Of a stretch of DNA of 42,447 nucleotides, positions 1 to 42,447 are shown one piece after another. How positions within the stretch are numbered: the stretch's first letter is position 1; every line of letters starts with the position of its first letter. A program made the position numbers and the translations under genes. The stretch is from a virus, in IMG/VR virus record IMGVR_UViG_3300031774_000045, positions 1 through 42,447 of that record. One strand, 5' to 3'. The notes beneath the pieces are model-generated. The model was not told where the DNA came from. It saw nothing but the letters and a program-made list of their open reading frames with translations, and ran no database searches.

Positions 1-4
1 CATT

Positions 5-352
5 ATGCGTAAGATTGAAACCCAAATGATTGCAGCAATTAACAATCGTAAGGATTGGAAATCTGCAAACACTGAAGTTTACGTCAACGACAACAATTGT
101 GCCAATGTTTATCTTCACGGCAATCTAATTGCATGGGTAAACAACAACAATGATCTAACAGTTTTCGACGGCGGTTGGCAAACAAATACCACAAAATCAC
201 GCTTAAATGCACTTTGTAATGAGTTTTGTCTACGTGGTGAGTGTATTTTCCAAAAGGATTTTGCCTGGTATGTTAGAAAGTTAGTTGGTGCAATCAATGG
301 TCAGAGTATGTATCAAACTGAAGATTTCTTCAGTGGGTATGTATTTAATTGA
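5..352 (+). CDS. conserved hypothetical phage protein, 115 aa
   Basis: An ATG at position 5 opens a 115-residue frame that ends at a TGA embedded in a strong terminator hairpin. The start lies almost at the window edge, so a longer upstream start cannot be excluded. The protein has a short beta-rich centre (YLHGNLIAWV, then a GGWQTNTTKSRLNAL segment) that I recognise as a common pattern in small cyanophage and other phage proteins of unknown role. There is no signal peptide, membrane segment or catalytic motif. It is the last gene of whatever operon precedes the window, because transcription is expected to stop right behind it. Function is unknown; the gene call itself is well supported by length, codon use and the terminator. 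Confidence 0.8.
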   Translation: MRKIETQMIAAINNRKDWKSANTEVYVNDNNCANVYLHGNLIAWVNNNNDLTVFDGGWQTNTTKSRLNALCNEFCLRGECIFQKDFAWYVRKLVGAINGQSMYQTEDFFSGYVFN

Positions 353-376
353 GGGGTGTCAATCCCCCTCTTTTTT
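351..376 (+). terminator. Rho-independent terminator
   Basis: GAGGGG (351-356) pairs perfectly with CCCCTC (365-370) around an 8-nt loop and is followed at once by TTTTTT (371-376). The stem begins inside the TGA stop of the preceding gene. This is the clearest intrinsic terminator in the window. Confidence 0.9.
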
Positions 377-399
377 ATTATCTAATTGCACAATCTATC

Positions 400-558
400 A
401 TGACAACATTCACAATCAACAACAAAGAATATACACATAAGGAGTTAAATCTTATGTGGGATTTATTCACTGAAGACCAATGGAATCACATCCTTAAGAA
501 TAATAAGGATGAATCAATTGCACACACTATTCAACAACTATGGAGGTCTAGTTACTAA
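400..558 (+). CDS. small hypothetical protein, 52 aa
   Basis: The ATG at 400 gives a 52-residue acidic/polar protein starting MTTFTINNKEYTHKEL. The frame is open further upstream to 349, but that stretch runs through the terminator hairpin and is unlikely to be translated. The stop overlaps the next start (TAATG at 556-560), so the two genes look translationally coupled. It heads a run of four tightly packed small genes (400-1074). No domain is recognised. Small, overlapping genes of this kind are typical of early or middle accessory clusters of T4-like phages, but that role is inference. Confidence 0.7.
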   Translation: MTTFTINNKEYTHKELNLMWDLFTEDQWNHILKNNKDESIAHTIQQLWRSSY

Positions 559-737
559 TGAAAACAATTACATTAACTAACGAAGAATTCAATCGTTTGT
601 ATCAATTAGTTGATGTAGAATACTTTAAATTATGTAAGCGAGTAGAAAAGGATAGACCAGGACTTAGTAGTAACATAGAAGATTATATTACCCATGACAT
701 ACATACAAACCTCACCACAATCAAGGAGACCAAATGA
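558..737 (+). CDS. small hypothetical protein, 59 aa
   Basis: The ATG at 558 overlaps the stop of the previous gene, and the TGA at 735-737 overlaps the next ATG at 734 (ATGA). The predicted protein begins MKTITLTNEEFNRLYQLVD and is mostly polar and probably helical. The AAGGAG at 723-728 lies within its end and serves as the ribosome-binding site of the next gene. The tight overlaps on both sides support it as a real gene despite its size. I do not recognise a family. Confidence 0.7.
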   Translation: MKTITLTNEEFNRLYQLVDVEYFKLCKRVEKDRPGLSSNIEDYITHDIHTNLTTIKETK

Positions 738-853
738 AAGACCTAACTGACGAAATCTATGCTCTTATTCTTGAAGAATACCAAGAATCAGGATATGAAC
801 TATATGATGAAATGTTCCTAACACAGTTTACCTATGTTGGAGGATATCAGTAA
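734..853 (+). CDS. very small hypothetical protein, 39 aa
   Basis: ATG at 734, stop TAA at 851-853, preceded by a good Shine-Dalgarno (AAGGAG at 723-728). The product, MKDLTDEIYALILEEYQESG and onward, is strongly acidic. It overlaps its upstream neighbour by 4 nt and sits 2 nt before the next ATG, which fits a compact operon. It is too short for domain recognition; the call rests on spacing and the ribosome-binding site. Confidence 0.6.
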   Translation: MKDLTDEIYALILEEYQESGYELYDEMFLTQFTYVGGYQ

Positions 854-855
854 AA

Positions 856-1074
856 ATGGTTGTATTAATCTCTGAAGTATTAGGGTCGGTTTATACACTA
901 GACCCGAATACTAATACCGAATTGTATTATCAACCACTTAACGAAGATAATACTTATTCATCCAATTTTAATGATTTTAATGTTGTTGACTGGTTAAGTA
1001 TTGCAGGAGAAGATGATAATGTAGAAAAGGAATTAAATCGTATTAATACACTATTAAAAGCAGATTTTCTATAG
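856..1074 (+). CDS. small hypothetical protein, 72 aa
   Basis: ATG at 856, two bases after the preceding stop; GGAGGA at 839-844 is a plausible ribosome-binding site. The 72-residue protein is acidic (VLISEVLGSVYTL at the start, AGEDDNVEKELNRINTL near the end) with no Cys/His motif or membrane segment. It closes the small-gene run and is followed by the gene-poor 1075-1453 gap. Family and function are not recognised. Confidence 0.7.
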   Translation: MVVLISEVLGSVYTLDPNTNTELYYQPLNEDNTYSSNFNDFNVVDWLSIAGEDDNVEKELNRINTLLKADFL

Positions 1075-1121
1075 TTTTATCCTTTATTTGTATTAAAAAT
1101 GTCTTTTTAAATGTATATGAG

Positions 1122-1185
1122 TTTTCCACATCGTTGTGGAAAAGTATAGTTAAACGTGTGGAGAAAGGTATAGTTATGTGGAAAA
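1122..1185. other. cluster of four DnaA-box-like sites (candidate origin or DnaA-binding region)
   Basis: TTTTCCACA occurs on the + strand at 1122-1130, and its reverse complement TGTGGAAAA at 1135-1143 and 1177-1185. A one-mismatch copy, TGTGGAGAA, lies at 1157-1165. The last three are in the same orientation, 22 and 20 bp apart, about two helical turns each. TTTTCCACA is the DnaA box described for Synechococcus oriC (from memory) and differs by one base from the E. coli box TTATCCACA. The first two sites also form a 9-bp hairpin with a TCGT loop. An AT-rich stretch lies just upstream, as a duplex-unwinding element would. Binding of host DnaA is inference. Confidence 0.55.
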
Positions 1186-1225
1186 GTGTTGTAATGTACT
1201 TAAACGTTCTTCTTTTATTATGTTC

Positions 1226-1272
1226 TTAAATCCTCTCAGACCTTATGTTTATGATCAATTAAATCCTCTCAG
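1226..1272. repeat. 14-bp direct repeat pair
   Basis: TTAAATCCTCTCAG occurs exactly at 1226-1239 and 1259-1272, 33 bp apart. The bases right after the copies, AGACCT at 1238-1243 and AGGTCT at 1271-1276, are reverse complements, so the two copies can also be joined in a stem. It lies 40 bp after the DnaA-box cluster and may be a second protein-binding element of the same control region. Confidence 0.7.
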
Positions 1273-1375
1273 GTCTTGTGATCTAAGCGAGCATTCTATC
1301 ACGATCGCCGCCAAATGTCAACCGACCGCTGATAAGTTTTGCCAGGGAATGATGACATAAAATATTAAGACTTTC

Positions 1376-1383
1376 GATAAATA
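1376..1383 (+). promoter_or_regulatory. late-promoter-like box GATAAATA
   Basis: GATAAATA matches the T4 late consensus TATAAATA at 7 of 8 positions. It lies 70 bp before the ATG at 1454, further than the other late-like boxes in this window, so its role is less certain. Confidence 0.4.
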
Positions 1384-1395
1384 GGGAGCGAGTCG

Positions 1396-1424
1396 TTGAC
1401 AATATTGCTCAGACATTCTATACT
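1396..1424 (+). promoter_or_regulatory. sigma70-type promoter
   Basis: TTGACA at 1396-1401 and TATACT at 1419-1424 are separated by exactly 17 bp. The expected start point is near 1431, about 23 nt before the ATG at 1454. It should be read by host RNA polymerase with its primary sigma factor, which implies early expression of the small gene behind it. Confidence 0.75.
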
Positions 1425-1453
1425 GTAAAAGACACTCAAACAAGGATTAATCC

Positions 1454-1627
1454 ATGACAGTCGCTGTTAGTCAAGTACAAAAGCAACGTTATAGAATCAC
1501 GTTAGATTTGGACGTGTTGAGTGATTTTAACCCTCATCAGATTGATTGGCAAGAACTATTTAATTTGGAAGGTGCAGAACATTGTCAAGCATATGTTGAG
1601 GACCTCAGTAAACCTGATAAGTGGTAA
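1454..1627 (+). CDS. small hypothetical protein, 57 aa
   Basis: ATG at 1454, stop TAA at 1625-1627; AAGGA at 1442-1446 is a likely ribosome-binding site. The 57-residue product (MTVAVSQVQKQRYRITLDLD at its start) is acidic towards its C-terminus and contains a QIDWQELFNLEGAE segment. It is the first gene behind a near-consensus sigma70 promoter, so early expression is likely. No family is recognised. Confidence 0.65.
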   Translation: MTVAVSQVQKQRYRITLDLDVLSDFNPHQIDWQELFNLEGAEHCQAYVEDLSKPDKW

Positions 1628-1689
1628 TCGTTCAGGAATTAGTATTACTCACCTCTAAAGCGTCTTAGTAGTGTAGGATACAGTAACCC

Positions 1690-1908
1690 ATGACAATCTC
1701 AGAACTAGCAGCTACAGCATCTCCGATTGATCTGATACTTGCTGATATTCGTGGGGAGGTTAAAGTGACTCGTTTAAAATCACAACGTGGTCCTAAAAAG
1801 TCTGTGTTTGGTGTTCGATTACAGGGCAACAAAAGACGTACTAAGTTACAGTCAACAGACACACAATACCGTTGCTGTTTAACAGGGCGGCGCAGCGATC
1901 AAAATTAA
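1690..1908 (+). CDS. small basic hypothetical protein, 72 aa
   Basis: ATG at 1690, stop TAA at 1906-1908. The protein is rich in Lys/Arg (VKVTRLKSQRGPKK, QGNKRRTKLQ, TGRRSDQN) and carries two adjacent Cys near its end. A strongly basic small protein could bind nucleic acid, but no fold is recognised. Its base composition is noticeably more G+C-rich than the surrounding genes. There is no strong Shine-Dalgarno before the ATG. The stop codon is part of a perfect 20-bp palindrome. Confidence 0.55.
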   Translation: MTISELAATASPIDLILADIRGEVKVTRLKSQRGPKKSVFGVRLQGNKRRTKLQSTDTQYRCCLTGRRSDQN

Positions 1909-1926
1909 TACTTACTAGTAAGTATT
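1907..1926. repeat. perfect 20-bp palindrome
   Basis: The arms AATACTTACT (1907-1916) and AGTAAGTATT (1917-1926) are exact reverse complements with no spacer. It overlaps the stop codon of the preceding gene and lies 54 bp before the next ATG. With no loop it suits a dimeric DNA-binding protein better than an RNA hairpin, but no known operator is recognised. Confidence 0.7.
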
Positions 1927-1979
1927 GACCTGGTGATGTCATTAAACCCACCGCATGCTAACTAACACATTTTTTTATT

Positions 1980-2087
1980 ATGTCAAACGAAGTACTTTTT
2001 AACGCCCTTTCAGAGTGTAAAACAGGTAATGAACTTCTAGAAGTTATTGATCTAATCATTGATGAGCAAGTAGATACTGAAGATTGA
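1980..2087 (+). CDS. very small hypothetical protein, 35 aa
   Basis: ATG at 1980, stop TGA at 2085-2087. The 35-residue product (MSNEVLFNALSECKTGNELL at its start) is acidic and predicted helical. It has no Shine-Dalgarno; a T-rich stretch (TTTTTTTATT) directly precedes the ATG. That makes the call tentative, though codon use is normal and the frame is clean. Confidence 0.5.
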   Translation: MSNEVLFNALSECKTGNELLEVIDLIIDEQVDTED

Positions 2088-2106
2088 TTAATTGGTGGGG
2101 CAGTGG

Positions 2107-2135
2107 TTGACACATTGCCCCATTAATAGTATAAT
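2107..2135 (+). promoter_or_regulatory. perfect-consensus sigma70 promoter
   Basis: TTGACA at 2107-2112 and TATAAT at 2130-2135 are separated by 17 bp, an exact match to the bacterial housekeeping consensus in both boxes and spacing. The predicted start is near 2142. The nearest downstream start codon is about 250 nt away, so the immediate product would be a long leader or a separate non-coding RNA. Confidence 0.85.
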
Positions 2136-2141
2136 AAAATA

Positions 2142-2370
2142 ACAGTGAACGACAGTTATTGTTGTGGGTTGTTGTGGGTTGATGGGGGGCGTTATTAAAA
2201 CCCCTAACTACCCTAACCTACAGAGGTGACAAATCGCGAGACATATATCAGAAATACAAAAAAATTCCGCGGAGATATATGAAGAACCACTGTTGTCTCT
2301 CCCCCAGGGGGACCCCGACTGGTTAATCAGGTATGCAAAGACACTGGGGGACCCCCCCTAGGTTTTTGAT
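2142..2370 (+). ncRNA. candidate non-coding RNA or long structured leader
   Basis: This stretch follows a perfect sigma70 promoter, has no supported reading frame and is much richer in G and C runs than the rest of the window. It contains the tandem 10-mer GTTGTGGGTT (2161-2180) and a run of six G (2184-2189). An ATATATC/GATATAT stem (2243-2249 with 2274-2280) encloses CCGCGG. TCCCCCAG (2300-2307) pairs perfectly with CTGGGGGA (2344-2351). A second GGGGGACCCC copy is followed by CCTAGGTTTTT (2357-2367), which could be a terminator. Whether it is a free RNA or the leader of the 2404 gene cannot be told from sequence. Confidence 0.45.
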
Positions 2371-2403
2371 AGTACTGATATATAATGCGTGTATGATTTA
2401 AAT

Positions 2404-2628
2404 ATGAATAAAAAAAATTCCGTACAAAAATTAACGCCCACAAAGTTTTATCACATATATGTAAAGAATGAATGCATATATGCTACTTTAACTGAGAAGC
2501 AATTTAATAAAATATGGAATACCCTCAAAGGAATGGTTGGTCTTATGGATACTGACTATACTTTTGAGGATTTAACATATGAGGAAGTAGAGATAACACC
2601 TCATTTAAGAGAAGAGCATAGTTATTGA
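2404..2628 (+). CDS. conserved hypothetical protein, 74 aa
   Basis: I chose the ATG at 2404; a GTG at 2389 in frame would add five residues but sits on top of a TATAAT-like box (2381-2386). The protein has a KFYHIYVKNECIY core followed by a helical LTEKQFNKIWNTL segment and an acidic end. This arrangement is familiar from a small uncharacterised protein found widely in T4-like cyanophages. No catalytic motif is visible. Its TGA overlaps the -35 box of the next promoter. Confidence 0.75.
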   Translation: MNKKNSVQKLTPTKFYHIYVKNECIYATLTEKQFNKIWNTLKGMVGLMDTDYTFEDLTYEEVEITPHLREEHSY

Positions 2629-2653
2629 CAGAGTATAGATATACTGATAGAAT
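2625..2653 (+). promoter_or_regulatory. probable sigma70-type promoter
   Basis: TTGACA (2625-2630) and TAGAAT (2648-2653) are 17 bp apart. The -35 box overlaps the stop of the preceding gene, and the predicted start lies about 18 nt before the glycosyltransferase ATG at 2677, leaving a very short leader. Confidence 0.5.
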
Positions 2654-2676
2654 TGAAATGAAATCTGATTAAACAA

Positions 2677-3447
2677 ATGGCAAAAGGATTTACTGTTAAA
2701 GCAGCAACACCAAAGAAGTCTCAAGAACCTGAATGGGATATTGCAGCAATTAAGGAAAGGATGAAGGGGAAGAAGATTGTATTTTGTCTTCCTGGTAGAG
2801 GATGTTCATTTACTTTTCTGAAGAACTTTGTACAACTGTGCTTTGATATGGTACAGAATGGGATGAGTATTCAGATCAGTCAAGATTACTCATCAATGGT
2901 TAATTTTGCAAGATGTAAGGTATTAGGTGCAAATGTATTAAGAGGACCGAAACAAATTCCATGGGATGGTAAATTAGAGTATGATTATCAATTATGGATT
3001 GACAGTGATATTGTCTTTGATTCACAGAAGTTTTGGCAATTATGTGATCTTGTATTAGATGCCGAAGGCAATGAAAAGGAAGTAGCAGGGGGTTGGTATG
3101 CCACTGAGGATGGAAGAACCACATCTGTTGCTCATTGGTTAGAGGAGGATGATTTCCGCAAGAATGGTGGAGTAATGAATCATGAGACTGTAGAGAGTAT
3201 TAGTAAGCGTAAGAAACCATTCACTGTAGACTATACAGGATTTGGGTGGGTAATGATTAAGAATGGAGTATTTGAGAATCTTGAGTATCCATGGTTTGCG
3301 CCAAAGATGCAAGTATTTGAGTCTGGTGCAGTACAGGATATGTGTGGTGAGGATGTCAGTTTTTGCTTGGATGCTATTGAAGCAGGATATGAGATTTGGT
3401 GTGATCCAAGGATTCGTGTAGGCCACGAAAAAACTCGCGTAATCTAA
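2677..3447 (+). CDS. GT-A-like glycosyltransferase
   Basis: The 256-residue protein has the layout of a small GT-A-fold glycosyltransferase. A beta strand (KKIVFCLPGRG, residues 32-42) precedes a helix. Then comes the acidic DxD-type motif in LWIDSDIVF (D109-S-D111), which in this fold binds the metal and nucleotide sugar. A GED motif (224-226) may supply the catalytic acid, and a late His (H250) resembles the third metal ligand of many GT-A enzymes. There is no signal peptide or membrane segment, so it acts in the cytoplasm, on an acceptor that cannot be deduced. It lies between accessory genes and the baseplate operon, so sugar transfer to a virion protein or to phage DNA is possible but is inference. 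Family assignment is fairly sure; specificity unknown. Confidence 0.7.
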   Translation: MAKGFTVKAATPKKSQEPEWDIAAIKERMKGKKIVFCLPGRGCSFTFLKNFVQLCFDMVQNGMSIQISQDYSSMVNFARCKVLGANVLRGPKQIPWDGKLEYDYQLWIDSDIVFDSQKFWQLCDLVLDAEGNEKEVAGGWYATEDGRTTSVAHWLEEDDFRKNGGVMNHETVESISKRKKPFTVDYTGFGWVMIKNGVFENLEYPWFAPKMQVFESGAVQDMCGEDVSFCLDAIEAGYEIWCDPRIRVGHEKTRVI

Positions 3448-3452
3448 CTTTT

Positions 3453-3608
3453 ATGAAAACATATAGTATTGTTTATGAAAATAATATTATGTTTAAAGAT
3501 CTCACTATAGAAGAGTGTAGTGAGGAAATGCAAGCCCTCTCGGAAAGTTTTTACTCGGGAGGGTTTATTGATCCAACATTAATAGAAATTAAAGTAAAGG
3601 AGAATTAA
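3453..3608 (+). CDS. small hypothetical protein, 51 aa
   Basis: ATG at 3453, stop TAA at 3606-3608. The acidic 51-residue product (MKTYSIVYENNIMFKDLTIE at its start) has no recognised domain. Its coding sequence contains a strong hairpin (3535-3563), and its last codons provide the AAAGGAG ribosome-binding site for the next gene, four bases downstream. Confidence 0.65.
   Translation: MKTYSIVYENNIMFKDLTIEECSEEMQALSESFYSGGFIDPTLIEIKVKEN
3535..3563 (+). other. GC-rich hairpin inside a coding sequence
   Basis: CCCTCTCGG (3535-3543) pairs with CTCGGGAGGG (within 3554-3563) over nine positions, two of them G-U, around an 11-nt loop, followed by TTTATT. It resembles a weak terminator or attenuator between the glycosyltransferase and the structural genes, but lies within the frame of the 51-aa gene. 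Confidence 0.45.
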
Positions 3609-3611
3609 ATC

Positions 3612-3752
3612 ATGGCACAACTAATGAAAGGTGATAATTATATTCCACCACGTCCAAAGAAGACTCGTCAAGGTCGTTCAACTAATACATTACTTTCTGC
3701 AACATCAAGGAATGGAAATAAGAAGCGTTATCGTGGACAAGGAAGACGTTAA
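3612..3752 (+). CDS. small basic hypothetical protein, 46 aa
   Basis: ATG at 3612 with AAAGGAG at 3597-3603 as ribosome-binding site; stop TAA at 3750-3752. The protein is very basic and low in hydrophobics (PPRPKKTRQGRS in the middle, a KKRYRGQGRR tail), suggesting an extended nucleic-acid- or protein-binding peptide. I have seen similar tiny proteins just upstream of gene 25 in T4-like cyanophages, which supports the call. Its stop codon overlaps a late-promoter-like GTTAAATA. Function unknown. Confidence 0.75.
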   Translation: MAQLMKGDNYIPPRPKKTRQGRSTNTLLSATSRNGNKKRYRGQGRR

Positions 3753-3755
3753 ATA
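3748..3755 (+). promoter_or_regulatory. late-promoter-like box GTTAAATA
   Basis: The box overlaps the stop codon of the 46-aa gene and lies 24 bp before the ATG at 3780, the same spacing as the better CTAAATA boxes in the window. Confidence 0.5.
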
Positions 3756-3779
3756 GTACAATACTAAGGAACCTTAAAA

Positions 3780-3980
3780 ATGGCACAATCCAATAAAAAT
3801 ATGTCTGATGTATGGGAAACTAATAATTTAGTTGCTGATTATTGGACTCTTCCTACAGAAAACCAAGAAGGAGATGGGGGAAGAATGCTTCGTGAGATTA
3901 ATAATGATGATATGACTCCGAAAAGAAGTGATCATAATATACAAACTGATTTATTTTTAAGAGAGAATACAAATAACTAG
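3780..3980 (+). CDS. small hypothetical protein, 66 aa
   Basis: ATG at 3780, stop at 3978-3980. The product is hydrophilic and probably disordered, with many Asn, Asp and Glu, and a central segment VADYWTLPTENQEGDGGRML. It has its own late-like promoter box 24 bp upstream and is followed by another before gene 25, so it belongs with the late genes. No family is recognised. Confidence 0.65.
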   Translation: MAQSNKNMSDVWETNNLVADYWTLPTENQEGDGGRMLREINNDDMTPKRSDHNIQTDLFLRENTNN

Positions 3981-3988
3981 TCTAAATA
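3981..3988 (+). promoter_or_regulatory. late promoter box TCTAAATA (gene 25)
   Basis: TCTAAATA lies directly behind the preceding stop codon and 24 bp before the gp25 ATG. It matches the T4 late box TATAAATA at 7 of 8 positions and the CTAAATA form repeated before genes 13, 15, 19 and the 88-aa gene. Confidence 0.65.
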
Positions 3989-4012
3989 AGGTAGAATTGT
4001 AATAATTAGTAA

Positions 4013-4414
4013 ATGCCTCTAGAAAGGGTAAGCCAAGGTTTCAAAGATATTAGTATGACCTTTCAGAAGAATCCTCTGAATGGTGATATTATAGGTCTTA
4101 AAAATGAGAATGCAATTGCGCGTTCAATAAGAAATATTGTGTTTACATTTCCTGGAGAAAAGTTTTTTGATGAAAATTTTGGTTCTAGAGTGTCAAAAAC
4201 ACTATTTGATAATATTGATGACTTAAGTGCTTCCTTAATTCAAGAGGAAATTAAGTCATCAATTGCAAATTATGAACCAAGAGTTGAACTAGTGAGTGTT
4301 AAAGCATATCCTGATCCAGATAATAACTCTTTTGAGATAACAATTATCTATAGAATCATTGGTGCGGATGTTTTGCCACAACAATTAGAATTTGTATTGC
4401 AACCAACAAGGTAA
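4013..4414 (+). CDS. 25: gp25, baseplate wedge subunit (lysozyme-like fold)
   Basis: The 133-residue length equals that of T4 gp25 (132). The N-terminal half (NPLNGDIIGLKNENAIARSI, then NIVFTFPGEKFFDENFGSRV, about residues 20-62) and the later YRI segment are typical of the gp25/W family. This structural protein adopts a lysozyme-like fold without needing enzymatic activity. In T4 it sits in the wedge core with gp6 and gp53 and helps nucleate sheath assembly. It starts the baseplate operon behind a late promoter box. Its TAA abuts the ATG of gene 6 with no spacer, so the two are likely translationally coupled. Confidence 0.93.
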   Translation: MPLERVSQGFKDISMTFQKNPLNGDIIGLKNENAIARSIRNIVFTFPGEKFFDENFGSRVSKTLFDNIDDLSASLIQEEIKSSIANYEPRVELVSVKAYPDPDNNSFEITIIYRIIGADVLPQQLEFVLQPTR

Positions 4415-6340
4415 ATGCCATTAGTCAACTTCAATAATCTGGATTTTGACCAGATTAAAACAACTCTTAAAGATTATTTAAGAGCAAATTCAAATTTTAC
4501 TGATTATGACTTTGAGGGATCTAATCTCTCATCGATTATTGACGTATTGGCATATAATACATACATCACTTCATATAACGCGAATATGGTCGCAAATGAA
4601 GTATTCATTGATAGTGCAACTTTAAGAGAAAATGTAGTATCTCTTGCACGAAATATTGGTTATTTGCCTAGATCAAGGAAAGCATCTATTGCAACAATCA
4701 GTTTTTTCGTTGATTTGAGTGATGTTACTCCTGCACCATCAACATTAACGCTGAAAAGAGGTCCTGTTTGTGCTTCACAGGGTTCTTTTGCACAAGAATC
4801 ATTTGTTTTCTCCATTATAGAAGATATTACAGTTCCTGTAGTTGATAATATTGCTTCATTTGATGAAATTTCTGTTTATGAAGGCAGTTTAATCGTATCA
4901 AACTTTACATATTCTTCTCAAAATCCAAATCAAAAGTTTATTTTGGATAATAGTGGGATCGATACTCAATTAATTAAAGTTTCTGTTAAAAATAATTCAG
5001 CAGCGACGGCAACTGTCAAATATACATACCAAGATGATATTTTAGACATTGATAGTGGATCAAAAGTCTTTTATCTGCAAGAAATTGATGATGAAAGATA
5101 TGAAATATTCTTTGGTGATGGTGTTTTTGGTAGAAAGTTAGAAGAAAGTAATTATGTTGAAGCATCATACATTGTAAGTAGTGGTGACAGTGCAAATGGT
5201 GTTAGTCAATTTGCATATAGTGGTATCTTACAATATACCAGAAATGGTATTACATATTCTGTAACAACTGGAGTGTCACTTGTCACTACAGATTCAGGTT
5301 CTTCTGGTGGAGAAGAGATTGAAGATGTAGATTCAATTAGAAAATTTGCTCCTAAGATCTATGCATCTCAAAATAGAGCACTGACATCAAATGACTATGA
5401 GAATCTTATACCATCTAAGATTTATCCAGAAACTGAATCTATTTCTGTATTTGGTGGGGAAGAATTGGTTCCTCCTCAATATGGAAAGGTCTTTATTAGT
5501 ATTAAACCTCGATTTGGTGACTTCTTACCAAATCTAATTAAAGAAAATATCAAACTCAAACTTAAAAAGTATGCTGTTGCGGGTATTGTATCTGAAATTC
5601 TAGATCTGAAGTATTTGTATGTTGAAGTGGACTCAAATGTATACTACAACACCAATTTGGCACCCAATACAGACTATGTTTCAAGTTTAGTACAAAATAA
5701 TGCAATAAAATATTCAGAATCAACAGAATTGAATAGGTATGGTGCAAGATTTAAGTATAGTAAATTCTTAAAAATAATTGATGATAGTGATGTCTCAATT
5801 ACATCCAATATAACGACAATTCAAATAAGAAGAGATTTGAGAGTTGTCTTGAATGCTATTTCAGAATATCAAATTGGATTTGGTAATGAATTTCATATCA
5901 AAAATCCAAACGGATTTAATATCAAGACTAGTCCCTTTAGGGTATCTGATATTTCAAGTGAAGTATATCTCTCTGACATTCCAAATTCAAATAAAGAAAT
6001 GGGAACACTTTTCCTATTCACACTTCCAAACAAAAATTCCACAACTCCAACAATAGTAAAGAGAGGTATTGGAACGATTGATTATAAGAAGGGAATACTA
6101 ACTCTGAATCCAATCAATATAGTTTCTGGAAAAATTAAAGATGGGCAGGCAATTATGGAAATTTCTGCATGTCCTAAATCAAATGATGTTGTCGGAGTAC
6201 AGGATCTTTATTTGCAACTAGATATTAGTAGTAGTAATTTTGATATGGTTGTTGATGATATTGCTTCTGGATTAGATCCATCAGCATCAAATTATAATGT
6301 CACTTCTAGCTACAGCAACGGGAATTTAGTAAGACCATAA
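4415..6340 (+). CDS. 6: gp6, baseplate wedge subunit
   Basis: The 641-residue protein is close to T4 gp6 (660) and follows gp25 directly, as expected. The N-terminal region (LDFDQIKTTLKDYLRANSNF, then SSIIDVLAYNTYITSYNANM, residues about 8-60) is the family signature, followed by a baseplate J-like core with FFGDGVFGRKLEESNYV (about residues 231-247) and a SIRKFAPKIYASQNRALTSN segment (about 307-326). gp6 dimers form the continuous ring that joins the six wedges around the hub and rearrange when the sheath contracts. No inserted repeat domains are visible, unlike in the downstream baseplate genes. Confidence 0.93.
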   Translation: MPLVNFNNLDFDQIKTTLKDYLRANSNFTDYDFEGSNLSSIIDVLAYNTYITSYNANMVANEVFIDSATLRENVVSLARNIGYLPRSRKASIATISFFVDLSDVTPAPSTLTLKRGPVCASQGSFAQESFVFSIIEDITVPVVDNIASFDEISVYEGSLIVSNFTYSSQNPNQKFILDNSGIDTQLIKVSVKNNSAATATVKYTYQDDILDIDSGSKVFYLQEIDDERYEIFFGDGVFGRKLEESNYVEASYIVSSGDSANGVSQFAYSGILQYTRNGITYSVTTGVSLVTTDSGSSGGEEIEDVDSIRKFAPKIYASQNRALTSNDYENLIPSKIYPETESISVFGGEELVPPQYGKVFISIKPRFGDFLPNLIKENIKLKLKKYAVAGIVSEILDLKYLYVEVDSNVYYNTNLAPNTDYVSSLVQNNAIKYSESTELNRYGARFKYSKFLKIIDDSDVSITSNITTIQIRRDLRVVLNAISEYQIGFGNEFHIKNPNGFNIKTSPFRVSDISSEVYLSDIPNSNKEMGTLFLFTLPNKNSTTPTIVKRGIGTIDYKKGILTLNPINIVSGKIKDGQAIMEISACPKSNDVVGVQDLYLQLDISSSNFDMVVDDIASGLDPSASNYNVTSSYSNGNLVRP

Positions 6341-6343
6341 CAA

Positions 6344-9300
6344 ATGTCAGATAAAAGAATCCAGTTTAACACAATTATCAATAACCAACTCCCACCTTAT
6401 ATCAAGGAGGAGTTTCCATTAGTTGCTGATTTTCTATCGCAATATTATATTGCTCAGGAATTCAAGGGATCTTCAATTGATCTTATACAAAATATTGATC
6501 AATATATAAAACTTGATGAGTCAACTTCACTTGTTGAATCATCGGTATTATATTCGGATATTGATTTAGATGATACTACTATTACAATTGATATTTCAAA
6601 AACTCCTGGAGGAACTAAAAGTTTTCCAAATTCGTATGGATTGATTCAGATTGATAATGAGATCATTACTTATACTGGAAAAACAGTTGATTCATTTACT
6701 GGTTGTATTAGAGGTTTCTCTGGAGTCACATCCATTGATGCTGAAGTAGAATTTTCATCTACTGAGGCAGATTCTCATGCTGCAGGAACAACAATCACAA
6801 ATCTGAGTGATTTGTTTCTCAAAAAATTCTTACTAAAAACAAAAATACAATTAATTCCTGGAATTGAAAATAGAGAACTTGATTCAAAAGTAAATCAAAA
6901 TATTTTAATAAAGCAATTTAAGGATTTTTATAGTAGCAAAGGAACTGACGAATCTTTTCAAATTCTTTTCGGAGCACTTTATAATGAAAAAGTAAAAATT
7001 GTAAGGCCAAGAGAACATTTATTAAGACCTTCAGATGCAAGATATAGAGTTACCAATGACTTTGTTGTAGAGAGTGTATATGGAAATCCATATGATCTTA
7101 CAAATCTTACATTATTTCAGAAAGCATATAATGGTATTAACCCCGCATATGGTCCTGTAGCATCAGTTGAAAAAATTTCTACATATGATAATTCAGATTA
7201 CTATCAATTAAAGATTGATGGTGGTTATGATAGAGATATTACTTATAATGGTGCAATATATGGTGATTTTTCTGCTCATGCAAAAACAAAAGTCATAGGA
7301 TCAGTATCTGCAGGAACCACTACAATTGATGTTGATTCTACTATTGGATTTCCAAATAGTGGAGAATTGTATGTAAACTATTCAAATTCAACTGGAATTG
7401 TTTCATATACATCAAAAACAAACAATCAGTTTATAGATTGTACGAATGTAACTGATAGTATTGCAGATACTTCATATATTGGCATTAATACTTATGCATC
7501 CGCAACTACTGGATTCGGAACAGAAATTTCTGTTAGAATTACTTCTGTCATCGATTCATTAACTTTAGATCCAGACTCCTATTTTTATACTAAAGGAGAT
7601 AATGTAAATATAAAAACTCTGGGAGAAGAAAATAATAGTATAAAATTTAAGAATTGGTTACTTAATGTTGCACCATCATATAAAGTTAAAAGTTTATCCG
7701 CAATAAGCACTGCTAATAAAATATATGCATTGGAATTTGATAAAGATCATATTTTTTATTCCTTTGATAATATTAAAATAACAGATGAAAATAATACTAT
7801 TGTTTCTGGATATATTTCTGAGGTAAGAAGCAGCAAAAAAGTAGTTGTAATATTAGATACACAAATTACTGTTTCTGATTCAAAAATTTATACTGCAAAA
7901 AGAATATTATCAAAACCCAATTTTAGTAATTTTAAAGGTGCAAATATTTTTAATGCAAATGTTCATAACACTTATGCACAAGGTGATACAGTTTTAATTT
8001 CTGCAGATTCGCTACCATTTTTTGATAATTCGCCATTAAATGTAGGATCTGGATCTATTTCTATAACTGGGACGTTTGTGGGGGATACCTTTCAAATTAC
8101 ATCATTAACTGATCATGGATTTTATACTGGAGATGAAGTTTACTATGCTCCAGAAAAAGTAGTTGTAAATGATACAATTGTAGATGGAACTTCTTTGGGA
8201 ATTGAAGAAGGACTATACTTTGTCAAGAGAATTGACTCCAATAATATAAAACTATCCAGAAGTAGATCTGATATTGATAATTCAAGATTTATAACTTTAG
8301 ACACTTCTATGGTTATAACAAATAATACATTATGCCCATATAAACTGTATGGAAAGGATTTAAAATCACAAAAACTTTTAAGAGAAATTCGTACTACAGA
8401 AATTACTGGAAAAGAATATAAAACAAATCCAGGAAAAATTGGAATTCTTGTTGATGGTGTGGAAATTTTAAATTATAAATCTTCTGACCTTTTATATTAT
8501 GGGCAAGTAAATGAACTTCTTGTAACCTCTCCCGGAAACAACTATGATATTATCAATGTACCAGAACTAACTGTTAATGATCGATCAGGAATTGGAGTTA
8601 CTGCACATCCTAGCATTCTTGGAGATCTAAAACGAATTGATATTATTGACGGTGGATTTGATTATCTAGAAGATCCAAAAATAGACATTACAGGAGGAAA
8701 TGGTGTAGGAGCGCAAGCAAAGGTTCACACCAAATTACAAACACATATAAATGAATTTAATTCTCAAATTGCTTCCAATTTAGTTTCCATTGGGGCATCA
8801 CTGTCTACAATTGGGTTTTCTACTTATCATAAGTTTAGGAATGGCGAACAAGTCATATATCAAACGAACGCTCAGACAGCAGTAGGAGGTCTCTCTACAG
8901 GCGCAAAGTATAATGTTGGGGTAGAGGATCCAAATACCGTTAAATTGTATAATACGTTTGCTAATGCTATATCTGGCATTAATACAGTTGTTTTGTCAAC
9001 ATATGGTATTGGAAATCATAATCTGGAATCCGTCAATAAAAAGAAAGTTATAGATTCCGTTAGTATAGTATCTCCTGGTGTTGGATATGAAAATAAAAAG
9101 AGAACTTGTTTTCCAGTAGGAATTGTTACATCCAAAAATTACATCAATATTGATAACCACAATTATCAATCAGGCGAACTATTAAAGTATTACAATAATG
9201 AAACTGGTATCTCAGGAATATCTACAAATACTGAGTATTATGTGACTGCAGTTGATGAAAATAATTTCCAATTGTCAGAAGTTGGTGCATCAGATGATAG

Positions 9301-12300
9301 AGAGTTTTTCTATAGAACCAATCAATATATAAATCTTGAATCTCAAGGTGATGGACTTCATTCTTTCAACTATCCAGAAATTTCTGTAAAAGTATTAGGA
9401 AATTTTGGTGTTTATTCAACATCGTTAACTGAATTTGAAGAATTCAAAGCTAAAATTAGACCAGTCTTTAGAGGATCCATTCAATCTGTACATTTAAGTT
9501 CTAAAGGATCTGGTTATGGATCTGAACAGACCTTAAATTCCCACAGAAAACCAAATGTTACAATAAATCAAGGCACCGGTGCTATTTTAAACCCAATTGT
9601 GTCAAATGGGAAGATTGTTGAGGTTTTAATTAATAATGTTGGATCTGGATATTATTCAGTTCCAGATTTAGTACTTACTGGTACTGGTACTGGAGCGTCT
9701 TTCACTCCAATAATTGAAGATGGTAAAATAATCTCAGTTAAGGTTATTTCTAAAGGATCGGGGTATACTCCGAGTACAACTACGTTACTTGTCACTACAC
9801 CAGGAAGTGGTTTTATTGTAGATCCCCAGATTCAGACTTGGAATGTTAATAATGTTCAAAAATATAGAGATAGAATATCGGCCGATGACGGGTTTATTGT
9901 AGAATCATCTAATCCCAACTTTGATCTACAATATACTCATTTATATGCCCCAAGAAAGTTAAGGGAAAAAATATATTCTATTAATCAGGTTGGAGAATAC
10001 TTATATTTCGCAAAAGATTTAGTAAAAAGTGGCAATGTAGAAAGTCTATCGTCAAACCACTCACCTATAATTGGTTGGGCTTACGATGGAAACCCAATTT
10101 ATGGTCCATACGCTTATGAGAATGCGACTGGTGGTAGTGTAACTCTAATGAAATCTGGTTATAGTATTAATTTGAAGGCAAATAGACCATCAACTTCATA
10201 TTTTCCGGAAGGATTCTTTATTGAAGATTATGAATACTTGAATTATGCTGATGATTCTGTTTTGGATAAAAATAATGGAAGATTTGGCATTACTCCAGAT
10301 TATCCAAATGGAGTTTATGCATATTTTTCAACAATAAACCCACTTAGTGCTGATTCTGGAGGAAGTTTCTCTAATTATAGAAGTCCAGTATTTCCATACT
10401 TGATTGGTGATGCATTTAAATCAAAACCAAACCCATTTAACTTCAAATCTTCATCAAATCAAAATGAATTTGATTTAAATGAAACTGACTATATGAGAAA
10501 TGTAGAGTATTACAATATTGGTGATGGACAGTTTTATTATGACTATATTGACCTACCAAATAATTTAGATCAAACATTTACAATCAAAAGTACATATTCT
10601 GGCAATATTGATGACGTTGTAGTTAATAGCGGTGGAGACGGATACAAAGTTAACGATACATTGGTTTTTGATAATGAAGATATTAATGGAAATATCATTG
10701 GAAATGGTGCATATGCAAAAGTTTCAAAAATCTGCGGAAAAAATGTAGATTCTATTAGTGTTGCAACAACTAGTTTCTATGGTGTTGAATTTTATCCAGG
10801 AAATGGAAAGAGTGATTATGTTGCGTATTTTGATTCGCCACACAATCTAAGAAACACAGATAGAATCAATGTTTCTAGTCTAAGTATTGCTTCATCTAAG
10901 ATAGGTGGATCTTATGTTGCTGGAATATCTTCAAATGCATTATTTTTAGTTGGATTGGGATCTTCTATTGTTGGTCTTGACGTTGTTGCAAATACTGGAA
11001 TAGTAACATCTATTAATGTTGCTGGAAATTTAACTTTTAATGCAATTAGAGAAAATGATATTATTCAAATTTCAGATGAAAAATTAAAAGTTCTAAATGT
11101 TAATCAAAATGCATCAATACTAAGAGTTTTGCGTGAAATTGATGGTACTGTTGGTGTAGCACATACAATTGGAGAAACCATTTATGAAAATCCAAGAAAA
11201 CTAACAATTAATGTTGGATTTAGAAGTGATTATCGATATAATGTAAATAGACAATTATATTTTAATCCAGTAGAGAGTGTAGGTCTAGGAACTATTTCCG
11301 GATTGGGTATTGGTGTCACTTTAAGTATACCAAATCCCGGAGTTGGAATTACTGAGATATTTGTTCCCACAAAAACCCTATATCTACCTTCACATGGATT
11401 TATTACTGGCCAGGCACTTACATATTCTCCAAATGGAGGAGATGTGCTTGAAGTATCTCCAGATGGAATTTCTACAAGTGTGACATTATCGGATCAATCG
11501 ATTTTATATGTTGCAAAAGTTTCTGATGATTTAATTGGACTTTCTACTGTGACAGTTGGTTTGGGTACGACAGGTAATTTTGTAGGAATATCCACAACAA
11601 CGAGTACGATTGGAACATTATTCTTTACTGGAATAGGAACAGGATTAAACCATAGTTTCAATACTAGGTATACTCCAATTACTGGACAGATTTCTAAAAA
11701 TACAGTAACAGTATCTACTTCTCAAACTCATGGGTTGGCAAATAATGATTTTGTTAATATTAACGCAAGTCCCGGATTAACAACGACACATTCGATCAAA
11801 TATAATGATTATAATAGAATTCTGATTACCAACACTAGATCATTCTCTGGCGTTAACACCACATCAAATACTATTAATATTGATGACCATGGATATAAAA
11901 CAGGACAAAAGATTTTACATACTGCAACTACACCAGCTGGTGGGTTAGTAAATGAAAAGACATATTATGTTGTAGTGTTTGATAGTGATAATATTAGACT
12001 CTCCACAACTCTTTTTGATGCTCAAAGTCAAAGTGCAAAAGTAGTTAATTTAACTAGCACTTCTTCTGGCAATATTTCTCTAGTAAACCCACAAATTATT
12101 GCATATAAAGATTCTACATTAAACTTCGACTTATCAGATTCCAGTCTCTCATATCAATTCTCATTTAATAATTATCCGGCATTTGATTTTAATCTTTATA
12201 GTGATTCTAAATTTACTGATTTATTTGAAACAACCAGGATAACAAACAACTTTGAGGTTCAAAAAACTGGAACTATTGGAGTTTCAACTGATGCTCAAAT

Positions 12301-15300
12301 TAGTATCAAAGTAAGTGGAGATTTGCCAGAAAAACTTTTCTATAAATTGTCTCCAGTATTTGATAATAATATCCCTGTAGTTAAGCAGGAAGTTATTGTT
12401 GACGATACTTTTGTTGGATTTGGTGAGATTCAAATTAATAATAGTAAGTATAATGGAAATAAGCAAATAATAGTTGATACAGATAAATCATTCACATATA
12501 CTCTAAATGAATCTCCAGAAAATTCATCATATTCTGCAGGTATTTCATCATTAACGTATGATACTGATTCATTATTTGCTAATGGTCCTATCTTTGATAT
12601 AAAACTTACTAATAAAGGATTTGGTTATTCAGATCTTCCAAATATAACCACAATAAATTCATCCATTGGTAAGAATGCTATTGTTGAGGTTAAAGGAAAT
12701 ACTATTGGTAGACCTAGGAGTGTAAAAGTTAATAATGTTGGATTTAATTTCCCATCAGACCATACTCTAAGACCGTCAACAATTCTACCACAAATTATAA
12801 GAGTAGATCCATTATCTTCATTTAAATCTATTGCAGTTTCTTTCTTTGGAAAGGGTTATGGAGTTGCTCCTAAACTTTTAGTATTTGATGGTAAAACAAA
12901 TGAGATCATTCCTGAAGTTGATATTAGATATGTTCCAAGAAACAATGTAGTTTCTATATTTAAAAATACTTATGGTATTAGTAATGTAACTCCAAAGATT
13001 CTTCCAATAGAAAATCCAAATGGTGTTCCAATTTCCAATATTGAATATAATAAAACTACAGATCAAGTTACAGTTACTTTAGCAGTTGGATTTAGTACAG
13101 CAGATTCTTTCCCAATTAAAGTAAATGATAAGGTAATGATTGAAAATATCAGTACCGGAATAGGAACTACTGCCAATGGATACAATTCAGAAGGATACGA
13201 TTATTCACTATTCACTATTGTTGCTGTTCATGAAAATCTTGGCGGACTTGGAGCAACTGTTGCTTATAATATGGGCAATTTATTATCAGGATCCAATTTC
13301 CCAGGAACGTTTGACAGTGCAAATTCTTCAGGGAGAATAATCCCAGAAAAAGATTTCCCTACATTTGATATTGAGTTAATTGCCAACAACTTTATTAAAG
13401 GTGAAGAAGTTTTCTCAAATACGGTTTTAAATGGTGTTGTTGATGATTGGGATCCTAAGAATCAATACCTTAAGGTACTATCAAAAGACACTTTTGTAAC
13501 TGATGAGAAAATTTATGGAGTTACATCCAAAAGTCAAGCACTTGCATCCAATGTTACTCAATTTTCCAGTTTTGCTAACTTAAATCCTTCTGCAAGAATA
13601 GAAAATGGTTGGCAAGAAAGTGCTGGATTCCTTAATTCTGATATTGAGAGACTGCAAGATGGATTGTATTACCAGAACTTCTCATATAGTTTGAAATCAA
13701 AAATTGATTATGATAGTTGGGATGATGTTGTAAGTACAATGAATCATACTGCAGGATTTAAAAAATTCTCAGATTTACAACTAGAATCAGATTCTGAAAC
13801 TAGAATGTCTGTTGGTGTATCGACATCATTAACAAATATTGAAATTATTAACCATCTGACAGGAGTTGTTGATTTAAACTGTGTTTATGATTTTGATTTG
13901 GTAAGAGAAAATTCTTTAATCATTTCTTCAAGATTGGTTTCTGATGAAATAATCTTTGAAAATAGAATACTTAATGATTATCTCGAATCAAAAGGAAATC
14001 GAGTTCTTGATATTGATGATTTTAGTGGGACATTTAATAGTAACCCAAGACCAACACCTTATTCTGAAGTATATCGATTTGATAAGTCTCAGGTAAGAGC
14101 TCAAAAACTATTTACATATGTATCAGATAAGAGATACTATGATGAGCGTCAGTTGATGATAGTCACTATTGTTAATGATAAAAATCAAGGATATTTAAAT
14201 CAATATGGCAGAGTTAAGAGCACATATGATATTGGAAGTTTTGATTTAGTTATGAGCGGTAGTGATGGAATTGTTAATTTCTATCCAAATAAGTTCAGAA
14301 TTAATGACTTTAACATTAGTGTTCTTGCATATAATGTCTATGATTCGATCCTTTCTGTTGGATCAACTGCAATTGGAGAATCTTTAGTAAGTACATCTAG
14401 TACTGTTGTTTCTACTGGAACCACTACTAATATTGTTTCTTTAGGTTCTACTTACACTACAAATAAAGTTCTTGTTGAGATCACCAAAGATGATGGAGAA
14501 TATCAATTTGATGAGATTAATATTATCTCAAATGGAACTGATGTTGAAATGGTTGATTATGGGCAACTCACAACAGACCCATCCATCTATTCTATAAGTG
14601 GATTTGGCACATACTATTCGTATATTGATGGATCAAATATTAAACTAGACTTTATTCCTGCAGTAGGAGTTGCATGTACAATCAATTCAATGCAAGTTTC
14701 TATCGCAAACACTGAAACCAGTGGAATAGGAACTATCACGATGGACAGAGTAATCTTAGAAACAAAGACTACTTCTATTTCAGCATCTGGATCACCAAGT
14801 GCTACTGTTGTTGGATCTTACTCTGACACTTATGATACTGCATATTTCATTGTACAAGTTGCAGATGAAACAAACATTGAATATCAGATGTGTGAAATTC
14901 TTGTTATTGATGACGATACGAATGCATACATTACAGAATTTGGTAATGTTGAAACCTCTTCTAGTCTTGGAACATTTGATGCAAATAGGAATGGAACTGA
15001 CGTTGAATTAACATTTACTCCAAATCCAAGCATTGATGTTCAGGTTAAAGTTTATATGAATGCTCAATATCATGCTGATAGTGACAATGATGTAATTGAT
15101 TTTACTAATGGAACTATTGAAAGTGCTGAAGGTACTTACACTGGAACGGAATCTGACATTAAGAGAAAATTTGCATTAAAGCATAAAACATATCCAATCT
15201 TTGAGAAATATTTTGATGGTAGTTCCTCATTAGTTAATCTAACAACCAATTCCGTCACTCTCAACAATCACTACTTTGTAACTGGAGAGAAGTTAAATTA

Positions 15301-18300
15301 TCACTATGCTGGTGCTGGATCAACTCAAGCAATTCAAATTGCATCCACAACTGTTCCTGGAATTGGAGTTACAGACAAACTTCCAAGTGAATTATATGCA
15401 GTTAAGATTAATGAGAATACCCTGGAATTTGCATCTACTGCTGAAAATGCATTAAAAGCAACTCCAGTCACATTTGATATTACAAGTGTTGGTATTGGAA
15501 CAAATCACAGATTTGTTGCAAATAATCAAAACGCAAAAGTTATTGTAACCATTGATAATGTTATACAATCTCCCATTGTAGGCGCTTCATTGACAACTAC
15601 TTTAGTCTCTGGTGCCAGCCAAGTTGATGACTTACTTACATTCTCTGGAATAACATCATTCTTTAGTGGAGATTTGATAAAAATTAATGATGAGGTAATG
15701 AAAGTTGAAGGTATTGGTATTGGTGCTACTAATATAATTAGAGTCAGAAGACCTTGGATGGGCACTGAGGTTGGAGTTCACTCTAGTGGATCAACAGTAA
15801 TTAAGATTGAAGGTAATTATAATATTGTAGGTAATGAAATTAACTTTGCTACAGCACCTTTTGGAAATATTCCTATTGGATCTATAACTAATCCTCCGGA
15901 TGAAAGAGATTGGACTGGAATCACAACTAGTTCATCTTTCCATGGAAGATCTTTCATGAGATCTGGAGTACCTAATAGTTCTGATGAGACTTATTATAGA
16001 AATTATATTTTTGATGATATTTCTGATCAGTTTACTGGATCACGTAGAGATTTTACCCTTAAGGAGTCGGGATCAAATATAGTTGGAATTAAGACAGAAA
16101 ATGCAATTATTTTAATAAATGAAATTTTCCAAGATCCTGGAGTATCAAACGACTACTCTTTGGAAGAAATTAGTGGAATAACTACAGTTTCATTTACTGG
16201 AACTGCAACATCTGCACCTCATGATGCAAATAGTACCAATCTTCCTTTAGGTGGAGTTATTGTTTCTGTTAGTTCTACTGAAGGATTTGGTTATCAACCT
16301 TTAGTTTCAGCGGGAGGAACTGCTGAGGTTTCAACAGCAGGAACTATAACATCAATTTCTATTGGATATAGTGGATCTGGATATAGATCAGGAATTGGTC
16401 AAACTGTTAGTGTTTCAATTCAACAGGAAAGTCTTGATGGTACAGATATAGTTGCTATTGGTACTGCTATTATTGGAACAACAGGATCTTTAACTGGTGT
16501 TGCAGTAACAAATTCTCAAGTATTCTACGCACCAAAAACTATAACAAATGTTGGATATAATTCAATAACTGGTATGAGTACAGTTACTACATCGACTGCA
16601 CATGGATTATCAGTTGGTAATGAAGTTGTATTGAGTGGAATTGCTCTTACTTGCACATATTCGGGTTCTAAATCTATTGCAGGATTTGCTTATAGTGCTG
16701 CAAGTGGTATTGCAACAGTAACGACTTCAGGTGCTCATGGATATAGTGTTAATCAGGATGTAATTTTCACAGGTATTGGTATGACTTGTGCGATTGATCC
16801 TTCCACTACACACACTTATCCTAGAACTACTGATCCATATTATACTGGATCAAGAATTACTAGTATTGGTAGTTCTACTGAATTTGTTACAAATGTGGGT
16901 GTTTCTACTGTTCCTACCTTCTATACTTCTGGAGGAACTGTTCAAGGTGCTATAATAGCACCTAGAGTATCTGATCCTGCTGCAGGTCAAGCAACAGTTA
17001 ATCTTGTAATTGATGATAATACTTTCTCAGTTAATACTGGAATTTCTACACGTCAACATTTTTATTCTAGAGGTGGAAAAGTCAATAAACCATTAAAAGT
17101 GTTATTTGACGATCCCCTATCATACTCCAATATTCCATTAATCTATAGTTCTTCATCAGTTGGTATCGGTACAGAATCCAAAATTGATATTGTTGTTGGT
17201 CAAGGATCTAGTGTAATTGATTTTGAAATTAAAAATACTGGATATTCTTATGGTATAGGTGACATTTTAACAGTTCCCTTTGGAGGAACAACCGGAATTC
17301 CAACATCTGCGGGATTCAATGAGTTTCAGATTACGATAAAACGGACATTTAATGATAAATTTAGTGGTTGGTCTATTGGAGAACTCCAAGTATTGGACAG
17401 TATTGAAGACCTATTTGATGGAGAAACTGTTACATTCACACTTAAGTCCAATCAACAACTTGTTTCTATCAATTCCAGATCTGGATCAAATGTCAATATT
17501 GAAGATACTTTACTGGTATTTGTTAATAATATCTTACAAATCCCAAATGAGGGTTATGTATTTAACGGAGGTAGTTTAATTACCTTCACGGAAGCACCTA
17601 AAGTTGATGATCTCTGTAAGATCCTTTTCTATAAAGGAACTGGATCAGTTGATGTTATTCCGACGGATATCCTAGAAACTGTTAAGGTTGGAGATAATCT
17701 GAAAATTGGATATGATTCCTTTATTGGACAACCTGCAACTTTCCAAGAAGAAGCAAGAACAGTCACTGAAATTAACTCTACTGACTTTGTTACTACGAAT
17801 CCATATTATGGTCCAGGAAATACTTCAAATGAAACCTTAACTAGACCTGTAGTATGGTGTAGGCAGACAGAAGATAAAATTATTAATGGTAAGGAAATTG
17901 GAAAAGACAGGATTCATTATGAACCTCGTATCAATCCATTTGCTTATTTGGTTCAATCGGTTGGAATTGGAACAACTATAGTTTCTGTTGATAACATTAG
18001 ACCATTCTTCAATCCAATCAATGAAAATAATATAAGTCTTGATTTCCAGAATAATGTTACATTTATTTCACAGGAAACTCAAGTATCTGCTTCTGCAACT
18101 GCTGTTGTTTCTGGACTTGGAACAATTTCATCTATAGTTATTTCTGATGGTGGAATTGGTTACTCAAATGCTCCTATCGTTATTATTCAAAATCCAGTTG
18201 GATTAGGAACAACTACTAGAGCATCTGCAACAGCATCAATTACTGCAGGTATCGTTACTTCAATAACGATGACTGGGCCTGGAACAGGATACACATCAGT

Positions 18301-18889
18301 TCCTCTTGTCTTGATTGAAACACCAACGTTCACCAAAGAATCAAATTCTGTGACTACATATGAAGGGGATTCTGGAATTATTGTTGGCGTAACTACTACT
18401 AGTGTAGGTGTAGCGACTGGTATCATCTTAGATCTCTATATTCCAGAAGATTCTTTCTTTAGAGACACTACAGTTGTTGGATTGACAACCATTAGTGGAA
18501 TTCAAACTGGTTATTATCTCTCAGTTTATAATTCAAACGTTGGTGATAGTGTTACTTCATTGGACAGTACAGGTGCTCAAGTTGGAGTCGGAACAACATG
18601 TTTAGATAATATATATGAAGTGATCTCTGTTTCTATTGGTCAAACTAATGCTCCAGGAATTGGACTTACATATGTTGCTAAGGCAACTGTTAGTGTATCT
18701 GATTACAATGGTCTTTCTGGAATTGGCAATAGCAACTACTATGGAAACTATAGTTGGGGAAGAATTACCCTACCATCAAGATCCAAATCTAAAGAATATA
18801 ATGCATATTTGAATTCTGGATCTGTTGGAATAACTACAGGAACTATTGTTCAAAGAACTAATACTCTCAAGTATTTAAATTATACCTAA
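6344..18889 (+). CDS. 7: giant gp7-like baseplate wedge protein, 4181 aa
   Basis: One uninterrupted frame of 12.5 kb. The N-terminal ~260 residues resemble the C-terminal third of T4 gp7. KDFYSSKGTDESFQILFGAL plus YNEKVKIV (about 193-221) aligns with the T4 YSTKG..S..FLF..LYNEEVEI stretch, and gene 7 is expected between 6 and 8. An RG-G-H module is inserted into this domain (about 74-150). The rest is a mosaic of beta-rich modules: HG-x-TGD segments (about 585, 824, 932, 1684, 1846, 2973), GSGY..P repeats (about 1056-1156, 3936-3996), RG-GT-H modules (about 1571-1626, 3106-3158) and a YHYH-like domain (about 1240-1340). There is no enzymatic motif. In T4, gp7 starts wedge assembly; here the long arm probably also projects as a fibre. 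T4 gp7 is 1032 residues, so this is about four times longer. The gp7 identity is inferred from a short homology plus order. Confidence 0.75.
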   Translation: MSDKRIQFNTIINNQLPPYIKEEFPLVADFLSQYYIAQEFKGSSIDLIQNIDQYIKLDESTSLVESSVLYSDIDLDDTTITIDISKTPGGTKSFPNSYGLIQIDNEIITYTGKTVDSFTGCIRGFSGVTSIDAEVEFSSTEADSHAAGTTITNLSDLFLKKFLLKTKIQLIPGIENRELDSKVNQNILIKQFKDFYSSKGTDESFQILFGALYNEKVKIVRPREHLLRPSDARYRVTNDFVVESVYGNPYDLTNLTLFQKAYNGINPAYGPVASVEKISTYDNSDYYQLKIDGGYDRDITYNGAIYGDFSAHAKTKVIGSVSAGTTTIDVDSTIGFPNSGELYVNYSNSTGIVSYTSKTNNQFIDCTNVTDSIADTSYIGINTYASATTGFGTEISVRITSVIDSLTLDPDSYFYTKGDNVNIKTLGEENNSIKFKNWLLNVAPSYKVKSLSAISTANKIYALEFDKDHIFYSFDNIKITDENNTIVSGYISEVRSSKKVVVILDTQITVSDSKIYTAKRILSKPNFSNFKGANIFNANVHNTYAQGDTVLISADSLPFFDNSPLNVGSGSISITGTFVGDTFQITSLTDHGFYTGDEVYYAPEKVVVNDTIVDGTSLGIEEGLYFVKRIDSNNIKLSRSRSDIDNSRFITLDTSMVITNNTLCPYKLYGKDLKSQKLLREIRTTEITGKEYKTNPGKIGILVDGVEILNYKSSDLLYYGQVNELLVTSPGNNYDIINVPELTVNDRSGIGVTAHPSILGDLKRIDIIDGGFDYLEDPKIDITGGNGVGAQAKVHTKLQTHINEFNSQIASNLVSIGASLSTIGFSTYHKFRNGEQVIYQTNAQTAVGGLSTGAKYNVGVEDPNTVKLYNTFANAISGINTVVLSTYGIGNHNLESVNKKKVIDSVSIVSPGVGYENKKRTCFPVGIVTSKNYINIDNHNYQSGELLKYYNNETGISGISTNTEYYVTAVDENNFQLSEVGASDDREFFYRTNQYINLESQGDGLHSFNYPEISVKVLGNFGVYSTSLTEFEEFKAKIRPVFRGSIQSVHLSSKGSGYGSEQTLNSHRKPNVTINQGTGAILNPIVSNGKIVEVLINNVGSGYYSVPDLVLTGTGTGASFTPIIEDGKIISVKVISKGSGYTPSTTTLLVTTPGSGFIVDPQIQTWNVNNVQKYRDRISADDGFIVESSNPNFDLQYTHLYAPRKLREKIYSINQVGEYLYFAKDLVKSGNVESLSSNHSPIIGWAYDGNPIYGPYAYENATGGSVTLMKSGYSINLKANRPSTSYFPEGFFIEDYEYLNYADDSVLDKNNGRFGITPDYPNGVYAYFSTINPLSADSGGSFSNYRSPVFPYLIGDAFKSKPNPFNFKSSSNQNEFDLNETDYMRNVEYYNIGDGQFYYDYIDLPNNLDQTFTIKSTYSGNIDDVVVNSGGDGYKVNDTLVFDNEDINGNIIGNGAYAKVSKICGKNVDSISVATTSFYGVEFYPGNGKSDYVAYFDSPHNLRNTDRINVSSLSIASSKIGGSYVAGISSNALFLVGLGSSIVGLDVVANTGIVTSINVAGNLTFNAIRENDIIQISDEKLKVLNVNQNASILRVLREIDGTVGVAHTIGETIYENPRKLTINVGFRSDYRYNVNRQLYFNPVESVGLGTISGLGIGVTLSIPNPGVGITEIFVPTKTLYLPSHGFITGQALTYSPNGGDVLEVSPDGISTSVTLSDQSILYVAKVSDDLIGLSTVTVGLGTTGNFVGISTTTSTIGTLFFTGIGTGLNHSFNTRYTPITGQISKNTVTVSTSQTHGLANNDFVNINASPGLTTTHSIKYNDYNRILITNTRSFSGVNTTSNTINIDDHGYKTGQKILHTATTPAGGLVNEKTYYVVVFDSDNIRLSTTLFDAQSQSAKVVNLTSTSSGNISLVNPQIIAYKDSTLNFDLSDSSLSYQFSFNNYPAFDFNLYSDSKFTDLFETTRITNNFEVQKTGTIGVSTDAQISIKVSGDLPEKLFYKLSPVFDNNIPVVKQEVIVDDTFVGFGEIQINNSKYNGNKQIIVDTDKSFTYTLNESPENSSYSAGISSLTYDTDSLFANGPIFDIKLTNKGFGYSDLPNITTINSSIGKNAIVEVKGNTIGRPRSVKVNNVGFNFPSDHTLRPSTILPQIIRVDPLSSFKSIAVSFFGKGYGVAPKLLVFDGKTNEIIPEVDIRYVPRNNVVSIFKNTYGISNVTPKILPIENPNGVPISNIEYNKTTDQVTVTLAVGFSTADSFPIKVNDKVMIENISTGIGTTANGYNSEGYDYSLFTIVAVHENLGGLGATVAYNMGNLLSGSNFPGTFDSANSSGRIIPEKDFPTFDIELIANNFIKGEEVFSNTVLNGVVDDWDPKNQYLKVLSKDTFVTDEKIYGVTSKSQALASNVTQFSSFANLNPSARIENGWQESAGFLNSDIERLQDGLYYQNFSYSLKSKIDYDSWDDVVSTMNHTAGFKKFSDLQLESDSETRMSVGVSTSLTNIEIINHLTGVVDLNCVYDFDLVRENSLIISSRLVSDEIIFENRILNDYLESKGNRVLDIDDFSGTFNSNPRPTPYSEVYRFDKSQVRAQKLFTYVSDKRYYDERQLMIVTIVNDKNQGYLNQYGRVKSTYDIGSFDLVMSGSDGIVNFYPNKFRINDFNISVLAYNVYDSILSVGSTAIGESLVSTSSTVVSTGTTTNIVSLGSTYTTNKVLVEITKDDGEYQFDEINIISNGTDVEMVDYGQLTTDPSIYSISGFGTYYSYIDGSNIKLDFIPAVGVACTINSMQVSIANTETSGIGTITMDRVILETKTTSISASGSPSATVVGSYSDTYDTAYFIVQVADETNIEYQMCEILVIDDDTNAYITEFGNVETSSSLGTFDANRNGTDVELTFTPNPSIDVQVKVYMNAQYHADSDNDVIDFTNGTIESAEGTYTGTESDIKRKFALKHKTYPIFEKYFDGSSSLVNLTTNSVTLNNHYFVTGEKLNYHYAGAGSTQAIQIASTTVPGIGVTDKLPSELYAVKINENTLEFASTAENALKATPVTFDITSVGIGTNHRFVANNQNAKVIVTIDNVIQSPIVGASLTTTLVSGASQVDDLLTFSGITSFFSGDLIKINDEVMKVEGIGIGATNIIRVRRPWMGTEVGVHSSGSTVIKIEGNYNIVGNEINFATAPFGNIPIGSITNPPDERDWTGITTSSSFHGRSFMRSGVPNSSDETYYRNYIFDDISDQFTGSRRDFTLKESGSNIVGIKTENAIILINEIFQDPGVSNDYSLEEISGITTVSFTGTATSAPHDANSTNLPLGGVIVSVSSTEGFGYQPLVSAGGTAEVSTAGTITSISIGYSGSGYRSGIGQTVSVSIQQESLDGTDIVAIGTAIIGTTGSLTGVAVTNSQVFYAPKTITNVGYNSITGMSTVTTSTAHGLSVGNEVVLSGIALTCTYSGSKSIAGFAYSAASGIATVTTSGAHGYSVNQDVIFTGIGMTCAIDPSTTHTYPRTTDPYYTGSRITSIGSSTEFVTNVGVSTVPTFYTSGGTVQGAIIAPRVSDPAAGQATVNLVIDDNTFSVNTGISTRQHFYSRGGKVNKPLKVLFDDPLSYSNIPLIYSSSSVGIGTESKIDIVVGQGSSVIDFEIKNTGYSYGIGDILTVPFGGTTGIPTSAGFNEFQITIKRTFNDKFSGWSIGELQVLDSIEDLFDGETVTFTLKSNQQLVSINSRSGSNVNIEDTLLVFVNNILQIPNEGYVFNGGSLITFTEAPKVDDLCKILFYKGTGSVDVIPTDILETVKVGDNLKIGYDSFIGQPATFQEEARTVTEINSTDFVTTNPYYGPGNTSNETLTRPVVWCRQTEDKIINGKEIGKDRIHYEPRINPFAYLVQSVGIGTTIVSVDNIRPFFNPINENNISLDFQNNVTFISQETQVSASATAVVSGLGTISSIVISDGGIGYSNAPIVIIQNPVGLGTTTRASATASITAGIVTSITMTGPGTGYTSVPLVLIETPTFTKESNSVTTYEGDSGIIVGVTTTSVGVATGIILDLYIPEDSFFRDTTVVGLTTISGIQTGYYLSVYNSNVGDSVTSLDSTGAQVGVGTTCLDNIYEVISVSIGQTNAPGIGLTYVAKATVSVSDYNGLSGIGNSNYYGNYSWGRITLPSRSKSKEYNAYLNSGSVGITTGTIVQRTNTLKYLNYT
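6575..6810 (+). other. RG-G-H module inserted in the gp7-like domain
   Basis: Residues about 74-155 of the giant protein read as a beta-rich unit: ELI-type strand with IDNEIITYTG, then IRGFSGVT and an SHAAGTTI end. The same order of motifs recurs near residues 1571-1626 and 3106-3158, in the DUF4815 giant and at the C-terminus of gp15. Its position inside the gp7 homology suggests insertion into a surface loop. Confidence 0.5.
9509..9830 (+). repeat. GxGY beta-repeat array in the gp7-like giant
   Basis: Three GSGY copies (about residues 1056-1156), each followed by a P-V type strand and a G-rich turn (SSKGSGYGS, NVGSGYYSVPDLV, SKGSGYTPS), are spaced 40-50 residues apart. The unit equals the one expanded in gp14 and seen in gp8. 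Confidence 0.7.
10063..10365 (+). other. YHYH-like domain in the gp7-like giant
   Basis: Around residues 1240-1340 the sequence IIGWAYDGNPIYGPYAY is followed about 70 residues later by LDKNNGRFGITPDYPNGVYA. This is the arrangement of the YHYH domain (DGxPIYGP, then LDxxNG and a Y-x-Y end), found in secreted and phage structural proteins. The final YHYH motif itself is degenerate here (YAYF). Confidence 0.6.
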
Positions 18890-18895
18890 TAAATA
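18888..18895 (+). promoter_or_regulatory. late promoter box AATAAATA (gene 8)
   Basis: AATAAATA begins in the stop region of the giant gene and ends 18 bp before the gene 8 ATG. It matches the T4 late box at 7 of 8 positions and allows gp8 and the following gene to be made independently of the 12.5-kb transcript. Confidence 0.6.
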
Positions 18896-18913
18896 AATAA
18901 AAAACCACCCAAA

Positions 18914-20464
18914 ATGGCCGCAATAATTACTGATCAGATTAGAATATTAAACGCGAAAAATTTTGTATCTGGAGTTAGTACTTCTGCTAACTCTTATTAT
19001 TCTTTTATTGGGTTACCTAACCCTACTGATATCCAATCTGACTGGGATACAAATCCCCCAGCACCCAGAGATAGTTTCAATGAAGAGAATGATATTTGGG
19101 ATACTACTATCGCTCTGAAAAAAATCAACTCTAGTGATGCTAGACAAGTAATTCAGAAAAGAACGTGGATTTCTGGAACAACTTATGATATGTATCGACA
19201 TGATTATAGTAGATCTAATCCAGCGGCTGTAAGTGGATCTACTAATTTATATTCTGCTAGTTTCTTTGTAATGAATAGCGAATATAGAGTATATGAATGT
19301 CTTCAAAATGGAACTAATCCAGAAAATCCAAATGGTAAACCATCTTTGGATGAACCCCTATTTACTGATTTAGAACCAAAATTCGCAGGAACTAGTGGTG
19401 ATGGTTATATTTGGAAGTATTTGTATACTATCAAACCTGGCGAACTTGTAAAATTTGAGTCTACTGATTTTATACCAGTTCCTTTAGATTGGCAGAATAG
19501 TACCGATAATCAAGTTGTTAGAGATAATGCAGTAGATGGATCGATTAAAATTGTAACTATTACCAATAGGGGAGTTGCTGTTGGTGACGCAAATAAGACT
19601 TATACTAGAGTTCCAATCAAAGGTGATGGTGTCGGAGCAGAATGTACTATTGTGGTTGACAATGATCAACAAATAGAGTCAATAACGGTATCCAATCAAG
19701 GTTCTGGATATACTTATGGCAATATTGACCTAGAATCTGGCAATGTTCCAACAGGAACTACTAGTCCAACTTTTGATGTAATTATTTCACCCAAGGGAGG
19801 ACATGGTGCAGATATTTACAGAGAACTTGGTGCTACTAACGTTTTAATGTATTCTAGAATTGAAAATGATAATGAAAATCCAGATTTTATAACTGGCAAT
19901 CAGATTGCAAGGATTGGTATTTTTGAAAACCCACAATCCTTTGGAACCAACACTATACTTACTTTAGATAAAGCAAGTTGTTTGGGTGCAATAAGACTTA
20001 CTGGAGTTGGATATAGTTCTGCTACATTCGCAACAGATTCCCATATAACACAAACTATTTCATCTGGAACTACTGCTATTGGAAGAGTTGTTAGTTATGA
20101 TCAGACGACAGGAGTATTGAAATATTGGCAGGATAGAAGTTTAGCAGGATTTAACACTGTAGGAACTGCACAAACCAATCCAACGTATGGATATCAACTA
20201 CAAGCATTTACTAGCAATCCTACAGCAGGTGGTAGTATAATTATTGATGGTGGATCAGTGAATTTATCTATTAGTACTTCATTTGTAGGTGTATCAACCG
20301 TAATAAATAATAGAACATATTACCTAGGTCAGTCTTTTACAAATGGATTGTCTGATCCAGAAGTCAAAAAACATTCTGGAAATTTAATTTATATTGATAA
20401 TAGACCTTCGATCACTAGGTCGCCAAATCAAAAAGAAGATATTAAAGTCATTTTGCAGTTTTAA
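18914..20464 (+). CDS. 8: gp8, baseplate wedge subunit
   Basis: Two stretches anchor the call. GDGYIWKYLYTIKPGE (about residues 162-177) matches GDGYVWEYLFEIPP of T4 gp8. The C-terminal HSGNLIYIDNRPSI (about 487-500) matches the T4 HSGEMIYMENRPPI end, including the final charged strand. The protein is 516 residues against 334 in T4. The extra length lies in the middle (about 210-330) and includes GxGY-type repeat units (QGSGYTYGNIDLESG). In T4, two gp8 copies bind gp7 in each wedge and help link gp10 and gp53. Here gp8 directly follows the gp7-like giant, preserving the T4 order. Confidence 0.88.
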   Translation: MAAIITDQIRILNAKNFVSGVSTSANSYYSFIGLPNPTDIQSDWDTNPPAPRDSFNEENDIWDTTIALKKINSSDARQVIQKRTWISGTTYDMYRHDYSRSNPAAVSGSTNLYSASFFVMNSEYRVYECLQNGTNPENPNGKPSLDEPLFTDLEPKFAGTSGDGYIWKYLYTIKPGELVKFESTDFIPVPLDWQNSTDNQVVRDNAVDGSIKIVTITNRGVAVGDANKTYTRVPIKGDGVGAECTIVVDNDQQIESITVSNQGSGYTYGNIDLESGNVPTGTTSPTFDVIISPKGGHGADIYRELGATNVLMYSRIENDNENPDFITGNQIARIGIFENPQSFGTNTILTLDKASCLGAIRLTGVGYSSATFATDSHITQTISSGTTAIGRVVSYDQTTGVLKYWQDRSLAGFNTVGTAQTNPTYGYQLQAFTSNPTAGGSIIIDGGSVNLSISTSFVGVSTVINNRTYYLGQSFTNGLSDPEVKKHSGNLIYIDNRPSITRSPNQKEDIKVILQF

Positions 20465-20470
20465 AGAATT

Positions 20471-23400
20471 ATGTCTCAGCAAACAAATTTAAACGTAGCT
20501 CCATATTTTGATGATTTTGATGCAAATGATGATTATTATAAGATTTTATTTAAACCCGGATACCCTATACAGGCAAGAGAATTAACTGGTTTGCAATCAT
20601 TAATGCAAAACCAGATTGAGAAATTTGGTCAGCATTTTTTCAAAGAGGGTGCTAAGGTAATTCCCGGCAATACCAGTTATAATCCAGCATATAGTGCAGT
20701 TGAATTAAATAATAATTTCTTAGGAGTCCCTGTCTCTGCATATGCAGAAAGTTTAGTTGGGATGACTATTAATGGAGAATCGTCAGGAGTTACTGCTATA
20801 GTTGATAGTGTATTATTGCCTTCAGATTCTGAAAGGGGAAATTTAACTCTTTATATTAACTATATTGGGTCAAATACTCAAGATAATGAATCTGAAACTT
20901 TTTCTGATGGTGAAAATTTAACATCAAATGCTGCAATTGATACTACATTACTTGGAAATGCTAATATTGAAGCAGGATCACCCTTTGCATCTACTATCTC
21001 CAGCGATGCAGCTTCTGTTGGAACAAATTTCACCGTTCTAGAGGGTGTTTATTTTTTCAGAGGTCAATTTGTTAATATAAAAGAAGAAAAATTAATATTA
21101 TCCCAATATGATACCAATACCAATGCAAGAGTTGGATTTTTTATTAGTGAAGAAATTATCAACTCAGATTTGGATGAAAGTTTAACTGATAATTCTCAAG
21201 GATATAATAATTATGCTGCTCCAGGAGCAGATAGAATGAAGATTACTGTAAGATTATTTAAAAAAGATCTTACAGATTTTGATGATACTAATTTTGTTGA
21301 ACTTGCTAAAATCCAAGATGGCAACATAAGAATACAACCATTAACGACTGATAAGAGTATTCTTGCAGATGAATTGGCAAAGAGAACATATGAAGAGTCT
21401 GGTGATTATACTATTTCACCCTTTGAAGTAGCAGTTAAGGATTCTTTGAATGATAATGTAGGAAATGGTGGAATTTATAAGGAAGGTCAATTTACATATA
21501 CGGGATCAACTCCCGATCCAAATTTAGCATTATATAAAATTTCTTCTGGTAAAGCATTTGTAAAAGGATATAGAGTTGAAACCAATGGTACAGTTTACTT
21601 GGATGCAGATAAACCCAGAACAACTAAAACTTTAAAAGATCAGTCTATTGTTTATAATACTGGACCAACTTTTGCCATAAACAATGTTTATGGATCTCCT
21701 AAAATTGGAATTGGCAACACATTTGTATTAAGTTTAAGGAATCAGAGAGTTGGTTCTGCCGCAACTATTGCTGCTGGAAGTGAAATTGGCGTAGCAAGAG
21801 TATATGACTATAGATTAGAATCTGGATCTTATAGTCTTACTAATCAAAACTTAAATAATTGGGGAATTGGTCTATATGATGTTCAATATACAACTGACGT
21901 AACTCTCAATTATCCAGTTACTTTGAGCACTCCTGTTCATATTAAAGGAAAAAACAGTGGTGCTACAGGTTATCTTTTAAATGATGTAAGTGATTCAAAA
22001 AGTATTAAAATTTACAATACTGAAGGATCTTTTATTGTAAATGAATCTTTTATTTTTAATGGACAACCGGTAGGATATGTTGGTGCGGCAATAACTGCCA
22101 ATAATTCATCAAATGTCAAGTCTGTTCATGGGGTTGTTGGTACAGCAGTATCATTTTCTGCCGATATAATTCAATCTGATAGATATATTATTGGTATTGC
22201 TACAGTTAGTGCAGTTGATGCTGGAACTGGAATAAGTACAGTAACTAGTTTAAATCCAATTTTCCCGGGAAACCTAGTAAAAGAGAATGATATTATCAAA
22301 TATACTGATGTCTCTTTGGGAAATCCAGTATTTGCAAGAGTTATTGAAGTTGGAAAGAATTCTGTAAAAGTTGATCAAGTAGAAACTGTTGTAGGAATTA
22401 CTTCTTCAATATTACCCGCATCACAATTGGACATTACAGATTTGACTGTAGTAGCATCTTATCTTGACACTTCTACAGACAATACTCTTTATACACAACT
22501 TCCAAAGAATAATATTTCGGATGTTGATTTAACATCATCAACATTGACCATTAGAAAACAATATACTGTAAATATTGTAAATAATCAGTTATCAGTTGCT
22601 GTAAGTGCAGGAACTGGTGAAGTATTCTTACCTTTTGATGAGGAAAGATATTCTCTTGCAAGAAGTGATGGTTCGTATGAAACATTAACTTCTGATATGT
22701 TTGCTCTTATTGGTGGAGGAGAACAACTACAAATTAATGGTTTAGGTGCAAATGATACTGGTGCCATACTTATTTCTACGTTGAGAAAATCAAATCCAAA
22801 GGCAAAGGGTAAGAAAAAGAATAGAGTTAACTCTATCGTTATAAATGCATCCAAAAATGCTGGATCTGGTATTGGAGCAACTACTTTAGATGATGGATTG
22901 GATTATGGCACATATCCATTTGGAACTAGAGTTCAAGATAGTCATATTTGCTTGAACGTCCCAGATATTGTTGATGTTCTTGCAATTTACGAATCTGCGA
23001 ATACAAGTGATCCAACTCCACCAAAAGTTATTTTAAATTCAATAGTAACTCCTTCTGGTACAACATCAGAAATGATTATTGGAGAGGAGATTCGTGGAGA
23101 ATCTAGTGGTGCGTGTGCAATAATTGCAGAAAAAATATCTTCAGATCAAGTTTCATTTATATACAAAAATAAAAAGACCTTTATTGAAGGGGAAACAATT
23201 ATTTCATATGAATCTGATGCAACTGCTATTGCTCAAACATTAAGTGCAGATAGTTTTGATGTTTCTACCAATTATTCATATAGAACTGGACAAAAAGGTA
23301 CTTTCTATGATTATGGAACCATTATAAGAAAAGATAATATCCAAGAGGCTACTAAGAAACTTGTAGTTTACTATTCGTCGGGATATTATGAATCTTCTGA

Positions 23401-26400
23401 TGATGGAGATATCACAATTACAAATTCATATTCTCAAGGATTTGATTATTCTAATGAGATTAGGAGTATAAACCGTATCAGAAATACTGATATAATTGAT
23501 ATTAGACCAAGAGTTTCTAATTTTATTCCATTATCAACTTCAACTAGGTCTCCTTTTGAATTCCATGGAAGATCCTTTGATGCTTCAGGAAATTCTTCTG
23601 CTAATATTTTAGCATCTGATGAAAGCATTCAGGTTACTTTCTCATTCTTCCTTGGAAGAATTGATAGAATATTCATAACGAAAGATGGTCAGTTCCAAGT
23701 TAAATATGGAACTCCTGCAGAGAGACCAGAAAAACCTATAGTAGTTGATGATGCTTTAGAAATTGCGTCCGTTCAATTACCACCATATCTTTTTAAGACT
23801 ACTGACGCTCAAATTGAATTCTTGGATCATAAGAGATACAAGATGGCAGATATTAGAAAACTTGAAGGTAGAATTAAGAGTTTAGAGTATTACACTGCAC
23901 TTTCATTGCTTGAAACAAATACTGCAAACTTATTTGTTCCAGATAGTGAGGGTCTATCAAGGTTTAAGTCTGGGTTTTTTGTAGATAACTTTACAACATT
24001 TTTAGCACAAGAATCATCGGTATTATATAAGAATAGTATTGATATAAAGAATCAAGAATTAAGGCCTGCTCATTATACTAACGCGATTGATTTGATTCCT
24101 GGTCCTGTTGTTGGATTTGATCCAACAACAGATAGATCAACAAGTCAACCTGAAGGTTTGAATATTAGAAAATCAAACGATATTGTTACTCTTGATTATT
24201 CTGAGACCGAATACTTAGATCAGAACTTTGGGACTAGAGTAGAGAGTGTAACTCCTTTCATTCTAAACTTCTGGAGAGGATCAATTGCACTAACTCCTGC
24301 TTCTGATGTTTGGGTTGATACGGTAAGACTTGAAGCCAAGTTTATTAATGTTGAAGGAAACTATGCAAGAGTTCTGAGAGATGCTGTAGAAAATCTCAAT
24401 GTTGATCCACAAACTGGTTTTGCTCCTACAGTTTGGAATTCTTGGGTAGACAATTGGACTGGTCAGGAAGAAGTTAGAAGAACTGCACAACGAACAACGA
24501 CAAACTGGTTGGGGTGGGGAATCCGATGGGATACAATTCAGGATGAACTTCTTGATGTCGTTGATACTGGAATTTCTAATAGAACTGGATCAAGAAGTCA
24601 ATTTGTTGAACAAATTGATAATACTTCTGTTGGTGATAGAACTGTCAGTAAAGAGGTTATTTCTTTCATGAGGTCGAGAAACATTGCCTTTAGGGGCAAT
24701 GGACTTAAACCAAACACTAGAGTATATGCATTCTTTGATGGAGAACCGATAACCGACTATTGTGTACCAAAACTTCTTGAGATTACAATGGATTCTGGAG
24801 TATTCCAAGTCGGAGAAAATGTAACTGGTAGAGTTATTACCACAGGAGAAAGAACAGATACTGTAGATATTTCTCCAAGAGTTACATTTAGAGTTGCACA
24901 AACAAACCATAGAACTGGTTCTTATGATGCTCCAGTATTAACTTATCCTGAGAATCCATATACAAATTCAATTCTTGAATCTACATATTCTTCAACATCA
25001 ACTATATTGAACGTTGATTGCAATTCTCTTTCAAATATTGCTGAAGGAACTTATACTGGATTTGTTCAACAAGGAATGGTACTTGTAGGAGAAACTAGTG
25101 GAGCAACAGCAACTATTAGTGCTGTTAGATTAGTCTCTGACATAACTGCAACAGTTGCAGGTAGTTTATTCATAGGCGATCCAAATCTACAAGTACATCC
25201 ATTCTTTGAGACTGGAAATAAGTCGTTTACTCTTGTTAATGATGAAGATGGGGATCAAACGGAAGCAACCACTGCAGCAATTGAAAGTTTTGAAGCGGCT
25301 GGAACTCTACATACTGTACAAGAAAATATCATTTCTGTTAGAAATGGTAGGGTGGATACTGTTGAAGATGCACAATCTAGAGACATTAGAAGAGTTGCTG
25401 ATACCCAAGTTTTATCGTCTGAGGTTATCTCATCTAGAACGTGGGTCTTTCCACCACCACCGCCACCACCACCAAGGCGTCCACCGCCACCCCCACCAAG
25501 AAGGGGAGATCCCTTGGCACAATCTTTCTTTGTTGAAGAGTCTGAGGGTATCTTTGTAACCAAGTGTGGAATTTACTTTAATAGTGTTGATGCTGGAGAA
25601 GCACCAGTTGTTTTCCAATTAAGAACATTAGAGTTGGGACTTCCCACACAGAAAGTATTGCCATTCTCTGAAGTATTCTTATATCCAAGTCAAATTACAA
25701 CTTCGGATAATGGATCTGCGATTACATTCTTTGAATTTGACGCACCTGTTTATTTACAAGGTGGAACAGAGTATGCAATGGTTATGCTTTCACATTCTCC
25801 AGACTATAGTGTCTTTATCTCCAGGGTTGGAGAAAATGATTTACAAACACAAACTTTTGTTTCCAATCAACCTACTTTGGGTTCTTTGTTTAAATCGCAA
25901 AATGCTTCTACATGGGAACCAAGTCAGTGGGAAGATCTTAAATTCCAACTTTTCAGAGCAGACTTCTTAGATACCGGAACTATTGATTTTTATAACCCTG
26001 AATTGACTTCAGGTAATAATCAAGTTGCAAAGTTGCTTCCAAATTCTATTGAAATGAATTCAAAAAAAGTAAGAATTAGTCTTGCTTCTACTATTGGCAA
26101 TACTAGTTTGGAATTTGGTAATACTGTTATGCAGTATGGATCTGATGCAACTGGCAATTATGTTGCAAATGCAGGTATAGCAACAGGAGATCTTAATATC
26201 ATTAATGCTGGTATTGGATATACTCCTACATCTGGTCAAGTTACTTTTGGTGGAGTTTCTTTAGAGACTGTAACTGGAAATGGATCTGGTGCTACTGCAA
26301 ACATTACTATTGATAATGGTGTTGCAATTGCAGCAACTATTTCCGCAACAGGTAATGGATATGTTGCAGGTGATGTTTTATCAATTCCAAATATTGGAAC

Positions 26401-27955
26401 TTTGGAATTGGGTAGAAATGCAAGATTCTCTATTATAGGTATTGCCAACACAAACCAACTGGTCCTTGATAATGTTCAAGGAGAATTCTTGACTGGTGTT
26501 GCGAATACTATGAAGTATATTTCTAGTGCAGGAATTACTACAGATCTTAATTGGGAAGTTGGTATTGGTACAACCGTAAGTCATAGTGTTTCTGTAGACT
26601 CAATTACTACGGTTTCGGATGGTTTGCATATTAAGGTTAATCACAAAAACCATGGTATGTACACGGAGAAAGATTTTGTAACTATCTCTGACGTTATTTC
26701 TGACATAAGACCAACCCAATTAAGTATAACTTATACTGCAGATTCTACTGGAGCAATTCAAGTTGGGGATGCGAGTGAATTCTCAACGTTTGAAGGTGTT
26801 GGAGTTGGTACTACTAATCCAGGATATGTTTTAATTGGTAATGAAATTATTGAATATACTTCAATCAATGGAAATGATATTGAAGGAAATATTGTAAGAG
26901 GTAATAATCCAATTACATATTCAGTTGGAACACCAGTTTATAAGTATGAATTGAATGGAGTTTCTCTTAAGAGAATTAATAAGACTCATAATATGGGTGA
27001 TGCTACTACAACTAATCCAATTACATTTGATTCATATAATATTAAGTTGGACATGTCTTTGGATGGAGTTGATAGAAATGTTCCAGGTTATCCAAAACTC
27101 TACCAGAATACAACAAAAACTTGTGGTGGACACAATGCAAAGGCAACACAAAATATTCCATATGAAGTCATAACGCCTATTGTACAGAATCTAACTGTTC
27201 CCGGAACAACTGTAGGAGCAGAAATAAGAGGTATAACTGGTAAGAGTATGGATGGTAATGAAGTTCCATTCACTGACACTGGATTTATTCCTTTAAATCT
27301 CAATTCTCCAAATTATCTTGATTCGCCTAGAATTGTATGCTCAAAGATCAATGAGAGTGAAAAACTCTCTGGTGTCACTGGCAACAAGTCTCTTCAGATG
27401 AAGTTGACTTTGGGATCAACAAATCCACTTCTGTCTCCAGTAATTGACTTGCAAAGGGTTGCTACTATCCTAACTTCAAATAGAGTCAATAATATTATTA
27501 CGGATTATACTACTGACTCTAGAGTTAGTAGTGTCACAAATGATCCTACTGCATTCCAATACATTTCTAAAGAGATTGGATTGGAAACTCCTGCAACATC
27601 ACTCAAGATTCTCTTGAATGCTCATATCAATAATTATTGCGATATTCGTGCATTCTATAGTATTGGAGATAATCCAAACTTTGAACCTCTGTTCTTCCCC
27701 TTCCCGGGTTATGATAACTTGGACTATAGGGGGCAGATTATTGATCTTGAGAATAGTGACGGTAGACCAGATCAGTTTGTGACTCTTTCTAATGAATTAG
27801 GATTTGAATCCAAAGAAGTTAACTTTAAGGAATACACGTTTACTGCTGACGAACTACCTGCATTTAGATCCTATAGGATTAAATTAGTCATGACTTCTAC
27901 TAGTCAGACATTTGTTCCAAGAGCACAAGATCTTCGTGTAATTGCACTAGCATAA
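20471..27955 (+). CDS. giant DUF4815-type tail/baseplate fibre protein, 2494 aa
   Basis: The N-terminus (APYFDDFDANDDYYKILFKP, then GYPIQARELTGLQSLMQNQI, residues about 10-50) is typical of DUF4815 proteins, uncharacterised phage structural proteins common in marine T4-like phages. A tract of 8 Pro, 2 Arg, 6 Pro, 2 Arg (about residues 1660-1680) divides it. Behind the tract is a beta-sandwich-like part beginning GDPLAQSFFVEESEGIFVTK, common in cyanophage tail proteins. Further on are GIGYTPT/GNGYVAGD repeats (about 1914-1975) and an RG-type module (about 2090-2160). It occupies the place of T4 genes 9-12 and wac, so it most likely provides the outer baseplate and fibre attachment or the fibre itself. 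It starts 6 nt after gp8 and is co-transcribed with it. No enzymatic motif is visible. Confidence 0.75.
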   Translation: MSQQTNLNVAPYFDDFDANDDYYKILFKPGYPIQARELTGLQSLMQNQIEKFGQHFFKEGAKVIPGNTSYNPAYSAVELNNNFLGVPVSAYAESLVGMTINGESSGVTAIVDSVLLPSDSERGNLTLYINYIGSNTQDNESETFSDGENLTSNAAIDTTLLGNANIEAGSPFASTISSDAASVGTNFTVLEGVYFFRGQFVNIKEEKLILSQYDTNTNARVGFFISEEIINSDLDESLTDNSQGYNNYAAPGADRMKITVRLFKKDLTDFDDTNFVELAKIQDGNIRIQPLTTDKSILADELAKRTYEESGDYTISPFEVAVKDSLNDNVGNGGIYKEGQFTYTGSTPDPNLALYKISSGKAFVKGYRVETNGTVYLDADKPRTTKTLKDQSIVYNTGPTFAINNVYGSPKIGIGNTFVLSLRNQRVGSAATIAAGSEIGVARVYDYRLESGSYSLTNQNLNNWGIGLYDVQYTTDVTLNYPVTLSTPVHIKGKNSGATGYLLNDVSDSKSIKIYNTEGSFIVNESFIFNGQPVGYVGAAITANNSSNVKSVHGVVGTAVSFSADIIQSDRYIIGIATVSAVDAGTGISTVTSLNPIFPGNLVKENDIIKYTDVSLGNPVFARVIEVGKNSVKVDQVETVVGITSSILPASQLDITDLTVVASYLDTSTDNTLYTQLPKNNISDVDLTSSTLTIRKQYTVNIVNNQLSVAVSAGTGEVFLPFDEERYSLARSDGSYETLTSDMFALIGGGEQLQINGLGANDTGAILISTLRKSNPKAKGKKKNRVNSIVINASKNAGSGIGATTLDDGLDYGTYPFGTRVQDSHICLNVPDIVDVLAIYESANTSDPTPPKVILNSIVTPSGTTSEMIIGEEIRGESSGACAIIAEKISSDQVSFIYKNKKTFIEGETIISYESDATAIAQTLSADSFDVSTNYSYRTGQKGTFYDYGTIIRKDNIQEATKKLVVYYSSGYYESSDDGDITITNSYSQGFDYSNEIRSINRIRNTDIIDIRPRVSNFIPLSTSTRSPFEFHGRSFDASGNSSANILASDESIQVTFSFFLGRIDRIFITKDGQFQVKYGTPAERPEKPIVVDDALEIASVQLPPYLFKTTDAQIEFLDHKRYKMADIRKLEGRIKSLEYYTALSLLETNTANLFVPDSEGLSRFKSGFFVDNFTTFLAQESSVLYKNSIDIKNQELRPAHYTNAIDLIPGPVVGFDPTTDRSTSQPEGLNIRKSNDIVTLDYSETEYLDQNFGTRVESVTPFILNFWRGSIALTPASDVWVDTVRLEAKFINVEGNYARVLRDAVENLNVDPQTGFAPTVWNSWVDNWTGQEEVRRTAQRTTTNWLGWGIRWDTIQDELLDVVDTGISNRTGSRSQFVEQIDNTSVGDRTVSKEVISFMRSRNIAFRGNGLKPNTRVYAFFDGEPITDYCVPKLLEITMDSGVFQVGENVTGRVITTGERTDTVDISPRVTFRVAQTNHRTGSYDAPVLTYPENPYTNSILESTYSSTSTILNVDCNSLSNIAEGTYTGFVQQGMVLVGETSGATATISAVRLVSDITATVAGSLFIGDPNLQVHPFFETGNKSFTLVNDEDGDQTEATTAAIESFEAAGTLHTVQENIISVRNGRVDTVEDAQSRDIRRVADTQVLSSEVISSRTWVFPPPPPPPPRRPPPPPPRRGDPLAQSFFVEESEGIFVTKCGIYFNSVDAGEAPVVFQLRTLELGLPTQKVLPFSEVFLYPSQITTSDNGSAITFFEFDAPVYLQGGTEYAMVMLSHSPDYSVFISRVGENDLQTQTFVSNQPTLGSLFKSQNASTWEPSQWEDLKFQLFRADFLDTGTIDFYNPELTSGNNQVAKLLPNSIEMNSKKVRISLASTIGNTSLEFGNTVMQYGSDATGNYVANAGIATGDLNIINAGIGYTPTSGQVTFGGVSLETVTGNGSGATANITIDNGVAIAATISATGNGYVAGDVLSIPNIGTLELGRNARFSIIGIANTNQLVLDNVQGEFLTGVANTMKYISSAGITTDLNWEVGIGTTVSHSVSVDSITTVSDGLHIKVNHKNHGMYTEKDFVTISDVISDIRPTQLSITYTADSTGAIQVGDASEFSTFEGVGVGTTNPGYVLIGNEIIEYTSINGNDIEGNIVRGNNPITYSVGTPVYKYELNGVSLKRINKTHNMGDATTTNPITFDSYNIKLDMSLDGVDRNVPGYPKLYQNTTKTCGGHNAKATQNIPYEVITPIVQNLTVPGTTVGAEIRGITGKSMDGNEVPFTDTGFIPLNLNSPNYLDSPRIVCSKINESEKLSGVTGNKSLQMKLTLGSTNPLLSPVIDLQRVATILTSNRVNNIITDYTTDSRVSSVTNDPTAFQYISKEIGLETPATSLKILLNAHINNYCDIRAFYSIGDNPNFEPLFFPFPGYDNLDYRGQIIDLENSDGRPDQFVTLSNELGFESKEVNFKEYTFTADELPAFRSYRIKLVMTSTSQTFVPRAQDLRVIALA
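25451..25502 (+). repeat. polyproline-coding CCN tract
   Basis: A run of CCA/CCG/CCC codons encodes eight Pro, two Arg, six Pro and two Arg, immediately before GDPLAQSFF. It is the only simple-sequence tract in the giant gene and probably codes for a rigid PPII linker between two structural halves. Confidence 0.9.
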
Positions 27956-27956
27956 T

Positions 27957-28196
27957 ATGAATAATATGAATAATGAGTATATGAAAGTGAAAGGACGTGA
28001 GGGTCTCGCAAGAGACCCTCACAATAACTCAATAATTAATGTTAATTCCTCTGAATATAATGAGTATGTGAAAATGAAAAAAGTAAAAACAAAAGAAAAT
28101 CAAAAGATAAAAATTATTGAGGAAGATCTTGACACTATTAAATCAGATATAGACGAAATTAAATCTTTACTTGGGAGAATAGCAAATGGATCCTGA
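27957..28196 (+). CDS. small coiled-coil protein, 79 aa
   Basis: ATG at 27957, one base after the preceding stop; internal ATGs at 27966 and 27981 are possible alternative starts. The product has a basic N-terminal part (KVKGREGLARDPHNN) and a C-terminal heptad-like segment (IKIIEEDLDTIKSDIDEIKS, then LLGRIA, about residues 50-76) that should form a coiled coil. Similar short proteins with a G-x-x-G-L-x-R-D motif followed by a coiled coil lie before gene 13 in T4-like cyanophages; they are annotated as hypothetical or virion-associated. The coding sequence contains an 11-bp GCAA hairpin. Position suggests a whisker/neck or fibre accessory role, as inference only. Confidence 0.75.
   Translation: MNNMNNEYMKVKGREGLARDPHNNSIINVNSSEYNEYVKMKKVKTKENQKIKIIEEDLDTIKSDIDEIKSLLGRIANGS
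27997..28022 (+). other. 11-bp hairpin with GCAA tetraloop in coding sequence
   Basis: GTGAGGGTCTC (27997-28007) pairs perfectly with GAGACCCTCAC (28012-28022) around GCAA (28008-28011), a GNRA tetraloop. It lies within codons of the 79-aa gene, about 40 nt after the end of the giant gene. There is no T run behind it, so it is more likely a stability, pausing or processing element than a terminator. Confidence 0.75.
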
Positions 28197-28383
28197 TTCA
28201 ATTGAATTATCAGATTTAACAAGAAGTTTTGCATATATGAAAATTGCAAATGAAATAGATGGATGTGATGATAGAGACGAACTAAAAAATATTGCAAAGT
28301 CTTTTTGTAAGTTATATTATAAACAACAAGAAACTATTGAGTTTGTTGGATTATCATTTACTAATTCAGATTCATTTACCTAA
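28186..28383 (+). CDS. conserved small hypothetical protein, 65 aa
   Basis: The ATG at 28186 overlaps the end of the previous gene by 11 nt in another frame. The acidic helical product (MDPDSIELSDLTRSFAYMKI at its start, then DELKNIAKSFCKLYYKQQET) is a pattern I recognise from T4-like cyanophages, always just before gene 13. It has one Cys and no catalytic motif. The late promoter box for gene 13 overlaps its stop codon. A role in neck or tail-completion assembly is possible from context only. Confidence 0.75.
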   Translation: MDPDSIELSDLTRSFAYMKIANEIDGCDDRDELKNIAKSFCKLYYKQQETIEFVGLSFTNSDSFT

Positions 28384-28386
28384 ATA
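28379..28386 (+). promoter_or_regulatory. late promoter box CCTAAATA (gene 13)
   Basis: CCTAAATA overlaps the stop of the 65-aa gene and ends 18 bp before the gp13 ATG. Same CTAAATA core and placement as before genes 25, 15 and 19. Confidence 0.6.
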
Positions 28387-28404
28387 TTTTAAAAAGCAAT
28401 AAAA

Positions 28405-29253
28405 ATGGCGCAACCAAGTAGCAGACTAGAATTAATTGATTATTGTAAAAGAAAACTGGGAGCGCCAGTTTTGGAAATAAATGTTGCCGATGAGCAAATT
28501 GATGACTTGGTAGATGATGCTATTCAATATTTTCAGGAAAGGCATTTTGATGGCGTATCACAAACATACTTAAAGTATCAAATTACAGATAAAGATATTG
28601 AGAGAGGAAGAGCGCCTGGAGGAGAAGTACCAGCTGCAGGAATTGCAGTCACTAGTGCCACTACCTCAATTGCGGGAGTTTCTACGACCTTTAGTTATAA
28701 AGAAAGTAGTAATTTTTTAGAAGTTCCTCCAGATATTATAGGAATAACAAAGATATATCATTTTGATGGCACCAACACTGCAACAAATAATATGTTCAGT
28801 GTTAAATATCAGATGTTTTTGAATGATATTTACTATTGGGGATCAACTGAAATGTTGACCTATGCAATGACAAAAACATATTTGGAAGATATTAATTTTC
28901 TTTTGACAACTGATAAGGCTATTCGATTCAATCAAAGAATGGATAGGTTGTATTTGGATATTGATTGGGCAAGTGTAAGTGCAGGTGATTACATCATTCT
29001 AGATTGCTTTAGATCATTAAATCCAAATGACTATGCAAGAGTCTGGAATGATTCTTTTTTGAAGTTGTATTTAACCTCCACAATCAAACGTCAGTGGGGT
29101 CAAAATTTAATCAAATTTCAAGGAGTTAAACTGCCAGGGGGAATAGAACTTAATGGTAGACAAATTTATGATGATGCACAAAAAGAATTAGATGCAATCA
29201 TGGAAAAAATGTCAAACACATATGAACTTCCACCCTTAGATATGATAGGTTGA
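28405..29253 (+). CDS. 13: gp13, neck protein
   Basis: The 282-residue protein (T4 gp13 is 309) begins with the family signature RLELIDYCKRKLGAPVLEIN (about residues 7-26) and continues DDLVDDAIQYFQERHFDGVS. In T4, gp13 and gp14 form the neck that closes the filled head and provides the tail docking site. It stands directly before gene 14 with one base between stop and ATG, as in T4. A short Ala/Thr/Gly segment (about 75-95) looks like a loop insertion; otherwise the protein is of normal size, in contrast to its partner gp14. Well supported. Confidence 0.9.
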   Translation: MAQPSSRLELIDYCKRKLGAPVLEINVADEQIDDLVDDAIQYFQERHFDGVSQTYLKYQITDKDIERGRAPGGEVPAAGIAVTSATTSIAGVSTTFSYKESSNFLEVPPDIIGITKIYHFDGTNTATNNMFSVKYQMFLNDIYYWGSTEMLTYAMTKTYLEDINFLLTTDKAIRFNQRMDRLYLDIDWASVSAGDYIILDCFRSLNPNDYARVWNDSFLKLYLTSTIKRQWGQNLIKFQGVKLPGGIELNGRQIYDDAQKELDAIMEKMSNTYELPPLDMIG

Positions 29254-29254
29254 T

Positions 29255-31837
29255 ATGTTAAATCCATTTTTTCAGCAGGGATCTAAATCTGAACAGAGTT
29301 TAGTTCAAGATTTAATAAACGAGCAATTAAAAATCTATGGCATTGAAATATATTATATGCCAAGAAAATATATTACTGAAAAAACAGTAATGAGAGAGGT
29401 AATCGAATCAAAGTTCGATTCATCTTATCCAATTGAGGCATACGTACAAAGTTATGAAGGGTATGATGACAATTCTACCATTTTATCAAAGTTTGGTATT
29501 CAAAATACGAATGAAGTAACATTAGTAATATCAAAAGAAAGATTTAATGAATATATTTCCCCATTAATGGCAGCAGAAGATAATGTAAAACTTTCTTCTA
29601 GACCAAAGGAAGGTGATATATTATATTTCCCTTTAGGGGATAGATTATTTGAAATTAAGCAAGTAATACATGATAAACCATTTTATCAACTACAAGAAAA
29701 TTATACTTATGAATTGAGGTGCGAACTCTTCAGATATGAAGATGAAATTATCGATACTGGAGTTGATGAAATTGATGATGAGTTGCAAGAAGGTGGCGGA
29801 ACAGTTGATGGTGGTGACATCTTCCTGGGAAGAACTTTAAGTCTTACTATGGTTGGAATTGCTTCTACCGCAACTGCCGTTGTTGGTGGACTTAGAAGCG
29901 GTGCTATAAGGTTAATATCTGTTACTAATAGGGGTGGTGGATACTTAACATCACCAACAGTTGCAATTTCCTCAGCACCAACTAGTGGTGTCACTGGAAT
30001 AGCAAGTGCAATACTTTTAGGTGGAATTGTAGCTTGCGATAAAAATGTAAACCCAATGGCAAAGGTCGTACAATCAGTACAGATGTCTAATGCTGGTTTG
30101 GGATATACTCAAGCACCCACTGTCAGTTTTACTTCCGATACGGGTTCTGGTGCAGCAGCAGTTGCAGTTATTGATTCTGGTAATGGTGGGCAAATTGGAA
30201 TTGTTACGATTACTTCTGGTGGATCAGGATATTCGACAGCAAATCCAACAGTAATTATCTCAACACCAAAACATGTTGGTGCTGCAGCAACTGCAACTAT
30301 AGATTTTCCTATTGTTGGTGGCGGTGTTAGTGTCACTAATGCAACAGTTAGTATAGGAGCATCTGCTCTATACTTCCCTGGTGGAACTACTGGAGGTGTG
30401 TTTTATAAAACTCCACCAACAATTACGTTTGGTCTTCCTACAGGCACTGGTAACGCTGCAGAAGCAGAGGCAACGCTATCAGATATATCTCAAACTGGAG
30501 GAACAGTAGAAACTCTTGCAATCACTACTGGTGGTAAATTTTATATTAGTCAACCAACGGTAGTAATTCCTCACCCAGGAACTAGTTCTGCTACTGCTAC
30601 AATTGGTCTAGCAGGAACTTCTATTGATCCAGGTTCTATTGCATTTAGCACCACTGGTAGAGCATATACTACAGCACCAACAGTTACCATTTATCGAGGT
30701 ATTGGAACACATACCCCCTATGTTACTGCTGTTGGATTTGCTACAATTCATCCTATAACAGGAATTGTTACTGCAGTTGGATTTAATTCAACAACAGATC
30801 CTTGGTGTGTTGGAACAGGAGCAACTATAGGACTTGGGTATACAGTTACACCTACAATTTCATTCACGGGTAGTCCAAGTCCTGTTCAAGCAACTGCGTC
30901 TGTTACTGTTTCTGCTGCAGGAACAGTTAACACTATTAGTATTGGAAATAGTGGATATGGTTATCAAACTACTCCAATTCCTACAATTGCATCTCCAGCT
31001 GGAGCAGATGAAAACTTTAGAGCTCTTGGTATTGCTACCATGAGAGTCAATTCAGTAAAAATTGCTGGAACGATTGGAATTGGATCGGATTACATTTCCG
31101 GTATCACTACTGATGGTATTATTGTTGGTGATAGGGTTAGACTTCAATATCATCATGAAATAAATCGTACAGTATTCCCAACAGTCAACTTTATATCAAC
31201 AGACACATATGTTGCGGATGTTGGATATGGAACTGTTTATATGTCACAAGCGGCTACAAATGTTGGAATAGCAACAACTGCATTTGAATTTGGCATTGAT
31301 CAATGTGGAATTGTAACAGGCATTACAGTTACATATGGTGGAGGTGGTTATCTATCAGTACCTACAGTTACAATATCTAATGATCCTTCTGAGAAAAATT
31401 ATGTTGAACTGATGGCAGGTATTCATACCGCAAAAGGTGTCGCAAGAATAGATTCTACGGGAACTGTAGTTGAAATTGACCTTACAGATAGTGGCGCAAA
31501 TTATATTTTACATCCAACTATAACTGTTGCAGCTGCTTCCACAAGTAGCAATTCTGGAATGTTCCAGTTTAATGAAATTGTTACCGGAAGTATTACTGGC
31601 AATACTGCAGTAGTGAGAAAATGGAACTTGCCAACCAATACTCTTGAAGTATCTAATATGTCTGGAGATTTCTCAGTAGGAGAGACTCTTCTTGGTTCTG
31701 AATCAGGTGCAAGTTATTCAATAAGAATCATTCCTACATATAATAGTTATGATGGATTTGCAGATAATAATAATATAGAGATTGAAGCGGATAAGATCCT
31801 AGATTTCTCAGAGTCTAATCCTTTTGGAAATGCCTAA
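29255..31837 (+). CDS. 14: gp14, neck protein with a large repeat insertion, 860 aa
   Basis: The N-terminal ~185 residues are the gp14 core: INEQLKIYGIEIYYMPRKYI (about 18-37), SYEGYDDNSTILSKFGIQ, then the ISKERFNEYISP strand. The last ~25 residues (NNIEIEADKILDFSESNPFG) are the usual end of cyanophage gp14. Between them lie about 600 extra residues made of roughly ten G-x-[GA]-Y-x(4,5)-P-T-[VI] beta repeats. T4 gp14 has 256 residues, so this is more than three times longer. With gp13 it should form the connector between head and tail; the inserted array would project from the neck like a collar or whisker. No frameshift is seen and the array is in frame throughout. Core assignment is firm; the function of the insertion is inferred. 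Confidence 0.88.
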   Translation: MLNPFFQQGSKSEQSLVQDLINEQLKIYGIEIYYMPRKYITEKTVMREVIESKFDSSYPIEAYVQSYEGYDDNSTILSKFGIQNTNEVTLVISKERFNEYISPLMAAEDNVKLSSRPKEGDILYFPLGDRLFEIKQVIHDKPFYQLQENYTYELRCELFRYEDEIIDTGVDEIDDELQEGGGTVDGGDIFLGRTLSLTMVGIASTATAVVGGLRSGAIRLISVTNRGGGYLTSPTVAISSAPTSGVTGIASAILLGGIVACDKNVNPMAKVVQSVQMSNAGLGYTQAPTVSFTSDTGSGAAAVAVIDSGNGGQIGIVTITSGGSGYSTANPTVIISTPKHVGAAATATIDFPIVGGGVSVTNATVSIGASALYFPGGTTGGVFYKTPPTITFGLPTGTGNAAEAEATLSDISQTGGTVETLAITTGGKFYISQPTVVIPHPGTSSATATIGLAGTSIDPGSIAFSTTGRAYTTAPTVTIYRGIGTHTPYVTAVGFATIHPITGIVTAVGFNSTTDPWCVGTGATIGLGYTVTPTISFTGSPSPVQATASVTVSAAGTVNTISIGNSGYGYQTTPIPTIASPAGADENFRALGIATMRVNSVKIAGTIGIGSDYISGITTDGIIVGDRVRLQYHHEINRTVFPTVNFISTDTYVADVGYGTVYMSQAATNVGIATTAFEFGIDQCGIVTGITVTYGGGGYLSVPTVTISNDPSEKNYVELMAGIHTAKGVARIDSTGTVVEIDLTDSGANYILHPTITVAAASTSSNSGMFQFNEIVTGSITGNTAVVRKWNLPTNTLEVSNMSGDFSVGETLLGSESGASYSIRIIPTYNSYDGFADNNNIEIEADKILDFSESNPFGNA
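29930..31540 (+). repeat. ten-copy GxGY..PTV beta-repeat array in gp14
   Basis: Copies start near residues 227, 281, 323, 379, 425, 467, 526, 567, 694 and 748: for example GGGYLTSPTVAI, GLGYTQAPTVSF, GSGYSTANPTVII, GLGYTVTPTISF, GGGYLSVPTVTI. Spacing is mostly 40-60 residues, with a longer gap before copy nine. The same unit occurs in gp7-like, gp8 and the DUF4815 giant, which suggests exchange or common ancestry of the modules. Confidence 0.8.
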
Positions 31838-31840
31838 ATA
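31834..31840 (+). promoter_or_regulatory. late promoter box CTAAATA (gene 15)
   Basis: CTAAATA contains the gp14 stop codon TAA and lies 40 bp before the gp15 ATG. It is the canonical form of the late-like box in this window. Confidence 0.6.
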
Positions 31841-31880
31841 GAAATTATTATGTTCAAATAATAATATATGGAAAGTAAAC

Positions 31881-32918
31881 ATGTTTGAGTATTTTTATAA
31901 CGAGATTCTGAGAAGAACCGTTATTGCATTTGGAACTTTGTTTAATGATATTGTCATTAAACATACAGATGCTGTTGGTGAAATCTCGGAGATAATAAGG
32001 GTTCCTCTTGCATATGGACCCACTCAGAAATTCTTAGCCAGACTGGAACAATCTCCAGATCTGAATAAGTCAACTGCAATGTCCTTGCCGAGGATGTCAT
32101 TTGAGTTTACTGGATTGACTTATGATCCTACTAGGAAAGTTACTACAACTCAGCAGATAATTGTAAAAGATCCTGATGATGGTAGTGAGGTTAAAAAATC
32201 ATATATGCCAGTTCCTTATAATATGCAATTTGAACTGAGCATTATGTCAAAATTAAATGATGATGCTTTGCAAATTATTGAGCAAATTCTTCCATATTTT
32301 CAACCTGCCTTTAGTATATCTGTTCAATTGGTTGACTCTATTCGTGAGAAGAGAGACATTCCTGTAGTTCTTGAGAACATTACTATGCAGGATGATTATG
32401 AAGGTGATTTTAGTACAAGAAGAGTTCTTTACTATACTTTAAGATTTACTGCGAAAACATATATGTTTGGTCCTACTGCAGCTGCAAGCAAGGATATCAT
32501 CAAGAAGTCTACTATCAATTATCTTTCTGGTACAAATACTGCTATTAGAAATAGAGATGTTACTTATTCTGTAAAACCAAGAGCAGTTAGAGATTACACT
32601 GGAGATATTGTAACTTTAATTGATGCAGATATTGATAATGCAACAACTATATTCAATGTTGCAGATGGAACTAAAATTATCGCCAAAAAATATATTGATG
32701 TTAATGGTGAAGAAATGTATGTGAAGACAGTTTCGGGCAATAAATTAACTGTTAAACGTGGTGAGGATGGAACAACAGCAATTGCACATCCTAAGGGAAC
32801 TGAAATTAAAGGAATTGATTACACCGATACTACTACCAGTGTTGGAACAATGGGTGTGGATAGTGCAGTTGTTCCTGATGGCGATGATTTTGGATTTGAT
32901 GGAAGCACATTCTTTTGA
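31881..32918 (+). CDS. 15: gp15, tail terminator / sheath stabiliser
   Basis: The first ~200 residues match T4 gp15 closely: FEYFYNEILRRTVIAFGTLF at the N-terminus, IIRVPLAYGP (38-47), and MQFELSIMSKLNDD with IIEQILPYFQPAF (115-144), which is nearly identical to the T4 EQILPYFQPHF segment. gp15 caps the sheath and tube and binds the neck. The protein is 345 residues against 272 in T4. The extra C-terminal part (about 241-315) carries an RG-GT-H module (NGEEMYVKTV, VKRGEDGTTAIAH, KGTEIKG) like those in the giant baseplate proteins. Its stop is followed by gene 16 with a short overlap or 8-nt gap depending on the start chosen. Confidence 0.92.
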   Translation: MFEYFYNEILRRTVIAFGTLFNDIVIKHTDAVGEISEIIRVPLAYGPTQKFLARLEQSPDLNKSTAMSLPRMSFEFTGLTYDPTRKVTTTQQIIVKDPDDGSEVKKSYMPVPYNMQFELSIMSKLNDDALQIIEQILPYFQPAFSISVQLVDSIREKRDIPVVLENITMQDDYEGDFSTRRVLYYTLRFTAKTYMFGPTAAASKDIIKKSTINYLSGTNTAIRNRDVTYSVKPRAVRDYTGDIVTLIDADIDNATTIFNVADGTKIIAKKYIDVNGEEMYVKTVSGNKLTVKRGEDGTTAIAHPKGTEIKGIDYTDTTTSVGTMGVDSAVVPDGDDFGFDGSTFF

Positions 32919-32926
32919 TTGCAAAT

Positions 32927-33355
32927 ATGAAAAAAAATTATGATAGTCTCAACGATACATTTAATACTTCAGGAGATATTATAAATCCAGAAGTAGAAAC
33001 ACCTAAACAAAAAATTGAGAAGATAAAATCAAACGTTGATGACATTGGAAAAGATTATGATTATACTAGAGGTAATCTTTATAGTATAATTGAAAAAGGT
33101 CAAGAAGCTATTAATGGTATTTTAGAATTAGCCCAAGAAAGTGAGATGCCCAGAGCATATGAAGTTGCTGGTCAGTTAATTAAAAATGTTGCTGATGCTA
33201 CTGATAAATTAATGGATCTTCAGAAAAAATTAAAGGATGTGGAAGATGAAAAGCAAAGCAAAGGACCCACAAATGTCACTAATGCTTTGTTTGTTGGATC
33301 CACTGCTGATTTAGCAAAACTTATCAAACAACAATCCAAAGATGAAGAATCTTAA
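32927..33355 (+). CDS. 16: gp16, small terminase subunit
   Basis: I chose ATG 32927 (142 residues); a TTG at 32915 in frame would add four residues and overlap gp15 by 4 nt. T4 gp16 has 164. The middle (IEKGQEAINGILELAQESEM, then PRAYEVAGQLIKNVADATDK, about 50-90) and the end (TADLAKLIKQQ) are typical of T4-like small terminases: helical hairpins that form an oligomeric ring and regulate cutting and packaging by gp17. It overlaps the next gene by 14 nt. Assignment is supported by both motif pattern and place between 15 and 17. Confidence 0.88.
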   Translation: MKKNYDSLNDTFNTSGDIINPEVETPKQKIEKIKSNVDDIGKDYDYTRGNLYSIIEKGQEAINGILELAQESEMPRAYEVAGQLIKNVADATDKLMDLQKKLKDVEDEKQSKGPTNVTNALFVGSTADLAKLIKQQSKDEES

Positions 33356-33704
33356 AAGTTTTTTAAAAGAAGCACCAACAAATCATGTCGGCAATGGTGG
33401 TCTTACTGGTGCAGCAAATCCTGCTGGACCTCTTGGTGGATCTAATAATAAATTACTCTTTAGAAAACGTCAAGATGATTTACTATCGCAGGATTTCCAA
33501 ACACCTGGAGAATCTGGTCTCAATAAGTGGGAATTAGGATCTGGTGTTTATCCTGTAGAAAAACTATCAATGGCAAACATTAATAATATGGTCCATGCAT
33601 CTAGTGAATTTGTACAGACAATGGATAGTAGTGATAGAGTAAGAAAGACTTTTGGACAATTTAAAGAACAATATTTAACTAAATATAAGAAGAGTATTCA
33701 TTAA
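33342..33704 (+). CDS. hypothetical protein between terminase genes, 120 aa
   Basis: The ATG at 33342 overlaps gp16 by 14 nt. The N-terminal ~50 residues are Gly/Asn-rich and probably disordered (HVGNGGLTGAANPAGPLGG). The C-terminal part is helical and charged (ASSEFVQTMDSSDRVRKTFG). I recognise the pattern as a conserved hypothetical of T4-like cyanophages, but know no function. It is separated from the next gene by only one base, so 16, this gene and the next form one unit with 17, which suggests a role in packaging or head completion, as inference. Confidence 0.75.
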   Translation: MKNLKSFLKEAPTNHVGNGGLTGAANPAGPLGGSNNKLLFRKRQDDLLSQDFQTPGESGLNKWELGSGVYPVEKLSMANINNMVHASSEFVQTMDSSDRVRKTFGQFKEQYLTKYKKSIH

Positions 33705-33705
33705 T

Positions 33706-34827
33706 ATGAAATGTAAATCTGGTTATTATTACTGCTATACCGATAAAGTTTGTAAGAAAATTCCTGCTGGTCTTAAAATGACTGGCAAGTATCTTGGTGG
33801 CGGTAGAGAACCAGAAGAGGTTGGTATAGATAAACCTCTTGAGAGTGGTGATGAAAATGGTGGAGATGTAAGTGAATCGAAAAGTAGCAATTGTAATAAA
33901 GTCAAGTCACAATATTTGGTTTCACCCAGCATATATGCGTCAGGAGCATTAGATGAAACCAAAAAAGAAAATTCCTCTGATTGGAGGAATGAAATAATGA
34001 ATGAAGGCGAAAAGAAATATAAAAAAGTCTACGAGAAATGTGTGAAAGAGGATGGTTCTATGAGTCCCCAAGAATTGATGCTTCAAAAGAAGAAAGCAAG
34101 AATTGATAGAATGATTGCTCAAAAAAGACAACAGCAATTGAATAAAGATCAAGTTAAAGAAATCCCAACTAAAGCGTTGGGTGAAGATTTGAAATGCAAT
34201 CACACTCATAAAGATATGGAATGTCCAGTACATGGAAAATTAGAATGTGATGGACCTAAAGGTGGAAATGGTGGAAAACCTGGAAGAAATAAAAATTATG
34301 TAAAACCAATGGGCGAAGATATTGAATTGACAGATGCATATGGAGAACCATTTGCAGTTATTCATGATATTATCAAACCAGAACCACTAAAACCAACCAA
34401 GAGTGTTGTTGATTTTGATATCACCACTTACGATATTGAAAGTATGACTGAAGGATCAGTAAGGATACCTTCAAAAACTGGTCATATTATACTTGTTTCT
34501 TTGATGTGGAGAGCAAAATATTATGATTTAAAAATGTTTTTCCCTATGGCAAAACTACCAAACAGATCTGATGTTCAATGTCAGATCAATAAAGTATATC
34601 CTGGCGCAAAAGTAATAAGTTACGCGACAACCAATTATGTCCCAGGAAATCCACTCCTCCATGCAGAAGCATGGACAAAAAAAAGAGGAAGAAGTAAAAA
34701 AGAAAAAATTAGAGAAGAAGAATTCAAGTCTTACGAAAGAGAAAATCCAGGATCTAACAATAAAGCATCAAGCAAAAATGTTAGAAACTCCAGTCTCCCA
34801 TCATTCTGTACTAGATTGAAAACCTGA
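33706..34827 (+). CDS. conserved hypothetical protein with Cys/His motifs, 373 aa
   Basis: The protein begins with a Cys-containing segment (CKSGYYYCYTDKVCKK, residues 3-18) that is a hallmark of a conserved T4-like cyanophage family of unknown function. A charged helical part (KKKARIDRMIAQKRQQQLNK, about 128-147) is followed by a compact Cys/His cluster (CNHTHKDMECPVHGKLEC, about 163-180), which could bind zinc. The C-terminal third holds a beta-rich region with YPGAKVISY and a very basic tail (KKRGRSKKEKIREEE). It is co-transcribed with the terminase genes. There are no nuclease or ATPase motifs. A structural or packaging-accessory role would fit the location but is unproven. Confidence 0.7.
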   Translation: MKCKSGYYYCYTDKVCKKIPAGLKMTGKYLGGGREPEEVGIDKPLESGDENGGDVSESKSSNCNKVKSQYLVSPSIYASGALDETKKENSSDWRNEIMNEGEKKYKKVYEKCVKEDGSMSPQELMLQKKKARIDRMIAQKRQQQLNKDQVKEIPTKALGEDLKCNHTHKDMECPVHGKLECDGPKGGNGGKPGRNKNYVKPMGEDIELTDAYGEPFAVIHDIIKPEPLKPTKSVVDFDITTYDIESMTEGSVRIPSKTGHIILVSLMWRAKYYDLKMFFPMAKLPNRSDVQCQINKVYPGAKVISYATTNYVPGNPLLHAEAWTKKRGRSKKEKIREEEFKSYERENPGSNNKASSKNVRNSSLPSFCTRLKT

Positions 34828-34834
34828 GTAATTT

Positions 34835-36484
34835 ATGTCTGATAATGTATACCTTGGCAATCCTAATTTAAAAAAAGCAAATACTCCTATTGAGTTTACT
34901 CAAGAGCAAATTGTTGAGTTTGTAAAATGTAAGGAGGATCCTGTTTATTTTGCCAATAATTATATAAAAATTGTTTCTCTTGATGAGGGTTTGACTCAGT
35001 TTCATCCATATCATTTTCAAGAGAAATTAATTAATAATTTTCACAATAACAGATTTAATATTTGCAAAATGCCGCGACAGACTGGTAAGTCTACTACTGT
35101 TGTGTCATATCTTTTGCACTATGCAGTGTTCAATGATAGTGTTAATATCGGCATACTTGCTAACAAGGCAGCAACTGCTAGAGAACTTTTAGGGAGATTA
35201 CAAACTGCATATGAGAACTTACCAAAATGGATGCAACAGGGTATTATATCATGGAACAAAGGATCACTGGAGTTAGAAAATGGCAGTAAGATATTGGCAG
35301 CTTCTACGTCTGCAAGTGCTGTCCGAGGCATGTCGTTCAACATTCTCTTCCTCGACGAATTTGCCTTCGTTCCAAACCATGTTGCAGACTCCTTCTTTGC
35401 ATCTGTTTATCCTACTATTACTTCTGGTAAAAAAACCAAAGTAATTATTGTATCTACACCGCATGGTATGAATCACTTCTATCGTATGTGGCATGATGCC
35501 GAAAAAGGTAAGAGTGAATATATTCCCACTGATGTTCATTGGTCAGAAGTTCCTGGTAGGGATGAAAAGTGGAAATCAACCACAATTAAGAACACATCAG
35601 AATCTCAATTTAAGGTTGAATTTGAGTGTGAATTTTTAGGATCAGTCAATACTCTGATTGCTCCAAGCAAATTGAGAACGTTAATTTATGATAATCCAAT
35701 ACAGAGAAATGCTGGATTAGATGTATATGAAAATCCAATAAAAGATCATGATTATGTTATGACAGTTGATGTTGCAAGGGGAGTTGGTGAAGATTACTCT
35801 GCATTTGTTTGTGTTGATATTACAGAGTTTCCTCATAAGATAGTTGCAAAATATAGAAACAACGATATCAAACCAATGTTGTTCCCAAACATTATCTATG
35901 AGATAGCAAAAAATTATAATAGTTCATACATCTTGTGTGAAGTTAATGATATTGGTGATCAAGTTGCGAGTATATTGCAATATGATCTTGAGTATCAAAA
36001 TCTTCTCATGTGCTCTATGAGAGGTAGAGCAGGTCAAATTGTAGGACAAGGATTTTCTGGTAAGAAAACTCAATTGGGAGTTAAGATGTCCAAGACTGTA
36101 AAAAAAGTTGGATCACTTAATCTTAAGACTCTTATAGAAGAAGATAAAGTTATCTTTAATGATTATGAGATTATTTCTGAATTAACAACATTTATATCAA
36201 AGCATAATTCATTTGAGGCTGAAGAAGGTTGTAATGATGACTTGGCAATGTGTCTTGTCATTTATGCCTGGTTAGTCCAGATGGATTACTTTAAGGAGTT
36301 GACAGATCAGGATGTTCGTAGGAGATTATATGAAGAGCAGAAGAACCAGATTGAACAAGACATGGCACCATTTGGATTTATGGATGATGGAATGGGTGAT
36401 GATAGTTTTGTAGATGATGATGGAGATAGATGGTTCCAAGCAGATGAATATGGAGATAGATCTTTTATGTGGGAATATCGATAA
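34835..36484 (+). CDS. 17: gp17, large terminase subunit (ATPase/nuclease)
   Basis: 549 residues, against 610 in T4. Walker A is MPRQTGKST (79-87), Walker B ILFLDE (170-175) with the catalytic Glu following Asp, and the coupling motif is STP (207-209). The C-terminal RNase-H-like nuclease shows D312 in MTVDVARG, E369 in ILCEV and D468/D469 in GCNDDLA as the acidic metal-binding set. The enzyme translocates DNA into the prohead through the gp20 portal and cuts the concatemer; gp16 regulates it. No intein, intron or interruption is present. The stop overlaps the next ATG (TAATG). The C-terminus ends in an acidic tail. Very secure assignment. Confidence 0.97.
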   Translation: MSDNVYLGNPNLKKANTPIEFTQEQIVEFVKCKEDPVYFANNYIKIVSLDEGLTQFHPYHFQEKLINNFHNNRFNICKMPRQTGKSTTVVSYLLHYAVFNDSVNIGILANKAATARELLGRLQTAYENLPKWMQQGIISWNKGSLELENGSKILAASTSASAVRGMSFNILFLDEFAFVPNHVADSFFASVYPTITSGKKTKVIIVSTPHGMNHFYRMWHDAEKGKSEYIPTDVHWSEVPGRDEKWKSTTIKNTSESQFKVEFECEFLGSVNTLIAPSKLRTLIYDNPIQRNAGLDVYENPIKDHDYVMTVDVARGVGEDYSAFVCVDITEFPHKIVAKYRNNDIKPMLFPNIIYEIAKNYNSSYILCEVNDIGDQVASILQYDLEYQNLLMCSMRGRAGQIVGQGFSGKKTQLGVKMSKTVKKVGSLNLKTLIEEDKVIFNDYEIISELTTFISKHNSFEAEEGCNDDLAMCLVIYAWLVQMDYFKELTDQDVRRRLYEEQKNQIEQDMAPFGFMDDGMGDDSFVDDDGDRWFQADEYGDRSFMWEYR

Positions 36485-36705
36485 TGGATTTAGATGGTCA
36501 AATAAAACTAGGGCATCTTTTACTTCAAGATAGAAAATGTAGAGTTTGTGGAGAAATGAAAAATTTAATAGAAGATTTTTATAGAACACGCAAAGATAGA
36601 GGACCTGTTGCATCATCATATGCATATGAATGTAAAGGATGCACAATAAAAAGAATAATGTCGAATAAAAAAGTAAGTAACGTTTGGAAATATCCAGATT
36701 GGTAA
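36484..36705 (+). CDS. small zinc-finger protein, 73 aa
   Basis: The ATG at 36484 overlaps the gp17 stop. The protein has two CxxC pairs (CRVCGE at residues 18-23 and CKGC about 30 residues later), a likely treble-clef or rubredoxin-type zinc knuckle, flanked by basic residues (FYRTRKDRG, KRIMSNKK). HNH-like catalytic residues are not evident. Proteins of this type appear beside gp17 in several T4-like cyanophages and remain uncharacterised. Translational coupling to gp17 suggests roughly matched synthesis. DNA binding is possible, but function is unknown. Confidence 0.75.
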   Translation: MDLDGQIKLGHLLLQDRKCRVCGEMKNLIEDFYRTRKDRGPVASSYAYECKGCTIKRIMSNKKVSNVWKYPDW

Positions 36706-36741
36706 TTCACGTCATATTTCCCCAATGAAAGTTGACTTTTT

Positions 36742-36749
36742 AATAAATA
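36742..36749 (+). promoter_or_regulatory. late promoter box AATAAATA (gene 18)
   Basis: AATAAATA lies in the 76-nt gap before gene 18, 32 bp from its ATG, followed by a GGAG ribosome-binding site at 36773-36776. Confidence 0.65.
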
Positions 36750-36781
36750 TTTTTTAGATAAACTGAGACACGGAGAAAAAC

Positions 36782-38974
36782 ATGGCGACTCCTCAATTAT
36801 CTCCCGGAGTATTAACTAGGGAGGTTGACCTAACAGTAGGGAGAGCAGAAAACGTTCTTGATAATATAGGTGCTATTGCTGGACCATTTTCAATTGGACC
36901 AGTAAATCATCCAATTGACATTAGTACAGAGCAGGATTTAATCAATACATTTGGTAAACCACTTTCTACAGATTCGCAGTATGAATATTGGATGAGTGCT
37001 ACCTCATATCTTTCTTATGGAGGAGTTTTAAAGGTATGTAGATCAGCTGGTACATCTCTAGCAAATGCAAATGCAGGCGTAAATGCTGCTTCTGCTACGA
37101 TGACCAATGATGATAGAATAGATAACTATGATGATTATATTAATGAGCATAGTGAAGCAACTAATTTCACATATGCTGCTAAGAACCCAGGTTCTTGGGC
37201 AAACGATATGAAGGTTTGCTATATTGATGATATTGCAGATCAAACAATTGGAATCGCCACAACCAGTCTCGCCCTTGCTGGCGCAACTGTTGGATATGGT
37301 GTTAGTTTAGCACTATCTTCAGTTACTTTGCCTGGAGCAGGAACAACCTCAGTATTCACTGGATATCTGAAGGGAATCATTACAGGTGTTTCTACAGACG
37401 CTACAAATTCTGCTAGTACAATTGACGTTAAGATTGTATCTAGAGTTTCCTCTGCAGGAACAGAAACTAATATTAGTTATGCAGAAGGAACAGATTTTGC
37501 AGCATATTCAGAATCAGATTCTATTAAATTCCTCGATACTGGTGGGACACTTACTGGTACTGCAACCGTAACATCTGTAGATGATTGGTATGATCAGCAA
37601 ACTCTTGGATTGACAAATACAACTTTATATTGGAAGTCAATCGCGCCAAAACCAACAACCAATCAGTTCGTTGCTGATAGAAAAGGTTATAATGATGCAA
37701 TGCATGTTGTAGTTGTTGATGATCTTGGAACAGTCACTGGCAATCAAGGATCAATTATTGAGAAGCACATAAGTATCTCTAAAGCAAAAGATGCTATTTC
37801 TTCAGTAAATTCCCCTCAAAAGACTTTCTTCAAGAACTATCTTGCAGACTTCTCAGAGCAAATTTATGCTGGTGGAAATCCTGGAGAAGCAGAGGACACT
37901 CACTTCAAGACTAATCCTACAGCAACTGGATTCTCTTCTGATTATATACCAGTAACTACTTCTGATGGTATTTGGGGTCTTGAAGCACAGGGAGTTACTT
38001 TTAATGCAATTGGTAATGTAACATATCCGCTGAAGGGTGGTGTTGATTACTCTGCTGCTGGTGGAATGAAGGCAGAATTGGGTGATCTAATGACTGCCTA
38101 TGAGAAGTTCTCTAATGAAGATGAAATCGAAGTAGACTATATGATTATGGGTCCTGGTTGTATTGAGCAATCAGATACTCAAGCAAAAGCACAATATTTA
38201 ATTTCTATTGCAGAACAAAGAAAAGATTGTGTTGCCACTATTGGTCCTCACAGAGCAGATCTTGTTGGTGTTACCAACTCAACAACACAAACGACAAATT
38301 TGATTAAGTATTTTAGTTCACTTTCATCTTCATCTTATGGTGTATTTGATAGTGGATATAAGTACACTTATGACAGATTTAATAACAAGTTCCGTTACAT
38401 TCCATGTAATGCTGACGTTGCTGGTTTAATGTGTCGCACATCTATCAATGCTTATCCTTGGTTCTCTCCTGCTGGACAGCAGAGAGGTATTATTAATAAT
38501 GCAATCAAACTAGCATATAATCCAAATAAAGCACAAAGAGATCAACTCTATCCAAAGAGAGTTAACTCTATCATTACTCAACCCGGAGTTGGAACACTTC
38601 TATTTGGCGATAAGACTGCACTTGGATATGCTTCTGCGTTTGATAGAATCAACGTTCGTCGCCTATTCCTTACAGTTGAGCAAGCACTTCAAAAAGCAGC
38701 ACAGGCTCAACTCTTTGAACTCAACGATGAATTGACAAGAGCAAACTTTAGAAACATTGTTGAACCATATCTTCGTGATGTTCAAGCAAAGAGAGGTCTT
38801 TATGGATTCCTCGTTGTTTGTGATACTACAAATAACACTCCTGATGTTATTGACAACAATGAGTTCAGAGCAGATATCTTCTTGAAACCTGCTAAGAGCA
38901 TCAACTATGTAACACTTACCTTCGTTGCTACCAGAACTGGAGTCAGTTTTGAAGAAGTAGCAGGTAGAGTTTGA
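36782..38974 (+). CDS. 18: gp18, contractile tail sheath protein
   Basis: The N-terminus (ATPQLSPGVLTREVDLTVGR, residues 2-21) and the C-terminal half (FRYIPCNADVAGLMCRT; SIITQPGVGTLLFGDKTAL; FDRINVRRLFLTVEQALQKA) are unmistakable T4-type sheath protein. It is 730 residues, against 659 in T4. Subunits stack in rings around the gp19 tube and contract on infection. Extra length appears around residues 155-260, a Gly/Thr/Ser-rich, beta-prone stretch (GAGTTSVFTGYLKG) that would lie in the outward-facing domains. It has its own late promoter box and good ribosome-binding site, as expected for one of the most abundant virion proteins. Confidence 0.96.
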   Translation: MATPQLSPGVLTREVDLTVGRAENVLDNIGAIAGPFSIGPVNHPIDISTEQDLINTFGKPLSTDSQYEYWMSATSYLSYGGVLKVCRSAGTSLANANAGVNAASATMTNDDRIDNYDDYINEHSEATNFTYAAKNPGSWANDMKVCYIDDIADQTIGIATTSLALAGATVGYGVSLALSSVTLPGAGTTSVFTGYLKGIITGVSTDATNSASTIDVKIVSRVSSAGTETNISYAEGTDFAAYSESDSIKFLDTGGTLTGTATVTSVDDWYDQQTLGLTNTTLYWKSIAPKPTTNQFVADRKGYNDAMHVVVVDDLGTVTGNQGSIIEKHISISKAKDAISSVNSPQKTFFKNYLADFSEQIYAGGNPGEAEDTHFKTNPTATGFSSDYIPVTTSDGIWGLEAQGVTFNAIGNVTYPLKGGVDYSAAGGMKAELGDLMTAYEKFSNEDEIEVDYMIMGPGCIEQSDTQAKAQYLISIAEQRKDCVATIGPHRADLVGVTNSTTQTTNLIKYFSSLSSSSYGVFDSGYKYTYDRFNNKFRYIPCNADVAGLMCRTSINAYPWFSPAGQQRGIINNAIKLAYNPNKAQRDQLYPKRVNSIITQPGVGTLLFGDKTALGYASAFDRINVRRLFLTVEQALQKAAQAQLFELNDELTRANFRNIVEPYLRDVQAKRGLYGFLVVCDTTNNTPDVIDNNEFRADIFLKPAKSINYVTLTFVATRTGVSFEEVAGRV

Positions 38975-38983
38975 TAAAAATAT

Positions 38984-39002
38984 CTAAATAACAACAAGGA
39001 GG
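38984..39002 (+). promoter_or_regulatory. late promoter box CTAAATA and strong ribosome-binding site (gene 19)
   Basis: CTAAATA (38984-38990) is followed by AAGGAGG (38996-39002), the best Shine-Dalgarno in the window, 8 nt before the gp19 ATG. Only about six bases separate the two, so the leader would be very short. Confidence 0.7.
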
Positions 39003-39010
39003 ATTAAACA

Positions 39011-39601
39011 ATGGCAACTTCAAGAGAAAACAAGACTATTTCCCAATTTAAATCAGCACTGATTGGTGGTGGAGCTCGCTCCAATTTGTTTGAGGTAGAA
39101 TTACCAAATTTCCCAAGTGATATTAGTTGGGATGCTGATAGTTTTAGGTTCATGTGTAAGGCAGCATCTATGCCTGCACAAACTATTACATCAATTGATA
39201 TTCCTTTTAGAGGAAGAACATTTAAAGTCGCAGGTGACAGAAGTGTTGACACCTGGTCCGTAACTGTTATTAATGATGAAGGTTTTAGTCTTAGAAATGC
39301 ATTTGAACAATGGTCAGAACTTATTGCTAAGTTGGATAATAACTTAGGTGCTACTGATCCATCTGCATACATGGTCAATGCTAAGGTATTCCAACTTGGT
39401 AGAGGATCTGTTGTGAGCAGTCAGGATAATACTGGATCTTCAAATGTAGTTCTAAAAGAGTATGAATTTATTGATATTTTTCCAACTGAGATTTCTTCAA
39501 TTGATCTTTCGTATGAAAACGTTGATACTATCGAAGAATTTACTGTTACCTTCCAGGTACAATCCTTCTCCGTTCTCGGAGCAGGGACACCTAATGGGTG
39601 A
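39011..39601 (+). CDS. 19: gp19, tail tube protein
   Basis: The 196-residue protein (T4 gp19 has 163) shows the family pattern: FKSALIGGGARSNLFEVELP (13-32), a CKAASMPAQTI segment (about 49-59), the IPFRGRTFKVAGDR strand-turn and the WSVTVINDEGFSLRNAFEQW motif (about 81-100), ending in a VTFQVQSF strand. Stacked hexamers form the inner tube for DNA passage and the template for the sheath. It lies between 18 and 20 as in T4. The strong ribosome-binding site agrees with high expression. Its stop overlaps the late promoter of gene 20. Confidence 0.95.
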   Translation: MATSRENKTISQFKSALIGGGARSNLFEVELPNFPSDISWDADSFRFMCKAASMPAQTITSIDIPFRGRTFKVAGDRSVDTWSVTVINDEGFSLRNAFEQWSELIAKLDNNLGATDPSAYMVNAKVFQLGRGSVVSSQDNTGSSNVVLKEYEFIDIFPTEISSIDLSYENVDTIEEFTVTFQVQSFSVLGAGTPNG

Positions 39602-39607
39602 TAAATA
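39600..39607 (+). promoter_or_regulatory. late promoter box GATAAATA (gene 20)
   Basis: GATAAATA overlaps the gp19 stop codon and lies 27 bp before the gp20 ATG; it matches the T4 late box at 7 of 8 positions. Confidence 0.6.
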
Positions 39608-39634
39608 GTAAGAAGAATAATTTAGAATATAATC

Positions 39635-41308
39635 ATGGCCAAATTATTTGGGTTCTCACTAGAGGACACAGAACCACTATCTCCTGGAGCAGTTAGTCCC
39701 GTTCCTCCCAATAATGAGGACGGGAATGACCATTACATGAGTAGTGGTTTTTTTGGTTCTTATGTAGATATTGAAGGTGTCTATAGAACTGAATTTGATT
39801 TAATTAAAAGATATCGTGAGATGGCACTTCATCCAGAAGCTGATAGTGCTATTGAAGATATTGTAAATGAAGCTATTGTTTCTGATACGAACGATAGTCC
39901 AGTTGAGATTGAACTTTCAAATCTCAATGCTAGTGATGGCATTAAAACTAAAATTCGTAAAGAGTTTAAGTATATCCTTGATTTATTGGATTTTGATAAG
40001 AAAGCACATGAAATTTATCGTAATTGGTACATTGATGGGCGCATTTATTACCATAAAATTATTGATTTGAAAAAACCTGATGAGGGTATTCAAGAATTGC
40101 GTTATATTGACGCAATGAAAATGCGCCACGTTAAACAACAAAAGAAAAAATCTGGAACAGATAAAGGAGCATCTGCTGTTTATAAATTGAAAAGTGATAA
40201 TCCAATGGATTATGACTTTCCAATAATTGAAGAATACTTCATTTATAATCCAAAGTCAGTTTATCCAACTGGCAATCCAATGCAAACGGGAGCAAGTCAA
40301 GGAATTAAAATCGCAAAAGATGCGATTACCTATTGCACTTCCGGTTTGGTAGATAGAAATAAAGGAAATACTCTTTCATATCTACATAAATCAATTAAAT
40401 CTCTTAATCAACTTAGAATGATTGAGGATAGTTTGGTCATTTATAGATTGTCAAGAGCACCAGAAAGAAGAATTTTCTACATCGATGTTGGCAATCTTCC
40501 TAAAGTAAAGGCTGAACAATACTTGCGCGACGTTATGACACGTTATCGCAATAAACTCGTATATGATGCATCAACAGGAGAGATACGTGACGATAAAAAA
40601 TACATGTCTATGCTTGAAGACTTCTGGCTTCCCAGGCGTGAGGGAGGAAGAGGAACTGAAATTTCCACTCTCCCAGGAGGACAAAATCTGGGTGAAATCA
40701 CTGATATTGAGTATTTTAAAAAGAAACTATACAGATCCCTCAATGTTCCACCCTCAAGAATGGATGGAGAAGGTGGGTTTAACTTGGGGAGATCTTCTGA
40801 GATCTTGAGAGATGAACTTAAGTTCACAAAGTTTGTTGGACGTTTAAGAAAGAGATTTTCAAATGTCTTTAATGACATCCTTAAAACTCAATTAATTCTC
40901 AAAAATATTATTACCCCAGAAGATTGGGAGATAATGAGTGAGCATATTCAATATGATTTCTTATATGACAATCACTTTTCTGAACTAAAGGATGCAGAAC
41001 TTCTCAATGAAAGATTGACCATGGTTCAAACAGCAGAACCTTATATTGGAAAATATTATTCTCAAGATTATGTGAGACGTAATATTTTGCGCCAAACTGA
41101 TATGGAAATTATTGAGCAAGATAAACTAATTGAACAAGAAATTAAGAAAGGAATTATACCAGATCCTGCAACTATTGATCCTGCAACTGGATTACCTTTC
41201 GTTGAGGAACCTGGTGCTAGTGCCAATTTAGGAAATTCCCAGTTAGAACCTGAAATTGATGGTTCTGCAGCAGAAGCACCAAAAATTCCCAATGGTGGGG
41301 AAATATAA
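39635..41308 (+). CDS. 20: gp20, portal vertex protein
   Basis: 557 residues, against 524 in T4. Characteristic stretches are YRTEFDLIKRYREMALHPEA (about 50-69), the SAIEDIVNEAIVSD helix, ELRYIDAMKMRHVK, and YLRDVMTRYRNKLVYDASTG with LPRREGGRGTEISTLPGGQN (about 290-350), the last two used as marker regions for cyanophage g20 surveys. It forms the dodecameric portal through which gp17 pumps DNA and on which head assembly begins. The acidic, Pro/Gly-rich C-terminal ~45 residues are probably flexible. Downstream come the core and protease genes of the prohead module. Confidence 0.96.
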   Translation: MAKLFGFSLEDTEPLSPGAVSPVPPNNEDGNDHYMSSGFFGSYVDIEGVYRTEFDLIKRYREMALHPEADSAIEDIVNEAIVSDTNDSPVEIELSNLNASDGIKTKIRKEFKYILDLLDFDKKAHEIYRNWYIDGRIYYHKIIDLKKPDEGIQELRYIDAMKMRHVKQQKKKSGTDKGASAVYKLKSDNPMDYDFPIIEEYFIYNPKSVYPTGNPMQTGASQGIKIAKDAITYCTSGLVDRNKGNTLSYLHKSIKSLNQLRMIEDSLVIYRLSRAPERRIFYIDVGNLPKVKAEQYLRDVMTRYRNKLVYDASTGEIRDDKKYMSMLEDFWLPRREGGRGTEISTLPGGQNLGEITDIEYFKKKLYRSLNVPPSRMDGEGGFNLGRSSEILRDELKFTKFVGRLRKRFSNVFNDILKTQLILKNIITPEDWEIMSEHIQYDFLYDNHFSELKDAELLNERLTMVQTAEPYIGKYYSQDYVRRNILRQTDMEIIEQDKLIEQEIKKGIIPDPATIDPATGLPFVEEPGASANLGNSQLEPEIDGSAAEAPKIPNGGEI

Positions 41309-41337
41309 ATAATATTGAAATTTCATTACTATAAATA
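41304..41337 (+). promoter_or_regulatory. two perfect T4 late boxes TATAAATA (gene 67-like)
   Basis: TATAAATA occurs at 41304-41311, overlapping the gp20 stop, and again at 41330-41337. The first is 25 bp before the ATG and correctly placed; the second touches the ATG, so a transcript from it would start inside the gene and could serve only downstream genes. Confidence 0.7.
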
Positions 41338-41522
41338 TGGATGAATTAATGAATATGATTGTTTCTGACGAATCGCCGTCCAATATCAGCGATAAGATCA
41401 AGGATTTGCTATTTGCAAAATCTGCAGATAAAGTTGATAATGTAAAACCAACAGTTGCTACAAATATGTTTTCAGGTGTAAGTGGAGCATCATCGGATGA
41501 GTCTACTGGAGATTCTGAATAA
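41337..41522 (+). CDS. 67: gp67-like prohead core protein, 61 aa
   Basis: The small acidic protein starts MDELMNMIVSDESPSNISDK and ends in a Ser/Gly/Asp/Glu tail. Size (T4 gp67 has 80 residues), acidity and position directly after gp20 and upstream of gp21 all fit gene 67, which encodes an internal scaffold protein cleaved during head maturation. Direct similarity is too short to be decisive, so the name rests partly on gene order. Confidence 0.65.
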   Translation: MDELMNMIVSDESPSNISDKIKDLLFAKSADKVDNVKPTVATNMFSGVSGASSDESTGDSE

Positions 41523-41529
41523 ATTTTTG

Positions 41530-41536
41530 CTAAATA
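41530..41536 (+). promoter_or_regulatory. late promoter box CTAAATA (88-aa gene)
   Basis: CTAAATA lies between the gp67-like stop and the next ATG, 21 bp before the start codon. Confidence 0.6.
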
Positions 41537-41557
41537 AGTAAAAGTATCAATTTAAAA

Positions 41558-41824
41558 ATGTCACGTATACGTATAATTGGAACTGAAGAAGCAACTGGTG
41601 CTAATGCTGGCGCAGCTAGTAGCATTGGTGACGCTACAGTTGTGAGACTGCACAATGATACTGCCGCAATAAGAACTGTTGGTGTTTCAACTGTTGTTGG
41701 AGCAGCAACAACAGTATATTTTACTATGCCAGCTGGCAGCGTTGAGTTTCTGGAGAAATATAGTTCAGAAGTTATCTGGACAGATTCTGCAATGAAAGCA
41801 TCAAAAGTAGGTTACACCAATTAA
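41558..41824 (+). CDS. small hypothetical virion-associated protein, 88 aa
   Basis: ATG at 41558, stop at 41822-41824, 4 nt before gene 21. The protein is beta-prone and rich in Ala/Thr/Val (GDATVVRLHNDTAAIRTVGV, then TTVYFTMPAGSVEFLEKYSS), unlike helical T4 gp68, whose place it takes. I recognise it as a recurrent small protein between genes 67 and 21 of T4-like cyanophages. A small beta-sandwich that decorates the capsid or binds the portal is possible, but unproven. It has its own late promoter box, which suggests considerable amounts are made. Confidence 0.7.
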   Translation: MSRIRIIGTEEATGANAGAASSIGDATVVRLHNDTAAIRTVGVSTVVGAATTVYFTMPAGSVEFLEKYSSEVIWTDSAMKASKVGYTN

Positions 41825-41828
41825 TCCC

Positions 41829-42447
41829 ATGAAACTAATCAGAGAAGAGATTGAATCAGTAAAAATTCTTACTGAAGAGAGAAATGGCAAGAAGTCACTT
41901 TACATTGAAGGAGTTTTCCTACAAGGTAACATTAAAAACCGTAATGGTCGTATGTATCCTATGGAAACTCTTCGACGTGAAGTTGGTAGATATAATGAAT
42001 CTAGTGTAACTACTGGCAGAGCACTTGGAGAATTGGGTCATCCCGATGGTCCTACTGTTAATCTTGATAGGGTATCCCATAAGATTGTTTCTTTGAAAGA
42101 ATCTGGTTCAAACTTTATCGGCAAAGCAAAGATTCTGAATACCCCAATGGGCAAAATTGCATCTTCTTTACTTGATGAAGGAGTAAAACTAGGAGTTTCT
42201 TCTAGAGGTATTGGTTCACTAAAACCAACAAAAGAAGGTTTTAATGTTGTTGGTGATGATTTCATGCTAGCAACTGCTGCTGATATCGTTGCTGATCCTT
42301 CTGCTCCTGATGCTTTTGTTGAAGGAATTATGGAAGGAAAAGAATGGGTATGGGAAGGTGGTATTCTTCGCGAAAAATATGCAGAACAAATGAGAGAAAC
42401 AATTGAATCTCTTGCTTTCCAAAAACAATTGCAAGAAAGGAAGGTTG
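41829..42447 (+). CDS. 21: gp21, prohead core protein protease (partial, cut by window end)
   Basis: ATG at 41829, 4 nt after the preceding stop; the frame is open to the window end (206 codons). The sequence GNIKNRNGRMYPMETLRREV (about 33-52), LGELGHPDGP with H71, and LGVSSRGIGS with Ser124/125 are the signature and catalytic His/Ser regions of the T4 prohead protease family. gp21 cleaves the scaffold, capsid and internal proteins during head maturation. T4 gp21 is 212 residues, so little or somewhat more than the C-terminal tail is missing. Assignment is secure. Confidence 0.95.
   Translation, partial: MKLIREEIESVKILTEERNGKKSLYIEGVFLQGNIKNRNGRMYPMETLRREVGRYNESSVTTGRALGELGHPDGPTVNLDRVSHKIVSLKESGSNFIGKAKILNTPMGKIASSLLDEGVKLGVSSRGIGSLKPTKEGFNVVGDDFMLATAADIVADPSAPDAFVEGIMEGKEWVWEGGILREKYAEQMRETIESLAFQKQLQERKV

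Follow-up and report, generated by a model that had tools for sequence, protein, structure and literature searches.

A DnaA-box array that appears to be one of several exchangeable cassettes in a conserved non-coding region of T4-like cyanophages

Why should a phage of the T4 type carry a compact cluster of bacterial DnaA boxes? No role of DnaA in T4 replication is known to us, phages of this type are considered to replicate without recourse to host initiation proteins, and we know of no replication start site in any cyanomyovirus. The window analysed here, a stretch of viral DNA of 42,447 nucleotides, had been assigned to a T4-like phage in an initial annotation, and the gp25- and gp6-type baseplate wedge proteins encoded at 4013-6340 bear this out. 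Two long ORFs of 4181 and 2494 aa (6344-18889 and 20471-27955) also lie within the baseplate gene cluster.

The array itself (Table 1) was recovered by motif scan as first described, with three exact boxes and one single-mismatch box within 64 bp; the three that share an orientation, stated to be 20-22 bp apart, are the minus-strand boxes, spaced by 22 and 20 bp. No second cluster had been seen in the window, and the three exact boxes of the array indeed prove to be its only exact copies of TTTTCCACA. Three exact boxes in 64 bp were found in none of 400 dinucleotide-shuffled windows (analytic P ~1e-6). Matches with at most one mismatch number 20 in the whole window against 22.9 expected, a total that is not raised, and the signal thus lies in the clustering. 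Of two isolated near matches reported earlier, that near 36549 corresponds to a one-mismatch site at 36547, but no match with at most one mismatch lies near 32859. Boxes 1 and 2 are perfect inverted copies of each other over 9 bp (TTTTCCACA-tcgt-TGTGGAAAA). The AT-rich stretch noted just upstream is present at about 1040-1121, and its right end is kept in relatives.

Table 1. Positions of the array and of the surrounding features in the window
Feature	Position	Strand	Remarks
AT-rich tract with A-runs	1040-1121		1091-1121 (TATTAAAAATGTCTTTTTAAATGTATATGAG) conserved, stops where the cassette starts
DnaA box 1	1122-1130	+	exact TTTTCCACA match
DnaA box 2	1135-1143	-	exact (TGTGGAAAA on the + strand); 13 bp from box 1
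DnaA box 3	1157-1165	-	one mismatch, TTCTCCACA; 22 bp from box 2
DnaA box 4	1177-1185	-	exact; 20 bp from box 3
22-bp element TTAAATCCTCTCAG, two copies	1226-1247, 1259-1280		kin to the repeated TTAAATGTGCTCAGGTCTTGTGATC element
Predicted sigma70-type promoter, TTGACA-17-TAGAAT, TG before the -10	1293-1321	-	predicted by consensus and conservation
ATAAATA	1377-1383	+	look-alike of the T4-type late promoter (TATAAATA); 77 bp upstream of P0001
Predicted sigma70-type promoter, TTGACA-17-TATACT, upstream of P0001	1396-1424	+	predicted by consensus and conservation
P0001, 57-aa protein, PHROG 12516	1454-1627	+	anchor gene of the comparison

The initial annotation took the motif for the DnaA box of cyanobacterial oriC, in agreement with published work: TTTTCCACA is the cyanobacterial DnaA box, bound in vitro by Cyanothece DnaA, and cooperatively when two boxes are present (PMC4674748). 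Tight triple clusters of the box occur in bacterial genomes of many phyla, with cyanobacteria making up a large share of the records listed. The hosts encode DnaA, and a search with the DnaA C-terminal domain found no phage-encoded DnaA in ten phage genomes and the window. Host DnaA is likely the binder of the cyanophage boxes. Upstream of dnaN in genomes presumed, from their gene layout, base composition and size, to be those of marine picocyanobacteria, the boxes are mostly one mismatch off the consensus, whereas the phage boxes are mostly perfect. These dnaN-upstream regions also contain a trio-like CTACTACT, and in presumed picocyanobacterial loci L418-L446 a DnaA-trio-like CTACTACTACT adjoins a TTTCCACA box. 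In the literature, most subscription papers being beyond reach, no report of cyanophage DnaA boxes or of such an origin was found.

Conservation was assessed in loci taken from IMG/VR by the neighbouring protein P0001 (57 aa) or the glycosyltransferase-like P0002, these loci being fragments that are mutually non-independent and drawn from the best 80 matches per scan. Across 131 P0001-anchored loci, the bin 400-200 nt upstream of P0001 contains 93 exact copies of TTTTCCACA, against 0-4 in each of the other 200-bp bins over ±4 kb, and for two control motifs no bin exceeds 6 and 3, respectively; in a de-duplicated locus set, enrichment of the boxes over downstream DNA is about 500-fold. Absence from syntenic relatives had been named as the chief objection to a functional cluster; the cluster is instead conserved in relatives, both in IMG/VR loci and in cultured genomes. 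In the latter, 19 T4-like cyanophage genomes totalling 3.9 Mb, the 52 exact boxes compare with 43 matches to the reversed motif, with no genome-wide enrichment outside the locus, and box pairs no more than 100 bp apart number 5 against 0.08 expected. These close pairs are in S-SM2, S-ShM2 (two), DSL-LC02 and P-TIM68, and all five fall in the intergenic stretch that precedes P0002 or the baseplate genes. The S-SM2 cluster is at the syntenic place (58.06 kb), that of S-ShM2 at 52.8-53.1 kb and that of P-TIM68 at 58.2 kb; several cultured relatives, e.g., Bellamy and SynMITS9220M01, do not have it. Relatives of P0001, P0002 or P0003 are found on 61 of 120 listed viral contigs with three same-strand boxes, and in phages without P0001 the array is mostly 0.7-1.6 kb upstream of P0002. 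The boxes are on the opposite side of the AT tract in freshwater DSL-LC02 and to the right of the promoter element in P-TIM68, so that the order of the parts is not constant in the group as a whole. Within the arrays of relatives, same-strand boxes are mostly 20-22 bp apart, or two helical turns, and the commonest +- spacing is 13 bp, while the order of boxes differs (++-, --, ---, +-+-). The cluster is real and under selection.

A point missed by the initial annotation is that about half of the homologous loci have a different operator array in exactly the same place. When loci with DnaA-type (D), Fur-type (F) and GATA-type (Z) arrays are aligned, both flanks are conserved and the middle is exchanged. 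Strict classification of 98 loci, with thresholds chosen after inspection of the data, gave 39 D, 30 Z and 12 F loci, 17 with none and 0 with two; the probability of no overlap is 2e-6 for D/Z, 0.004 for D/F and 0.03 for Z/F over 78 non-identical regions, with relatedness among loci ignored. Each class motif is strongly enriched relative to downstream DNA. By these sequence comparisons, the same flanks enclose at least three cassettes that exclude one another and are exchanged, the DnaA array being one of them. On the P0002 tree the class changes at least 18 times as against 29 for shuffled labels, indicating that cassettes are inherited locally yet swapped often. The GATA-N8-TATC palindromes of the Z cassette (TGATAATTATTGTTATCA, TGATAATGATATGAATTCGTATCA) are strongly conserved and lie some 330-190 nt ahead of P0001 in loci such as L050, L032 and L038. 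In L027 the same slot, at about 300-200 nt before P0001, is taken by another type of cassette with the inverted repeat TTCGTTTATGCTT ... AAGCATAAACGAA. In L123, L124, L137, L105 and L168 the usual region is replaced by several copies of a repeat of about 30 nt (TCATTCGTGATTAGATAAGATTCGTATAGA) with variable spacers, about 400-150 nt upstream of that gene.

The flanks differ little from one class to another. On the left, the AT tract is near-identical before the DnaA-, Fur-like and GATA-type cassettes of relatives and ends in AAATGTATATGAG; it may act as an unwinding element. On the right, one or more copies of the TTAAATGTGCTCAGGTCTTGTGATC-type element are found in relatives of all cassette classes, and the leftward promoter points into these repeats, then into the boxes and then into the AT tract, its -10 having a median position of -157 to -160 relative to the start of P0001 in every class. 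The leftward transcript, predicted to start near 1286, some 7 nt past the -10, matches no ORF. ATAAATA is located within 110 nt upstream of P0001 in 61 of 76 relatives, nearly always at -73 to -79. Beyond the module, 2107-2135 of the window is a perfect consensus promoter (TTGACA-17-TATAAT) followed by a leader with a conserved element, CCCTAACCTACAGAGGTGACAAAT (about 2211-2234), which many T4-like cyanophages also have ahead of P0002 and which has no Rfam hit.

The proteins that might bind the alternative cassettes can be approached through the hosts. F cassettes read TTCTCAATAAGTnTTnTTTATTGAGAAT, and the consensus for Anabaena FurA, AAATAAATTCTCAATAAAT, includes the TTCTCAATAA found in them (PMC4005646). 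The cassettes also resemble a conserved element of the hosts, the inverted repeat TCTCA...TATTGAGAA that precedes the main fur gene, with small variations, in 12 of 12 presumed picocyanobacterial genomes. The 17-bp Fur-like site is weakly enriched genome-wide in hosts, and the Fur identity, weak from site counts, becomes convincing once fur upstream regions are compared. Both the shared part of the FurA consensus and the fur-upstream repeat make host Fur the likely binder of F cassettes. In the 12 genomes (L515-L526) this fur-upstream repeat has the form TCTCATTAGCNGTTANTATTGAGAA and, judged by its conservation, is itself likely an autoregulatory Fur operator. For the Z cassette, the GATA elements are not enriched in host genomes and have no clear host counterpart. 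Zur was considered and rejected, in that a half site alone fits the inferred cyanobacterial Zur box, NTNANAATGATNATCATTNTNAN (PMC9337993), and the elements show no such host enrichment.

Taken together, these observations are tentatively read as follows, at a confidence just short of an even chance: a selected array of host-DnaA sites lies in a conserved non-coding region, where operators gate leftward transcription that serves replication initiation. The outer parts would be fixed, with the AT-rich tract and its A-runs on the left and the short repeat and a strong leftward early promoter on the right, and between them would sit an exchangeable operator cassette, made of DnaA boxes here and of Fur-type or GATA-N8-TATC sites in relatives. 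A bound host protein would gate transcription running leftward across the array and on into the AT-rich tract; by analogy with T4 oriE, oriF and oriG, the last two of which are R-loop-primed, this transcription would serve initiation of phage replication. DnaA binding, Fur binding, gating and origin function are all inferred here. Replacement of DnaA boxes by Fur-type sites speaks for a shared control role, most simply the gating of leftward transcription, and exchange of cassettes at one site fits such a role better than an origin specific to DnaA alone. By the analogy with T4, replication initiation is the leading candidate for what the leftward transcription may serve, origin function of the module being given about an even chance or less. 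Fur is a regulator and not an initiator, and the cassettes may therefore have no link to replication.

The first alternative to gated transcription is that the module is a true host-DnaA-dependent origin, in which DnaA oligomerizes on the phased boxes and melts the AT tract, a host or phage helicase is loaded, and the other cassettes are sites of other initiators. In its favor, the module has a host-consensus DnaA-box cluster as in an oriC-type origin, the phased boxes directly adjoin a tract that is AT-rich and conserved, predicted transcription is aimed through the site, and the long intergenic space is upstream of baseplate genes. However, no DnaA-trio is found beside the boxes in any of 32 DnaA-class loci, whereas picocyanobacterial oriC regions have CTACTACTACT, and no GC-skew switch occurs at the locus in the complete S-SM2 and S-ShM2 genomes or in the window; the module is thus not a copy of a cyanobacterial oriC. 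The bacterial-type layout first suggested for this locus consequently stands as regards the conserved cluster, but not as regards the trio or the switch in skew. Close relatives, moreover, have Fur-like sites instead, and DnaA is not known in T4 replication. A review of T4 replication makes no mention of the protein (PMC3016281). A DnaA-driven origin is considered unlikely.

It is quite unlikely that the boxes serve titration, by which phage DnaA or Fur boxes would soak up host protein as phage copies mount, so that host replication is stopped or host genes (e.g., for iron uptake) are derepressed. A compact cluster of strong boxes is present, as in a titration site; the phage boxes are closer to consensus than those of picocyanobacterial oriC; and DnaA and Fur are both limited regulators, which makes cassette exchange sensible for a sponge. 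However, a genome has 3-5 boxes, and elsewhere in the 19 cultured genomes the boxes are not enriched, which weakens the simple titration reading offered initially; a sponge also needs no fixed position between the same flanks. Improbable, too, is that the cassettes are operators for phage-encoded proteins of changing specificity, with the match to DnaA and Fur boxes fortuitous or ancestral. The orphan GATA-type cassette and the frame common to all classes fit such binders, but chance hardly accounts for boxes that agree with the host DnaA box at 9/9 positions across dozens of loci, and the F cassette fits the repeat conserved upstream of fur. Lastly, a chance cluster, or a hairpin acting as RNA rather than as protein sites (to which the pairing of boxes 1 and 2 might point), is very improbable and largely refuted, since clustering is kept across many phages, no Rfam match exceeds its family threshold, and box order varies, leaving pairing unconserved, while box sequence stays constant and same-strand spacing mostly so, as expected of protein sites.

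With gated leftward transcription as the preferred reading, the sequences suggest that these phages may sense or exploit a host control protein at a point where no such protein is known to act. A wider notion, possible but doubtful, is that of a replication-control region with a plug-in host-protein cassette: phage lineages would repeatedly swap DnaA, Fur or other operators in one slot and so couple their replication, or early transcription of non-coding RNA, to different host states (cell cycle, iron). If true, it would place replication in the T4 superfamily under the control of host DnaA, to our knowledge undescribed. The conserved module with its DnaA array gives one precise place in which to seek a cyanomyovirus origin, and makes it possible to test whether infection of abundant ocean cyanobacteria is tied to the cell cycle or iron state of the host; because cultured S-SM2, S-ShM2 and P-TIM68 have the cluster, such a test is feasible now.

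Among known systems, the module perhaps resembles T4 oriE, as a non-coding control region that would be gated by exchangeable host-protein operators. T4 oriE, the RepEA/RepEB region, is close to baseplate genes. It has iterons, depends on an early-mode promoter and occupies the same place in relatives (PMC3016281), and the present module likewise has evenly spaced short direct repeats (20-22 bp) kept in syntenic relatives and a conserved position; an early-mode promoter reading into it is predicted by consensus and conservation. The oriE iterons, of undefined role, are however not described as DnaA boxes, nor is swapping of host-regulator operators described there (PMC3016281), and the origin proposed here is a candidate. 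Cyanobacterial oriC has in common with the module clustered TTTTCCACA boxes beside AT-rich DNA (PMC4674748). The phage module differs in being without DnaA-trio, dnaN and skew switch, and in having evenly phased boxes, nearly all of which match the consensus perfectly. The E. coli datA locus, which titrates DnaA, likewise packs strong DnaA boxes closely together at a site other than oriC, but the phage array has a fixed position in a control region and is replaced by other operators. Finally, cyanophages are known to carry host-regulator operators such as Pho boxes and NtcA sites, to which the arrays are alike as host-regulator sites in cyanophage DNA; those operators, however, precede coding genes and serve nutrient genes, whereas the DnaA- and Fur-type arrays lie in a non-coding module and replace one another.
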